The notes under the pieces: model-generated
What the model was told of the DNA's origin: nothing
Databases searched by the model: none
The model's input: the letters and a program-made list of their open reading frames with translations, nothing else
IMG/VR virus record: IMGVR_UViG_3300042696_000053
Span: 1 to 47,093 of that record
Reading direction: 5' to 3' (one strand)
From: a virus
DNA: 47,093 nt
Made by a program: the position numbers and the translations under genes
Shown here: positions 1 to 47,093 of the stretch, one piece after another
How the letters are laid out: the number at the start of each line of letters is the position of its first letter
Position numbering within the stretch: the stretch's first letter is position 1

Positions 1-180
1 GGTGGAGTCGTCGCAACGAGAACCCGGGTTCGGCACGGAGGGGCCGAAGGCTACACAGGTTGGTCTAGACGACTTGGCCGCGTCTATCTCGTCGCTCGTC
101 CACCCTCCCGCTTCATTGTGCCCTCCCAAAGATGGCCTTGTCAGCGTGGCAGACCGAACAGCGACCCATCCGCCAGCGTT
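1..180. repeat. Left copy of the 180-bp terminal direct repeat
   Basis: These 180 bases recur at 46914-47093 without any gap. By eye they differ at nine positions: 47, 67, 89, 102, 112, 128, 129, 132 and 133. At every mismatch the left copy has A or T and the right copy has G or C. The simplest reading is one locus of a circular or permuted phage genome represented at both contig ends, with strain variation or end-of-assembly error. A true imperfect terminal repeat is possible but less likely. The repeat spans the end of the zinc-ribbon gene and the adjoining intergenic DNA. Confidence 0.9.
20..31. other. 12-bp perfect palindrome GAACCCGGGTTC
   Basis: A perfect self-complementary 12-mer lies in the intergenic DNA between the SLOG-protein gene (start at 46887 on the circular map) and the end of the zinc-ribbon gene. 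The other copy of this locus, 46933-46944, carries it unchanged, although the surrounding 180 bp contain nine differences. It could be an operator or a DNA-processing site. No function is shown. Confidence 0.5.
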
Positions 181-484
181 CATCCATGGTGGCCATGGTC
201 TGGGCGAAATCCATCGGCGGGCTGCCGCACTTCACACAGCGCCAGAAGCGGCGCTCGTTGACCCGCACCTGCTCGACCGGAATCTCCAGCAGCCGGTACT
301 CAAAGCGCCCGTCCTTGCCTCGGCGTTCCTCCAGCCGGTGGGTGCCGCTGTTCAGGACGGCCTCGCGCAGTTCGCGCATCCGTCGAGCGGCGTCACCGCC
401 GCCCACGAAGTCGATGTTGTCGCGGCTGATCCATTCGCCGAGACGCTGGGTGAGCAGCCCCCAGAGGGCTGTGCGATTGGTCAC
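113..484 (-). CDS. Small zinc-ribbon protein, unknown function
   Basis: A 123-residue protein and the last gene of the leftward early operon. The C-terminal third has CVKC (about residues 83-86) and CSVCH (about 109-113), a four-cysteine zinc-ribbon arrangement. The N-terminal half is helical and charged and could be a winged-helix DNA-binding unit, which is inference. The start is GTG at 484, chosen because GGAGG lies six bases upstream. The stop lies inside the terminal repeat. In the right-hand copy of the locus the C-terminus reads AGWGRAQ instead of AIFGRAQ, so two neighbouring codons differ between copies. It could be a DNA- or RNA-binding regulator. Confidence 0.7.
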   Translation of the reverse strand: MTNRTALWGLLTQRLGEWISRDNIDFVGGGDAARRMRELREAVLNSGTHRLEERRGKDGRFEYRLLEIPVEQVRVNERRFWRCVKCGSPPMDFAQTMATMDERWRMGRCSVCHADKAIFGRAQ

Positions 485-506
485 GGTGTGCCTCCGTCGG
501 TGTGGG

Positions 507-1286
507 CTACTGGCCCTTCACGTACCCGCCCTTCTGGTCGCACCCGGCCACCGGGCAGGCCCAGAACGCCTTGTAGGCCTTGCCGGTGCGACGGCTGACA
601 CCAGCCGGGACGATCTTGCTGTCGTCGTGGATCGGGCACACCCACTCGGCGGCCCCGCCCTCGACGTAGCCGGTCGCTCCGGTCGCCTCCTGCACCCGCT
701 GCTGCATCGGCACCCGGGTGGGATCAGCGCTGGGCTGCGCCTGCGGCTGCTGGGTTTGGGCGAAGCGCGGCTCGGGCACCAGCCGGGCCTCGTCACGGGT
801 GTCGTACAGGTCACGGGCGATCCCCCACTGCACGGCGGCCCGCTTGAAGGCATCGCTGTGAGCACCCTTCTCGGGCTCGATGGTGGACGGCGTGCCCACG
901 TCCCACTTCCAGACCCATTCAGCCGGTTCGCTGCCGGGGATGCGGATGCCCAGCCCGCACTGGACGGCGCCCGAGGGCAGCACGTTGAAGATCGACTGCC
1001 AGTTGATGGGACCCACGGCTGAATCGAGCCGATCCTGCACGAAGCGGGCGGTCACGTAGTCGAGGGTGACGGCGTTGCCCTGTGCGTCGGTGACCGGCTG
1101 CCCGCCCTTGCCGAACATCTGGCGCTGGTGGACCTCCTCGCGCGGCGTGTCGGCCTGCAGCAGTTCGACCCACGGCTGACGCTGTGGATCAGGCGGTGCG
1201 GCCTGTGGTGCCTCCTGTGTCTCCTCGTCGGGCGGCTCAATCGGGGTGTCGATCCCGCCGAGAGCGGGGCTAGTTGCTGATGCCAT
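507..1286 (-). CDS. Rad52/22-type single-strand annealing protein
   Basis: A 259-residue protein. The segment SDAFKRAAVQWGIARDLY (about residues 144-161) is the signature of phage Rad52/Rad22-type annealing proteins, which coat single-stranded DNA and pair complementary strands in recombination. Upstream parts of the fold are also visible (LDYVTARFVQDRLDSAVG, then the WxWDVG strand). A Pro/Gln-rich linker leads to a C-terminal zinc motif (CPIH then CPVAGC). The start at 1286 is preferred over the upstream ATG at 1376 because AAGGAG lies six bases before it and the upstream extension overlaps the preceding gene. It overlaps the nuclease gene by 17 bases, giving the classic exonuclease/annealase pair. 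Confidence 0.85.
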   Translation of the reverse strand: MASATSPALGGIDTPIEPPDEETQEAPQAAPPDPQRQPWVELLQADTPREEVHQRQMFGKGGQPVTDAQGNAVTLDYVTARFVQDRLDSAVGPINWQSIFNVLPSGAVQCGLGIRIPGSEPAEWVWKWDVGTPSTIEPEKGAHSDAFKRAAVQWGIARDLYDTRDEARLVPEPRFAQTQQPQAQPSADPTRVPMQQRVQEATGATGYVEGGAAEWVCPIHDDSKIVPAGVSRRTGKAYKAFWACPVAGCDQKGGYVKGQ

Positions 1287-2145
1287 GGGTGTCTCCTTCC
1301 TCGACCATCTGGAGGCTCTGGACGAGGGCGGGCACCAACGTGCCACCTCGGGTGCGCCTGATGACCAGTGGTTCAATCTCGTTGCGCATGGAGTGCAGGA
1401 ACTTGGCGAAGGTCAGGGACCCAAGGAAGCCCTGAAAGATCACCGGGTTGGCCTCGACCTCGATCCACTCCCAGTCGGTCTCCGACAGGTGCAGGACGGC
1501 GAGCCCATCGGCCCGCCGCAGCAGGTCGGTAGCAGGCTGGTCGATCACGTCGTTCTCGCCCACGAACTCGCCCATGCCGTAGGCGATCAACTGGATGGCG
1601 TGGTCGATGTAGACCCCCTTGCTGGTCTTGTAATCCACCACGTAGATCAGGCCCGAGGGCAACTGCATCAGGGCGTCCCCGGTCCCGGCGTAGCCGTAGG
1701 TCAGGTTCCATATCTGACGCTCCGACCACAGAATCTGGGGCCGCATGGTCTGCATGAAGTCGATGAACTGGACGACGTAGCCGAAGATGTCGGGGTCCAC
1801 CGCCTCGGGCGCTAGGCCCAGCGCGATGGCGTCGTGCGCCCGGCTGCCCCGGTCGCCAGCCAGATCGCGCTCCTCGGTGGCCGCCGCCCGCAGGTGCTTG
1901 CGCACCTCCCTGATGATGTTGGCCTCACGATTGCGCTCACGCGGGCGCTTCGGGCGCTTCAGCATCTGGTCCACCAGCGCGTGATCGGTGATGGCCCGGT
2001 CGATCACCTGCGACAGCGCCCAGTTGTGGAGGGTGAACGGCATCCCGATCAGCCTGCGCACGCTGGTCACCGACGGGTACTCCTCGCCCTGCCAGTCGTA
2101 GAAACGCAGGCCGGTGTCGGGATCGGTGCGGGCGTTGGTCGTCAC
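1270..2145 (-). CDS. PD-(D/E)XK nuclease, RecB/Cas4-type exonuclease
   Basis: A 291-residue protein of the RecB/Cas4 exonuclease type. Visible active-site elements in order are a helix with RGSRAHDA (H104), E142, GTGDAL (D157), VVDYKTSKG (D171 and K173) and the QLIAYG helix (Q185, Y189). Such enzymes resect DNA ends and in phages work with an annealing protein, and here the Rad52-type gene follows directly. The start overlaps the upstream gene's stop by four bases (ATGA), so the two are translationally coupled. The role in phage recombination or end processing is inferred from family and context. Confidence 0.87.
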   Translation of the reverse strand: MTTNARTDPDTGLRFYDWQGEEYPSVTSVRRLIGMPFTLHNWALSQVIDRAITDHALVDQMLKRPKRPRERNREANIIREVRKHLRAAATEERDLAGDRGSRAHDAIALGLAPEAVDPDIFGYVVQFIDFMQTMRPQILWSERQIWNLTYGYAGTGDALMQLPSGLIYVVDYKTSKGVYIDHAIQLIAYGMGEFVGENDVIDQPATDLLRRADGLAVLHLSETDWEWIEVEANPVIFQGFLGSLTFAKFLHSMRNEIEPLVIRRTRGGTLVPALVQSLQMVEEGDTHGISN

Positions 2146-2609
2146 TTATTGCCTCCGGTGAGCAGGGGCGGCATCCGTCCAGTGCTATAGGCTGACTCGA
2201 TCTGGGGCTCACTCCATTCACCGACCGTCTTGCCATCGGGCAGCAGCGTGAATGGCAGCAGCAGGCGCCGGGCCTCGGTGTCGTCGCCTTCGGCATACTC
2301 CAGCAGCGCCTTCAGGAAGATCAGTCGCGCCCGCCAGCGGCGACGCCACTCGGCATCCACCTTATCGGGCCATGACTGGACCCTCGACAGGTCACGCCCC
2401 TGCCGTCGCAGGGTGTCCTTCACCTCGTCCAACGTGGGTCGCTCGACGGTGAAGCGGTAGTGCCGGTCGAACAGCCGGAACACGATCAGTTCCCGCTCAG
2501 GCTCGGTGCCGAATCCGTAGTGGCTGGCCCCAGCCCGCGACAGCAACTCCATCATTTCGCCCTTGGTCTTGGACACGTCAACCGTCGTGCCCTCGGCATA
2601 GCGGGCCAC
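2142..2609 (-). CDS. Conserved-looking phage protein next to the recombinase genes
   Basis: A 155-residue protein. It opens with a segment on the pattern of many short phage proteins found near recombination genes (VDVSKTKGEMMELLSRAGA), followed by a small beta-rich domain and a helix-rich, Arg/Trp-rich middle (EWRRRWRARLIFLKALLEY). I cannot assign a catalytic role. It starts with GTG at 2609, immediately after the TAG stop of the 34-residue membrane peptide, and ends in an ATGA overlap with the nuclease gene. That placement argues for a recombination accessory role, which is inference. Confidence 0.75.
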   Translation of the reverse strand: MARYAEGTTVDVSKTKGEMMELLSRAGASHYGFGTEPERELIVFRLFDRHYRFTVERPTLDEVKDTLRRQGRDLSRVQSWPDKVDAEWRRRWRARLIFLKALLEYAEGDDTEARRLLLPFTLLPDGKTVGEWSEPQIESAYSTGRMPPLLTGGNK

Positions 2610-2714
2610 CTACTTACCCACCACCCAGCCCGGGTCCAGCAGGACCCACGTGATGAAGCCGATGGCCAGTGCGCCCAGTGCGATCTGTCCGGCCTCGCGC
2701 CATGTGATCTTCAT
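2610..2714 (-). CDS. 34-residue single-pass membrane peptide
   Basis: A short reading frame that begins MKITWREAGQ and continues into one hydrophobic segment (about residues 10-27, IALGALAIGFITWVLL) with a short polar tail. It starts at 2714 inside the stop of the upstream gene (ATGA overlap), and its TAG directly abuts the GTG start of the next gene. That perfect fit in a coupled operon is the main reason to believe it. Function is unknown. It is one of several tiny predicted membrane peptides in this phage. Confidence 0.65.
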   Translation of the reverse strand: MKITWREAGQIALGALAIGFITWVLLDPGWVVGK

Positions 2715-2992
2715 GCCTGTGCCTCCTTCCGGGCCTTGCGCTGCGGCTCGACGCGCAGCAACTTGCCCTCCTGATCGTCCAGCGTCAGGGTCCGCGACTT
2801 CAGCCGCAGGCCGAGGCGCCGGTTGGCGATGATGGTGCGCAGCGTCTCCAACTGGTTGCGGCTCATGTATGGAACGAACACCGGTTGGCCAGCCAGCAGT
2901 ACGCCGACTACCTCACCCCACTTGGATTCCTGCGGCATGGCGCTGAACATTTCGTCTGAGCGCCGCTTCTCCACCCGGCGAAAGTCGATCAT
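2711..2992 (-). CDS. Hypothetical small basic protein
   Basis: A 93-residue protein of unknown function. The middle reads as a compact alpha/beta unit (GEVVGVLLAGQPVFVPYMSRNQLETLRTI is the core stretch, about residues 26-54), and the C-terminus is strongly basic and charged. No catalytic motif or cysteine cluster is visible. It ends in an ATGA overlap with the membrane-peptide gene and lies just downstream of the ADP-ribosyltransferase gene. It might bind nucleic acid through the basic tail, which is only a guess. Confidence 0.65.
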   Translation of the reverse strand: MIDFRRVEKRRSDEMFSAMPQESKWGEVVGVLLAGQPVFVPYMSRNQLETLRTIIANRRLGLRLKSRTLTLDDQEGKLLRVEPQRKARKEAQA

Positions 2993-3036
2993 CTAGTGTC
3001 TGCTCCGGTACTGCAGGATTCTGATTATAGGGGCGG

Positions 3037-3660
3037 TCACTGGCCGAGGTGGGCCAGTATCCGCACCGGATTGACGATCACCTCCGACTCGCCGCGCCGG
3101 GTCAGGTAGGCGAGAATGTGCTCGCGGGCCACGAAGCCTCGGTACACCACTCCCTGCGGTTCGGGCACCCGATTGCCCGCACCGTTGGCGAACTTCTGGG
3201 CGATCTTCGGGTCCAGCGTCCACGCGATGCCCTTCGGCGCGTTCGGCATCTGGCCCCGGAACACCGGCAGGTAGCGCAGCCTCGGCAGCGGACGCCCATC
3301 CCGTAACGCCACGAACTTGTTGCGACGGTGGGCTGCCATCCACAGGGCGAGGAAGCGCGGGTCGGTGTCGTCGGGATCGCTCGACCCCCACAGTTCAGGC
3401 AGCAGGTCGAGCAGCCGGTCGTGGCTCAGGTAGTTGCGCTCGCTCAGTTCAATGGCGAAGTTGAGCCGGGCATACGAGCCGGTTAGGTCGATGGCTTGCT
3501 CGGCAGGCATCTCGCCCGACTGCACCTGCGCCATACGGTGCTCGGCGCTGAGCAGGTCGTTGGCCATGATGGTGCGGGTGATGAACGGGATGTTCTCGGG
3601 CAGGCTGGCGGCGATGGCGTTGGTGCGCTCCAGATATTCGCGGGCTTGGGCTTCGTCCAT
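3037..3660 (-). CDS. Putative mono-ADP-ribosyltransferase
   Basis: A 207-residue protein. Family marks are VFRGQ (R135, the NAD-binding arginine position), WTLDPKIAQKFA (147-158, the strand-helix that usually carries the S-T-S motif) and RGESEVIV (E191-S-E193, the ExE pair of arginine-modifying ADP-ribosyltransferases). Such enzymes move ADP-ribose from NAD to host proteins, as T4 Alt and ModA do on RNA polymerase. The N-terminal 120 residues are helical and may set the target. The start at 3660 has GGAGG eight bases upstream. A 10-bp stem-loop separates it from the preceding gene, so its expression may be set separately. The assignment rests on motifs alone; the target is unknown. Confidence 0.72.
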   Translation of the reverse strand: MDEAQAREYLERTNAIAASLPENIPFITRTIMANDLLSAEHRMAQVQSGEMPAEQAIDLTGSYARLNFAIELSERNYLSHDRLLDLLPELWGSSDPDDTDPRFLALWMAAHRRNKFVALRDGRPLPRLRYLPVFRGQMPNAPKGIAWTLDPKIAQKFANGAGNRVPEPQGVVYRGFVAREHILAYLTRRGESEVIVNPVRILAHLGQ

Positions 3661-3685
3661 AGGTTGTGCCTCCTATCATCCGGGC

Positions 3686-3714
3686 GGGGTGGGGAGGGTC
3701 GGGTTCCCCACCCC
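3686..3714 (-). terminator. 10-bp perfect stem-loop upstream of the ADP-ribosyltransferase gene
   Basis: The arms GGGGTGGGGA (3686-3695) and TCCCCACCCC (3705-3714) are perfectly complementary with a nine-base loop. The hairpin lies in the 60-base gap between two leftward genes. No T-run follows it on the minus strand, so it may be an attenuator, an RNA-processing or stability element, or a weak terminator. Confidence 0.5.
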
Positions 3715-3720
3715 ACCGGC

Positions 3721-3951
3721 TCAATGGCGTCGTGCCAAGTCGATGACCAGCACGACCAGCGGGATCACGGCGATGGCTGGCCACGGGAAGGGCGCTTGTA
3801 CGGCGGCGATTCCCAGCAGCCACAGGCACACGATTACCCGCACGGGGGTGATGCGATCCGCACCGATGGCCGCACCGGCGCTGCGCATGGCCGCACCGAT
3901 GCGCTCGCTCGGCGGCGCAGGCCGCTCGGGCCCTTCAGGCAGGGTCGGCAT
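3721..3951 (-). CDS. Small membrane protein
   Basis: A 76-residue protein with a polar N-terminus and two closely spaced hydrophobic segments (VRVIVCLWLLGIAAV and AIAVIPLVVLVIDLA), ending in a basic tail. It probably forms a membrane hairpin. The start at 3951 is favoured because it overlaps the upstream stop (TGATG), whereas an upstream ATG at 4062 would run deep into the preceding gene. Function is unknown. Early membrane proteins of this kind can act in superinfection exclusion or membrane remodelling, but nothing here shows it. Confidence 0.65.
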   Translation of the reverse strand: MPTLPEGPERPAPPSERIGAAMRSAGAAIGADRITPVRVIVCLWLLGIAAVQAPFPWPAIAVIPLVVLVIDLARRH

Positions 3952-4214
3952 CAGTGCTTGTTCATCCCGACCGGGGCTGCCCCCGGCTTGGTCGCCCGCC
4001 GCCCAGCACTGGCCGAACGGGGCGGGCGGATGAACGAGAAGGCCGGGGCGGCGCTGCGGCACTCAGCCTTGTCGTTGCAGTAGAGCACCTGCTCCTCGAC
4101 CTTCTCGTTGGTGCCGGGCATGACCGTCTTGTGACGCTCGATGCTCAGGTGCTTGGGTGAGCGCTGCTGGCCACAGATGTGACAGGCCCGGGTGTCGCCG
4201 ATCTTGCCCTGCAC
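3951..4214 (-). CDS. Small cysteine-containing protein, probable zinc finger
   Basis: An 87-residue protein starting with GTG at 4214 (TAGTG overlap with the upstream stop). CHICG near residue 11, followed by H22, H28 and further cysteines (YCNDKAEC), suggests a metal-binding fold of the kind found in recycled HNH-like or zinc-finger proteins, but no HNH catalytic signature is evident. The C-terminal third is Arg/Pro/Ala-rich and probably disordered. It overlaps the following membrane-protein gene by one base. Function is unknown. Confidence 0.65.
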   Translation of the reverse strand: MQGKIGDTRACHICGQQRSPKHLSIERHKTVMPGTNEKVEEQVLYCNDKAECRSAAPAFSFIRPPRSASAGRRATKPGAAPVGMNKH

Positions 4215-4633
4215 TAGTTCATCCCTTTCGTCTTGGACTGGATGGTTGGCAGGTCTGGTCCCACCACCAACCCCACAATCTCGTCGTGCGCCTGTTCGTC
4301 CTTCATCACGGCGACCAACTTCAGCGCCAGTTCCTCGCAGTCGCAGCGGTACTCAGGGTCCTCATACCCGTAGGGCACCTCCTCGATCTGGTCGGTCTCG
4401 TTGTTTAGCCGCACGCAGCGGTTCAGGTCCGCAAACACCCGGCCTTCGACCGGGCCGCGCTGGCTGTGGATCGCCCGACCTAGCGCGTCGGCCATCAGCA
4501 CCGCGCTGACCTGCTCCGCGATGGCCTGCTTGGGCGCACCAGCCATGGCCGAGCGCACGTACTGCTCGACCAGCGAACGGTTGGCCCGGGGCAGGGGAGT
4601 CAGCGGTGGCTGCTTGGGTTGCTCGTCACTCAT
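4214..4633 (-). CDS. Hypothetical acidic protein
   Basis: A 139-residue protein without a family I recognise. A Pro-rich N-terminus is followed by helices (SLVEQYVRSAMAGAPKQA) and a C-terminal acidic region with a CDCEE motif and a conserved-looking VVGPDLP tail. It is coupled at both ends: its start touches the nuclease gene upstream and its stop overlaps the GTG of the zinc protein. No catalytic residues can be named. Confidence 0.62.
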   Translation of the reverse strand: MSDEQPKQPPLTPLPRANRSLVEQYVRSAMAGAPKQAIAEQVSAVLMADALGRAIHSQRGPVEGRVFADLNRCVRLNNETDQIEEVPYGYEDPEYRCDCEELALKLVAVMKDEQAHDEIVGLVVGPDLPTIQSKTKGMN

Positions 4634-4962
4634 CAGATTCCTCCACGCTGCAGCAGTGCTGCACGGACCAGATCAGCGGCCCGGTTATCTTCCACCATGT
4701 GGTTGTTGACTCGCAGCACCAGCCAGCCCATCAGGGCAGCGAAGTTGTATTTCTCCATGTCCGAAGCCATGTGTTGCCCACGATTGTGCGCACCACCGAC
4801 CCACGTACCACCCTCGACCTCCAGCGCGACCTTCGACTCGGGCCACGCGAAGTCGAATCGCCAGCGCCGCTTCAGGCTCTGCGCGAACGGGTACTCGCGC
4901 ACCGCCTCGGGCAGGCTGTTCAGCCGCAGCGAGCCCGCCATCGTCTCCTCCAGTTCGGTCAT
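4633..4962 (-). CDS. Vsr/DUF559-like PD-(D/E)XK endonuclease
   Basis: A 109-residue protein when started at 4962. RRWRFDFAWPESKVALEVEG carries the nuclease core (D in RFDF, E and xVE on the next strand). It is followed by the typical GGxHNRGQHMASDMEKYN loop-helix and GWLVLRV strand of Vsr-like and small phage Holliday-junction or nicking nucleases. The start is fixed by an ATGA overlap with the 31-residue peptide gene just upstream; the in-frame start at 4989 would overlap that gene more deeply. The likely role is DNA nicking or junction resolution during recombination and packaging. The exact substrate cannot be read from sequence. Confidence 0.78.
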   Translation of the reverse strand: MTELEETMAGSLRLNSLPEAVREYPFAQSLKRRWRFDFAWPESKVALEVEGGTWVGGAHNRGQHMASDMEKYNFAALMGWLVLRVNNHMVEDNRAADLVRAALLQRGGI

Positions 4963-5054
4963 GGCATCACCCGCGCACTGAGCGCACAACTGGCCACCAT
5001 GCCTAGCAGCCAGCCGATGGCCAGACAGCGGAGGTAGAAGTCCCGCACGCTCAT
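4959..5054 (-). CDS. 31-residue membrane peptide
   Basis: The short frame MSVRDFYLRCLAIGWLLGMV continues to a 31-residue product with one hydrophobic segment (about residues 9-25). GGAGG lies eight bases before the ATG. It overlaps the upstream 45-residue gene and the downstream nuclease gene, each by ATGA. The double overlap plus the ribosome site make it credible despite its length. Function is unknown. Confidence 0.6.
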   Translation of the reverse strand: MSVRDFYLRCLAIGWLLGMVASCALSARVMP

Positions 5055-5188
5055 CGCACTCGCCTCCAGCCTCGGGTGCTCCGGGTCAACGGGTCCCACG
5101 TCACCCGGTCAGGGCGACCCTCGTTGATCTGCAGCCACGTCTCGGTGCGGTAGTGCAGGTGCCATAGCAACCGCCACCAGCGCCTCAT
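5051..5188 (-). CDS. 45-residue basic, Trp/Arg-rich protein
   Basis: The short frame begins MRRWWRLLWHLHYRTETWLQ and ends in a basic tail. GGGAGG precedes the ATG by about seven bases, and the stop overlaps the next gene (ATGA). The composition (many Trp and Arg) suggests a membrane-surface or nucleic-acid-binding peptide. No family is recognised. Confidence 0.58.
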   Translation of the reverse strand: MRRWWRLLWHLHYRTETWLQINEGRPDRVTWDPLTRSTRGWRRVR

Positions 5189-5201
5189 CGCTGCGCCTCC
5201 C

Positions 5202-5417
5202 TCATCGAGTCACTTCTTCTCCCATGCAACCGCACATTTCAAACACCGGCCCGCTGCTAACAATCACGTCAACCTCGCACCAGACGTTATCGTGGTTGAA
5301 GTGACCACACCGTTCACAGCGCGGTTCATCCCGCTCGTTGCGTTTCATGTCGTAGATCGTTCGCTCTGATGGGTCCAGCCTCTCCGCAGCCTCGTTGGTG
5401 ATCGTTGTCGTAGTCAT
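5202..5417 (-). CDS. Small Cys-rich protein, probable zinc binding
   Basis: A 71-residue protein. CERCGHFNHDNVWC and a later CGC near the C-terminus supply five cysteines and two histidines for a zinc site. The N-terminal 25 residues are Thr-rich then helical. The start at 5417 overlaps the stop of the upstream DUF3846-like gene by ATGA. It may be a regulator or an adaptor. Function is unknown. Confidence 0.65.
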   Translation of the reverse strand: MTTTTITNEAAERLDPSERTIYDMKRNERDEPRCERCGHFNHDNVWCEVDVIVSSGPVFEMCGCMGEEVTR

Positions 5418-5728
5418 TGCAGTGCCTCCATCAGGGTCCGCAGGGCTTCGGGCGACAGGCTGGTGTCCTGCCCGCCCGGCCCCATTGGTCCCACTACCAA
5501 CGCTGGGCCATGAATGATCGGTCGCTGGCCAACTGCCAGCCGGGTGGCGCTGTCGTTAGGAGCACCACCGGCAAGGCTCTGCTCCTTGGCATACAGAGTG
5601 GCCTGACCGCCGATCAGGTGGATAACCTCGACCGGGTAGCCAACGGTGGCCACGATTCGGTCGTAGTCGAGTGACTCGTTGCGGACCTCGGGCTCAGCGC
5701 CCGGCATCAGCAGCAGGTACTGGATCAT
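5414..5728 (-). CDS. DUF3846-like protein
   Basis: A 104-residue protein with the layout of the DUF3846 group of phage and plasmid proteins: a GYPVEVIHLIGGQATLYAKE strand pair, an N-D-S-A-T region, IIHGPALVVGP and a short C-terminal helix (LSPEALRTLMEAL). Members are common in early regions of actinobacterial phages and their biochemical role is not established. It is coupled by ATGA overlaps at both ends. The family assignment is from pattern recognition only. Confidence 0.6.
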   Translation of the reverse strand: MIQYLLLMPGAEPEVRNESLDYDRIVATVGYPVEVIHLIGGQATLYAKEQSLAGGAPNDSATRLAVGQRPIIHGPALVVGPMGPGGQDTSLSPEALRTLMEALQ

Positions 5729-6336
5729 GCTCCACCTCGCATCCGGGCGACGAGCAACAGCCCGTCCCGCAACTTGTCGACCATCACCAGCCCGCCATCA
5801 CCGGCGAACTGGGCCACCTCCACTATCTCACCGATGGTGAACGTGGCCTCACCATTGGTCGCACTGCGGCCCTCTCGGCTGCGGTGCATCTTCAGGTGTG
5901 TGCCCGAACCCTGCATCTTCATCCGGGCATCGCAATGCGGGCACTGCCAGAGGCCATCGGGCTCAGGCTTGGGCTCGGGCTTGGGCTCAGGCTTGGGTGC
6001 CACGGTCGGCAGGTCCTGCTTGGGCCGCTCGGGCGCTAGTCCCGCCGCTGCTCGCAGGTCGTCGTCGTCATGTGCCATGGGTTGTGCCTCCTGTGGTGCG
6101 TTCTGCTGGCGTAGCCAGCGCTTCAGTACGGCTTCGTTGTTCAGCACGCCTCGGCCTTGGGCCACGGCGGTAGTGCTCATCGTCATGCGGGCTGCGCCAT
6201 CCGGGCTGGTTAGCCACAGGTGGTCGCTGCCCCGTCGCTCGGCAGTCCAGCCGTGTTCAATGGCACGGTCATAGACCCGCCGCATCTGATCGTTGCGGAT
6301 CGCTCGGCGCAGGTCACGCATCTTGGCCCGGCTCAT
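5725..6336 (-). CDS. HicA-like domain fused to a C2H2 zinc finger
   Basis: A 203-residue protein. Residues about 15-60 (GWTAERRGSDHLWLTSPDG then MTMSTTA) match the small double-stranded-RNA-binding fold of HicA mRNA interferases, with H39 at the usual catalytic-histidine position. A charged linker with a PKPEPKPEPKPEP repeat follows. Next comes a C2H2 finger (C132, C135, H147, H151) and a C-terminal alpha/beta tail. HicA toxins cut mRNA; no HicB antitoxin-like gene is adjacent. The protein may be an RNA-binding regulator or host-shutoff factor, or the active site may be repurposed. The start overlaps its upstream neighbour by ATGA. Confidence 0.62.
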   Translation of the reverse strand: MSRAKMRDLRRAIRNDQMRRVYDRAIEHGWTAERRGSDHLWLTSPDGAARMTMSTTAVAQGRGVLNNEAVLKRWLRQQNAPQEAQPMAHDDDDLRAAAGLAPERPKQDLPTVAPKPEPKPEPKPEPDGLWQCPHCDARMKMQGSGTHLKMHRSREGRSATNGEATFTIGEIVEVAQFAGDGGLVMVDKLRDGLLLVARMRGGA

Positions 6337-6587
6337 GGCTGCCGCTCGCGCATCAGGCGGGTGATGCGATCTTCGATCACTCCGCGCAACGCAATCAGTT
6401 CAGGCCACGGCAGCGATTCGATCTGCGCCAGCACGTCCACGTCCGGCGGCACCGCTACTTCCAACTCGCTAACGTGCTTCGCACACAGGTACAGGCCAGG
6501 GCCATAGAACCACTGGTGCCGGTTGTAGCAGTCCTGCACCTGACACAGCCGATCATCCTTCTCACATCGACAGAAATGACTGGTCAC
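6333..6587 (-). CDS. Small Cys/His-rich hypothetical protein
   Basis: An 84-residue protein starting with GTG at 6587. The N-terminal half has FCRCEKDDRLCQVQDCYNRH and YLCAKH, six cysteines and several histidines fit for one or two zinc sites. The C-terminal half is a helical coil (PWPELIALRGVIEDRITRLM). It is coupled by ATGA to the HicA-like gene. Function is unknown. Confidence 0.62.
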   Translation of the reverse strand: MTSHFCRCEKDDRLCQVQDCYNRHQWFYGPGLYLCAKHVSELEVAVPPDVDVLAQIESLPWPELIALRGVIEDRITRLMRERQP

Positions 6588-6611
6588 GCCGTCGTCCTCG
6601 GCGTGTTCGCG

Positions 6612-6920
6612 TCAGTCATGGTCGGCCTCCAGCTTGAAGCCTTTACCGGCTCGCAACTGGGTCATCTTCAAAACGTTGGCTCGGGGGATGATTACGACGT
6701 GCCCCACTTCATCGGCGTGGTGGTTGTAGAGCAGCGACACGATCACGCCACGCTCCTCATCAGCCAGCAGAAATCCGGCGACACTAATCGGTTCCAGATA
6801 CTGAGGCGCATCCTTCAACACCTCCTCTCGATCCGTCCAACTGCTCGCAGCCGTCGCCGTATCCATCCACTCGATGAGGACGACCGGCGGGTGCTTCATG
6901 CTCGATCCGCGCTCACTCAT
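6612..6920 (-). CDS. Hypothetical protein
   Basis: A 102-residue protein with alternating strands (VVLIEWMD, SVAGFLLADEERGVIVSLLYN, GHVVIIPRANVLKMTQL) and no catalytic signature. The strand pattern suggests a small beta-sheet domain, possibly an SH3-like or WYL-like fold, which is inference. The start at 6920 overlaps the previous stop by ATGA. Proteins with an IIPRANVL-type ending occur in actinobacterial phage early regions, but I know no function. Confidence 0.62.
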   Translation of the reverse strand: MSERGSSMKHPPVVLIEWMDTATAASSWTDREEVLKDAPQYLEPISVAGFLLADEERGVIVSLLYNHHADEVGHVVIIPRANVLKMTQLRAGKGFKLEADHD

Positions 6921-7567
6921 CGCTCGGCCTCGGAGCGGGCTGCGGGCGGGTCGTCAATCAGGTCGAGGATGTAGCGGACGCCCATCGCGGCCACTTGCAG
7001 CGCCTCATGGCGGGCCTCCGGGGAGCGCCCAGTGTCGCCGCAAACGTGCTCCCACAGTTCGGGGTCTAGTTCCTCGCGGATCACCGCCCAACCCTCATGC
7101 GGGCTGTTGATAGGTGCGTGCTTCGCCCTCGCCTTACCTATCTCCTCTCGAAGTTCGGCCAGTACCACGTCCAGCGACTCAGGCTTGTCGAAGGATTCGA
7201 TGGCCTGCATGAAAGCGTCGGCTTCCTCATCGGATATGTCGAGCGGCTCTAGCGGTGCAACCAGCGGCTCGGCAGGAGTCGGCGCGGCTGCGTACAACCG
7301 GTTGACCCATTCCTTCGCCGTTCGCCGGTAAGCCATCGGCACGCCGGGGTCGCTCCCGATCCGCACAAGGTCTTGCACAAGCAGCGGCGCGGCAGGAGTC
7401 GGGGCGGCTGCCTCGGCCTCTCGCAGGGCGGTACGGATTGCCTGTCGCGCTCCGTCTATCGCTACCGCTTCGCTGGCGGTGTGCCGACCCTTGAAGGCGT
7501 AGTGGTGCAGCATGTCGAGCGCCGCCAGCAGGGCGTCCGTCCTCGGCGTGTTCGCAGCGTCAGTCAT
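6917..7567 (-). CDS. Hypothetical protein with MazG-like C-terminal part
   Basis: A 216-residue protein from the ATG at 7567, a start fixed by an ATGA overlap with the upstream stop. The first 100 residues are helical with two AAPTPAxPL linkers, suggesting an internal duplication. The C-terminal half (LREEIGKARAKHAPINSPHEGWAV, then IREELDPELWEHV and QVAAMGVRYILDL) resembles the all-alpha helices of MazG-like nucleotide pyrophosphohydrolases or related phage proteins. The EExxE-type metal site is only partly evident (REELDPELWE). A nucleotide-pool role is possible; confidence in the fold is moderate and in activity low. Confidence 0.5.
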   Translation of the reverse strand: MTDAANTPRTDALLAALDMLHHYAFKGRHTASEAVAIDGARQAIRTALREAEAAAPTPAAPLLVQDLVRIGSDPGVPMAYRRTAKEWVNRLYAAAPTPAEPLVAPLEPLDISDEEADAFMQAIESFDKPESLDVVLAELREEIGKARAKHAPINSPHEGWAVIREELDPELWEHVCGDTGRSPEARHEALQVAAMGVRYILDLIDDPPAARSEAER

Positions 7568-7854
7568 CGCTCGGCCTCGGGGCATCCATCAGGATGGCTC
7601 TGGCAGCGGTTGCGGCGGCGGCAGGCGTGCTTGTGCGTCGGATAACCGTATCGCTCGATGGTCCACGACAGATCGCCGCATGACCCTTCGCACAGCACGG
7701 CTTCGGCCTCGATGGCGAGGATGCCGCGCCGTATTGCGTCCATGCGATTTCGTGTCTCGATGGGGCGTCCCGGTAGTCGGAATGCTCTCAACACTTCTCG
7801 TCCCGCCGCCGTGGCAGGCTGCTTCGGGGTCGGATCGCTCGGTGTAGGAGTCAT
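7564..7854 (-). CDS. Small Cys-containing hypothetical protein
   Basis: A 96-residue protein started at 7854, where GGAGG sits six bases upstream; an ATG at 7887 has no such site. CEGSCGD in the middle and a C-terminal HACRRRNRCQSHPDGC provide four further cysteine/histidine pairs and look metal-binding. The N-terminus is Thr/Pro-rich and disordered. It is the first gene after the terminator at 8042-8067, so it probably has its own promoter or depends on read-through. Confidence 0.6.
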   Translation of the reverse strand: MTPTPSDPTPKQPATAAGREVLRAFRLPGRPIETRNRMDAIRRGILAIEAEAVLCEGSCGDLSWTIERYGYPTHKHACRRRNRCQSHPDGCPEAER

Positions 7855-8091
7855 GGTGTGCCTCCATGCAATACGTGTGCAGAGCAATCTTACTCCCGGC
7901 TGTCATGCCGATGCAAGGGGCTGGGACTCTGGAGATGACGAGGGGACGAGGGGACATGGCACCAGCGGGCTCCGGCTGACCTGTTCAGGCTCGGTGCGAC
8001 TAGCCGTGCTAGCAGTCGTGCGCTGGTGCGACCAAAGCGAAAGCCCCGGGACCGCTGGCCCGGGGCTCCCACTACTGCGACGACCAGCCTA
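7855..8091. other. 237-bp intergenic gap inside the early operon
   Basis: This is the only real break in the leftward operon. It holds the terminator hairpin at 8042-8067 and, nearer the next gene, a short Pu-rich stretch (GACGAGGGGACGAGGGGACA on the plus strand, around 7937-7956) that contains a direct repeat of GACGAGGG. No reading frame with a convincing ribosome site is seen. A promoter for the 113-7854 block is expected here but I cannot point to a clear one. Confidence 0.5.
8042..8067 (-). terminator. Rho-independent terminator, leftward
   Basis: Perfect 9-bp arms AGCCCCGGG (8042-8050) and CCCGGGGCT (8059-8067) surround an eight-base loop. On the minus strand the stem is followed by TTTCGCTTT, a usable U-tract. 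It follows the stop of the 8092-8562 gene and so closes, fully or partly, the promoter-proximal block of the early operon. The stem is nearly identical to the one at 43407-43432. Confidence 0.78.
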
Positions 8092-8562
8092 CTACCGCTG
8101 CCAGCGCTCCGGGTTCTGGTAGCAGCCATCGCACACCCGGTTGAGATTGCCGGTGCGCTGGTCGCAGTGCAGGCACTGGCGCATCAGATCAGCGGGCTCG
8201 TCTGACTCCACTACCCACGCCTCGCGGCAGTGGCACAGGGCGCACCCACCATAGGGCTCACGCTTGCCCGAAGGCTCGGCGTGTGCATCCAGTGAGTGCC
8301 CGCACGAACAACGGTGCGGGCTCCCGCCCCGGACGATCTGCCAGTCCTCGATCAGCACGTAGACCGGGACCGACCCGGGTATCTGGGCCGCCATGGCGAT
8401 GCCCTCGGCAACGAGCAGCATCTGCGCTCGCTCGCCACCGAACACGATGTGCCGACCGGAGGGCAGCGTGCCCTCGCCCAGCAGCACGGTGTGAGGACCC
8501 GGCTCGTCGGGCAGGGCCACGCGCTCCATGCGCACCATCAGTGGGTCCATCGGTGTGGTCAT
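8092..8562 (-). CDS. Zinc-site-rich hypothetical protein
   Basis: A 156-residue protein. The N-terminal half is beta-rich (HTVLLGEGTLPSGRHIVFGG, IPGSVPVYVLIEDWQIV). The C-terminal half has repeated metal-binding patterns: CSCGHSLDAH, CALCHC and CLHCDQRT with CDGCYQ, nine cysteines in all. It is likely to hold two zinc ions and to bind nucleic acid or protein. It is directly followed by a terminator. Family unknown. Confidence 0.65.
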   Translation of the reverse strand: MTTPMDPLMVRMERVALPDEPGPHTVLLGEGTLPSGRHIVFGGERAQMLLVAEGIAMAAQIPGSVPVYVLIEDWQIVRGGSPHRCSCGHSLDAHAEPSGKREPYGGCALCHCREAWVVESDEPADLMRQCLHCDQRTGNLNRVCDGCYQNPERWQR

Positions 8563-8855
8563 CGCTGCGCCTCCTCATCGAGGATGGCGAGGACGTGCGA
8601 GTACCAAATCGCGGATTCGTACTCGGTAGGTCCGTCTGCATTCTTCACCGCCTCCCGTATCCGCTCTACCGTGGCGCGGCGCTCGGCGGCGGCAGCGTCG
8701 TCCTCAATAGCGACAATGGCTTGGGTGAGATTCGGTTCACGCACATACGTTCCGACCGCGTCGTACCAACCACCAGCGTTATCGAGTTTCTGTCCGGCGG
8801 GAGTGGTAGGCAGCCGAGCGGCTGCCTCGTTGCGGGTCTGTGTGTTTTCTTTCAT
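8559..8855 (-). CDS. Small helical hypothetical protein
   Basis: A 98-residue protein when started at 8855, where GGAGG lies seven bases upstream. The longer frame back to 9074 is antisense-like shadow of the CobT-like gene and is rejected. The product is mostly helical (LTQAIVAIEDDAAAAERRAT, then VERIREAVKNA) with a conserved-looking YESAIWYSHVLAILDEEAQ end. It overlaps the following gene by ATGA. Function is unknown. Confidence 0.62.
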   Translation of the reverse strand: MKENTQTRNEAAARLPTTPAGQKLDNAGGWYDAVGTYVREPNLTQAIVAIEDDAAAAERRATVERIREAVKNADGPTEYESAIWYSHVLAILDEEAQR

Positions 8856-8890
8856 TACAGTGCCTCCTGTTGTGCGGGCCACGGCTGGCT

Positions 8891-10996
8891 CTACGCCAGC
8901 CGCCCCATGATCTTGGCCATCTTCCGACCCAGCAGGTCCCAGTCTCCTTCCCATGGGACCACGTACTCGGGCAGGTAGCACTCGTTCTGCGTCTCGGTCA
9001 GGCCGCCGTCGATGGCGACACTGATCACGCCGATCCCGTCCTTGCGCACGGACTCGACCGCGCCTCGCACCCACGACTCATCCTCGTTCGGTGCCCCATC
9101 GCTGAGGACCACCATTACGCTGCGCTCGCGTGGGCTGCGCTCGCGGCGAATCACCTCGCCCAGCGCCCGGATGGCGCTGGCGTCGTTGTTCCCACCGCTG
9201 GCGTCGATGGCCCGCACCCGGTTGATCTTGTCGCCTCGGCGCCCGTCATACACGTCCCACAGCGCGGTGCCGTTCCACGAGTAGTTGTGCGCCCAGATAT
9301 GGACCCGGATGCCGGGCACCCGCTGCAGGGCCTCCGCGATGTTGGCCGTCAGGGTGCCCGCTACCTCGACCAGCCGGGGTGCATCCCACTCGTTCCACGC
9401 GCGGGCAGCCATGCTGCCCGAGGCATCCACCAGCAGGTGCAGGTCCAGCCGGTCGGGGCTCAGTGCCTCGCGCCGGGTGAACACGGTGTCAAAGCCCGCC
9501 GCCACCCGGTAGACCCGGTGCCCGCTGACGCGGCCCGAGCGGGCCACGGTGCGGTTGTCGTGCGACGTGCGACGGCTGGTGAACGCTGCCCGCAGGGCGG
9601 CCTGCACCTCGGGGCTGGTGTTGGGCTTGCTGCCTTTCTTCTCGACCGGGATCACCTTCACCCGCACCTTGTGGGCCTTAGCACCCTCGCGGTGGGTGAC
9701 CGTAATCTCCTGCTTGTTGACCGCCGTGGCCCGGGTGTTCAGGTTGCGGGCCACGTTCAGGTCCCGATTCCGATCATCGTTGGTCAGCGCGTCATGGGCC
9801 TCCAGCGGCAGTGGGCTGGTCAGGGCGTCGTTGCGATCCTGCGCGGCCCCCTCCATGACCGGGGTGCCATCGGCACCGTCGCCCCGGTTGGGGCCGTAGG
9901 TGCTGCTGGTCACCTCAGCATCGGCAGCCAACGCCTCGGCGTCCGCGTCCCGGGCCTCGTCGGCGTGGGTGTAGCGGCCATCGCCATCGGCGTTGGGCTC
10001 GGCGCTGGACTCGGTGCTGGACTGGCCAGCGGGCTCACCGTCGGGCTCACCCTGCTGCTGGGCCTCACCATCGGCCTCACCATCGGCCTCATCGGCCTCG
10101 GCGGCCCCGGCACTGCCGGGCTCCTGCTCGCCGGGCTCATCGCTCGGTGCGCTGGGGTCCGGCTGGTCCAGATCGCTGTCGTCCTCGGACTGCCCCGACT
10201 GCCCCGGCTGCGACTGCTCGCCGGGCTCGGGCCGTTCCTCGGGCAGGGGTTCGATGTGGTCCAGCGCCTCGCGGATGAGGGCCACGTGGTCCTTGGGCTT
10301 GTCGGCCACCTTCATGCGGTCGCCCCATGCCCGCCACCATGCCCGCTCAGCCAGCATCAGCGGGTCGCTGCCCCACTGGGTCCAGCGCAGGTAGCGGATG
10401 GCTGCCAGCCCGAGGTTCAGCGCCTCCTGACGCGTCTGGGGGGCTCGGGTGACCATGCCTCGGGGGTAGCGCTGGGTGATCCACCACGCCCCGAGGCTGA
10501 ACAGCCCAGTGTAGGTGGGCCAGCGCTGGCTGGTCTGGTACTCCAGCCGCTCGTCGTCGCCGATGTTGCTGAGCGTCTGGGCCCGCTCGTAGACCACCCG
10601 GGACTCGGCCCGGAAGGCCTTGGCCACGGCCCGCCCCATCGGTGCGCTGATCCGGGTATGCCCGGCCTCATGCACGCCCATGGCGGTGGTCACGCCCAGC
10701 CGCTCCAGCAGGGTCAGCCGCTGGTCCACCAGCGCGGCGGTGGTGATGCCGACCCGCTTGGCCTGCAGGTCGGTGCCCGCCGTGCTGACCTGACCGGACA
10801 GCATGACCGCGTAATGGTCGCCCCCGGCCATGGCGTTGACAATGCTGGTCACCCCGGCCAGCACGGTCTCCACCGACTGGGCATCGGTGCCGCCGGAGTA
10901 GCCCCAGCCGCTCCACAGGTCGGCCACAGCGGGCGGGACGCCCGGGTAGTCGGTGGTGCGGTCGATGGTGCGCTCGGTGTCAGCCTGTGCGGTCAT
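8891..10996 (-). CDS. CobT-like metallopeptidase-VWA protein
   Basis: A 701-residue protein. Near residue 109 stands HEAGH, a zinc-metallopeptidase HExxH motif, and at 144-152 NIGDDERLE matches the NxxEDxRxE element of CobT-type proteins that supplies the third ligand. Residues about 250-400 form a long acidic, Gln/Gly/Ser-rich linker, also typical of CobT. The C-terminal third is a von Willebrand A domain with a MIDAS motif DASGSM (D524, S526, S528) and a later SDGAPN. VWA partners of MoxR ATPases bind targets through this metal site, and the ATPase gene is immediately upstream (ATGA overlap). In bacteria CobS-CobT insert cobalt into corrin; no cobalamin genes are here, so a protein-remodelling or proteolytic role in host takeover is more likely. 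Confidence 0.85.
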   Translation of the reverse strand: MTAQADTERTIDRTTDYPGVPPAVADLWSGWGYSGGTDAQSVETVLAGVTSIVNAMAGGDHYAVMLSGQVSTAGTDLQAKRVGITTAALVDQRLTLLERLGVTTAMGVHEAGHTRISAPMGRAVAKAFRAESRVVYERAQTLSNIGDDERLEYQTSQRWPTYTGLFSLGAWWITQRYPRGMVTRAPQTRQEALNLGLAAIRYLRWTQWGSDPLMLAERAWWRAWGDRMKVADKPKDHVALIREALDHIEPLPEERPEPGEQSQPGQSGQSEDDSDLDQPDPSAPSDEPGEQEPGSAGAAEADEADGEADGEAQQQGEPDGEPAGQSSTESSAEPNADGDGRYTHADEARDADAEALAADAEVTSSTYGPNRGDGADGTPVMEGAAQDRNDALTSPLPLEAHDALTNDDRNRDLNVARNLNTRATAVNKQEITVTHREGAKAHKVRVKVIPVEKKGSKPNTSPEVQAALRAAFTSRRTSHDNRTVARSGRVSGHRVYRVAAGFDTVFTRREALSPDRLDLHLLVDASGSMAARAWNEWDAPRLVEVAGTLTANIAEALQRVPGIRVHIWAHNYSWNGTALWDVYDGRRGDKINRVRAIDASGGNNDASAIRALGEVIRRERSPRERSVMVVLSDGAPNEDESWVRGAVESVRKDGIGVISVAIDGGLTETQNECYLPEYVVPWEGDWDLLGRKMAKIMGRLA

Positions 10997-12621
10997 GCGG
11001 GCACCTCCCCGTCCTCAGCCGGAACGGTCACCGGGTTGAACGCCATGCACTGGGCCAGCGCGTTGTTGGGATAGTCCCGCACGCAGGTCCGGCAGTGGGT
11101 GCTGGCCGACACCTCGGTGCCGATGCCGTGCTGCTCGGCGCCGTGGCCGCAGTGGCACAGCCCGGTCCCGGTCATCACCTGCCCGGCCTTGGGCTCACGC
11201 CATGCGATCCCGGCCACGTGGGTCAGGACCAGCGCTCGCTCGCTGTTGCTGGCGCCCTCGGCGTTGAAGCCGTCCAGCACGGCGGCCTCGACCGCCAGCC
11301 GGGCGTACCGCTCGCCGTAGGTGGCGATCTGCCACGCGGCGCTCAGCAACTGGCGGGTGCTGACCGGGGGATGGGCACCGGACTCCGCGCTCTGGCGGGT
11401 CAGGGCGCCCAGCCGGGCGAGGTTGGCGGCTTGGTACTCGCTCAGCCCGGGCACGCGGTCCAGCAGCAGCGCCTTCTCGTCGGTCTCGGTCAGCGGGTCC
11501 ACCATGATCCACGACCCGATGCGGGTGCGGATCGCCTCGTCCAGCGGCTCGGTACCGAGGAACGCGGAGCCGATGTTGGCGGTGACCACGATCTGCACGG
11601 CGCGGTTCACCCGCTCCCGCTTGCCGGTCTGCGGGATCGTCACCGACCCCGACCCGTCCAGCAGCGGCAGCATGGCGTTCAGCGCTCGCAGGTTGGCGCG
11701 GTTCACCTCGTCCAGCAGCAGGGTCCGTGCTCCCGGCAGGGTGATCGCCAGCAGCAGGTCGGAGGGCACGAACTTGGTGCCCGACCCGTCCAGCGTGACG
11801 GTGCCGAACCAGTCACCCGGCTCGACCACGCCCGAGGCGTCGAACTTCACGACCTCCAGCCCCTCGTCCGCGCTCAGGGCGTGGACGGCGTGGGTCTTGC
11901 CTGCTCCCGAGGGGCCGACCATGGCGATGACCATGGGCTGGCCCGCTCGGTGGGCGGCACGGGCCATCTCCCACTTCTGGCGGGCGGTCTTGCTGAGCAC
12001 GATCTTCCCGGCGTAGGCGGCAGGCAGGGCCTGTAGCACCCCATTGGTCGCACTCGGTGCGGGCAATACCGGCGGTGCGACCTCCGGTGCGCCCAGTCCC
12101 GGCTGGGGGTGCTCAGCCCCCTCGGGGCTCGGGCCAGTCGGGGCCGGAGTCGGGGCCGGGCTCGGGGCCACCAGACTGCCGACCCGGCTGGGGTCCAGCG
12201 CCTGCCAGCCGGTGCTGGTGCGGGCCGCGCTGACCCCAGCGCCGTCGTAGAGCGGCAGCACCTGACGCGGTGCGGCTCGCAGCACGTGGGCCTTGGTTCG
12301 CCAGTCACGCTGCAGGCTGACGCCATCGGGGCTCATCAGCCGGTTGGCGCGGACCAGCAGGGCCTCGGGCAGGGTGACCGGGGCGCCGGGGGTGTGCGGC
12401 TGCTCGGTCGGGCTGGCCACGACGGTCCAGTGCGGGACCGGCTCGGTGGCGTACTGCACGTTCAGGCCCCAGCCATCGGCGCTGAGCCCGACGCTCAGCC
12501 AGTCAGGATTGGTGTGCAGCGTGGCATCGCTGATGGAGTCCACGGTGGTGACCACGCCGGTGCCTGACGCCCGCAGCCGGGTGATCAGGGTGTCGCGGTC
12601 GGGGTAGGTGAGTCGAGCCAT
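10993..12621 (-). CDS. MoxR/CobS-like AAA+ ATPase
   Basis: A 542-residue protein. Residues about 1-150 form an N-terminal domain unknown to me, followed by a Pro/Ala linker and the AAA+ core: Walker A GPSGAGKT (236-243), Walker B TLLLDEVNRA (D304, E305), sensor-1 N349 in VTANIGS, and an arginine finger in EAIRTRIGSW (R365 or R367). It is the dynein-related/MoxR class that acts as a hexameric motor. The C-terminus adds a zinc motif (CHCGH, then THCRTC). The next gene encodes the CobT-like VWA partner, overlapping by four bases, so the two form one machine. The start at 12621 has GGAGG nine bases upstream. Confidence 0.87.
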   Translation of the reverse strand: MARLTYPDRDTLITRLRASGTGVVTTVDSISDATLHTNPDWLSVGLSADGWGLNVQYATEPVPHWTVVASPTEQPHTPGAPVTLPEALLVRANRLMSPDGVSLQRDWRTKAHVLRAAPRQVLPLYDGAGVSAARTSTGWQALDPSRVGSLVAPSPAPTPAPTGPSPEGAEHPQPGLGAPEVAPPVLPAPSATNGVLQALPAAYAGKIVLSKTARQKWEMARAAHRAGQPMVIAMVGPSGAGKTHAVHALSADEGLEVVKFDASGVVEPGDWFGTVTLDGSGTKFVPSDLLLAITLPGARTLLLDEVNRANLRALNAMLPLLDGSGSVTIPQTGKRERVNRAVQIVVTANIGSAFLGTEPLDEAIRTRIGSWIMVDPLTETDEKALLLDRVPGLSEYQAANLARLGALTRQSAESGAHPPVSTRQLLSAAWQIATYGERYARLAVEAAVLDGFNAEGASNSERALVLTHVAGIAWREPKAGQVMTGTGLCHCGHGAEQHGIGTEVSASTHCRTCVRDYPNNALAQCMAFNPVTVPAEDGEVPA

Positions 12622-12634
12622 CTGGGTGTGCCTC

Positions 12635-12772
12635 CTAGCGCTCGGTGGCCGGATGGGTGATCCGGTACAGCCGGTCGACGGCGAGGGCCATGCCCACCGC
12701 GTAGCCGGTGATGAGGACGCCTGCCGCAGCGAGGATCGCCATGGCGAGGGCCGGGTGAATGGGGAGCAGCAT
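12635..12772 (-). CDS. 45-residue membrane peptide, first gene of the early operon
   Basis: The short product MLLPIHPALAMAILAAAGVL continues to 45 residues with one long hydrophobic segment (about residues 6-33) and a basic C-terminal tail. GGAGG lies nine bases before the ATG at 12772. The in-frame extension to 13027 lacks a ribosome site and is read from the leader, so it is not adopted. It is transcribed ahead of the AAA+ gene. Function is unknown. Confidence 0.6.
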   Translation of the reverse strand: MLLPIHPALAMAILAAAGVLITGYAVGMALAVDRLYRITHPATER

Positions 12773-13323
12773 CTGCTCGTGCCTCCAACGCTCCGGGGTC
12801 GGTGCCGTCTGGTCGGTCACCCCGTAGGGGTGATGGTACAGCAGGATGCAGTAGGCCTGCAAGGTCTGGGCGCACACCGGTGGCGGTGATCGTGGGACCG
12901 ACGGTGGTGACGGTGGGATGACGATGGGGGTGACGGTGGGTGTGAGGAGGGCCGAAGGCCCGACGAACGTAGGCCGGTAGGCTTGGTGGTAGGTGTGGCT
13001 AAGGGTAGGTAGGCGGTAGTAGTCCACACCGTCCTTGGCTTGGTATCCCCCGGGTTGGGGGTGGTTCTAGGTTGACGGTAAGTACCCGGTCCCCTACTGG
13101 CTTTTCTCTAAAGCCCTACGCGCTGTGAATACAGCCCCTGTAGATTACTTACCCAATCCACCGAACCCCTAGTACCAAATGCAGTAAGTGAGCAGTCTAA
13201 AGTAAGTAAATAGGGGTCCTGTAATAGGTAGGTTCCCTCTGAACAACTGGTTCTGAGAAGATAAGAGTTCTCTTACTAAATACCTACCTAGTTACCAGTG
13301 GCTACCCCTATAATCCCCAACCC
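12773..13323. promoter_or_regulatory. Divergent control region, possible origin (551 bp)
   Basis: No convincing gene lies here. The left part (12773-12965) is the leader of the leftward operon and has two inverted repeats, TCACCCC-GTA-GGGGTGA (12818-12834) and GGGCC-GAA-GGCCC (12949-12961), plus two copies of TGACGGTGGG (12908-12917 and 12931-12940). The middle (12969-13013) holds five GTAGG cores, four of them as GGTAGG. The right part is clearly AT-richer than the rest of the genome and holds GTAAGTR four times: 13078-13084, 13146-13152 (inverted), 13184-13190 and 13202-13208. It also has an inverted repeat TAAGAG-TT-CTCTTA (13262-13275) and a possible plus-strand -35 TTGACG at 13072 with TACTGG 17 bases on. 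Divergent operons leave this point. A control region is a strong inference; origin function is a guess. Confidence 0.65.
13309..13314 (+). promoter_or_regulatory. TATAAT -10 element driving a leaderless gene
   Basis: A perfect TATAAT lies nine bases before the ATG at 13324. A transcript would start within two or three bases of the ATG, and no Shine-Dalgarno sequence is present, so the mRNA is probably leaderless. No good -35 is seen 16-18 bases upstream, where an activator site could substitute. The inverted repeat at 13262-13275 lies at about -60 to -46. Confidence 0.6.
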
Positions 13324-13491
13324 ATGGGCTTCATCGACTGGCACTGCAACCCACTCAGCGTCCCCTGTCCCCGTTGCGGTGCTGCCGTCGGTGAGGAATG
13401 CCGCCGTGTCCGTCCTTCACCCCGGCGAGGAACCCACCGCAAGGCTCGTCACCGGGTGCGTTGGCAGCAAGCCACTCGCGCTGGGCGTTGA
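13324..13491 (+). CDS. Zinc-knuckle protein, copy 1 (first rightward gene)
   Basis: A 55-residue protein. CPRCGAAVGEEC followed by a basic stretch and RHRVRWQQA gives a C-x2-C-x6-C-type zinc knuckle with downstream histidines, a pattern of tiny phage DNA-binding proteins. It resembles the next gene product (both have CPxCxAxVGxxC and HRxRWQxA), so the pair is probably a duplication. The start follows a perfect -10 box with no Shine-Dalgarno site. Being first behind the control region, it may be a regulator of late genes. Confidence 0.68.
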   Translation: MGFIDWHCNPLSVPCPRCGAAVGEECRRVRPSPRRGTHRKARHRVRWQQATRAGR

Positions 13492-13527
13492 CCCGACGCA
13501 CCACCCGGCGCTGCTAGCATCCAGCCC

Positions 13528-13731
13528 GTGAGTGACACCCCGCTCAGCGCCAAGACCGTCATCACCACCGTCGCCTGCCCCGACTGTCTGGCCCCGGTCG
13601 GAACCCAGTGCCTGCTGGGCGCCCGCTTCAAGACCAGTCCGCACCGCAACCGTTGGCAGGACGCCCGGCGTGCGCTAGGCTTACCGCCGTCACGTGGCGA
13701 ACGCGCCGCCCGGGCACCACAGCGGGGCTGA
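13528..13731 (+). CDS. Zinc-knuckle protein, copy 2
   Basis: A 67-residue protein from a GTG at 13528. CPDCLAPVGTQC and SPHRNRWQDA match the preceding gene product. The N-terminus is Ser/Thr-rich and the C-terminus basic. TAGCAT (13515-13520) lies seven bases before the GTG with no Shine-Dalgarno site, again suggesting a leaderless start; TTGACC at 13488 is 21 bases further up, too far for a standard -35. It is a probable nucleic-acid-binding regulator. Confidence 0.65.
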   Translation: MSDTPLSAKTVITTVACPDCLAPVGTQCLLGARFKTSPHRNRWQDARRALGLPPSRGERAARAPQRG

Positions 13732-13750
13732 ACAGCAGGACTGAGGGCTG

Positions 13751-13897
13751 ATGGCCGACTTCTACCGTCACCTGCGAGCCGGAGGGGAAAGCGCCGCCGT
13801 GATCCTGATGATCGGGCACCCCGCGCTGGCGCTGGTCCGCTGGTTGCTGGGACTGGTCTTGGGCCCGGTCTTGGGCTCAGCAGCAGGCAAGCCCTGA
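13751..13897 (+). CDS. 48-residue small membrane protein
   Basis: The frame begins MADFYRHLRAGGESAAVILM and contains a hydrophobic stretch (about residues 15-45) broken by HPALALVRW, so one long or two short membrane segments. GAGGG sits just before the ATG. The stop overlaps an ATG at 13897 by one base (TGATG), which opens the alternative long frame discussed under the 14146 gene. Function is unknown. Confidence 0.58.
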   Translation: MADFYRHLRAGGESAAVILMIGHPALALVRWLLGLVLGPVLGSAAGKP

Positions 13898-13999
13898 TGC
13901 CGACCCTGCCGCCGGGTCGAGGCTCAGCCCCGATCCCGGGCGCCAAACTGGTCGGGCCACCGGGTGCACCATTGGCCGCACGAGGAGGAGTGAACCCAG

Positions 14000-14134
14000 A
14001 TGCCAGTCAGGAAAGTCTCGGGGGGCTACCGCTACGGGACTTCCGGCAAGACCTATCACGGCAAGGGAGCCAAGGCCAAGGCGGCGAAGCAGGGCCGCGC
14101 CATTCAGGCCTCCAAGCACCGCAAGACGAAGTAG
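14000..14134 (+). CDS. 44-residue basic protein of a common phage type
   Basis: The product MPVRKVSGGYRYGTSGKTYH continues with a Lys/Ala-rich tail ending in KHRKTK. Short proteins of exactly this pattern (PVRKVxGGYRYGxxGKxYxGKGAKAKAxxQGRAI) recur in many tailed phages, usually in structural regions, with unknown role. AGGAGGAG is placed nine bases before the ATG, one of the strongest ribosome sites in the window. The TAG stop forms part of the TAGACT -10 box of the next gene. Confidence 0.72.
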   Translation: MPVRKVSGGYRYGTSGKTYHGKGAKAKAAKQGRAIQASKHRKTK

Positions 14135-14137
14135 ACT
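14132..14137 (+). promoter_or_regulatory. TAGACT -10 element, leaderless start
   Basis: TAGACT ends eight bases before the ATG at 14146, with no Shine-Dalgarno site. Its first three bases are the stop codon of the preceding gene. The same GTAGACT plus eight-base arrangement precedes the M23 peptidase gene (41777-41782). No -35 is evident. Confidence 0.42.
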
Positions 14138-14145
14138 CCGCGCCG

Positions 14146-14367
14146 ATGAGCGGCGATGCGCGGCACTACCTGCTGACCACCCACAATGGCACCCTGCACC
14201 TCGATCCGGCAACCGAGGCCTGCAACATTGACGACGTGCCGCGCCACCGCCGTCGTCGCTTCGCCAGCCTGCAGGAGGCGCAGGCCTCTGGGCTGGTCCG
14301 GCGGCGCTGTCAGCACTGCGCCATTCAGGTCCTCCCCAACCCTGATGAGCCGCCGGTGGCGATGTAA
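14146..14367 (+). CDS. Small Cys/His protein
   Basis: A 73-residue protein with CNIDDVPRHRRRRF and RCQHCAI, plausibly one zinc site, and a short beta-strand start (HYLLTTHNGTLHLDP). The start at 14146 is leaderless in style. The same frame stays open back to an ATG at 13897, giving a 156-residue alternative. I prefer the short form because the long one would fully overlap the well-supported 44-residue gene in another frame. The stop overlaps the next ATG (TAATG). Confidence 0.55.
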   Translation: MSGDARHYLLTTHNGTLHLDPATEACNIDDVPRHRRRRFASLQEAQASGLVRRRCQHCAIQVLPNPDEPPVAM

Positions 14368-14807
14368 TGGCCCTCAATCCGCAACTCGCGGCAGGCACCG
14401 TCAACGCCATGGCCGACGCGCTGAGCGTGCTGCTCGACAACGGCTACCTGCGCATCTACGACGGGGTGCAGCCTGCCACCGCCGACGATGCGATCACCAC
14501 GCAGGTGCTGCTGGCCGAACTGCGCTTCAACGCCGACGCCTTCCCCAGCGCCATCGACGGGGTGCTGACCGCCAACCTGATCACCGCCGATGCCAGTGCC
14601 AACGCCTCGGGCACGGCCTCGTGGGCGCGGCTGCTGAAGTCGAACGGCAGCACGGTGGTCATGGACGGCACGGTGGGCACTTCCGACGCCAACGTGATTA
14701 TTGCCACCACCACTATCGTGGCAGGCAATAATGTCGCCGTGTCCCAGTTGGTGATCACGGTGCCCAAGTCGGGCGAGACGCTGGCCGAAGATGCGGGCGG
14801 CGGGTAG
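14367..14807 (+). CDS. Probable virion structural protein
   Basis: A 146-residue protein. Early helix (NAMADALSVLLDNGYLRIYDG), then QVLLAELRFN and an Ala/Thr/Ser-rich beta region. The pattern of a DNGYLRIYDG strand followed by xLLAELRF occurs in a group of small phage structural proteins near tail or decoration genes. No catalytic motif. It is coupled to the previous gene by TAATG and followed by similar-sized structural genes. The exact place in the virion is unknown. Confidence 0.65.
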   Translation: MALNPQLAAGTVNAMADALSVLLDNGYLRIYDGVQPATADDAITTQVLLAELRFNADAFPSAIDGVLTANLITADASANASGTASWARLLKSNGSTVVMDGTVGTSDANVIIATTTIVAGNNVAVSQLVITVPKSGETLAEDAGGG

Positions 14808-14820
14808 GAGGACCTGAGTA

Positions 14821-15258
14821 ATGGCTGACTTCTGGTACACGCCCGCCAAGACCAAGTTGGCCAAGGGCGACCTCGACTTCGATACCGCTGACCTGCGGGT
14901 GAAGTTGTGCATGTCGAACACGACCTGCGACACCGAGCAGGACGCGGCCAACCTCGCCGCCTTTACCACCATCGACGCCTACGACGGCACCGGCTACACC
15001 GACCTCGACCTCGCCAGCGTCAGCGTGGCCAGTGACCTCGCCAACGACCGGGCCGAAATCGACTACGCCGATGGCACCTTCGGGGCCACCGTCGGAGCCG
15101 GGACCCGCCAGTGGGTCGGGATGCTCTACTACGTGCGGGTGGACGGCACCAACGCCAACGACTACCCGGTGGCGTGGAAGGACCTGACCCCCAACAACGG
15201 CAACGGCGGGGCGCTGAACCTGACCGTCAATACCGAGGGCCTGCTGCAGGTCACCTGA
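14821..15258 (+). CDS. Probable virion structural protein
   Basis: A 145-residue beta-rich protein that begins MADFWYTPAKTKLAKGDLDF, with strands LRVKLCMSN, GYTDLDLASVSV and a C-terminal NLTVNTEGLLQVT. Phage proteins of this length and pattern sit beside fibre genes and appear to be minor structural or decoration proteins. GGAGG at 14809-14812 region precedes the start. Only the class, not the role, can be assigned. Confidence 0.62.
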   Translation: MADFWYTPAKTKLAKGDLDFDTADLRVKLCMSNTTCDTEQDAANLAAFTTIDAYDGTGYTDLDLASVSVASDLANDRAEIDYADGTFGATVGAGTRQWVGMLYYVRVDGTNANDYPVAWKDLTPNNGNGGALNLTVNTEGLLQVT

Positions 15259-15277
15259 GCCGGAGGGCTGATAGCAC

Positions 15278-17551
15278 GTGGCTGATACCAAGATCAGCGC
15301 CCTCACGGCGGTCGCCACCCCGGCAGCAACCGACGAGTTCGCGGTCAATCAGGGCGGCGCCAGCAAGAAGATCACGCTGGCGCAGGTCGTCGGCTATGCC
15401 AGCGAGGCCAGCGTGCTGGTCGCCGCCAACGACTCGCCCGCTGCCGTCAAGGCCCGGGCCGCCTTCCTGTGCGACGGCACCGCTGACGAGGTGCAGGTTC
15501 AGGCCGCCTGTGACGCGCTGACCGCAGGCGGCGTTGTCATTCTGGCGCCGGGCACCTACAACTTCGCCGCTGGCGTGGTCAACACCGCCAACGTGCCGCT
15601 GCGCATCGTCGGCCACGGGGCGACCATCAACCTCGCCAGCGGGATCACCGGCTTCAAGGTTTCGCAGGGCATCGTCAGCGGCATCCGGGGTGTGCGCCAC
15701 GTCGGGCTGCGCATCATCGGCACTGGGGCGGGCGGGACGAACATCGGCATTCTGCTGGAGGACACCAACAACTCGACCATTGAGGACTGCTACCTCAGCG
15801 ACTGCTTGGTGGCCATCGACTTCCACAGCAACGCCGCCACCAAGTTCGTGGAGGGCACCCTGCTCGACAACGTGCTGGTCCGCGACTGTGGCACTGGCTG
15901 GCGGATGCGCACCACGTCGGGCACCGGCTCGTTCATGCAGACCGTGGCCCGGGGCCTGAAGATCGCCAACTGCACCACCGGCGTGGACCTGCAGGCCTCT
16001 GGCCAGTTGATGCGAGCGTGGGTGCAGGGCACGGTCTGGATCGGCTCCAGCCAGACCGGCTGGAAGTTCGATGGCGTGATCGAGGACAGCCATCTGATCA
16101 TGGCGGTCGAAGGCGCCACCGGCTCGACCGGCAACACCGGCGTCTATGTCGGCACCAACGCCAGCCAGACCGAGCAGGCGTTCCTGTGGATGAAGTTCAC
16201 CGGCGCCATCAACACCCAGTTGGACAACACCGGGTCCAAGGACTTCGTGATGATGGTCTCGGGCGAGACCGTGAACTTCAGCACTGGCTTTGCCCGGATC
16301 GGCTATCGGCGGCAGGGCGACAGCACTGACCGCATCCGCTTCACGGCGGTCACCAACGGCGGCAAGATCGAGTTCGGGGACGGCACCAGCCTCGACGTGA
16401 ATCTGTACCGCAACGCCGCCAACCTGCTGCTGACCGACGACAAGTTCGATCCCGCCAGCCTGAACCTGCAGACCAAGGCGGGCACCCCGGTCGATGGCGA
16501 CGTGACCGGTGGCGCGGCTGACGGCGACGTGATCTGGGACAGCACCGGCACGATCCTGTACGTGCGCTCGGGCGGGTCGTGGGTCAACGCCGCTGCCGCC
16601 AGCATCAGCACCCACGCCGCTAACGCCGATGCTCACCATGCGCGGTCGCATGATCACAGCGCCAGTGGGGATGGCATCAACCTGAAGCCTGCCGGGACCT
16701 TTGCGCTCAGTGGTGCGCCCGATACGATCACGACCACCGGCAACATCACCGGGCAGGCCATCACGAATGCTGTGTTGCGCTGGAACGGCGCGGGCTCGGG
16801 CACGCTGTGCGGCATCGCCGGGGGCGCCGAGGGCCGGATGGTCCTGATTCAGAACATTACCTCGGGCCAGAGCCTGACCATCGCCCACCAGAGCGCGACC
16901 GACACGACTGCCACCAACCGAATCATCACCCCGGACGCGGTGGATACCGCGATCCGCCCCAACGGCTTCGCGCTGCTGGTCTACGACAACACCACCCAGC
17001 GTTGGCGGATGGTGGGTCTGCCGTTGTCGGGTTCGACCCCGACCAGTGTGGACGCCACCGCTGCTGCGGTCGGCACCAGTCCGCTGGGGGCCCATGCCGA
17101 TCACCGCCATCTGGGCCACGCCCAGTCGCACGCCGTGGACGGCGGCGACCACAGCCTGTCGGGTAGTGCGGCGGGCCGTTTCATGCGGGCCACCAGCGCC
17201 ACGGGCTTTGCCTTTGAGGCGGTGCCCTTCAGCCGGGGCGGCACGGTGGTCAAGTCCGACGGGGTGGCGGCCATCAACGTCATTGTTTGGCGGGCGCCGT
17301 TTGCCTGCACCGTGACGGCGGTGAAGGGCTACCGGGTGTCGGGCTCGGGTGCCACCATCAACGCTCGCAAGAATGGCTCGTCCAACCATCTGGCCAGCGA
17401 CCTGAGCCTGACCAGTGCCGACACGTGGATGGACGGTGGCAGCGTCCAGAATACGGCGTATGCCGCCGGGGATAAGTTGGAAATCATGGTGGTGTCGGTG
17501 ACCGGCACCCCTACGCAGGTGGCCGTTCAGGTCGATTTCACGAGGCCCTAG
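15278..17551 (+). CDS. Beta-helical tail fibre/spike protein
   Basis: A 757-residue protein starting with GTG at 15278 behind GGAGG. The first 45 residues (TKISALTAVATPAATDEFAV, then KKITLAQV) match the N-terminal attachment segment common in phage appendage proteins. Residues about 75-330 read as a right-handed parallel beta-helix (pectate-lyase-like turns: ILLEDTNNSTIEDCYLSDCL and similar). A His/Ser-rich linker (HAANADAHHARSHDHSASGD) precedes a C-terminal beta-sandwich. It likely recognises and perhaps cleaves a host surface polysaccharide. No catalytic residues can be fixed. Confidence 0.78.
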   Translation: MADTKISALTAVATPAATDEFAVNQGGASKKITLAQVVGYASEASVLVAANDSPAAVKARAAFLCDGTADEVQVQAACDALTAGGVVILAPGTYNFAAGVVNTANVPLRIVGHGATINLASGITGFKVSQGIVSGIRGVRHVGLRIIGTGAGGTNIGILLEDTNNSTIEDCYLSDCLVAIDFHSNAATKFVEGTLLDNVLVRDCGTGWRMRTTSGTGSFMQTVARGLKIANCTTGVDLQASGQLMRAWVQGTVWIGSSQTGWKFDGVIEDSHLIMAVEGATGSTGNTGVYVGTNASQTEQAFLWMKFTGAINTQLDNTGSKDFVMMVSGETVNFSTGFARIGYRRQGDSTDRIRFTAVTNGGKIEFGDGTSLDVNLYRNAANLLLTDDKFDPASLNLQTKAGTPVDGDVTGGAADGDVIWDSTGTILYVRSGGSWVNAAAASISTHAANADAHHARSHDHSASGDGINLKPAGTFALSGAPDTITTTGNITGQAITNAVLRWNGAGSGTLCGIAGGAEGRMVLIQNITSGQSLTIAHQSATDTTATNRIITPDAVDTAIRPNGFALLVYDNTTQRWRMVGLPLSGSTPTSVDATAAAVGTSPLGAHADHRHLGHAQSHAVDGGDHSLSGSAAGRFMRATSATGFAFEAVPFSRGGTVVKSDGVAAINVIVWRAPFACTVTAVKGYRVSGSGATINARKNGSSNHLASDLSLTSADTWMDGGSVQNTAYAAGDKLEIMVVSVTGTPTQVAVQVDFTRP

Positions 17552-17554
17552 CCC

Positions 17555-18274
17555 ATGGCTTCGCCTGCCATCGCCAGCGTTGCCGTTACCGATGGCAGTA
17601 CCGCCACCGTCGATCCCACCATCAACCTGCCTGCCTCGTTGGCCTCGGGCGACCTGTGCGTCGTGTTCTTCGGCGCCACCCAGACCCATGGCACCCCCAC
17701 TTCTCCGACCGGCTGGACCACGCTGGTCAACGATAAGGTGTCCGGGTCGGGTGCCTCGGGCGACCGCTTCCAGATCATGTACCGCTGGTGCGATGGCTCT
17801 GAAGGCACCTCGTTGGTGGTGGACACCGGCACGTCGAGCGTCAAGACGTGGGCCATTGCCATCCGCATCACGGGTGGAGATACGGCGGTCAACCCGGTGA
17901 TCAGCGCCGGGGCTTTCGGCAACAGCAATACGCCTGATCCCGACAGCGTGACGCCCAGCGTCACCCGCGATGCGCTATTCCTGGCGCTGGCCGCCATCGA
18001 GGGCACGGCCACCGCGCCGAGCACGCCGCCGACCAACTATACCCACCCCAGCACCTTCACCCAGAACACCACCGGTGGGGGCTCGGCCACCAATGCCCGG
18101 GGTTGTGTGGCCTACCGCCAGATCACCAACACCGGTGCCGCCGAGGACCCGGCGGCGTGGGGCGCATGGGGTGCCAGCGAGGACTGGAACGCGTGGACCA
18201 TGGCCATCGCGGCGCCCGCTGCAGGCGGCGGCGATGTCAACCGCCTCGTGACATGGATGCAGGACGACCTGTAG
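17555..18274 (+). CDS. Probable tail or appendage structural protein
   Basis: A 239-residue beta-rich protein with repeated Ser/Thr/Gly strands (SGDLCVVFFGATQTHGTP, then GDRFQIMYRWCDG and VKTWAIAIRITGG). It looks like a jelly-roll or Ig-like structural domain as found in phage appendages; DGSTATVDPTINLP resembles the opening strands of such domains. It lies between the fibre and the repeat protein, with no gap to the following start. Function is inferred from neighbours. Confidence 0.6.
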   Translation: MASPAIASVAVTDGSTATVDPTINLPASLASGDLCVVFFGATQTHGTPTSPTGWTTLVNDKVSGSGASGDRFQIMYRWCDGSEGTSLVVDTGTSSVKTWAIAIRITGGDTAVNPVISAGAFGNSNTPDPDSVTPSVTRDALFLALAAIEGTATAPSTPPTNYTHPSTFTQNTTGGGSATNARGCVAYRQITNTGAAEDPAAWGAWGASEDWNAWTMAIAAPAAGGGDVNRLVTWMQDDL

Positions 18275-19171
18275 ATGGCCGACCGCTATCTCATCGAGAC
18301 CAGTGCCACCGATGGCTACCTGCTGGAGGACGGCTCGGGCGTCCTGATTCTAGAGGGTGCGGCGGGCACGATCACGCTGACGCCGAATCCGGTGCCAGCG
18401 GTGCTGGCGGTACCAGTTCCCACGTTGGTCTTGACGCTTGCGCTGCAGCCCGCACCAGTGGCCGCACCACTGGCCGTACCGGCCCCCACGCTGGGGCTGG
18501 CATTGAGCCTGAGCCCGGCACCGGTGGCCGCTGTGACGGCGGTGCCCGCCCCGGCGCTGGGTGGGCTGCTGGCCCTGAGCCCGGCCCCGGTGCCGGTGGT
18601 CCTGACCGTGCCGACCCCGGACATCAGCGGCCCGGGCACCTTCCTGACGCCCGCCCCGGTGCCGGTCTCGCTGAGCGTGGCGCTGCCCGAACTCGATCTG
18701 TCGCTGGCGCTGAGCCCGACCCCGGTGCCGGTCACGCTGGCGGTGCCGGTGCCGACGCTGGAGCGCCTGCTCGACCTGAGCCCGGGGCCGGTGTCGGTGT
18801 TGCTGGCGATCCCGGCCAGCCAGTTGACGCTGGGGCCGACCTACCTGACGCCGCAGCCGGTGCCGGTCACGCCGACCCTGCCGAGCCCGTTCCTCAACGT
18901 GGCTGCCGGGCCGCCGGTGCCGACTTTCATCTTCAGTCCGACGGCGTGGCTGGCGCAGGCCGAACTCACGCAGGTCGCCCGGGAACTGGGCTTCGTGCTG
19001 TTCGGCACGGAACTGAGCGCCGAGGCCAAACTGGGCATGATCCGTCTGTTGGTCCCACTGTTGAGCGCACAGGCCCAGCAGACCGCACAGGGTGCGGGCG
19101 ATGGTACGACCAGCGCTATCATCCCCACCGACTTGGATGACGCCGACGCGAAGGATCAGGGAGACATCTGA
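18275..19171 (+). CDS. Pro-rich 22-residue tandem-repeat protein
   Basis: A 298-residue protein. Residues 1-30 (YLIETSATDGYLLEDGSGVL) are a known opening of phage appendage proteins. Residues 35-212 are about eight copies of a 22-23-residue unit of form LSPAPVPVxLxVPxPxLxLxLx. The C-terminal 80 residues are helical and acidic (AELTQVARELGFVLFGTELS, then EAKLGMIRLLVPLLSAQAQQ). The repeats should form a regular extended or solenoid rod; the helical end could trimerise or dock. It precedes the terminase genes and overlaps the small-subunit start (TGATG). It is probably a virion spacer or fibre shaft. Confidence 0.72.
   Translation: MADRYLIETSATDGYLLEDGSGVLILEGAAGTITLTPNPVPAVLAVPVPTLVLTLALQPAPVAAPLAVPAPTLGLALSLSPAPVAAVTAVPAPALGGLLALSPAPVPVVLTVPTPDISGPGTFLTPAPVPVSLSVALPELDLSLALSPTPVPVTLAVPVPTLERLLDLSPGPVSVLLAIPASQLTLGPTYLTPQPVPVTPTLPSPFLNVAAGPPVPTFIFSPTAWLAQAELTQVARELGFVLFGTELSAEAKLGMIRLLVPLLSAQAQQTAQGAGDGTTSAIIPTDLDDADAKDQGDI
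18377..18910 (+). repeat. Coding tandem repeat, about 66 bp per unit
   Basis: Units begin with LTPNPVP, LQPAPVA, LSPAPVA, LSPAPVP, LTPAPVP, LSPTPVP, LSPGPVS and LTPQPVP at roughly residues 35, 57, 79, 101, 124, 146, 168 and 191. Most are 22 residues; two are 23. The copies differ at the DNA level, so the array is old or under protein-level selection. Confidence 0.8.
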
Positions 19172-19683
19172 TGCCTGACCCACGGGTGTGCAGCATCTGC
19201 AGCACCGAGAAGGGGGCACTTGTCAACGCCCTGCTGCAGGGCGGTCGCTCGCCCCACTACATCGAGGGCCAGATGCGGTCCATGGATTCTCCGGTCAAGG
19301 CCGAGACGATCCGCAGGCATGTCAAGCGCTGCCTGAACGGCAAGATCGAGAACATCGGGCTGCTGGAGCAGGCTAGCCGGGGCGAGAAGGTGACCAACAA
19401 CACCGACTTCGCCATCGCCATCCGGGCCGAGGCCAACCGCAGGTTGGCTGAGGGCACGCTCACCGTCACCGCCCAGCACGGCCTGCAGGCGCAGGCGCTG
19501 ATCGACCGCCGCGCTGAGAAGGCAGCAGACCGGCGGATGATGGTCGAACTGGCCGGGCTGTTGTCGGGGGCCATCAGCCTCGACGGCCCGCCCGAGGACC
19601 TGATCGAGGGCGAGTTCACCGAGGTCTCCGATGACGCCGACCAGCAGGCGCTGGCTCCGCTGGCGTTGGTGATGAACGAGTGA
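19171..19683 (+). CDS. Probable terminase small subunit
   Basis: A 170-residue protein directly before the large subunit and overlapping it by GTGA. The N-terminus has CSICSTEKGALVNALLQGG and a helix-turn-helix-like stretch (VKAETIRRHVKRCL) suited to DNA recognition. A central helical region is followed by an acidic C-terminus. Small terminase subunits select the packaging start on phage DNA and hand it to the large subunit. The assignment rests on position and layout, as the sequence itself is poorly conserved in this family. Confidence 0.68.
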   Translation: MPDPRVCSICSTEKGALVNALLQGGRSPHYIEGQMRSMDSPVKAETIRRHVKRCLNGKIENIGLLEQASRGEKVTNNTDFAIAIRAEANRRLAEGTLTVTAQHGLQAQALIDRRAEKAADRRMMVELAGLLSGAISLDGPPEDLIEGEFTEVSDDADQQALAPLALVMNE

Positions 19684-21275
19684 CCCTGCAGGCGCCGACC
19701 GACAACCTCGACTTCCAGACGGCGTTGCAGCGTGGTCGCTGGGACATCGACTTCTTCGCCGAGTTCTGGTTGGGCGTCAAGGGCCATCCCGGCCAGCAGC
19801 GTTTCTGGCGGGCCGGGCTGATGCGGCGTAGTGATCGCTGGCGGGCGGCCTATCTGGACATCTGCGTGAGTGCGGGCAACCGGGCGGGCAAAACGCTGGG
19901 GCTGGCCATCTATCTGGCGCACAGTTCGTTCTACAAGATGGGCCTGAAGCCACCCCCGCCGGGCGCCTCGGAGCGCCAGTTGCTGACGTGGATGAAGGCG
20001 CCCTACGACTGGTTCCACTTCGGGCTGCAGGCCGAGGTCGCGGAACTGGTGCATACCGACCTCATGCGCATCCTGACCGGCACCCACCCGGCTCAGCAGG
20101 GCCATGGCTGCCGGTTGGTCGATCTGTTGGGCAAGACGGTGGTGGACTACACCACCAAGGAACGCGGCGACTATCCGTGGCTGCAGTGGCACCCCGCCTT
20201 CGGCGGCGGCCAGATTCATTTTCGTTCGACCAGCGAGAAAGCATTGGGTGCGCTGGGCAAGGAAATGAACGGGGTGAGTTGGGACGAGTGCGCTTTCAGC
20301 AGCGACTTTGAGTTCGTGGTGGACGAGGTGCTGCACCTGCGGCGGCTGGGCACCGGCGGCCAGTTGGTCCTCATCAGCACCAGCACCGAGGGCCTGACCG
20401 CGTTCACCGACAAGTGGAACAAGGGCGATCCCGAGGCCCCGGATCGCCTGCCGGAGGCGATGAGCCTGCGGATGAGCACCCGCGAGAACATCGGCTATGG
20501 CATCGACCAAGTGACCTTCGACCGGCTGATTGCTCAGATGCCGGAGTACCTGATCCCGCAGAACATTGACGGCTTCGCCATCGAGGGCCGCAGCGCGTTC
20601 TTTGGCCAGCAGGCGGTGGATGGTGCCTTCACCGAGGACCTGCCTGAGCAGGACCTGCCTCAGCCCAACCACCGCTATGTGCAGGGGGTTGACCCGGCGC
20701 TGACCTATGACAGCACCTACGCGATCACGCTCGACTTCACTAACCCGCGTGCGGTCACCGGGGTGCGCATCCGGCGTAAGACCGGGCGGCAGACGACCCT
20801 GAGCGTCAGTGCGCTCGTCAGCGAGGGCCATCGTGCGTTCAACACCGACCGCAGCCAGTGCATGACCGCGTTGGATGCAACCGGGTTCGGGGGCAAGGCC
20901 TTCCGTGATCTGCTGTCTGGGCTGCATCCGTTTCGGGCCGTCGAGTTTGGTGGAGTCAGGAGCCGCAAGTTGAAGTTGCTGCTCGATCTGAAGAAGGCCA
21001 TCGAGACTGGGCGCCTGATCCTGCCGCGCCATGGCTTGTGGCTGGCGCTGCGGCGCCAGTTGCTCGGTTATCGGCTGGACGATAAGCGCCTGCAGACGGA
21101 TGGGGTGATGGCACTGGCCGTGGCGTGGTCCGAGGTGCAGCGCCAGCCTGCTGAGCCTGCTCGCAGCGCCGAGTTCGGTTTCTTCACGGATGAGTTGCCC
21201 GATGCGGTAGAGTCCGCATACGGGAATCGGAGGGTCAGCACGGCACGGCTGGCCATAGTGGCGGGTGGTGACTAG
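19680..21275 (+). CDS. terL: Terminase large subunit
   Basis: A 531-residue packaging motor. The ATPase half has a Walker A-type GNRAGKT (66-72) and Walker B GVSWDE (D202, E203). The nuclease half shows the RNase-H-like acidic residues in VQGVDPALTYDSTYAI (D338, with D344), D399 in TALDATGFGG and a late DGVMALAVAW helix. It cuts concatemers and pumps DNA into the procapsid through the portal encoded next. It starts with GTG overlapping the small-subunit stop. Whether packaging is headful or site-specific cannot be told. Confidence 0.92.
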   Translation: MTLQAPTDNLDFQTALQRGRWDIDFFAEFWLGVKGHPGQQRFWRAGLMRRSDRWRAAYLDICVSAGNRAGKTLGLAIYLAHSSFYKMGLKPPPPGASERQLLTWMKAPYDWFHFGLQAEVAELVHTDLMRILTGTHPAQQGHGCRLVDLLGKTVVDYTTKERGDYPWLQWHPAFGGGQIHFRSTSEKALGALGKEMNGVSWDECAFSSDFEFVVDEVLHLRRLGTGGQLVLISTSTEGLTAFTDKWNKGDPEAPDRLPEAMSLRMSTRENIGYGIDQVTFDRLIAQMPEYLIPQNIDGFAIEGRSAFFGQQAVDGAFTEDLPEQDLPQPNHRYVQGVDPALTYDSTYAITLDFTNPRAVTGVRIRRKTGRQTTLSVSALVSEGHRAFNTDRSQCMTALDATGFGGKAFRDLLSGLHPFRAVEFGGVRSRKLKLLLDLKKAIETGRLILPRHGLWLALRRQLLGYRLDDKRLQTDGVMALAVAWSEVQRQPAEPARSAEFGFFTDELPDAVESAYGNRRVSTARLAIVAGGD

Positions 21276-23219
21276 GTGGTTGCAGAGCCCTACGTGCTGA
21301 GCGCATCTCGCGCCGTTGATTACAACCGCGAGTTGAGTGGCGACCCCGAGGAGAACGCGGTCCTCCAGCAGATCGCGGATCGCAAGTACCAAGTCGAGCC
21401 GCAGCAGGCCGCCTTCGCTGCGCTGTGCGACCGCTGGGACAACCTCTACTACCCCGAGACGGTGCTCGACCATGCGGGTGCCAGCCACTGGGCCAGCCAT
21501 CCCAGCGCCACTACCCCGGGCCGTGCCCACGTCAGCGTCAACGCGCCACCGGTGTTCGTGGACATCCCGGCCTCGCTGCAGAGCGTGCCGCCCATCGAGA
21601 ACATGGTGGCCACCGTGGCCGACGAGCAGGGTCGCCAGTTGGCGGCTATGGCCGAGCGCCTCTACTTCGCGTGGAAGGACGAGGAGCAGTGGGAACTGAA
21701 GGGCCACAAGGCCTGTGTGACCAAGGCGCTGTACGGCATCACGGCGGGCAAGGTCTATTGGGACCCCGAGAAGAACCGGCCCTGCGTTACCATCGTGGAC
21801 CAGCCGCGCAACTTGTATCTCGGCTGGCGCACCTCCGACTACAAGGACCTGAACTGGGCGCTCTACTGCTATCGCCAGACGGCTGAGGGCGTCTACGAGG
21901 AGTGGGGCTTGGAGGTGGACGCCGAGAAGGACGGCGATGGGACGGTGATCCCTTACGTCATCCCCATCGAGCGCAGCCAGCAGACGGGCGGCATCACCAC
22001 CACTCGCGCCTTCGCCGGGCAGCCGATGGAGGTCGAGGTCTACGACTACTGGTATCGCCGTCCGACCAAGACCAAGCGGCGGGGCAACGCCTATGGCGGC
22101 GTGAAGATGGAGACGTGGAACGCGATCTTCGTCGGCAACGTGTGCGTGAAGATGGAGCGCCACCCCGAGTACGACGGGCGCATCCCCTACGTGCCGCTGT
22201 TCAATACCTACATCCCGGGCGTGCCGATGGGGCGCCCTGAACTGTTCGACATCGAATCGCTGCTGCTGGAGAAGGACGAGCGCCTGACGGCGGGCGCCCA
22301 GATGCTGGGCAAGACGGTTGATGGCCAGTATTGGCAGTTGGTCGGGCCCGAGTCCCCGGACACGGTGCCGAATGGGGTGATGCCTAAGCCCAACAAGGTG
22401 GTGGCTCCCGGTGCGGGCAATCGGATCGAGGCCATCACGCCGTGGATGCCGAACTTCCAACTGGAGCAGTACCTTGCTCGCATCGACCGCGAAATCAGCG
22501 ATGTGTCGGGCCTGAACGAACTGCTGCGTGGACTGGCCCCGGCCAGTGTCATGTCATCCTCCAAGGCGATCACCGCACTGGTGGCCAACTACGAGGCCCG
22601 GGTGCGGATCAAGCGTGACCTCTACTACGAGTGGCGCCAGAACATCTGGGAACTGGCCAGCGTGATCTGGGCTCGCAAGAACCGGGTGCTGGCGCCGGTG
22701 CTGTCCGGGGTTGCCCACTTGCTGGCCACCGCGCCGAACCTGACGCCGCGTGATGACATGGAGACGGCGGCCATGGCCTCCAACCTCGTCAACAGCAAGT
22801 TGTGGTCGCTGTCGCGGGGCATGGATCGCGTGGGCGTGGATGATCCCGAGTCCGAGGAGGACATCATCCGCACCGAGAGCACGGATGCCAGCCTGTTCCC
22901 CGAGCGGGTGCAGACCATGACCCAGTTGATCGCGGTGCTCCAGTCGCTGGGCCAGCAGCAGGCCGCCATGGCCGCTGCCGGGCAGGCGCCGGGCGGGGTC
23001 AACCCCGAGCAGGGGCTGGCGGCTACCCGGGCCGCCATGGGCGGCCAGCAGGGGGTGCCGATGCTGAACGCCCCGGAGGAGCAGCCGGTCGCGCCGCCGC
23101 CCGAGGTCCAGCCTGCCAACGTGACCGGGCCGGAGGCCTTGTCGTCGCAGACCATGGTGCAGGGCGGGGAGGCGTCCGGGCGGATTTTGAGCCAGACCGA
23201 GGTGCCCCTGAATGGCTAG
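21276..23219 (+). CDS. Portal protein
   Basis: A 647-residue protein directly after the large terminase, starting with GTG next to its stop. It has the portal layout: helical N-terminus, ALYGITAGKVYWDPEK and VTIVDQPRNLYLGW strands of the wing/clip region, a long helix after SDVSGLNELLRGLAPASVMSSSKAI (key residues only), then a Gln/Ala/Pro-rich disordered tail. The SGxNELLRGxAPAS segment is characteristic of portals of many actinobacterial and marine phages. It forms the dodecameric DNA gate. It overlaps the next gene by eight bases. Confidence 0.85.
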   Translation: MVAEPYVLSASRAVDYNRELSGDPEENAVLQQIADRKYQVEPQQAAFAALCDRWDNLYYPETVLDHAGASHWASHPSATTPGRAHVSVNAPPVFVDIPASLQSVPPIENMVATVADEQGRQLAAMAERLYFAWKDEEQWELKGHKACVTKALYGITAGKVYWDPEKNRPCVTIVDQPRNLYLGWRTSDYKDLNWALYCYRQTAEGVYEEWGLEVDAEKDGDGTVIPYVIPIERSQQTGGITTTRAFAGQPMEVEVYDYWYRRPTKTKRRGNAYGGVKMETWNAIFVGNVCVKMERHPEYDGRIPYVPLFNTYIPGVPMGRPELFDIESLLLEKDERLTAGAQMLGKTVDGQYWQLVGPESPDTVPNGVMPKPNKVVAPGAGNRIEAITPWMPNFQLEQYLARIDREISDVSGLNELLRGLAPASVMSSSKAITALVANYEARVRIKRDLYYEWRQNIWELASVIWARKNRVLAPVLSGVAHLLATAPNLTPRDDMETAAMASNLVNSKLWSLSRGMDRVGVDDPESEEDIIRTESTDASLFPERVQTMTQLIAVLQSLGQQQAAMAAAGQAPGGVNPEQGLAATRAAMGGQQGVPMLNAPEEQPVAPPPEVQPANVTGPEALSSQTMVQGGEASGRILSQTEVPLNG

Positions 23220-25716
23220 GACCGGCAGGTTCGGGCGCCTGCCGCGTACCGCTCCCAACTTGGCCAGCGTGATCGTGGCCATGATGCGGGAGATTGCCTC
23301 GCAGGAGGACTCCAACATCGTTGACGCGTGGCAGAACGGCGGCGAATACAAGGGTCGTCCGGTCACCGACGAGATGCTGCTGCGCCATTTCCGCCAGCGG
23401 CGCGATGGCGTGTCGAAGCGCGATCCGCTGTGGGACAAGTGGAACAACACGCTGCTGAACTACGAGTTCAGCATCGCTGAGTCGAAGATGTCCCTGAAGT
23501 ACGCCCAGCACAAGGTGGGCGAGGGCCAGATGGCCGACTTCTACCGCAAGTGGGCGGGCAAGGTGCCGCACAACTCGGAGGTCTACCGCAGCCTGATGCG
23601 CTCGGCGGCCCAGTTCGCGGATGCCGCCACTTCGCGGGCGGCGGGCTCTCGGGCAGCGGCCAGCCAGTCGGGTTACAACAGTGCGGTCGAGTCATCGTGG
23701 AAGAAGTACGAGCGTGACTACGACAACGCCTCCAGCCTGCTGCTGACCGCCGCTTACCGGGCGGGCATCCTGCAGCAGACCGACACCACCACCCCGGATG
23801 ACCTGATGGACCTGCGGGGCGGGGATGAGGCCGACCATGCTCGCTTCCTCGACCTGTTCGACCAGATTCAGAGCGACCCGTACTACGCCGACATCAAGGC
23901 CGCGCTGGACAAGAGCGGCTTGGCCGGGCTGACCTACGGCCAGTTCGTGTCGCTGGGGGCTGACAAGACCCACGGCATTGACGCCCGCATCCGTATCGCT
24001 CGCCAGTTCGGGGACGAGTCGGGTGCCAAGGCGGCAGTCGAGGAAAAGACGAAGTTCTTGCTGCAGCGGGCCAAGGTGGCCGACATTGACGAGTTCGCGG
24101 CCTACGAGAACTACCGCCGCACCGTGCAGAACGCACTGGCCAACGACGTGATGAACCCGTGGGAGGTCAACGACCTGCTGACGGGCTATGCCGACGCGTT
24201 GCGCAACTTCCGTGACTCGGCGGTGGCCGAGGAGGACAAGGGATTCTTCAATAACGAACTGAGCGCGTTCAGCGGGATGGGCACGATTGGGCCCACCGCC
24301 TTTGAGGGCACCGAGGGCGGCATCCGCACCAACACCAGCGCCGATTCGCTGGGGCTGTCAAGCATCCTGCTGCTGGCCCAGAACACGATCAAGGCGGTCG
24401 AGGACGGGCAGGCGGTACTGACCGTCAGCGTGGACAAGAACGGGCAGGAAGCCTACGGCACTATGGCTCGCAACGATCCCAGTCTGAGCGACCCACACAA
24501 CGGCACGATGGTGTTCCTGCCGGGCGGCAGCCATGGCACCATCCCGGCGTATGCGGTCTATCAGCCGGTGCTGCTGCAGCCTGCTGAACTCGATCCGCGC
24601 ACCGGTCGCCCAGCGGGCAACCCGGGGGTGGCGGGCGACCAGCAGGTCGGCGTGGTCATGCGGATCAACGGCCATGACTACTACGGCATTTACGTCGGGC
24701 AGGGCGGGCAGGACATCCGCTGGTTCGCAGACAGCCCGTTCAAGGCTGGGGCCACGGTGGAGCGCGGAACCGACGGGATGGTGGTCACCGCGCCGGTGTC
24801 GCTCCTGTCGGGCACCACTGATCCCACCACCGGCGAGATGTTGGGCTTTGATCCGTTGTCGGTCATCGACCCCCGGGCGCTGAATGACGAGTTGACCTAC
24901 ACCAACCGTTTCACCTCGCCGGTCGAGGCGGTCTACACCTTCGACTCCGAGGCGCGGAGTGCGCTGCTGCACACGTCGGATGCCCAGTTGCAGGCCGCTG
25001 CTGCGTTGGCCCCAGACCCGGTGACCGCGTTCGCCCAGTTGCGGGACTTGCGCAACACCATCGTGGAGCGCACCAACGCTCGCGCCTTCTCGCTGATCGA
25101 CTCGGGCTTCATGGGTGCGGCCAACCCGCGCCAGTTGATCGCACAGGGCTACCAGTTGACGCCCGAGCAGCAGGCTGCCATCGAGACGTTCGCCCCGACC
25201 GGGGAGCCACCCGCTGTCACCTACGCGCAGATCGAGCACCGGAGGGCGGTATTGACCGCCCATCTGGCCTCACGCGATGTGCCGGTCCCGGCTGCGGTGC
25301 AGCACTACCTGAACTACGCCAACAACTCGCTGGTGCGCGATCTGGGTGGTCCGCTGCATGGGCCCGAGTCGTTCGGCACCACCCAAGCAGAGGTGGATCG
25401 CTTCACGGGAGGCCAGCCGGTCACCTACACCCCGGTCAAGCAGGCTGGGCCGGTGCCTTCGCCGGTTGAGCCCAGCCTGCGGGTGCCTGCTGTGCCGCAG
25501 GCCCCGGCGCTGTCGGGCACGGCCAACGTCAATCTGCCAGCCGAACTGCCCGCACCACCGCACCCACGGATCACCCCACAGGTCCAGCCGCAGCCGCCGG
25601 AGGCCCAGCCGCGCCGCATCCGTACTCCGCGCCTGCCGAAGAACTCGCCGCTGGTCAACCCGATCCTCACGCCGTCGTTCGTGAGCAAGGTGACCCAGAA
25701 CCTGCCGAGGTACTAG
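23212..25716 (+). CDS. Large virion protein, unknown role
   Basis: An 834-residue protein between portal and polyvalent protein. The N-terminal 350 residues are mostly helical and charged; the middle (about 390-530) is beta-rich (VLTVSVDKNGQEAYGTMARN, VGVVMRINGHDYYGIYVG, WFADSPFKAGATVERG); the C-terminus is a Pro-rich linker. Size, position and domain mix suggest an internal virion or ejection protein, or a head-morphogenesis factor. No catalytic motif is visible. It starts inside the portal stop and ends just before the 3033-residue gene. Confidence 0.65.
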   Translation: MARTGRFGRLPRTAPNLASVIVAMMREIASQEDSNIVDAWQNGGEYKGRPVTDEMLLRHFRQRRDGVSKRDPLWDKWNNTLLNYEFSIAESKMSLKYAQHKVGEGQMADFYRKWAGKVPHNSEVYRSLMRSAAQFADAATSRAAGSRAAASQSGYNSAVESSWKKYERDYDNASSLLLTAAYRAGILQQTDTTTPDDLMDLRGGDEADHARFLDLFDQIQSDPYYADIKAALDKSGLAGLTYGQFVSLGADKTHGIDARIRIARQFGDESGAKAAVEEKTKFLLQRAKVADIDEFAAYENYRRTVQNALANDVMNPWEVNDLLTGYADALRNFRDSAVAEEDKGFFNNELSAFSGMGTIGPTAFEGTEGGIRTNTSADSLGLSSILLLAQNTIKAVEDGQAVLTVSVDKNGQEAYGTMARNDPSLSDPHNGTMVFLPGGSHGTIPAYAVYQPVLLQPAELDPRTGRPAGNPGVAGDQQVGVVMRINGHDYYGIYVGQGGQDIRWFADSPFKAGATVERGTDGMVVTAPVSLLSGTTDPTTGEMLGFDPLSVIDPRALNDELTYTNRFTSPVEAVYTFDSEARSALLHTSDAQLQAAAALAPDPVTAFAQLRDLRNTIVERTNARAFSLIDSGFMGAANPRQLIAQGYQLTPEQQAAIETFAPTGEPPAVTYAQIEHRRAVLTAHLASRDVPVPAAVQHYLNYANNSLVRDLGGPLHGPESFGTTQAEVDRFTGGQPVTYTPVKQAGPVPSPVEPSLRVPAVPQAPALSGTANVNLPAELPAPPHPRITPQVQPQPPEAQPRRIRTPRLPKNSPLVNPILTPSFVSKVTQNLPRY

Positions 25717-25719
25717 GCC

Positions 25720-28700
25720 GTGACCTTCGATTTCAGCGGAGCGATCCGGTCGCTGCAGAGCCGCCCCAGCCCGAACTTCGACCCCTACGATCCGTTTTCC
25801 ACGACCTCGGGGCTGAGCACCTATTCGGCGCTGCCCAACATCGTGTCGCCCATCAGCCTGCGGACCATGCAGACCCTGCCGATGACCCGCGCCACTGCGC
25901 AGCGGGCCGATCCCATCGTGCCGGGCCCACTGGGTATCTGGCAGTTGCAGAGTCGCTCGCGGCCCAACGAGCAGATCGGCAAGTTCGGCGTCAACCTGCT
26001 GGGCGAGCAGGGCTATACCCCGGGTGCGCCGACCCCGTATGCCACTCAGCCGACCGATGCCGCAGCCCAGTTGCGGGCCATGGCCGATCCCAACAACCCG
26101 CAGAACCGGGGCTTCATCGAGGGCCTGCTGGGCGGCATCGGCGGCATCTTCGGGCAGGGCGGCAAGGATGTGGGCTCGTTCGTGGGCTCGATCTTCGACT
26201 TCCCGCTGGAGTTGTCGGGCAACCTGCTGGGCCTGCCCGGCTCGTTCGCCACCGCGCAACTGACCACCGGTGGCAAGGCATGGGACCCCGATATTCAGGC
26301 CATCTACGATCAGGCGGCCAAGCAGAACCCGCTCAATGGGTTGCTGCTGTGGGGGCAGGCGGCCAAGGCCCAGTGGGTGCGTGACACCGAAGCGGGGCGC
26401 CACACCGGGCTGTACGCCGACTTTGGCCCCGCGACTGCCCTCACCGACCAGTTGGGGTTCATCCTGCAGGGCCTGTCGGTGCCGATGCGCTGGACCCAGC
26501 GGGCCTTCAGCGGCGGTGCCACCGACCAGTCCATGGCCGATGTGGAGCGGGCGCTGGCCTCCGGGGCTGAGACCTACACCGATGCGCAGGGCGTGGTTCA
26601 TTCGACTGCCGATTGGATCAAGAACAGCGCGTGGGCCCGGGTCCAGCAGCGGCTGGCGCGGGGTGACTTCGGCCCGGTTGGTTCGCAGGAGGCCCGCGAC
26701 AAGGCCATCGACGCGTTGATCGTGGAGGGCAGTCTGCTGCGTGACGCGGGCGACCCCGACCAGCAGGGCTTTCTGACCGGACAGGGACTGGCCGACATCG
26801 CCTTCAGCCTCGTGACCGACCCGACCCTGATCGCCAGCAGCATCGTCGGAGCGGCGGGCAAACTCGGCAAGGTTGCCACTATGGCCGCCAACGCCAAGTT
26901 CTGGCAGACGGTGCCCCGCGAACTGCTGCCCAAGGTCATGGCCGAGGTCGAGCGGGTCGGGATGAAGGTCGGCGCCTTCGACAACCCGGAGCGGGTGTGG
27001 AGCACGCTGGGCCGGGCGACCCGGGGCGAGACCGAGCAGGCGTTGGCCGAAGGCGCTGGGCTGGCGACTCGTACAGGCCGGGTGGCAGACGCTCGCAACT
27101 TTGAGTCGCAGGTGCTGCGCGAGGTAATGCAGAACCCGGAGTTCGCCTCGTTCCGCAACGAGGGTGGTCGGGCGCTGGAATACATCGACAACTGGCGCAA
27201 CACGTGGGAGCCTGCCCTGCGCCCGATCGCCGGGCTGGTGCGCACCATCAACGATCCGTTCCGCCTGTTTGGGCATGGTCGGGCTGAGCGCTGGATGAAC
27301 GATGTCTACTCCTCGCAGGCCACCGAGGGCCTCATCCGGGGGCAGGGTGGATTGGACGCCCACGCCAAGGTGCAGCGCCTGCTGGGCGAGGTGGGTGAGA
27401 CCTTCCGACAGCGCTACGACCGGGGCCTCGGCACCTATGCCGCCTTTGAGGCGCGGGTCTATCACCGGGCCGGGCTGGTCAGCGACCTGCGCCGCCGCAT
27501 CCTCAGCGGGGATGGCACGGTGGGCGACCTGATGGCGTATTTGCCCGATGAGGCCATTCGGTCGCGGATGAACGGCTCGACCGCCGGGGACATCGCCAGT
27601 GGGATGGAGAAGCAGGCCCTGCGTTACCGCCCGTTGTACCTCGCCACCGAGCGGGGCGGCGGTGAGGCTGCGCTGGCGCGGGCCCGGGTGGAGGGCGCCC
27701 AGCGGTTGCAGATGATGGGCATGGCTGAGGCTGCCGCCACCAGTACGGCGGCCAAGATGGGACGCGATGAACTGTCGATGCTGGATGGTGCCTACTTCGG
27801 CTATGCCATGGACCAGTTCGTCACGGCTCGCAAGGCCGGACTGGGCCTGTCGAAGAAGGCGGCCAAGGGCATCAACTACGAGACGCTGACGATGATCGGG
27901 CCTCGGACGCTGACCCGGGGTGAAGCCGAAATCGTGCTCGACGCCGTGAAGCGCGGAGCGACCGAGGAAGTGCGGGCAGCGGTGCGCCGATACGACCTGC
28001 TGTTCGAGAACCTGAGCGAGAACCTGAGTGATGCCGATCTGCTGAAGGCCGTCCGTGAACTGGTCAGCGACCAGATGGATGCCGGGGCGCTGCCGACCAT
28101 CATCGAGGACCTGCGCAACCTCACGCCCGAGATGCGGCACTGGGCCGAGACGAACGCCGAGGCGGGCTACCGGGTGGGCTTCCGGCCCGAGGACCCGAGG
28201 AAGTTGTGGCACGTCACCGTCAACCCCGATGGCAACGTGGTCGGTATCAACCCGTGGCTGGACGTGGCTGCCGAGGCTAGCGACGTGCCGACCTACAGCC
28301 GGGGCCAACTGCTGCGCGACATGCTGTTCCATGACATCCGGGGCGAGCGGATCATGGCCGACGCTCGGGTGCGGCTGGCGCAATACACCTCCGAGCAGTG
28401 GGGCCTGCCCCGGGCCGATTCCGATGCGCTGTTCGCCCGCCTGTTGCGGTCGGCACAGGAGGCGGGCATCACCCCGCGTGGTATGGCGCCTGAGCAGGTC
28501 TACAAGATCGTGCGGACCCACGGCATCCCCAAGGATGTGATGGAGGGGATCGGAGTGCGCGAAGCGGTCGAGGCCCTGCTCTATGCCTTTGAGGGCAACT
28601 GGAAGCGGGTGGGCCTGAGCCAGAAGTTCACCGGCTATGCCAAGACCACGCTGGGCGGCCAGTCGAACTGGCTGGGGCAGGTGGCCGAGAAGATTTACCC

Positions 28701-31700
28701 AGCGGTGCGCTTCACCCTGAACCCGTTGTTTCAGGCGCAGGAACTGGTCGAGCCCTTCATTCTCAACATCGTGCGCGGCATCAAGCCGGGCTTCCGGGCC
28801 AGCGAGATGGACGAGCGCACCCTCAACCTGATCGAGACCCTGATCCGCGACAGCAAGTACGCCTACGACGATCAGATCGAGCGTGACGTGGTGCTGCTGT
28901 GGGGTGCTGACAGTGCCCGCAAGGCGTTCGGCCCCAACTCGCGGCTGGGCCAGATGGTGCGCAAGATGACCGTCGGTGGCCTCATCAACGTGAAGGAGGT
29001 CAAGCGCGTCAACTACGCCCGCGTGATCCGCCGCCAGTTGGGCAAGGAGTTCGCGGACAACATGGACCGGGTGCAGCCCGGCTTCATGGCCAAGATGGCG
29101 GCGCAGTACCAGACCTCTGACCCGGGCGAGATTGCCGTGCGCTGGCTCACCGACAAGTCCCGGCTGGAGACCCCGCTCCATGCGCTGAAGCCGGAGTCGC
29201 TGGGGGCTCGCACGCCCATTGACCTCGATCAGGCCGCACAACTGTTCGATGGTGTGCCCGATGGTGCGGCCTTGCGGGCAGCCGTGCGCTCAGGCGACAT
29301 GACGGTCGATGACTTCCGAGATGCTCTCGTGAATGCTGGAGCCGACCCGGCCTATGCCGACCGGGCATTTATGACGGCGGCCTCTCCGGTGTCGGCATCC
29401 GAGTTCTGGGACGAATACCGCAGCGTGTTCCGGGGTGGCAACCAGCGAGCGACCAACGCTGACCGGGCCGTGTTCAAGGCCTTCGCCGAGCGCCACGGCA
29501 TGAGCGAGGAGGAGTTCATCGCCAAGGTCATGGCCGATACGCCGCAGAGCGCGGATCACATGGCGGTGGCGGCGATGGCGGCTGCCGACAAGCGGGGTTA
29601 CCAGTTGATGGCCGAGGCTATGGACGCCGCTATCGGCGAGCCCAGCGCCGAGGCTGACCGGATGCTCGACTGGTTCCGCCGGGTCACCAACTTCAGCGCC
29701 GACCGGGAGCACCTCATCATCGTCACGCCCGAGGGAGACGTGGTGGGTCAGGCCCAGCAGGCTGCGCCATGGCGGCTGTGGACCGAGCCGGGCATCGACT
29801 ACGTGGCTACGCGCAGTGGCGTGGGCGTCGTGGAGCGTAAGGCGGGGATGGTCACCGACGCCAACATTGGCGATGCCGAACTGGCCGACGTGATCGACAA
29901 GATGCCCGGCAACCATGTGGGCCATAACCACCCGGATCGCAACGCGTTGAGCCCGGCTGACATCGGCACGGCGATGATTCACCGGACCCGCAGCCTGTCG
30001 GCCATGTCGCCCTCGGTCACCTACACCATCGAACCCAACGTGGTCGATGGCTGGATCACACCCGAGTTCTTGGATGAGTTCGGCGAGGCGACCGACTGGG
30101 CCAACATGGCCCCGGACGATCCGGGCTGGTTGGAGGTCCGGCTGCAACTCAACAATCTGTGGGACGAATACACCCGCGAGTTCGTGGATCGGGTGAAGAA
30201 CCTGCCCTACTACCGCGACCGGGACCCCTCGCGCTGGGATTCTTTCATTGAGGAACTGGGTGTGCAGCACGCCAACCAGCGCATCGCGGATCGCTATGGC
30301 TGGCGTTTCACGGTGACGCCGCACTACTTCATGCCGACCGAGCGGGAGCACCGCTATGCGGCCTTCTATGAGTCGTTCCTGAATCCGCCCTCGGGGCTGG
30401 GTAAGCGCTTTCCGGGCGCCTATCGCAGCCTTGTTCCTGAGCGGGTGGCGATGGAGGGACACGGCACCGAGGTCGCCTACGAGGTGGTGTCCGACAACGA
30501 CCAGTTGTTCAACCTGATCGGCAGCCTGCCCGAGGAGGCCCAGCGCCAGATCACCGACACGTGGGACGATTGGCTGCGCTCCGAGGTGGCGCCTGAACTG
30601 GGGCTGGCCATCGGGCGGGTGGTCCGGGGCGTGGGTGGCTGGACCGATGAGCATGGCGTGTTCAGTCAGGCCATCAACGAAGTGCAGGACGTGTTCGGCA
30701 ACATCGAGCAGGCCACTGACTACGCGAGGGCCATCGGCTACCTGCGGCAGCAGTCGGCAGTGGTCGTCTCGCGCCACCTCCCGGGCGTGGTGGTGGCTGA
30801 TACCGCTCGCGGGCAGAAGTGGGCGGTTCACGTCAATCTGGGGCAGGTGGACGATCTGGTGGCCTCGGAGCGTCTGCGCGAGGTCAGCGAGGCAGCGCCG
30901 GGGCTGGGCGCGTGGGGGTCGAGCATCACCCGCGATGTCAACGGCAACGCGGTCCTGCGCTTCGTGGACTTCACTGGTGAGGGGATGGTGGACGAGGCGG
31001 CTTTTGCCTCGCGCATGGATGAGGTGCTGCCTGAGCAGGCGCTGGCCCACATCGACTACGAGGAGGTCAGCCCGGCTGTCGTAGACTATCGCTACGTCGA
31101 GAACGACTGGGAGAAGAACCCCCATGGGGAAGCGTATCTACAGGCGCTCGGTCAGCGGCGCCCAGACCTTGTTCGACGGCTCGCAGGTAAGTCTGGGGCC
31201 GGGGGGTCGCTCGCCAAGCGCTCCAACGATGTCCTCGCCCACGCCCTCGACTCCTACGCCCCCACCGAGTGGCAGCAGCACCTCGCCGACCTCCGGGCCC
31301 GAGGTCTCAACCCCAAGTTCCGCGCCGTCGGAGACTTCACCCCTGCCCCCGAAGGGGTAGACCTCATCCTGCCCGGTGGCCGGGCACGGTTCTTCGACAG
31401 TCCCAACGAGCCGCTGTCGCTGTGGGAGCAGCAGAACGTCAAGGCCCAGCGTATCAACGCGGCAGGGTGGTACGCGGCTGATCCCGAGGGCTACCTGCGC
31501 TTCATGCACGCGGTGTGGCACTCCAAGGAGAAGGATGTCACGCTCCCTCAGAACCTCTACAACGCTTTCGCGTGGGCCGCGCTGACCGCCAACGCACCGC
31601 TGGAGGTGACCGAGGGCGCCTTCGGACTGGTGCGAGCCGGGGGCCGGGTGGCACAGGAAGCCGGGCTCGTCGGGTCGTATGGGCTGCGGGCCCGCGAGGC

Positions 31701-34700
31701 ATGGGCCCAGCGCATCCTGAACAAGTTGCCCGAGGAGTTCCGCACCAACCCCGAGGCGGCTGGGATCGCGCTGCAACTGGATCAGGGGATGCGTTTCAGC
31801 AGTTTCGATTTGGCCAAGGCCGATTGGCTGACCACCCGCGAGTTCGCCACCGCTGATCGGGTGGCCACCCGCATCAACGAGCGCCTGCGGGCCATGACGC
31901 CTGAGCAGCGAGCCCGGTGGGTGCCGCGCATCCAGCAGCGATTGGATGGCGCTGTCCGACGCAAGGGCCGGGCGGGAGCGATGGGTGTGGGGCGCGGCCT
32001 CAACCGTGGCAACCTGCGGCTGCAGGTCCATGAGTTCCCGGCCCACACGCTGACGACCTATGGGATCGACGGCACGCCCAAGGACCTGTCCTCGTTCGTG
32101 ACCGTGGTGCGCCCCAAGGTGCGCCTGAAGGGCACGGCCACCAGCCAGCAGTGGGGCCGGATTCTGCTCTGGCTGCGGGACGGGATGTGGACCACCGACT
32201 ACGTTCCGCTGCGCCGTTTTATGACGCCACAGGTCAACGAGAGCCTCAGCCAGTACGCCCTGCGGATGAGCAGCCTGCTGCCGGGGATCGACGTAAAGAC
32301 GGCCATGATGGCGGGCCAGACGCTGGCTCCATCAGCCATGGCGCACGGGGCGCTGGACACCCACATGCTGCGCAACATCATGGAGGTGGCCCGCCGCCGG
32401 GGCGATCTGGAGGACCTGCTCGGACGCCTGACGCCGGGCTATGCCGACCACCTGCGCACTGAACTGGCCCGGGCCGACACCTCGCTCAGCACAGCCTTCA
32501 AGAGCCCCCGTGTCACGCGCATCCGGTTGGTGCCGACGGCCATGGAGAAGGAGGCATGGGGCCCGGCCAAGTTGCAGGCCATGCGCCGTAATCTGTCGAA
32601 GATCGCAGACCCCGAGATGCGGGCGCTGTACGACGATGAGGCGGTGCTGTTGCGCATCGCCAAGGCCAGCCCCGATGGCCACGTCAACGTCTGGGGTGGC
32701 GATTACGCGGTGCTGGATGACTACTTCAACACCGTGGTGCGGGCTGATGAGGCGGCAGCGCTGGAGGCTGCCGGGCAGCAGGGCGCGGCCCGGCTGGTCG
32801 AGCGCCTGTCGGGCGGCCAGTGGCAGTGGCAGAAGTGGGACCGTATCCGCTCCGAGGCGGCGGGCATCCCGCTCGATCCGCATGTCTCGATCACGAAGGG
32901 CGCGGATGCCATGCTGCCGCCGCAGGCCGGAGTGCTGGACCGGGCCATCGAGGTGATCCGGGGCGGCCAGCCCTTCGACCCGAGGGTGGGCTGGCTGTGG
33001 CAGCAGAGCGATGGTCGGGTGCTGGGCGCCAACCAGATTCTGCGCAGCGGCAAGCGCATCCTGCTGGCTACCCAGTTCGCGGATGGGCGCACCGGGCTGC
33101 ACGAACTGGCCCACGCCTTTGAGCCGTTCCTCGACCCGTCGATGCGGGAGCAGATTCTGGAGCAGTTCCGGGCTGCCACTGGCTCACGCCGCACCACGTG
33201 GGGCCGGGTGGTGTCCGAGTGGTGGGCCGACAGCCTGTTGACCTACGCCCGCTCGCGGGGCCGCAAGGGCAATCAGGCCCTGCGCTCCTCGTTTGAGTAC
33301 CTGCGTCACTCGCTGGATGGAGTGGAGCGCAACGTCGCGGCAGCCAAGGCGCTGGAGGCCAGCGAGAAGGTGAAGGCGGCTGCGATCCGCAAGGCCCAGA
33401 AGGTCATCGACAGGCAGGGACCGGTGCTGAAGGACGCACAGGCGGCTACCCGTGCGGCCAACCGGGTGTACGAACGGGCTGCCCGCGATCTGCGCCGGGC
33501 ACGGGCTCGGGCCTCACTGGGCACGTTGGAGGAGCGGGCCAACGCGATGGGCGATGTCGTAACGCATGTCGATCAGAACCTGCGTGACGCCAAGGGCGAA
33601 CTGCGTGCGGCCATCGGTGAGGCCAAAGCCGCTGAGGTGCGGGCCCGTGAGGCACTGGGTACTAGTACCGCTGGCGGTGCCCGTACTAGTGCCAACGCCA
33701 AGGCCCGCGCCGTAGAGCGCCAGCGCCAGCGGGTGAAGGACCTGAACGCTGAACTGCAGAAGGCTCGCGCTGCCCAGAGCAAGGCCAACCGGGCAGCGGG
33801 TGCTGCACGGCGCCGGACCCCCGTAGCCGAACTGGAGGCCACCCGTGACCGTGCCCGTGATGCCCTACAGGCTGCCCTCCGTCAGCAGCGTGAGGCGCAG
33901 AAGGTGCTGGATGATGCGAAGAAGGCGCTGGGGTCGGCACACAACATGAAGCCCGGTCGGGTGAAGGTCGGCCCGATCCAGATGAGCCCTGAAATGCGGG
34001 CCATCTGGGACGACCTGACCACCCCGCCCGAGCAGCCCTCGCTGATTGCTGGGACCGGCCAGCCCTACGACCTGCAGCAGGAGGCGGTCTATCAAGCGGC
34101 ACGGCTGGCACTGAGCCGGGCCGAGGAGAACGCCTTTACCCTGCACTTCTACAAGCGAGGGCGGTCGATGCTGGAGCGCTCGATCAACCACCCGTACTTC
34201 GGCCTGTACCCGGCCTCCTACATGTGGGGCAAGATTCTGCCCGAGATGATCCGGTTCCTTGTGAAGGAGCCGTTTGGGGTGCAGGCCCCATTGGGTGGGC
34301 TGCTGCTGGCCAACAACATCTATCGCAGCGTGATGCTGCAGCAGCAGTTCGATCCCGAGTTCCGCAAGCACATGGCCGAGAACACCGACCTGTGGCGCTT
34401 CGTGGCGATTATGACGCCCAGCCTGCCGTGGGAGGTGCCGGTCAACGCCCCGCTTTGGATGCGGCGCCTGTCGGAGGGTGCCCTGAACTACGACGACAAG
34501 TTGGCGTCTTACCGGGCTCGGGCGGCTGCCGGGCGGCTGACGCCCAGCGAGAAGCCGCCGGAGTTGGCCAATCTGGAGGATGTCGGCAACATCGGGGCTG
34601 AGATGCTGAACTACGCGTTTGGGCCTGCCAACGCCATCACCACGGTCACTGGTGCGATCAGTGGTTCGGTCAGTGCGGCCAGTAGTGCGGTCGGCTACGT

Positions 34701-34821
34701 GACCGGCACTGGCAACAGCGAGACCGATCAGGCGGTGAGCGAGATTGACAGAATCCTGCAGCCACCGGTTGACGCAGGTGCTAGTATCCCGCCAGCGCTC
34801 AGCCCGACCGTTGGGCGATAA
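25720..34821 (+). CDS. Giant polyvalent virion protein with JAMM and zincin motifs
   Basis: A 3033-residue protein (GTG at 25720). About residues 1370-1415 hold a JAMM/JAB peptidase motif: GHNHPDRNALSPADI with H1402, H1404, S1411 and D1414. Residues 2461-2465 (HELAH) with E2500 in VVSEWWAD form a second, zincin-type metallopeptidase site. Residues about 2535-2745 are a long Ala/Arg/Lys coiled coil. Residues about 2800-2920 contain a hydrophobic conserved-looking block (HPYFGLYPASYMWGKILPEM). An earlier block near 990-1030 (KIYPAVRFTLNPLFQAQELV) is of the same style. Phage polyvalent proteins carry such mixes of effector domains and are packaged and ejected with DNA to meet host defences. Here that is inferred from position (between portal and scaffold) and domains. 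Confidence 0.8.
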   Translation: MTFDFSGAIRSLQSRPSPNFDPYDPFSTTSGLSTYSALPNIVSPISLRTMQTLPMTRATAQRADPIVPGPLGIWQLQSRSRPNEQIGKFGVNLLGEQGYTPGAPTPYATQPTDAAAQLRAMADPNNPQNRGFIEGLLGGIGGIFGQGGKDVGSFVGSIFDFPLELSGNLLGLPGSFATAQLTTGGKAWDPDIQAIYDQAAKQNPLNGLLLWGQAAKAQWVRDTEAGRHTGLYADFGPATALTDQLGFILQGLSVPMRWTQRAFSGGATDQSMADVERALASGAETYTDAQGVVHSTADWIKNSAWARVQQRLARGDFGPVGSQEARDKAIDALIVEGSLLRDAGDPDQQGFLTGQGLADIAFSLVTDPTLIASSIVGAAGKLGKVATMAANAKFWQTVPRELLPKVMAEVERVGMKVGAFDNPERVWSTLGRATRGETEQALAEGAGLATRTGRVADARNFESQVLREVMQNPEFASFRNEGGRALEYIDNWRNTWEPALRPIAGLVRTINDPFRLFGHGRAERWMNDVYSSQATEGLIRGQGGLDAHAKVQRLLGEVGETFRQRYDRGLGTYAAFEARVYHRAGLVSDLRRRILSGDGTVGDLMAYLPDEAIRSRMNGSTAGDIASGMEKQALRYRPLYLATERGGGEAALARARVEGAQRLQMMGMAEAAATSTAAKMGRDELSMLDGAYFGYAMDQFVTARKAGLGLSKKAAKGINYETLTMIGPRTLTRGEAEIVLDAVKRGATEEVRAAVRRYDLLFENLSENLSDADLLKAVRELVSDQMDAGALPTIIEDLRNLTPEMRHWAETNAEAGYRVGFRPEDPRKLWHVTVNPDGNVVGINPWLDVAAEASDVPTYSRGQLLRDMLFHDIRGERIMADARVRLAQYTSEQWGLPRADSDALFARLLRSAQEAGITPRGMAPEQVYKIVRTHGIPKDVMEGIGVREAVEALLYAFEGNWKRVGLSQKFTGYAKTTLGGQSNWLGQVAEKIYPAVRFTLNPLFQAQELVEPFILNIVRGIKPGFRASEMDERTLNLIETLIRDSKYAYDDQIERDVVLLWGADSARKAFGPNSRLGQMVRKMTVGGLINVKEVKRVNYARVIRRQLGKEFADNMDRVQPGFMAKMAAQYQTSDPGEIAVRWLTDKSRLETPLHALKPESLGARTPIDLDQAAQLFDGVPDGAALRAAVRSGDMTVDDFRDALVNAGADPAYADRAFMTAASPVSASEFWDEYRSVFRGGNQRATNADRAVFKAFAERHGMSEEEFIAKVMADTPQSADHMAVAAMAAADKRGYQLMAEAMDAAIGEPSAEADRMLDWFRRVTNFSADREHLIIVTPEGDVVGQAQQAAPWRLWTEPGIDYVATRSGVGVVERKAGMVTDANIGDAELADVIDKMPGNHVGHNHPDRNALSPADIGTAMIHRTRSLSAMSPSVTYTIEPNVVDGWITPEFLDEFGEATDWANMAPDDPGWLEVRLQLNNLWDEYTREFVDRVKNLPYYRDRDPSRWDSFIEELGVQHANQRIADRYGWRFTVTPHYFMPTEREHRYAAFYESFLNPPSGLGKRFPGAYRSLVPERVAMEGHGTEVAYEVVSDNDQLFNLIGSLPEEAQRQITDTWDDWLRSEVAPELGLAIGRVVRGVGGWTDEHGVFSQAINEVQDVFGNIEQATDYARAIGYLRQQSAVVVSRHLPGVVVADTARGQKWAVHVNLGQVDDLVASERLREVSEAAPGLGAWGSSITRDVNGNAVLRFVDFTGEGMVDEAAFASRMDEVLPEQALAHIDYEEVSPAVVDYRYVENDWEKNPHGEAYLQALGQRRPDLVRRLAGKSGAGGSLAKRSNDVLAHALDSYAPTEWQQHLADLRARGLNPKFRAVGDFTPAPEGVDLILPGGRARFFDSPNEPLSLWEQQNVKAQRINAAGWYAADPEGYLRFMHAVWHSKEKDVTLPQNLYNAFAWAALTANAPLEVTEGAFGLVRAGGRVAQEAGLVGSYGLRAREAWAQRILNKLPEEFRTNPEAAGIALQLDQGMRFSSFDLAKADWLTTREFATADRVATRINERLRAMTPEQRARWVPRIQQRLDGAVRRKGRAGAMGVGRGLNRGNLRLQVHEFPAHTLTTYGIDGTPKDLSSFVTVVRPKVRLKGTATSQQWGRILLWLRDGMWTTDYVPLRRFMTPQVNESLSQYALRMSSLLPGIDVKTAMMAGQTLAPSAMAHGALDTHMLRNIMEVARRRGDLEDLLGRLTPGYADHLRTELARADTSLSTAFKSPRVTRIRLVPTAMEKEAWGPAKLQAMRRNLSKIADPEMRALYDDEAVLLRIAKASPDGHVNVWGGDYAVLDDYFNTVVRADEAAALEAAGQQGAARLVERLSGGQWQWQKWDRIRSEAAGIPLDPHVSITKGADAMLPPQAGVLDRAIEVIRGGQPFDPRVGWLWQQSDGRVLGANQILRSGKRILLATQFADGRTGLHELAHAFEPFLDPSMREQILEQFRAATGSRRTTWGRVVSEWWADSLLTYARSRGRKGNQALRSSFEYLRHSLDGVERNVAAAKALEASEKVKAAAIRKAQKVIDRQGPVLKDAQAATRAANRVYERAARDLRRARARASLGTLEERANAMGDVVTHVDQNLRDAKGELRAAIGEAKAAEVRAREALGTSTAGGARTSANAKARAVERQRQRVKDLNAELQKARAAQSKANRAAGAARRRTPVAELEATRDRARDALQAALRQQREAQKVLDDAKKALGSAHNMKPGRVKVGPIQMSPEMRAIWDDLTTPPEQPSLIAGTGQPYDLQQEAVYQAARLALSRAEENAFTLHFYKRGRSMLERSINHPYFGLYPASYMWGKILPEMIRFLVKEPFGVQAPLGGLLLANNIYRSVMLQQQFDPEFRKHMAENTDLWRFVAIMTPSLPWEVPVNAPLWMRRLSEGALNYDDKLASYRARAAAGRLTPSEKPPELANLEDVGNIGAEMLNYAFGPANAITTVTGAISGSVSAASSAVGYVTGTGNSETDQAVSEIDRILQPPVDAGASIPPALSPTVGR
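31124..31360 (+). other. Embedded second-frame ORF coinciding with a codon-use anomaly
   Basis: Within the giant gene, another frame runs from ATG (31124) to TAG (31360), 78 codons, beginning MGKRIYRRSVSGAQTLFDGS and then very Ser/Thr/Pro-rich. In exactly this stretch the main frame uses CTC for nine of twelve leucines (positions 31138-31369), whereas flanking leucines are mostly CTG. A run of six G (31201-31206) lies inside. No Shine-Dalgarno site precedes the ATG. It may be chance, a recently acquired segment, a nested gene or a frameshift product. Confidence 0.3.
33658..33690. repeat. Two GTACTAGT palindromic motifs 25 bp apart
   Basis: GGTACTAGTACC, a perfect 12-bp palindrome, lies at 33658-33669, and GTACTAGT recurs at 33683-33690. 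Both fall in the coiled-coil part of the giant gene and use rare ACT and AGT codons. They stand out in GC-rich coding DNA. A protein-binding or recombination site is possible; coincidence is not excluded. Confidence 0.4.
34782..34787 (+). promoter_or_regulatory. Candidate -10 element ahead of scaffold and capsid genes
   Basis: TAGTAT lies inside the 3' end of the giant gene, 55 bases before the scaffold start. A -35 at normal spacing is not evident, although TTGACA (34745) and TTGACG (34769) lie nearby at non-standard distances. A dedicated promoter for the abundant scaffold and capsid proteins would make sense. Confidence 0.28.
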
Positions 34822-34842
34822 CAGTTGAATCAGGAGACATCG

Positions 34843-35442
34843 GTGCAAGAAGGATCGCCCGCCGATCCCTCTGCCGCGTCCGAGGCCACTGCCGCCACCG
34901 AGACGACCGAGCCCACCGAGGGTGAAGTTGAGGAGGTCACGTCAGAGGCCCGCACGCCAGAGGAAGTCGAAGCCATCTGGAGGAACCGGGTCGCAGGCAA
35001 GGACCGGGCTCACGCCGCCGAGGCTGCGGAACTGCGTAGGCAGATCGAAGCGCTGAACCAGCGCATCACTGCAGGCCAGTCGCAGTCAGGGCAGGTGACT
35101 GACCCGGACGATGCCAGCCAGTGGAAGGCCAAGGCCGAAGCCGCTGAGCAGGCCCTTCGTGAGAAGGAAGCCGCCCATGCGGTCGAGGTCAGACTGGCGA
35201 AGTACCCCGCCGCTGCTGAGGTGCTGAGTGAATCAGCGCTGGCAGCCGAGGACGAAGCCAAGTTGGCCGCACTCAATGCTCGCCTCAGCGAGGAGAGTGC
35301 TGCACCGCCACCGGTCATGGACCCGAACGCACCCCGTCGCCCGTCCCAGACCCCATCCACGCCTCGTGACAAGGGTGTCGATGAACTGGAGTCGGACCTG
35401 AAGAAGTTTGAGCCCGAGTTCTTGGGGTCGCTGAACCAGTAG
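34843..35442 (+). CDS. Probable capsid scaffolding protein
   Basis: A 199-residue acidic, helical protein directly before the major capsid gene. The N-terminus is Glu/Thr/Ala-rich and disordered; the centre is a coiled coil (HAAEAAELRRQIEALNQRI); the C-terminus is charged (ELESDLKKFEPEFLGSL), the usual capsid-binding end of scaffolds. The GTG at 34843 is chosen over TTG at 34825 because AGGAG lies six bases upstream. It shapes the procapsid and leaves on maturation. Confidence 0.78.
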   Translation: MQEGSPADPSAASEATAATETTEPTEGEVEEVTSEARTPEEVEAIWRNRVAGKDRAHAAEAAELRRQIEALNQRITAGQSQSGQVTDPDDASQWKAKAEAAEQALREKEAAHAVEVRLAKYPAAAEVLSESALAAEDEAKLAALNARLSEESAAPPPVMDPNAPRRPSQTPSTPRDKGVDELESDLKKFEPEFLGSLNQ

Positions 35443-35496
35443 GTCAGCCCACCCGAGAGCGAAGGGAATAGGCTCCTTCATCGAGGGTGAATATCC

Positions 35497-36486
35497 GTGG
35501 CTACGCTGACCACAGCAACCACCAACTTCAACAACACGGTCACTGCGCTCGTCCTGAAGCAGATCGACCGCAACCTTCGGGATGCGTCGGTCTACCTGCA
35601 GGAGGGCGGATTCGTCCGGGGCGACCTGATCCCGGGCACCAACCTGATCCGGCACATCGCTTACAGCGACATGTCGGTGACGACCAACAACAACACCGTG
35701 ACGCCGGGCACCCAGCCGTGGCTCACGGAGGGTGTGCCGCCCACCGACGAGGCGCTGGCGATCTTCTACGAGGAGTACGGCGCCCAGCAGGCCGGTCGCA
35801 CGCTGGCGATCAGCGACATCGCACTGGCCCAGAGCCCGCACAACCTCATGGCAGTCGCCGCCGAGCGGATCGGCACCAACGCGGCCCAGACCATCGACCT
35901 GTTCGTCGGTAACGTGCTCCACGCGGGCACGGCTCGCGTCCTGTACGCGGGGGCCGCGACCAGCCGGGTCACCGTGGCCGCGACCCACAACATGACGGGT
36001 GCGCTCATCCGTCGCGCCGTGGCGGTACTCAAGACCGCCAACGTTCCGACCTTCCCCGACGGGACGTACCACGCCTTCATCAGCCCGATGGTCACCCACG
36101 ACCTGATCGCGGACACGGCCACGGGTGGGTGGACGGACATCACGAAGTACAGCGAGCCGGGCCGGTTCCGCACCGGCGAGGTGGGGCGGTACTTCGGTGT
36201 CACGTTCTTCGAAACGAACGTGGCCAACCTGTTCGCCAACTCCGGCGTGGGCGGCACGGTGGATGTCTACTCCACCTTCATCTTCGGGCCGGACTCGTTC
36301 GCCTTCGGCGATCTGCAGTCGATTCAGGCCTACATGGTCAGCCCCGGTGGTGACCACACCGACCCGCTGGCCCAGAAGGCCATCGTCGGCTGGAAGGCGA
36401 TGTTCGGGACGAAGTTGCTCAGCATCACGGGTGCGGGCAACAAGTACCTGCGCATCGAGGCCGCGTCCAGCATCGGCGCCAACTAG
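35497..36486 (+). CDS. Major capsid protein, N4-gp56 type
   Basis: A 329-residue protein after the scaffold gene. The pattern fits the N4-gp56 branch of HK97-fold capsid proteins: an N-terminal helix, FVRGDLIPGTNLIRHIAYSD, then LTEGVPPTDEALAIFYEEYG and a GRYFGVTFFETN strand, with FKAMFGTKLL-like end (GWKAMFGTKLL). It starts with GTG at 35497. A stem-loop follows the stop, as is common after capsid genes. This capsid type occurs in both short- and long-tailed phages. Confidence 0.87.
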   Translation: MATLTTATTNFNNTVTALVLKQIDRNLRDASVYLQEGGFVRGDLIPGTNLIRHIAYSDMSVTTNNNTVTPGTQPWLTEGVPPTDEALAIFYEEYGAQQAGRTLAISDIALAQSPHNLMAVAAERIGTNAAQTIDLFVGNVLHAGTARVLYAGAATSRVTVAATHNMTGALIRRAVAVLKTANVPTFPDGTYHAFISPMVTHDLIADTATGGWTDITKYSEPGRFRTGEVGRYFGVTFFETNVANLFANSGVGGTVDVYSTFIFGPDSFAFGDLQSIQAYMVSPGGDHTDPLAQKAIVGWKAMFGTKLLSITGAGNKYLRIEAASSIGAN

Positions 36487-36492
36487 CCGGTT

Positions 36493-36521
36493 GGGGGCGG
36501 GGAGTCGCTTACCCCGCCCCC
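36493..36521 (+). terminator. 10-bp perfect stem-loop after the capsid gene
   Basis: GGGGGCGGGG (36493-36502) pairs fully with CCCCGCCCCC (36512-36521) around a nine-base loop, with an outer GTTGG/CCAAC pair close by. Only a short T-pair follows, so it may be a partial terminator or an mRNA 3'-end stabiliser that raises capsid mRNA over downstream genes. Confidence 0.6.
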
Positions 36522-36543
36522 TTCCAACTCCCCGGAGGGTTAG

Positions 36544-37164
36544 ATGCCGCCTACGCTGGCCCAACTGCGCACCTCGGTCTCCCGCGATCTGCGGGATACC
36601 GGCAACCGCACCTTCCTCACGGCCTATGTCAACGACCTCATCAACGCCGGGATCGAGGAAGTCGGGCGGCTGTACCCGGTGGAGACCATCGACTCCATCG
36701 ACGTGGCGGCCAGTACCTACGCCTATGCCACGACCCTGCAGCAGGCCTTCCGCTGCGAGGTGTGGCGCTCCGGTGCGTTCAGCGCCCTGATCCCGCAGGC
36801 CGAGGAGGATTCCCAGTCGGGCTGGGACCTGTTTGCCGGGCAGTTGCTGCTGCCCAAGGGCATCATCGACGGGCTGGTCCCGGCCACCGATGATCTGCAC
36901 CTGTGGGGCTACGATCAGCGTATCCAGTTGGTCAACGACAATGACGTGTCCGATCTGGACTCGACCGCTGAATGGGGCGTGCGGCACTACGCCCGGGCAC
37001 AGGCCTTCACGCTGATGAACAACGACCGCGCCCTGTTCAAGCAGTGGCAGGGTCAGAGCAACAACACCGACGTGACCCTCAGCCAGTTGAGCCAGATGGT
37101 GTCGCTCTACACCAGCGAGTGGGACCGCCAGCGGAACTACCTCCGTCGCCTTCGGAGGACCTAG
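36544..37164 (+). CDS. Head-tail adaptor protein
   Basis: A 206-residue protein after the capsid gene, beginning MPPTLAQLRTSVSRDLRDTG with the helical TFLTAYVNDLINAGIEEVGR segment found in gp6-like adaptors that attach under the portal. The middle is beta-rich and the end is a helix (LSQLSQMVSLYTSEWDRQRN). CGGAGGG sits before the ATG. It likely forms the ring that joins portal to tail. Confidence 0.7.
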   Translation: MPPTLAQLRTSVSRDLRDTGNRTFLTAYVNDLINAGIEEVGRLYPVETIDSIDVAASTYAYATTLQQAFRCEVWRSGAFSALIPQAEEDSQSGWDLFAGQLLLPKGIIDGLVPATDDLHLWGYDQRIQLVNDNDVSDLDSTAEWGVRHYARAQAFTLMNNDRALFKQWQGQSNNTDVTLSQLSQMVSLYTSEWDRQRNYLRRLRRT

Positions 37165-37167
37165 CCC

Positions 37168-38079
37168 GTGGACCTGACGCGAGGCGTGGGCTATCGAGGC
37201 TTCGCCCTCAACAGCCTCCAGTTCGATGCCGAGACCCGTGACATGGTGGGCTGCGAAATCACCAGCGTCGAGTACGGCCATGTGCTCGGGGTGGGCTACG
37301 ACGAAAAGCGAGCGCTGGGCGAAGGCCGGGATGCGTCCGACGTGTTCCTCGACCGCCGCCTCATCTCACTGGCGGGCAACGTCTATGGTCGCAGCCGGGC
37401 CGAGGCGATGGACCAGTTCCGGGGTCTGAGCGAGGCCCTGTCACCGGTGGACGCCTACGGTGAGGACCCGGGCCAGAAGGGCTTTCTGCCGCTCGACTTC
37501 TGGACCCCGACGCTGGACACCTATTTCCAGCCCTCGGGCCTGATTCACCAGATGCTGCTGGCCAGACCCTTGGCCACGCCGGGTGCCCGGTTCGACAGTG
37601 ACCGCCATGGTGGGCCCGATAGTGGGGCCTTGGCCATCCCGTGGAACGCACAACTGGCCGCACGCAATCCGCGCATCCTGAACGTGGCGACCACCACTAC
37701 GGCCATCGACGTGGGCTCACAGGGCTCGGGCACGGTTCGCAACCGGGGCACCCGCCCGGCGGTGATCGAGGTCTACCTCGTCATCCCTACCAACGTGAAT
37801 GGCACCACCAACCCGGGCACCCTCAGCCTGAACATCGGTGGGGCCTTCAACTACGTGTGGACGCTGCCTCGCGCCGACCACCCGGTGGTGCTGCAATACG
37901 ACACCGACTCGCGGGTGACCGAGTACGACGATGATCTGCGGATGGACCTGATCGACTTCATCAGCGGCACCCCACACGGCCATCTGCAGCCGGGCCAGCA
38001 CTCCTACTCGTGGAAGGTCAACGCGGCGCACACCCTGCTGCCGGGGTCGTACTTCCGCTTCCGCGATACGTGGGCCTGA
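37168..38079 (+). CDS. Dit-like tail protein
   Basis: A 303-residue beta-rich protein, GTG start. The N-terminal part (GFALNSLQFDAETRDMVGCE, then ISLAGNVYGRSRAEAMDQFR and a GLSEALSP turn) has the layout of distal tail (Dit) proteins; the C-terminal half (NPGTLSLNIGGAFNYVWTLP, YDTDSRVTEYDDD) is a galectin-like sandwich. Dit forms the hub ring at the tail end of long-tailed phages. It is followed at once by a hub-like protein. The odd point is the lack of a tape-measure gene. Confidence 0.62.
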   Translation: MDLTRGVGYRGFALNSLQFDAETRDMVGCEITSVEYGHVLGVGYDEKRALGEGRDASDVFLDRRLISLAGNVYGRSRAEAMDQFRGLSEALSPVDAYGEDPGQKGFLPLDFWTPTLDTYFQPSGLIHQMLLARPLATPGARFDSDRHGGPDSGALAIPWNAQLAARNPRILNVATTTTAIDVGSQGSGTVRNRGTRPAVIEVYLVIPTNVNGTTNPGTLSLNIGGAFNYVWTLPRADHPVVLQYDTDSRVTEYDDDLRMDLIDFISGTPHGHLQPGQHSYSWKVNAAHTLLPGSYFRFRDTWA

Positions 38080-38082
38080 GCC

Positions 38083-40839
38083 GTGGCTATCCCACCGATT
38101 GCCCGCGTCGTCCTGAAGGGGATGGGGGCCAACCGAGGCCCGAGCGGCACCAAGGCCATCATCTTCGATGGGGCCAACGTCGGCGTCAGCACCTACCGCA
38201 ACGGCGGTGGCGAGTTCCACATGACGCTGCCCATCGACCACCCCAGCGCGGGAGCCTGCGAACCGTGGCAGACCCACTACAGCGCACAGGAGTGGTACGA
38301 CGGCCAGTACGTCGAGCGCTTCGCCGGGATCATCACTGACTTCGATGCCACCGCTGACGACCTGATCGTCTACGGCATCGACTATCTGGCCCTGCTCGAT
38401 CTGGTGGTGGACAGCCGCTACGTGGCGGGCAGCCCCGACGCACCGCCACCGTCGGGTTCCAAGCACGTCTCCAAGACGCTCACCGAAGTCATCATCAACC
38501 TGCTCGACTATGCCCGCACCAAGACCAACAGCCCGGTCGGCTTCATCGACCGCCAGTTCATGGCGGTGTTCGCCGAGAAGGTCACGATCTACAGCACCTT
38601 CGTCGGCATCGGCTCTTTCATTCAGGGCCTGATCGACAGCCACCGGCAGGGCACCGGCAAGGCATCACGGCTGAGTGTGGATCGCAAGGCCGATGGCTCG
38701 GGCTATGCCTTTGTGCTGCGTGATGACCCGGGCCAGCAGCGCCCTAACCTGATGATGCAGTACGGCCAGTTGGTGCAGGGCTACAACATCATCGGCTTTG
38801 GCACCTTTGCCTCCCGGGCGCATGGTATTGGGCGTACCCAGACCGGTGGTGAACTGTTCTACCGCTGGGCCAACAGTCCCGGCGTGGACCCGGCGATCTA
38901 CGGCGCTATCGAGACGGTGCGCTTCTACGACAACGTGACCGATGGCACCGACCTCGCTCGCCGGGCGCGACAAACGGCAGCCCAGCAGGCCAAGGTCGGC
39001 AAGCAACTGGCGCTTGGGCTGCGGGTCGAAGCGATGCACCCCTTCGTGGGCTACGACATCGGTGACTCGATCCCGGTGCGCATCAAGCGCGGGGCGATTG
39101 ACACCACTCGCTTTGGCTCGGGCTGGTGGACGATCCACGGCGTCGAGTGGCGCATCTTCCCCGACGGCCACACCGAACTGACGTTGGCCGTGTTGCCCCG
39201 CGAGGACGGGGTGGCACCGAACCCGGACCTGTTGGTCGATCAGCCGGTTCTGCCCGCACCACTGGACACTAGCCGGATTGCTGACGGGGCCATCGACAGC
39301 AGCAAGTTGGCCGACGACGCGGTGACCAACCCGAAGATCGCCACCGATGCGGTGACCCAGACCGAACTGGCCGCCGACAGCGTGGGCTCGCCGCAGATTC
39401 AGGACAGCGCGGTGCAAACCACGCACTTTGATCCCACGGCGGTCGCACCGCAGGCCACACAGGCCACCAACGTCCAGAACGTCCCGGCTGAAGTCATCGT
39501 GGACGACAGCGGCCTGACCATCCTGAACGGGAAACTGACCCTGCAGGACGTAACTGGCCAGTCGGTGCTGACCCCGCTGGGGTTCGCGGGTTCGTGGATC
39601 GACTTCATCTCGTCGGGCGCCTACAACGGGCAGTTCCGGGCGGGCTCGACAGGCCCCTTCGTGGGGACCACCGAGACCGGTGGCGGGGCCACCGACACGG
39701 CCTATGCCAACTCGCTGTCGGCCAACATCCCCGGCTGGGTGTTCAGTGCCCTGAGCGGCAGCGCGTCTTATGGGCTGTCCCCCGACCGTCGGGCGCTGCG
39801 CATCCAGAAGTCGGCCTCGGGGGTGGCCAGCGTTTCGTTCTATCAGGATGTGCCTTACAGCGGCGCCACCATGGACCTCAACGCCTTCTTCATCTGTCAG
39901 CAGGCTGAGGCCAACGTCGTCTCGATCAAGTTGTATACCTCGTCACGGGACATTAGCCACGGCCTGCTGGGAGCCGAGACGCTGGTGGCTACGTTGCCGG
40001 TTGATCCGCTGACCGGTGCCCTGTTCACTCGCGGGATCAACGGTCTGCTGGCAGCCAGTTCGACGGCGGCCAAGTTCATCCGCTTGCGCTTTGAGGTCGC
40101 CTTCGCGGCCACGGCCTCGTTGCACACCGCGTTCGCCGACCTCACCTACCTCAGCGTGCTGCCTTCGGTCTACCGATCCCAGCAGTTCTTCTCCAAGACC
40201 ACGGCCCGCGACACGTCGGCCACCGATCTGGGTGCCCAGCACCTCTACATCTACCCCGACGAACTGCGGATCGTGGGCGGCGACCCGCTGCTGCTCAGCA
40301 CCCCGGGCAGTACCGAGCGCGACCTGCTGAAGTTGCGTCCGCTGGCAGCCTCCGATGCGCTGGCGGCCATCATCACCTCGCTGGGCAAGATCACGTGGGC
40401 GGGCGACGTGACGCTGGAACGCTCGACGGCAGGGCGCCTGAAGATCAGCGGCAGCAACGGCACGCTCTACATCAACAACACCCACGATGTGGGCCTGACC
40501 GACAATGGCTCGGCCCTGATTTTGGGTGATCTGGCTGCAGCCAACATCGCCATGGATGGCAACGAAATCATGGCCCGCAACAACGGGGCGGCCTCCGATC
40601 TGTTCCTCAATATCGAGGGTGGCGACGTGCAGATTGGAGCCTCGGCCACGCGCATTACGTTGTCGTCGGCAGGCAACCTGCTGCTGACCGATGGCTACAT
40701 CAAGTTGCCGTCCATCGGGGTGCCTGCCTCGGCGGCAGCGGGCTCTGGCCGTCTGTTCATGGACACCAGCGGAGGCAAGGTACGATTCCGCGTGATCTTC
40801 CCCAGCGGCGTGGCCCAGACTATCGCCGTCGAACCATAG
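38083..40839 (+). CDS. Baseplate hub / tail fibre fusion protein
   Basis: A 918-residue protein, GTG start. The first 390 residues are a hub/Tal-like region (GEFHMTLPIDHPSAGACEPW, VERFAGIITDFDATADDLIV, YGIDYLALLDLVVDSRY). Residues about 395-450 are a repeat-like spacer (SSKLADDAVTNPKIATDAV, TQTELAADSVGSPQIQDSAV) typical of trimeric fibres. The last 300 residues are beta-structured fibre tip (LKISGSNGTLYINNTHDVGL and similar). It probably anchors the baseplate and binds the host. Confidence 0.75.
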   Translation: MAIPPIARVVLKGMGANRGPSGTKAIIFDGANVGVSTYRNGGGEFHMTLPIDHPSAGACEPWQTHYSAQEWYDGQYVERFAGIITDFDATADDLIVYGIDYLALLDLVVDSRYVAGSPDAPPPSGSKHVSKTLTEVIINLLDYARTKTNSPVGFIDRQFMAVFAEKVTIYSTFVGIGSFIQGLIDSHRQGTGKASRLSVDRKADGSGYAFVLRDDPGQQRPNLMMQYGQLVQGYNIIGFGTFASRAHGIGRTQTGGELFYRWANSPGVDPAIYGAIETVRFYDNVTDGTDLARRARQTAAQQAKVGKQLALGLRVEAMHPFVGYDIGDSIPVRIKRGAIDTTRFGSGWWTIHGVEWRIFPDGHTELTLAVLPREDGVAPNPDLLVDQPVLPAPLDTSRIADGAIDSSKLADDAVTNPKIATDAVTQTELAADSVGSPQIQDSAVQTTHFDPTAVAPQATQATNVQNVPAEVIVDDSGLTILNGKLTLQDVTGQSVLTPLGFAGSWIDFISSGAYNGQFRAGSTGPFVGTTETGGGATDTAYANSLSANIPGWVFSALSGSASYGLSPDRRALRIQKSASGVASVSFYQDVPYSGATMDLNAFFICQQAEANVVSIKLYTSSRDISHGLLGAETLVATLPVDPLTGALFTRGINGLLAASSTAAKFIRLRFEVAFAATASLHTAFADLTYLSVLPSVYRSQQFFSKTTARDTSATDLGAQHLYIYPDELRIVGGDPLLLSTPGSTERDLLKLRPLAASDALAAIITSLGKITWAGDVTLERSTAGRLKISGSNGTLYINNTHDVGLTDNGSALILGDLAAANIAMDGNEIMARNNGAASDLFLNIEGGDVQIGASATRITLSSAGNLLLTDGYIKLPSIGVPASAAAGSGRLFMDTSGGKVRFRVIFPSGVAQTIAVEP

Positions 40840-40850
40840 GAGCCGGGCGC

Positions 40851-41045
40851 ATGGGCATGGAAGTCGGACAGGACCTCGCGTTTGCGGTGATCGGGCGGCA
40901 GGTGCTGGAGTTGGAGGTGCTCCGTGCTCACGTAGCTCGGCTCCAGCAGCACGAGTGTGCGCCGATTCCCTGCCAGCGTGAGTGCTGCCGTGAGACCGAT
41001 AGTGGGGGCAGTGATGCCGTGGGGCCCCCAGAAAACAGTGGATGA
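40851..41045 (+). CDS. Small hypothetical protein
   Basis: A 64-residue protein, ATG at 40851 with AGGAG about nine bases upstream. The first half is a helix (LAFAVIGRQVLELEVLRAHV); the second half has several cysteines (HECAPIPCQRECC) and a disordered tail. It could be a small lysis or tail-accessory protein. No family recognised. Confidence 0.5.
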   Translation: MGMEVGQDLAFAVIGRQVLELEVLRAHVARLQQHECAPIPCQRECCRETDSGGSDAVGPPENSG

Positions 41046-41051
41046 TCTGCT

Positions 41052-41234
41052 GTGGACCCCGCCCTCGTCGCCGTCGCTGGTGCGCTGAGCACGGTCTCGG
41101 CCTTGCTGTTCCGAGTGCTGATGAAGCGCATCGAGCAGCAGGACGCCGAGATTGTATTCTGGCGCGACCGGTATCTGGCCAGCGTGGCACTGGCTGAGAT
41201 GGCGACTACGGAAGCCGAGAAGGTGCAGCCATGA
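41052..41234 (+). CDS. Small protein with N-terminal membrane segment
   Basis: A 60-residue protein from GTG at 41052. A hydrophobic N-terminus (LVAVAGALSTVSALLFRVLM) is followed by a charged coiled-coil-like tail (KRIEQQDAEIVFWRDRYLAS). This layout occurs in spanin-like and holin-accessory proteins of phage lysis cassettes. It overlaps the next start by ATGA. Role inferred from context. Confidence 0.55.
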   Translation: MDPALVAVAGALSTVSALLFRVLMKRIEQQDAEIVFWRDRYLASVALAEMATTEAEKVQP

Positions 41235-41431
41235 TCTGGTTGCGGAGGTTGGCCTCGATGTTTCTGCATCACCACCCCACCGATCTGGAGAAGCGGCGCG
41301 TGGAGGACGCGGAATCGTCGCTGGTCAACCGGTTGGCGCGAGTCAAAGGCGTCACCCCGGATGATGTCCGACGTGAGCAACGTCGGCGGATGTTGGCCTA
41401 TGAAGCCCAGTCGTTCAGGAGGGAGCGGTGA
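41231..41431 (+). CDS. Small basic hypothetical protein
   Basis: A 66-residue, very basic, helical protein (MIWLRRLASMFLHHHPTDLE then RRVEDAESSLVNRLARVKGV). An amphipathic N-terminus might touch the membrane. It is coupled at both ends (ATGA upstream, GTGA downstream). Function is unknown. Confidence 0.52.
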   Translation: MIWLRRLASMFLHHHPTDLEKRRVEDAESSLVNRLARVKGVTPDDVRREQRRRMLAYEAQSFRRER

Positions 41432-41775
41432 ACCCGGCGGTCGAACTCTGGATCGCCCTGTCGGTGGTTGGGCTGGCGCTGTCGCTGCTGTTGGTGCGGG
41501 AGTCGCGGCTCGATCTGGAGGCCCTCGGGCCTCGCGGCAACGGGCGGCGCGCGGCGGCCCGCGCCCGGCTGTGGCGGGAGTCGCTGCGCATCAGCGTCCA
41601 TCTTGTTTACCTCGTCATTGGCATCAGCGTGTTGAACCGGCCCTGCACGCCAACCGGCTGCTTCTCGCCAGTGGTGCTGGGCCTGATGTGGGGCAACGTG
41701 GTGATGGTCTGCAACTCGCTGATCGACGCTCACGCCCGTCGTGCGCTCAAAGCCTTCCTTCAGGCGCACGACTGA
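41428..41775 (+). CDS. Multi-pass membrane protein, holin candidate
   Basis: A 115-residue protein, GTG at 41428 with GGAGGGAG upstream. Hydrophobic segments lie at about 8-22 (IALSVVGLALSLLLV), 56-70 (VHLVYLVIGISVL) and 80-96 (VVLGLMWGNVVMVC), with a basic loop between the first two. Three membrane spans next to a peptidoglycan peptidase gene fit a holin, which would open the membrane for the lysin. No holin family is recognised. Confidence 0.55.
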   Translation: MNPAVELWIALSVVGLALSLLLVRESRLDLEALGPRGNGRRAAARARLWRESLRISVHLVYLVIGISVLNRPCTPTGCFSPVVLGLMWGNVVMVCNSLIDAHARRALKAFLQAHD

Positions 41776-41776
41776 G

Positions 41777-41782
41777 TAGACT
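41777..41782 (+). promoter_or_regulatory. TAGACT -10 element before the M23 peptidase gene
   Basis: TAGACT ends eight bases before the ATG at 41791, without a Shine-Dalgarno site. It is the same sequence at the same distance as at 14132-14137. A leaderless lysin mRNA transcribed on its own is implied. No clear -35. Confidence 0.45.
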
Positions 41783-41790
41783 GCAGAACC

Positions 41791-42342
41791 ATGGCATTGG
41801 GACGACCGATCCGGGGAGGCCAGATCACGCAGGGCTTCGGCCCCAGCCGCACCGCGCTGGAGCCGCACATGTGGGTCAGTGCCACTCGCCGGGCCTACTG
41901 GCAGCCCTACCCGGGCGGCAAGTATTCGGCTCACTGCCACGCCGGGGTGGACTTCGCGGGCAAGCCCAAGGGCGCACCGCTGCTCGCACTGGAGGACGGC
42001 AAGGTCACCCGCTCCGAGTTCGACCGCTACAACGGCGGTGGCCACGTGGTCGAGGTCGAGATTCGGCCCAACGTGCGCTACTCGTTCAACCACTGCGACA
42101 GCCGCAAGGTGCGGGTCGGGCAGCGGGTGAAGCGGGGGCAGATCATCGCCACCATCGGGGACTCGGGCACGTTGTGGACCGGCAGCGCCTTCATCCCCAG
42201 CGCCCTCGGCGTGCACTGCCACGTCAACCTCACCATCCGTGAGCGCCTGAGTGACGGCATCACCCGCACCATGATGTACGACGTATCGGACTTCATGGAG
42301 GGTGGTAAGTTGGCCGACAACAAGCGCATCAAGCCGCTGTGA
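41791..42342 (+). CDS. M23 (LytM-type) peptidase, probable endolysin
   Basis: A 183-residue protein. Zinc and catalytic residues of M23 peptidases are visible: HAGVDF (H50, D54), FNHC (H101) and VHCHVNL (H142, H144), with the GKVTRSEFDRYNGGGHVVEV core between. Such enzymes cut peptide cross-bridges in peptidoglycan. No signal peptide is present, so release would need a holin; membrane-protein genes lie on both sides. It could instead serve in virion entry, but its place in the small-gene cassette argues for lysis. Confidence 0.82.
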   Translation: MALGRPIRGGQITQGFGPSRTALEPHMWVSATRRAYWQPYPGGKYSAHCHAGVDFAGKPKGAPLLALEDGKVTRSEFDRYNGGGHVVEVEIRPNVRYSFNHCDSRKVRVGQRVKRGQIIATIGDSGTLWTGSAFIPSALGVHCHVNLTIRERLSDGITRTMMYDVSDFMEGGKLADNKRIKPL

Positions 42343-42357
42343 TCGGAGGACGCCCAC

Positions 42358-42666
42358 ATGAAGTCTGACCAGCCCGCAACGCTGCCGGTCGCCCTCGGCG
42401 GTGTGCTGAGCACCGGCGTGGCGCTGGCCGCCATTCTGTTCATGCTCGATCCTGCTCTGCAGACGGCGATCATCGCCTTCGGCAACAGCATCATCTTCCT
42501 CAGCATGGTCACGTTTCTGAACCAGCGGACCACCTCATCGTCGGCTCCTGTGGTGGAGGCCGGTACGGAGGTTGCTATCAGGGGCAGCAGCGACACGGTG
42601 ATCGCTCAGCCCACTCCACCCGGCCCGGAGGGGATCGAAGGAGGTTCTGACGACAATGGCCAGTGA
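42358..42666 (+). CDS. Two-span membrane protein, second holin candidate
   Basis: A 102-residue protein, GGAGG eight bases before the ATG. Two hydrophobic segments (LPVALGGVLSTGVALAAILF, about residues 9-28, and TAIIAFGNSIIFLSMVTF, about 36-54) are followed by a long acidic, Pro/Gly-rich tail. Length and topology suit class II holins. It directly follows the peptidase gene and overlaps the next gene. Confidence 0.58.
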   Translation: MKSDQPATLPVALGGVLSTGVALAAILFMLDPALQTAIIAFGNSIIFLSMVTFLNQRTTSSSAPVVEAGTEVAIRGSSDTVIAQPTPPGPEGIEGGSDDNGQ

Positions 42667-43048
42667 CGACAAGGTAATCGCTAAGGACTCCATGCACTCG
42701 GGCCCGCAGGCGGCGCCGCCCGACGTGGACCTGACCAGCAACCCGGCGGCCCGGGAACTCAACGCTCCCCTGCCCAAGGGCTCCTCGGGCTCGGTTGGCT
42801 CGGAGCGGCCTGAGCAGTCCAGCGTCAGCGCGGGCGAGTTCAAGCCTGACCGCTCGCTCGGGACGCTGGTGACCAACATCCCGTCCAACGAGGAGCGGCA
42901 GGAGGCCGAGGCGCAGGACTCGGCTGCCGTCAACCCCGGTAACCCGGCACCCGAGGGGCCGGTGGCCGCCCAGCCGGGCGAGTCGCTGGAGGATGCGGGC
43001 AAGCGCATCAAGGCCGAGTCGAAGAAGTCCAAGGCGGCATCCAAGTAG
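42656..43048 (+). CDS. Disordered acidic protein
   Basis: A 130-residue protein, low in hydrophobic residues and rich in Pro, Ser, Gly and Glu, with a lysine-rich end (GKRIKAESKKSKAASK). GGAGG lies eleven bases upstream of the ATG. No fold or family is recognised; it may be a flexible virion or assembly protein. Confidence 0.58.
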   Translation: MASDDKVIAKDSMHSGPQAAPPDVDLTSNPAARELNAPLPKGSSGSVGSERPEQSSVSAGEFKPDRSLGTLVTNIPSNEERQEAEAQDSAAVNPGNPAPEGPVAAQPGESLEDAGKRIKAESKKSKAASK

Positions 43049-43314
43049 TGCCCCGCGCCCAGATGGCCAGCACGGAGTTCGGGCCCGACCCACAGGCGGG
43101 CTCGCTCCGTCAGCGCCAGAAGATCAGCGAGGATGGCCGTCGCCTGCTGCGCGAGGCGGCTGCTGCTCAGGGGCTGGACGTGGTGATCGGCAACAAGATC
43201 GCGGACTGGCTGGACACCCACCCCAACGCGCAGGTCTCCATCAGCGGTAAGACGCCCGAGCCACCCCTGCGGGTATTCGGCACGGGGGTTGAACCCGAGG
43301 ACGCAACGGAGTAG
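43048..43314 (+). CDS. Small hypothetical protein, last rightward gene
   Basis: An 88-residue protein from GTG at 43048, overlapping the previous TAG by one base. The middle has a helix-rich stretch (DGRRLLREAAAAQGLDVVIG, then NKIADWLDTHPNAQVSI) that resembles a small DNA-binding or adaptor unit, without certainty. Its TAG forms part of a TAGGCT promoter-like element. Confidence 0.52.
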   Translation: MPRAQMASTEFGPDPQAGSLRQRQKISEDGRRLLREAAAAQGLDVVIGNKIADWLDTHPNAQVSISGKTPEPPLRVFGTGVEPEDATE

Positions 43315-43317
43315 GCT
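43289..43317 (+). promoter_or_regulatory. Predicted promoter TTGAAC-17-TAGGCT
   Basis: TTGAAC (43289-43294) and TAGGCT (43312-43317) are exactly 17 bases apart, the best-spaced pair I found in the late region. The start point would be near 43324, with no gene before the terminator ending at 43390. It may drive a short RNA of about 65 bases, or be coincidental, since it overlaps the end of a gene. Confidence 0.35.
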
Positions 43318-43357
43318 GCGCCTGCGATTCCATGCCGGGATTGCAAGGGCAAGGCAG

Positions 43358-43390
43358 AGGAGCCTCGGTGTATGCCGGGGCTCCTTTGTT
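43358..43390 (+). terminator. Rho-independent terminator of the rightward genes
   Basis: AGGAGCCTCGG (43358-43368) pairs with CCGGGGCTCCT (43375-43385), eleven pairs with one G-T wobble and a six-base loop, followed by TTTGTT. It closes the late operon just where the opposing operon ends. Confidence 0.82.
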
Positions 43391-43397
43391 GTGCGGA

Positions 43398-43432
43398 CAT
43401 AGAGAAAGCCCCCGGGCGTTGGACCGGGGGCT
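43398..43432 (-). terminator. Rho-independent terminator of the leftward helicase operon
   Basis: AGCCCCCGG (43407-43415) and CCGGGGGCT (43424-43432) form a perfect 9-bp stem with an eight-base loop. On the minus strand TTTCTCTAT follows. It stands back to back with the rightward terminator and closely resembles the terminator at 8042-8067. Confidence 0.82.
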
Positions 43433-43471
43433 CCCTCGTTGCTCTGACCTCTGGGTGGGCACAATCACCCG

Positions 43472-44800
43472 TCAATCGTCCGCGAGCAGAGTTGATTCTG
43501 GCACAGCCTTCTCCTCCTGTGCAAGCCGAATCTGCCCGTCGCCCCCGGCATTGACTCGGCCTGCCGCGATCAGGCCCTTCAGTTCGCGGCGCACGTCAAT
43601 CTCGTTGACCACTGCATCGTCGTCGCTCAGCAGGTCCGCGATCTGGCGCGGGGTGCAGGGCCCAACCTGCAGCAGGTCGATGATCTGCTCGGGCACCGGC
43701 TGCTTCATGGCCGCCGCGAACGTCTCGCGCTCCCAGCGGGCCACGTCGTGCTCGTCGTCCCAGTTCAGGCGCAGGGCCAGATCAGGCTGGTGACGACCGA
43801 TGTTGGTCTTGCGGTGCTTCAGCAGCAGATGGGTGCCCGAAGCGTCGGGCTCCTTGCGTTCGCGGAGTTCGTAGGCGTTTCGAGCGGAGTTCCACTTATA
43901 GACCGAGCCATACGGTTTGCCCGCACCAGCGCGGCCACGATTCATGTCGGCGCTGCTCACATGGTCGATAGCCAGCACCGCTGCGTCGAGTGCACGCAAA
44001 GCCCGGAAGAACCGGATGGCGGTCTCACTGGCATCGCCCCCGTCCCGGGCACTCGACATCGCCATCCCTACGCTGTCGATCACGACCAGCCCGATGTTGT
44101 GCTCGGCCACGTAGCGGGCCAAGGCAGTGACCCGATCCTCCAGTGGCCGCACCAGCGCTGAGTAGCGGACGCTGGGCATGTGGGTCAGGCCCATCCCGTA
44201 GGCGGCAGCCATGACCCGGGCCGCGATGTCCTCCTCGTCGGTCTCCCAGTCGAGGTACAGCACCTCGGCCTGCTCGACGTGCTTGCCCAGAAAGGCGTTG
44301 CCTTCCTGCACCGCCACCGCCAGCGAGGCGGCGAAGATGGATTTGCCCACCCCACCGGCGCCGTACAGGATGGTCGGCTTCCGGGCAGGCAGGATGTGCT
44401 CGACCAGATAGGGCACCACCCGCTTGGGTGGTGGGGCGGGCAGAGTGATGACCGGCACTGGCGCGTTCTCGTTCTCGATCACGCGCTGGGCGACCTCCTC
44501 CAGCACCGCGCTGTAGTTGATGCCGCGTGAGCCCTTGGGGGCGGGGATCAGGCGGTGCAGGGCCTCGGCGTATTCGTCCCGGCTCCGGCTGCTCAGCAGC
44601 CAGACCTCGGCATTGAGCACCCGGTCAGTGCCCGGAATCTGGCGAGCGCCCGGCAGGTGGGTGCTGGTGGCCAGCAGGGCGTAGACGCTGCCTGCCCGTT
44701 GACGGAGGTTGGTGACCTCGATGGTCAGCAGTTCGGAGTCGGTGTCGTCCCCGATCTTGTAGACGTAGCCCAGCCCAGTGGGCAAGAACGCTGAGCGCAT
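43472..44800 (-). CDS. RepA/KaiC-like RecA-fold helicase
   Basis: A 442-residue protein. RecA-fold motifs: Walker A GAGGVGKS (147-154), LDWE (184-186), Walker B GLVVIDS (D242) and AIDH (H280). This is the hexameric helicase group that includes RepA, found in many phages and plasmids. The N-terminal 110 residues are a separate unit; the C-terminal 80 residues are a winged helix (PEQIIDLLQVGPCTPRQIAD). It probably unwinds phage DNA with the primase encoded nearby. Confidence 0.82.
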   Translation of the reverse strand: MRSAFLPTGLGYVYKIGDDTDSELLTIEVTNLRQRAGSVYALLATSTHLPGARQIPGTDRVLNAEVWLLSSRSRDEYAEALHRLIPAPKGSRGINYSAVLEEVAQRVIENENAPVPVITLPAPPPKRVVPYLVEHILPARKPTILYGAGGVGKSIFAASLAVAVQEGNAFLGKHVEQAEVLYLDWETDEEDIAARVMAAAYGMGLTHMPSVRYSALVRPLEDRVTALARYVAEHNIGLVVIDSVGMAMSSARDGGDASETAIRFFRALRALDAAVLAIDHVSSADMNRGRAGAGKPYGSVYKWNSARNAYELRERKEPDASGTHLLLKHRKTNIGRHQPDLALRLNWDDEHDVARWERETFAAAMKQPVPEQIIDLLQVGPCTPRQIADLLSDDDAVVNEIDVRRELKGLIAAGRVNAGGDGQIRLAQEEKAVPESTLLADD

Positions 44801-44805
44801 GGTGG

Positions 44806-45111
44806 CTATCTCGTCAGGAGGAGCCAGACGGTGATCAGCAACAGGACCAGCGCCAGCACGCTGATCCAGTCGATCTGCCAGCGGCGGTGCTGGGCTTCAT
44901 CCTCAGAGTGCAGGTAGAAGATCGACGGGGTGTAGAAGCCCTCCTCGTCGGGCTCACCCCATAGCACGTCGGTCTCGGCGGGGTAACCCGCATTGGCGGC
45001 CATGTCCTCAAACAGCGCTCGGCTGATGCGGATGGCCACGATGTCATCGGCACGATTGGCAGCCGGGAACAGGTCGTGGATCGGGTCGTTGAGGTGCTCG
45101 GTTGCGGCCAC
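44806..45111 (-). CDS. Protein with C-terminal membrane anchor
   Basis: A 101-residue protein from GTG at 45111, where GGAGG lies seven bases upstream. The first 80 residues are soluble and acidic; the last 20 (VLALVLLLITVWLLL) form a tail anchor. It lies between the primase and helicase genes, so it might tie replication to the membrane, which is a guess. Confidence 0.6.
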   Translation of the reverse strand: MAATEHLNDPIHDLFPAANRADDIVAIRISRALFEDMAANAGYPAETDVLWGEPDEEGFYTPSIFYLHSEDEAQHRRWQIDWISVLALVLLLITVWLLLTR

Positions 45112-45126
45112 TGGTGTGCCTCCAGT

Positions 45127-45192
45127 TCAGTGCATCGGGGGAACAGAAACAGCGAGGGCCATGAGCGCCAAGAGTAGCGCAACGGCCACCAT
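45127..45192 (-). CDS. Possible 21-residue hydrophobic peptide
   Basis: The frame MVAVALLLALMALAVSVPPM ends with His and stop. It is almost wholly hydrophobic, but no ribosome site is close to its ATG. The open frame extends upstream into antisense-like sequence of the primase gene. Listed because the 95-base gap otherwise holds nothing, and because tiny membrane peptides recur in this genome. Confidence 0.25.
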   Translation of the reverse strand: MVAVALLLALMALAVSVPPMH

Positions 45193-45206
45193 CAGCAGCA
45201 GGTCAT

Positions 45207-46136
45207 TTATCCCCCCGGCGGTGGGCGCATGGTGGACAACTGGACGGAGCCAACGCCATGGCCGCCAGCGTTGAGGGGGCAATGCGGGGCGCCGCAATAC
45301 ACGCGCTCGTCGTCGCGGAACACGGTCAGCGACCGGCGCTGGTCGTCGTGGGCTGGGCATCGGACGGTGCCTCCCGGGCGTACCTGTACGCCCCATGATG
45401 CCAGCACCTCGCTGGCCTTCGGCGTGTCCGAGAAGCGCCGTTCGCTGTAGCCATAGAAGGCGGCATCCACCTTGGGGTAGGTACGCGGCAGCGGGCACTG
45501 CATGGCCAGCCGGTCGATGCCCTCGGCAGTGGTCAGCACCTGCGCCTCGATGATCTGGTCGAAGGTCGGCTCCTCCAGCGTTGCCCAGTCGGCCTGCCCG
45601 GCCACGCTGCGCTCGATGGGGTAGACCTGCTGGGTGCGCTGATGTGGCATCCCCGGCAGCCTGAGCGCCCCCACGCCGAGTCCTTCGTCCTTCTTTGGGA
45701 AAACCTCCACCTTCGGGTTTCCGACGGCGTGTGGGCCGCCTGAGAGGCTCAGGGCTGCCTGCAGCGCTCGGCGCATCTGGGCAGTGGTGGTGTAGTCCAG
45801 CGTCGTGACCCAGAGGTGGGCTCCCCGCCGGGAGTGACTGAGCAGTGACGGGATGCTTGACCGCTCTAGCAACCAGCGCTGGATGGTGCGGGCAGTGGTG
45901 AGCCCATCATCGGTGTCGAAGTCGATGGCACCCACATGGGTCTTGCCGTCGGCAGTCCCCAGATAGGCGCTGACCGCGTAGTCGTGCTCGATGGCGTGGC
46001 GGATCACCGTCGGGGTCAGTGGCTGCCGGATGACCTGCCCACCGTTCTCGACATACAGGTCACTGCGCCCGGCAAAGCCACCCAGATAGACGGTGATCAC
46101 GTCATCATCAGCGAAGTGCGGGTCGTTGACGTTCAT
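45207..46136 (-). CDS. Archaeo-eukaryotic-type primase (prim-pol) with zinc motif
   Basis: A 309-residue protein. AEP-superfamily marks: GAIDFD (D72, D74), SHSRRGAHLWV (H107) and VEVFPKK (E144), followed by GLGVGALRLPGMP as in TOTE-type and phage primases. The C-terminus has a CPAHDD-to-CGAPHC zinc motif (C260, H263, C281, C286) like the CHC finger of primases. AEP enzymes make primers and some also polymerise DNA. It is coupled to its upstream neighbour by ATGA and sits in the helicase operon. No separate DNA polymerase is present. Confidence 0.82.
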   Translation of the reverse strand: MNVNDPHFADDDVITVYLGGFAGRSDLYVENGGQVIRQPLTPTVIRHAIEHDYAVSAYLGTADGKTHVGAIDFDTDDGLTTARTIQRWLLERSSIPSLLSHSRRGAHLWVTTLDYTTTAQMRRALQAALSLSGGPHAVGNPKVEVFPKKDEGLGVGALRLPGMPHQRTQQVYPIERSVAGQADWATLEEPTFDQIIEAQVLTTAEGIDRLAMQCPLPRTYPKVDAAFYGYSERRFSDTPKASEVLASWGVQVRPGGTVRCPAHDDQRRSLTVFRDDERVYCGAPHCPLNAGGHGVGSVQLSTMRPPPGG

Positions 46137-46504
46137 GCGTCGGCCCCACGCTCGTTCAGAATGATGTCGCGGGCGGTCAGGAAGTCCTCGTCCGTGCCCC
46201 TGTAGGTGCCGGGTCTGTACGCATGGATCACCGCGATCAGCGGATCATCGTCCTCCAGCGTGAAGGCCACCACCCCCGGCTTCCGGTGGTCGTCGCAGTG
46301 CTCGACGTGCTGCTCGATCAGCGAGCCGAACAGGGCGAACTCATCCTCAATGCTGGGCTTGGGTGCCCCAGCCAGCAAGGTGTAGCCCGTGCGAGAGGTG
46401 CGGCACTCAGCGATCCACGACTGCCTCCCGCTCTCCTCGACCATCTTCCACAGCACCAGATCGTGCCGGGCCCCGAACTGTGGGTTCTGCTTGTCCTCAC
46501 TCAT
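46133..46504 (-). CDS. Hypothetical protein in the replication operon
   Basis: A 123-residue protein from ATG at 46504, set by an ATGA overlap with the SLOG gene; the frame further up to 46858 is shadow. It is mixed alpha/beta (HDLVLWKMVEESGRQSWIAE, GVVAFTLEDDDPLIAVIHAY) with a CDDH pair but no full metal site. It leads directly into the primase start. No family recognised. Confidence 0.6.
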   Translation of the reverse strand: MSEDKQNPQFGARHDLVLWKMVEESGRQSWIAECRTSRTGYTLLAGAPKPSIEDEFALFGSLIEQHVEHCDDHRKPGVVAFTLEDDDPLIAVIHAYRPGTYRGTDEDFLTARDIILNERGADA

Positions 46505-46887
46505 GCGTTCACCGTCACCGTCACGTTTGGGCGCACGTTGCCAGCCACGATGCGCACGGCCAGTCCCCGCTGCTTGGCCTGCGTCAGGCAGTTCCACGTG
46601 CCGACGCTCTCGGCGGTCGGGAAGGCGACCACCAGATCGGGACGGCCCTCGTCCAGCAGCCAGCCGTTGCGGATGGCACCACCGGACTTGCCGTAGAACC
46701 CGGCAAAGGGGCAGCCGAAGTTGGGCAGGCCCCGGCTCTCGGCCCACGCCTTGGCCATCAGGTCGGCCCCCGACTGCTCGCCGTGGTACAGCACCTCGAT
46801 GCCGTACTTCATGTGCAGGTCGTCCAGCGTCTTGTGGAGCAGTTCTCGGTTGGTCCACCTACGGGACCCAGTGACCACGATTCTCAT
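46501..46887 (-). CDS. SLOG-superfamily (DUF2493/YspA-like) nucleotide-binding protein
   Basis: A 128-residue protein: GSRRW (7-11) in the first loop, HGEQSGADLMAKAWA, a GGAIRN turn and a late GTWNCLTQAKQRGLAV segment match DUF2493-type SLOG domains. These bind nucleotides or nucleotide-derived signals and occur in phages and in defence-linked loci. It heads the leftward replication operon; GAGG precedes the ATG. A signal-sensing or nucleotide-hydrolysing role is inferred from family only. Confidence 0.75.
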   Translation of the reverse strand: MRIVVTGSRRWTNRELLHKTLDDLHMKYGIEVLYHGEQSGADLMAKAWAESRGLPNFGCPFAGFYGKSGGAIRNGWLLDEGRPDLVVAFPTAESVGTWNCLTQAKQRGLAVRIVAGNVRPNVTVTVNA

Positions 46888-46913
46888 GCCTTGTGCCTCG
46901 ATTCAGTGGGGAG

Positions 46914-47093
46914 GGTGGAGTCGTCGCAACGAGAACCCGGGTTCGGCACGGAGGGGCCGCAGGCTACACAGGTTGGTCTGGACGACTTGGCCGCGTCTAT
47001 CGCGTCGCTCGTCCGCCCTCCCGCGTCATTGTGCCCTCCCCCAGCCGGCCTTGTCAGCGTGGCAGACCGAACAGCGACCCATCCGCCAGCGTT
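46914..47093. repeat. Right copy of the 180-bp terminal direct repeat
   Basis: Matches positions 1-180 over its full length with nine substitutions and no indel. It contains the 12-bp palindrome at 46933-46944 unchanged. The copy carries G or C wherever it differs from the left end. Collapsing the two gives a circular genome unit of about 46,913 bp. Confidence 0.9.
47026..47093 (-). CDS. Second copy of the zinc-ribbon gene 3' end (partial)
   Basis: The last 68 bases repeat the 3' end of the gene at 113-484, cut by the window end. Its last residues read DKAGWGRAQ instead of DKAIFGRAQ: four base differences change two adjacent codons. It should not be counted as a separate gene. Confidence 0.8.
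   Translation of the reverse strand, partial: RWRMGRCSVCHADKAGWGRAQ

Follow-up and report, generated by a model that had tools for sequence, protein, structure and literature searches.

A phage CobS/MoxR-type ATPase and its HEAGH-VWA partner: a candidate remodeller of recombination or replication complexes

The DNA analysed here (the window, 47,093 nt) comes from a 47-kb high-GC phage and carries on its minus strand a gene pair encoding a CobS/MoxR-type AAA+ ATPase and a 701-aa partner, in which an acidic linker connects an N-terminal HEAGH domain to a MIDAS VWA domain at the C-terminus (Table 1). The pair represents an old, widespread module of viruses and conjugative elements, whose function is more likely to lie in remodelling proteins on the DNA of viruses and plasmids than in cobalamin synthesis. 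We give even chances to its being an ATP-driven, possibly proteolytic, machine that would remodel phage recombination or replication complexes.

The gene pair and its conserved domains

The two reading frames overlap by 4 nt (10993-10996) and both show a strong minus-strand third-position GC bias (0.92 and 0.89). The overlap and the Walker A motif, already pointed out in a sequence-only reading of the window, were both verified, and the HEAGH, NIGDDERLE and DxSxS motifs it listed were located in the partner. As regards position, its statement that the pair leads a presumed early operon can be specified: these are the first large genes of the minus-strand block, preceded by a possible very small ORF, and they hold the same position in the related phages L047 and G049. 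No sigma-70-type promoter match was detected in 12600-13600, and a repeat search of 13030-13320 gave a single weak inverted repeat. Megablast of positions 1-25000 against phages and a terminase-based prophage search across genome contigs both returned zero matches.

Table 1. Features of the gene pair and of the associated recombination block in the window
Feature	Position	Strand	Basis
CobS/MoxR-type AAA+ ATPase, 542 aa	10993..12621	-	PF07728, PHROG 249
Walker A GPSGAGKT, aa 236-243	11893..11916	-	Sequence, alignment
Walker B LLLDE, aa 301-305	11707..11721	-	D304 nearly invariant, E305 invariant
CxCGH...CxxC zinc-ribbon-like C-terminal tail of AAA, aa 489-513	11083..11157	-	Sequence, alignment
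Metallopeptidase-like/VWA partner ('CobT-like'), 701 aa	8891..10996	-	ORF, domain matches, alignment
Minigluzincin-like N-terminal domain, aa 1-258	10223..10996	-	AlphaFold2 model, Foldseek
HEAGH zinc-binding motif, aa 109-113	10658..10672	-	HExxH in 47/60 relatives
NIGDDERLE glutamate-helix motif, aa 144-152, putative third metal ligand	10541..10567	-	Conserved N-x2-E-D-x-R
VWA domain, aa 518-664, MIDAS D524-x-S-x-S528 + D633	9005..9445	-	PF00092; conservation
Exonuclease (PHROG 298), same gene block as pair	1270..2145	-	PHROG; synteny in L047, L065, G049
Rad52/Erf-like single-strand annealing protein	507..1376	-	PHROG 1097 1e-26; PF04098 Rad52_Rad22 8e-7
RepA/DnaB-like helicase	43472..44800	-	PHROG matches; PF13481 3e-25

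The ATPase matched PF07728 (AAA_5) with 41.6 bits (cut-off 22) and the CobS-type PHROG 249 at 1.5e-21, while a profile built from 61 AAA relatives retrieved the structures of CobS, NorQ and CbbQ at 1e-44 to 1e-48. Walker A and B, the sensor-1 Asn349, Arg367 and Arg423 were invariant or nearly so among 60-61 dereplicated homologues; the protein thus shows the Walker motifs, sensor 1 Asn, Arg finger, sensor 2 Arg and adjacent VWA gene of a MoxR/CobS-type AAA+, and would be expected to assemble as a ring. The L047 ATPase is devoid of the zinc-ribbon-like C-terminal segment. SWIM-like fingers, counted here in favour of the role proposed below, occurred in 8 of 128 AAA partners.

In the partner, the VWA domain was recognized by PF00092 (39.8 bits, cut-off 23.8). 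Its MIDAS motif, DASGS at residues 524-528, is accompanied by the downstream Asp found in VWA/MIDAS cochaperones, and Asp524, Ser526, Ser528 and Asp633 were invariant, leaving MIDAS intact in all 60 dereplicated partners including those without HExxH.

The N-terminal domain gave a confident AlphaFold2 model (residues 1-258; pLDDT 90, pTM 0.86), in which strands at 63-84 precede a helix (96-128) bearing HEAGH, that is, HExxH on a helix after a small beta-sheet. The three best Foldseek matches were abylysin, selecase and jannalysin, all minigluzincin peptidases, with probabilities of 0.94-0.96 yet E-values of 0.11-0.64, not significant by the latter measure. To this fold class also belongs Wss1, a partner of Cdc48, for which abylysin (4JIU) has served as modelling template (PMC4559962). 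The N-x2-E-D-x-R motif falls in a modelled helix (133-158), where the presumed third ligand is an Asp in the window (Asp147-Asp148) and Glu in most relatives. HExxH was absent from 13 of 60 dereplicated partners, none of which (0/13) kept N-x2-E-D-x-R. This joint loss and the minigluzincin-like model make the HEAGH part a plausible zinc peptidase domain, possibly with peptidase activity, as the sequence-only reading had tentatively suggested. Since some lineages lack HExxH, among them the gp48/gp49 pair of Thermus phage P74-26, proteolysis cannot be essential everywhere.

Neighbourhood of the module in viruses and conjugative elements

Both genes were found on one strand within 6 kb in 128 of 163 loci, which, together with the conserved catalytic and MIDAS residues, bears out the proposed MoxR-VWA couple. 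Alignments were required for their detection: scans of viral contigs with a single VWA or AAA protein gave no matches.

In the window, the pair lies ~7 kb from the exonuclease and annealing protein genes of the same block. The order AAA-VWA, exo-Rad52/Erf, helicase, which we read as an operon, was also observed in the close relatives L047 and G049; the helicase adjoins exo-Erf in L047, and in the window the block runs on across the record ends. L065 contains the AAA, a split VWA and the exonuclease, and G060 and G068 carry neither pair, exonuclease nor Erf. The G051 and G053 records stop at the expected pair site and are uninformative on AAA absence.

Viral neighbours collected without preselection included PolA, UvsX/RecA, DnaB, a Cas4/RecE-type exonuclease, Holliday-junction resolvase and ligase. 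A recombination-class neighbour (ten families scored) was present in 14 of 64 viral lineages and any replication or recombination neighbour in 38 of 64; these counts are drawn from loci with the module. The 133 neighbour proteins belonged mainly to DNA metabolism, judged on the first 25 of 113 families; this set includes three known hub proteins, which makes some of its counts one too high. PDDEXK_1 was found in 14 of 50 viral records and the YqaJ model PF09588 in only 2 of 50; the lambda-exonuclease link is therefore not general for phages. The gene-neighbourhood argument is one of guilt by association, since the early regions of phages commonly hold clusters of recombination and replication genes; the ~7 kb between pair and exo/Erf in the window and the mere 14 of 64 lineages also count against it.

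Conjugative elements, whose transfer involves no virion, were gathered by VWA similarity (n=85, 18 lineages); one search pattern was YLAHE[AS]AH, which biases the HExxH share of this set. Near the module, bet/RecT occurred in 73/85 elements and a lambda-type exonuclease in 77/85, and lambda-Red-type genes accompanied it in 15 of the 18 lineages. Two gene orders were observed, one with bet-exo between AAA and VWA. In SXT, deletion of bet, exo, s067, s068 or s070 caused a mild transfer defect of at most 10-fold (PMC2791158); by gene order, s067-s070 would correspond to AAA-mid-DUF3150-VWA. Models of DUF3150, 'mid' and toprim had no match in the window or in viral loci.

Proposed role and alternatives

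We propose that the MoxR/CobS-type ring acts with a substrate-presenting cochaperone, the minigluzincin-like domain joined to the MIDAS VWA. By analogy with solved MoxR-VWA couples and with NorQD (PMC9976466), the VWA domain would dock on the ring and grip a target, which ATP hydrolysis would then remodel or extract, and the HEAGH domain may next cut it. The likeliest targets would be the annealing protein, exonuclease or helicase on DNA, or host proteins blocking DNA. A bolder version, which we hold doubtful and which rests on analogy, would make the module a mobile-element counterpart of Cdc48-Wss1/SPRTN, mislabelled as a B12 enzyme and common to phages and conjugative elements, whose ring would strip proteins from DNA undergoing recombination or replication and pass them on to a tethered minigluzincin protease.

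The sequence-only reading had favoured a host- or virion-directed machine, and the survey of homologue neighbourhoods, with its recombination and replication genes, lends support to neither direction. In group 2.2 jumbo phages, which share the MoxR-vWA-metallopeptidase architecture, a virion-assembly role has been proposed (PMC7824862), on the analogy of ATV p618/p892 in tail development (PMC4124505); the pair would then be a chaperone and processing peptidase folding and clipping structural proteins in morphogenesis. We consider this unlikely in the window, where the pair occupies a minus-strand block apart from the plus-strand structural genes, and among viral neighbours terminase, seen twice, was the sole packaging family in the first 25 of 113. 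As a general role it was rejected, for homologous modules are common in virion-less conjugative elements, where bet and exo belong to the same operon. Early extraction or cleavage of host proteins, for takeover or counter-defence, is plausible for an early-region pair that remodels proteins, and some zincins, ArdC for instance, have anti-restriction functions (ArdC 6sna was the fifth structural match to the HEAGH-domain model, not significant). In PADLOC, however, the partner matched no defence family and the AAA showed weak P-loop similarities only, with no convincing family, and the module associates with recombination genes, not known anti-defence genes, so that such a role appears rather improbable. 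Removal of host proteins from DNA would likewise count as host-directed.

A viral cobaltochelatase CobST, borrowing host CobN to raise cobalamin, was put forward for viral cobST by Liu 2021 (PMC8651126). CobT_C matched 34/60 partners and PD_CobS 28/61 AAAs, and the VWA partner family retrieved the CobT structure at 5e-41 (phmmer with single viral CobT-like proteins against PDB gave nothing). In the window, however, the AAA had no PD_CobS match at E<=0.1, the partner reached 15.7 bits with CobT_C, below the cut-off of 21, and the N-terminal domain bears HExxH, contrary to that of CobT. The two CobT proteins examined (L342, L343) lack HExxH, whereas module VWAs of the same genomes carry HEAAH. 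The sequence-only remark that cobalamin genes are missing holds for CobN, which the search covered: it was found neither in the window nor in 57 other module records (50 records, 5 plasmids and 2 Thermus phages), and, of 50 host genomes in which the conjugative-element module occurs, 30 lack it. Cobaltochelatase activity is therefore highly improbable, and was rejected as a general function, which fails for hosts without CobN.

Comparison with known systems

The architecture has already been described, in jumbo phages and as 'viral cobST'; we came across no earlier statement of the recombination link. Many viral genomes are annotated with cobalamin genes (cobS/cobT), read as metabolic helpers. 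If the remodelling role is true, one group of 'auxiliary metabolic genes' has been given the wrong function, an ATP-driven partner, so far unstudied, takes part in the lambda-Red-type recombination of SXT/R391 and IncC elements, and bacteria would offer a parallel to protease-coupled unfoldases at chromatin.

CobS-CobT of the aerobic cobaltochelatase (PDB 9uka) shares with the window pair the AAA+ clade, the VWA domain and a homologous helix with E-x2-R-x-[ED], but true CobT works with CobN and has RYHDPQLHEKF (L342) at the HExxH site of the module. Viral cobST (Liu et al. 2021, PMC8651126) and the T4-like cyanophage cobS/'peptidase' are homologous pairs, AAA first with a VWA partner; the window pair departs from the cobST reading by the absence of CobN and the presence of HExxH, and the 'peptidase' annotation called mistaken in that study may therefore be right. 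Group 2.2 jumbo phages (Iyer et al. 2021, PMC7824862) likewise have a MoxR AAA+ gene beside a vWA gene with an N-terminal metallopeptidase, whereas the window pair belongs to a 47-kb high-GC phage and its neighbourhood points to recombination/replication, not virion assembly. NorQ-NorD, CbbQ-CbbO and RavA-ViaA similarly combine a MoxR ring with a MIDAS VWA cochaperone, but their clients are metabolic or respiratory, unlike the targets proposed here. To our knowledge, none of these three has a peptidase domain. Cdc48-Wss1 and p97-SPRTN couple an AAA+ motor to a minigluzincin-like protease at DNA; the likeness is one of analogy only, these systems being eukaryotic, of another AAA+ clade and dependent on SUMO/ubiquitin adaptors. 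Finally, the AAA-mid-DUF3150-VWA modules found in ICEs of the SXT/R391 type and in IncC and Marinobacter plasmids resemble the window in joining AAA and HExxH-VWA genes with an exonuclease and an annealing protein in an operon-like block, but they possess DUF3150, and their annealing protein is Bet/RecT instead of the Rad52/Erf-like protein of the window.

The gene pair and its phage family

The window record (47,093 bp, GC 66.6%) carries an AAA+ ATPase gene overlapping by four bases its HEAGH-VWA partner gene, and all motifs listed by the sequence-only reading were recovered at their residues: GPSGAGKT (236-243) in the ATPase; HEAGH (109-113), NIGDDERLE (144-152) and DASGS (524-528) in the partner. 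The ATPase scored above cut-off for AAA_5 and also matched the phage 'CobS' family, PHROG 249. The partner exceeded the cut-off for VWA and matched CobT_C below cut-off only. The zinc-ribbon-like ATPase tail is missing from its closest relative, family member L047.

Features of the window and of related loci
Feature	Position	Strand	Remark
AAA+ ATPase, 542 aa	10993-12621	minus	ORF call
HEAGH-VWA partner, 701 aa	8891-10996	minus	ORF call
AAA tail, aa 489-513	11083-11157		zinc-ribbon-like CxCGH(x3-4)H...CxxC
ORF	8092-8562	minus	zinc-ribbon-like motif, similar to that of AAA tail
Tandem small ORFs	13298-13531 and 13528-13731	plus	each with zinc-ribbon-like CPxC...C...H
Gap between divergent gene blocks	13040-13310		AT-richer; TAAGTA-like words recur; single weak inverted repeat; no sigma-70-type promoter match
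3033-aa protein, probably a large virion protein	25720-34821	plus	no match among PHROGs; conserved across relatives, including L047, L065 and G049
Short protein	46501-46887	minus	matches N-terminal part of PHROG 289 (GTP-binding domain); kept near helicase in L047 and related phage G053
L065, HExxH-type and VWA ORFs	8345-9733 and 9746-10573		partner fission
L030, HExxH-type and VWA ORFs	9803-10504 and 10485-11654		partner fission; HExxH-type ORF reads HEKLH
G049, exonuclease match	about 23846-24655		one in-frame TAG reported

In L047 the AAA-VWA pair, an exonuclease (exo), a Rad52/Erf-like annealing protein (Erf) and a DnaB-like helicase form a single contiguous block, and family member G049 has the same gene set. 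In the window, where the annealing protein is Rad52/Rad22-like (Pfam), this set spans the record ends; the early gene block seems to cross them (1 and 47093), a probable sign of a circularly permuted, near-complete genome. L065, of the same family, has AAA, a split VWA and exo. Two records with related terminase, portal and capsid genes (G060 and G068) lack the pair, exo and Erf, and among larger terminase relatives AAA was found only in records with the exonuclease. This co-occurrence is suggestive only, since these records are related to each other and two of them break off where the pair would lie.

Conservation of the module and its predicted zincin domain

Searches with single sequences yielded few matches, but 150 loci emerged when viral contigs were scanned with alignments. 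In 128 of 163 loci the two genes share a strand and lie no more than 6 kb apart; among these pairs, 105 are at most 1 kb apart and 98 have AAA first. Dereplication at 50% identity left 64 lineages. MIDAS residues were unchanged in 60/60 aligned partners, and AAA catalytic residues were invariant or nearly so across 61 aligned AAAs. The module is a genuine, conserved architecture, noticed before.

HExxH was intact in 47 of the 60 partners. The 13 without it all retained MIDAS and had also lost N-x2-E-D-x-R, about 30-40 residues downstream, as expected if both motifs form one active site; replacement of the whole domain would give the identical pattern. An AlphaFold2 model of partner residues 1-258 (41 sequences; pLDDT 90, pTM 0.86) showed three strands followed by a helix with HEAGH and a second one bearing NIGDDERLE. 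Its best three PDB fold matches were the minigluzincins abylysin, selecase and jannalysin (probability 0.94-0.96, E-values 0.11-0.64), and we read the domain as a predicted zincin of minigluzincin type. HExxH and VWA parts are on separate ORFs in L065 and L030, and are therefore separable modules.

Cobaltochelatase, virion assembly or recombination

In the proposal of Liu et al. 2021, viral CobST works as a cobaltochelatase with host CobN (PMC8651126). By sequence, CobT itself is the best structural homologue of the partner (5e-41) and the two VWA families are kin, the alignment beginning just after the HExxH position. Against a cobaltochelatase role, a clear CobT (L342, 231 bits to PF06213; RYHDPQLHEKF...FDAIENARVDAIG) and a second one (L343) lack HExxH, and the genomes of both additionally encode module VWAs with HEAAH. 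The earlier claim that cobalamin genes are absent held for CobN in the window record; the host of this phage may still encode CobN. Fifty other module-bearing records, many fragmentary, also lacked CobN, as did five plasmids, two Thermus phages and, among 50 host genomes with the conjugative-element module, 30. The window module lacks the defining CobST features that were tested, and its cobalamin label is probably a misnomer.

The recurrent neighbours in other viral lineages, from scans of which one included three hub proteins by mistake, are PolA, UvsX/RecA, DnaB, Cas4/RecE-type exonuclease, Holliday-junction resolvase, helicase, ligase and RusA. At least one of ten scored families lay within 10 kb in 38/64 lineages, and a recombination-class one in 14/64; these counts come from module-bearing loci only. 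A further 85 loci, found through similarity to the VWA protein with one search pattern favouring HExxH, come from conjugative elements and comparable DNA. Of these 85, DUF3150 was present in 83, AAA in 79, lambda-type exonuclease in 77 and the annealing protein Bet/RecT in 73, all sharing the VWA's strand except in L004. Two gene orders occur, bet-exo-AAA-mid-DUF3150-VWA and AAA-bet-exo-DUF3150-VWA, and 15 of 18 lineages (50% identity) had bet and exo.

Conjugative elements make no virions. Their possession of the module argues against virion assembly as its general role; such a role was put forward for jumbo-phage homologues (PMC7824862). In SXT, deletion of bet, exo, s067, s068 or s070 lowered transfer 10-fold or less (PMC2791158); from gene order, we infer that s067-s070 are module genes. 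Given this operon company, recombination or replication proteins on DNA are the likeliest targets. This assignment rests on gene neighbourhood and homology; we did not find the recombination link stated in the literature searched, and regard it as a useful new hypothesis.

Proposed mechanism and known systems

In NorQD, a MoxR hexamer has its pore plugged by the VWA domain, ATPase and MIDAS-bearing VWA are both needed, and this binding mode was proposed for the family (PMC9976466). If the window pair is analogous, its VWA domain and AAA ring would together take hold of a target protein and remodel it, and the HEAGH domain may cleave that target. SWIM-like CxCx(n)CxH fingers are fused to AAA N-termini in several lineages (L037, L038, L042, L046, L084, L087, L104); they occur in 8/128 AAA partners, against an overall frequency of about 0.03 motifs of this kind per 1000 residues, and the L104 finger matched Pfam SWIM below cut-off (E 0.0065). 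Together with the window ATPase tail, they hint at docking to nucleic acid or protein.

A similar arrangement is known for Wss1. This minigluzincin-like protease works with Cdc48, an AAA ATPase, to remove proteins bound to chromatin, and was modelled on the abylysin structure (PMC4559962), the same one topping our fold search. The likeness of Cdc48-Wss1 to the module is one of arrangement, by analogy, not of homology.

Follow-up and report, generated by a model that had tools for sequence, protein, structure and literature searches.

A giant, probably polyvalent virion protein with a constant chassis and exchangeable enzyme domains, encoded beside phage head genes

The head-gene region of a viral genome record contains a gene for a protein of 3033 residues in which two different metallopeptidase motifs occur, and this raises the question of what such a polypeptide is for and where its enzymes would act. 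The record, a 47,093-base IMG/VR entry analysed at full length (the window), is classed as linear and may therefore be a fragment. Positions below are those of the window, and features lie on the + strand unless stated otherwise. The answer favoured here, with a probability of about 70 %, is that the gene product is a polyvalent virion protein of giant size and, most likely, an internal head or ejection protein of a short-tailed phage, in which a constant chassis carries exchangeable enzyme cargo.

The giant gene and its neighbourhood

The single 3033-residue frame originally predicted is borne out. It is one open frame (25720–34821) with a GTG start, a GAGG ribosome-binding-like site 9 nt upstream and a product with a calculated mass of 334 kDa. 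The residues named in the original prediction, H1402, H1404, S1411 and D1414 of a JAMM motif and HELAH (2461–2465) and E2500 of a zincin motif, are all found where they had been placed; in addition, the upstream JAMM glutamate, E1330, absent from that prediction, is present and conserved. The giant protein matches no family in Pfam or PHROG, which would be compatible with motifs that are chance occurrences or inactive remnants. This is very improbable, as residue-shuffled copies of the protein contain on average 0.04 HExxH and 0.007 HxHx5-8SxxD patterns each, and both together in 0.05 % of shuffles. Better evidence still that both motifs are real is the retention of their residues in proteins that are 24–44 % identical.

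Upstream of the giant gene are the genes for the terminase large subunit, TerL (19680–21275; phrog_2), the portal (21276–23219; phrog_156) and an 834-aa protein of unassigned function that is syntenic among relatives (23212–25716). Downstream are a gene for a 205-aa protein (34825–35442), the major capsid protein (MCP) gene (35497–36486; phrog_1357) and three syntenic virion/tail genes encoding proteins of 206, 303 and 918 aa (36544–40839), the 918-aa protein being partly tail-fibre-like. The 205-aa protein had been called the scaffold; its position fits, but it has no PHROG match and is given here as a putative scaffold by position. The order TerL–portal–834 aa–giant–(scaffold)–MCP is conserved, in that the three upstream genes keep their order wherever the contigs of relatives extend, and in 53 of the 54 contigs with the C-terminal block described below the giant gene is followed by the capsid gene within 3 kb. 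This gene set suggests a podovirus-type morphology.

Elsewhere in the window, on the - strand (8891–12621), an AAA ATPase gene (MoxR/CobS-like, phrog_249) is followed by that of a VWA protein with a CobT-like hint, a pair retained in two relatives, G002 and G003. In G003 (L020, 4743–10011) some 5 kb of sequence with a 939-aa ORF in it separates the capsid gene from the 206-aa gene; in the window, unlike G003, the two genes adjoin. A contig from a gut phage (L005, 13404–21461), whose capsid gene is related, encodes downstream of that gene a 2685-aa protein with an HEGYH motif, which appears to be another giant polyvalent-like protein, on the opposite side of the capsid gene.

A constant chassis around a variable bay

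A tblastn search with the giant protein against 50,697 deposited phage records (cultured phages) gave no match, and single-query scans of viral contigs, with either the whole protein or TerL, were equally negative. The capsid protein, used as the query, identified three near relatives and was the route into the family. A C-terminal alignment built from the window, G002 and G003 then yielded 48 IMG/VR loci, and an alignment of the central block seven further contigs. Homologues of the giant protein are present in 54 IMG/VR contigs, all with the C-terminal block; GTDB genome contigs searched with this block gave no confirmed match. Hits of the relative L044 among cultured phages (tblastn) came from its DNA methylase and were rejected as giant-protein homologues. 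Among the records searched, the family has no cultured member.

Comparison of these proteins reveals two conserved blocks, together termed the chassis. The N-terminal chassis (residues ~65–1280; 25912–29559), delimited by blastp against relatives and by tblastn, is kept whole or in part in most of them. In the most distant relatives only its middle is recognisable by blastp, and in L041 and L064 blastp of the window protein found no N-terminal block at the sensitivity used. It includes a Gly-rich hydrophobic segment (residues 131–180; 26110–26259), which from its hydropathy maxima is a possible membrane-active segment. A second segment, found by alignment and hydropathy (residues 355–393; 26782–26898), is hydrophobic and bears a TDP motif in which, among 19 aligned proteins, P368 is invariant and D367 nearly so. 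Further on, alignment identifies the conserved block NWLG..EKIYP.VRFTLNPLFQ.QE..EP (residues 983–1024; 28666–28791). The C-terminal chassis (residues ~2740–3010; 33937–34749), recognised by C-terminal alignment and tblastn, carries the pattern LERSINHPY.GLYPASYMWGK...PWE.PVNAPLW. It is preceded by an Ala/Arg-rich stretch of 206 residues with two prolines (residues 2535–2740; 33322–33939), which is delimited by composition and alignment, is helical in the part modelled, and corresponds to the putative coiled coil of the original prediction.

The region between the two blocks, here called the bay, ranges from a minimum of about 100 residues (~105 in L052) to about 1600 (L024), and is nearly empty in L052 and L087–L090. 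Its contents are exchanged between relatives. An ADP-ribosyltransferase (ART; ADPrib_exo_Tox, PF03496), above the Pfam cut-off and with R, STS-like and ExE motifs, is found in L038, L048 and L058, and a GNAT acetyltransferase (PF00583), also above the cut-off, in L036. The giant protein of L044 (5084–10744), which lacks the zincin, scores 124.9 bits in its bay against the C-5 cytosine DNA methylase family (PF00145) and has the ENV and QxRxR motifs there; this enzyme is possibly packaged and would then shield the incoming DNA. In a tree of the chassis, the proteins with a JAMM domain form one clade and those with the ART another (each 100/99). That effectors occupy the bay is argued most strongly by this combination of a fixed frame with varied enzymes.

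The window's own bay would comprise a RadC-like JAMM hydrolase, uncharacterised sequence, a zincin-like metallopeptidase and a long helix. The uncharacterised part (residues ~1460–2230; 30097–32409) spans some 770 residues of unassigned function and without a recognisable domain, for which blastp aligns almost only JAB-clade relatives. At its end (residue ~2230; 32405–32430), comparison with L024/G002 and L064 locates a site at which the relative L024/G002 carries an extra module of ~170–190 aa; the window lacks this module, and the distant L064 has it. The module (YHYTRDID...YGEPNAIWFS; residues ~2175–2345 of L024 and 1245–1373 of L064) is ART-like by eye only. In one further contig, present twice (L086 6959–11146 and L029 6623–10693), a lone in-frame TAG interrupts the giant frame after the N-terminal chassis and before the zincin part; either the gene is split or the contig is misassembled.

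The original assignment to the polyvalent proteins is supported by this arrangement, in which unrelated enzyme domains are combined in one giant protein encoded in a portal–terminase–capsid block, and also by the ART, GNAT and DNA methylase domains of the relatives, enzymes familiar among injected effectors. Polyvalent proteins are recognised by at least two unrelated enzymatic domains per polypeptide, as the conserved JAMM and zincin motifs predict here, and by a location among the portal–terminase late genes, as is found.

The zincin-like and JAMM domains

The zincin-like domain (residues ~2400–2545; 32917–33354) is delimited by alignment, model and profiles. In its HELAH motif (33100–33114), the H, E and H are invariant in 25 of 25 aligned giant proteins; as these were picked for HExxH, weight is placed on the fixed location of the motif and on flanking conservation. 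Downstream of HExxH, the 25 proteins share an LDPS-like stretch, and most have E(E/W), corresponding to E2500 (in SEWWAD; 33217–33219), the candidate third zinc ligand. An alignment of 19 proteins not picked for HExxH has H2461 invariant and E2462 at 90 % or above. The structure prediction that had been proposed as a check was partly successful for this domain. The model, confident at the motif, has three strands, the HExxH helix and further helices, with E2500 in the second of these, but it has no fold match in the PDB. It is near the core described for the polyvalent metallopeptidase, MPTase (PMC5512222), and as modelled it has the marks of a zincin-like MPTase, namely HExxH and a downstream Glu helix behind a three-stranded sheet. 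In a viral fold library, the top matches are fragments of giant phage proteins, one of them annotated as large-polyvalent-associated.

Searched against PDB sequences, the zincin profile gave chance hits only. Compared with eight schitovirus domains, it gave E=1.1e-4 and a score of 38.2, against a maximum of 20.5 in 60 column shuffles. When it was aligned to the whole 3500-aa virion RNA polymerase of phage N4 (vRNAP), the best local match was to residues 2196–2234, the known HExxH domain of that protein (PMC12633501). Within the family, a local profile detects the zincin in 31 proteins including the window's, most of them in the profile's training set. Apart from two weak matches, the L044, L051–L070 and L087–L090 groups have none, and many of their members carry an HExxH of their own at a similar place. 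As whole groups are almost devoid of profile matches, the chassis can do without the zincin. The zincin belongs to the common plan of most relatives and the JAMM domain is a clade-specific addition; the two are not equivalent.

By analogy with N4 vRNAP-type proteins, the zincin would most likely either release the cargo, by cleaving the polypeptide of which it is part, or be structural. A wider structural role can also be proposed, in which the giant protein serves mainly in head assembly or as an ejection channel, and its zincin and JAMM domains mature phage proteins by proteolysis during assembly, without any delivery of enzymes to the host. The giant gene keeps its place between the portal and capsid genes, the zincin is the most conserved domain of the bay, and DdrB of phage P1 is processed prior to packaging (PMC5512222), all of which would suit such a role. 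However, an ART, a GNAT and a C5 DNA methylase are not assembly proteases, and a bay that can be almost empty argues against it; we consider this explanation improbable, though less so than chance motifs. On the preferred reading, that of a polyvalent ejection protein, the N- and C-terminal chassis would serve in packaging and in passage through the envelope with the DNA, and the enzymes of the bay would act inside the newly infected cell. N4 vRNAP demonstrates that a protein of such size can be packaged and ejected (PMC12633501).

The JAMM domain, which would be a clade-specific effector, forms the first part of the bay (residues ~1312–1450; 29653–30069) and is identified by conservation, model and profile. 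It is found in five proteins only (those of the window, L071, L024, L025 and G003), the other four being 24–36 % identical to the window in this domain. E1330 (29707–29709), which is on the first strand of the model, and H1402, H1404, S1411 and D1414 of the core HNHPDRNALSPAD (29923–29961) are invariant in all five. The profile search proposed in the original prediction found no Pfam match for the JAB region of the window, but two relatives have sub-threshold RadC and Prok-JAB matches; for RadC (PF04002), with a cut-off of 22.1, L024 reaches 12.8 bits and the window gives none. Structure prediction was likewise of mixed value for this domain. The model, built from the five-sequence alignment, is poor (mean pLDDT 50), but its a-b-b-a-b-a-b-b order fits a JAB domain, and its six best matches among 350,542 PDB chains are all JAB proteins, namely RadC, STAMBPL1 and AMSH-type enzymes (best E-value 0.024, with RadC as the top match). 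A JAMM profile aligned to Escherichia coli RadC (YicR) scores 29.5 at the HNHP..S..D motif, against at most 15.8 in 60 shuffles; spanning just 22 columns, the match is better evidence for the motif than for the fold in its entirety. The JAB profile gave chance hits only against PDB sequences. Models and profiles thus tie the domain to RadC/JAMM folds with low confidence.

What such a domain might act on can be considered in this light. No support was found for the ubiquitin-like target originally suggested; in fold as in profile comparisons, the domain comes closest to RadC-like proteins. On that suggestion, the domain would be injected and, as an isopeptidase, would remove ubiquitin-like modifiers and so disarm a Bil- or CBASS-type defence. 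The JAMM residues are complete and conserved, and the fold matches include AMSH-LP, AMSH, PfJAMM1, CSN5 and BRCC36, which would be in keeping with this; but RadC is the best of those matches, the Pfam hints are to RadC and Prok-JAB, and a PADLOC search for defence families gave no match for the giant protein. In addition, it has been argued that RadC- and toxin-type JABs have no tunnel for a ubiquitin tail (PMC3482391, PMC5512222), and an isopeptidase of this kind is unlikely. For the same reason, a nucleic-acid or nucleotide target is ranked above a ubiquitin-like one. For RadC-type JABs in polyvalent proteins, it has been argued that the groove for a ubiquitin tail is missing and that nucleic acids may be the substrate (PMC5512222, PMC3482391). 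Here, RadC-like processing of DNA ends or signals early in infection may be tentatively suggested by the top fold match and by the profile match across HNHP..S..D, together with the nucleic-acid processing proposed for the RadC domains of polyvalent proteins (PMC5512222). The function of RadC is itself disputed, however, the nuclease activity is putative and the profile match is short, so that this too is less than an even bet. A bolder and distinctly speculative extension is that a standard giant ejection protein serves as a general vehicle with an exchangeable middle, in which the JAMM domain removes a host modification or signal, possibly ubiquitin-like, at infection and is itself freed by the zincin.

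Novelty and comparison with known systems

Polyvalent phage proteins are already known as a kind. What is new, within the reach of the searches, is this chassis family, the record of enzymes being exchanged in its bay, and the clade that carries the JAMM domain. They provide a clear comparative case of phages exchanging enzymes that are probably injected, with the frame constant and the enzyme a JAMM domain, an ART, a GNAT, a DNA methylase or almost nothing. Comparison of bays gives a direct listing of candidate enzymes for early action against the host or its defences, in phages with no cultured member in the records searched, and the chassis could be tried as a natural protein-delivery vehicle.

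The Beephvirinae, Streptomyces podoviruses such as Stella and Kumquat, have an MCP related to that of the window (~30 % identity) and, encoded between the portal and MCP genes of the head block, a hypothetical protein of ~1640 aa (gp9/gp10). This is half as long as the window protein and has no sequence homology to it above shuffled controls; homology of the chassis to gp9 was rejected, with an hhalign score of 20.4 against up to 26.9 in 20 column shuffles. Members of the RadC/JAB–JAMM superfamily (PF04002, PF14464) share with the window domain the E..., HxH(P)... and S..D residues and the modelled order of helices and strands, with RadC the best fold match. In contrast, the window's domain is too divergent to reach the Pfam cut-offs and has a long insert from strand 2 to the motif, and six residues separate the second H from the S, where E. 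coli RadC and L025 have seven.

N4 vRNAP (gp50) and its schitovirus relatives are likewise proteins of ~3000–3500 aa, encoded near head genes, with an HExxH domain in the C-terminal half at which the window's zincin profile aligns exactly. They differ in that the window protein has a JAMM domain and other flanking blocks; a T7-like single-subunit RNA polymerase domain, sought in it with Pfam and PHROGs, gave no match, and ejection is known for N4 and predicted here. In plan, the window protein also resembles the phage polyvalent proteins (Iyer et al., 2017; PMC5512222), which are likewise giant, multidomain products of the portal–terminase late block with a zincin-like MPTase, and in which effector domains such as ART, GNAT and a JAB/RadC clade differ from one protein to another. 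The window protein differs from these in that its chassis and bay match no Pfam or PHROG model; and here a single conserved chassis with a variable bay can be traced across syntenic phages, with a C5 cytosine DNA methylase as the cargo of one relative.
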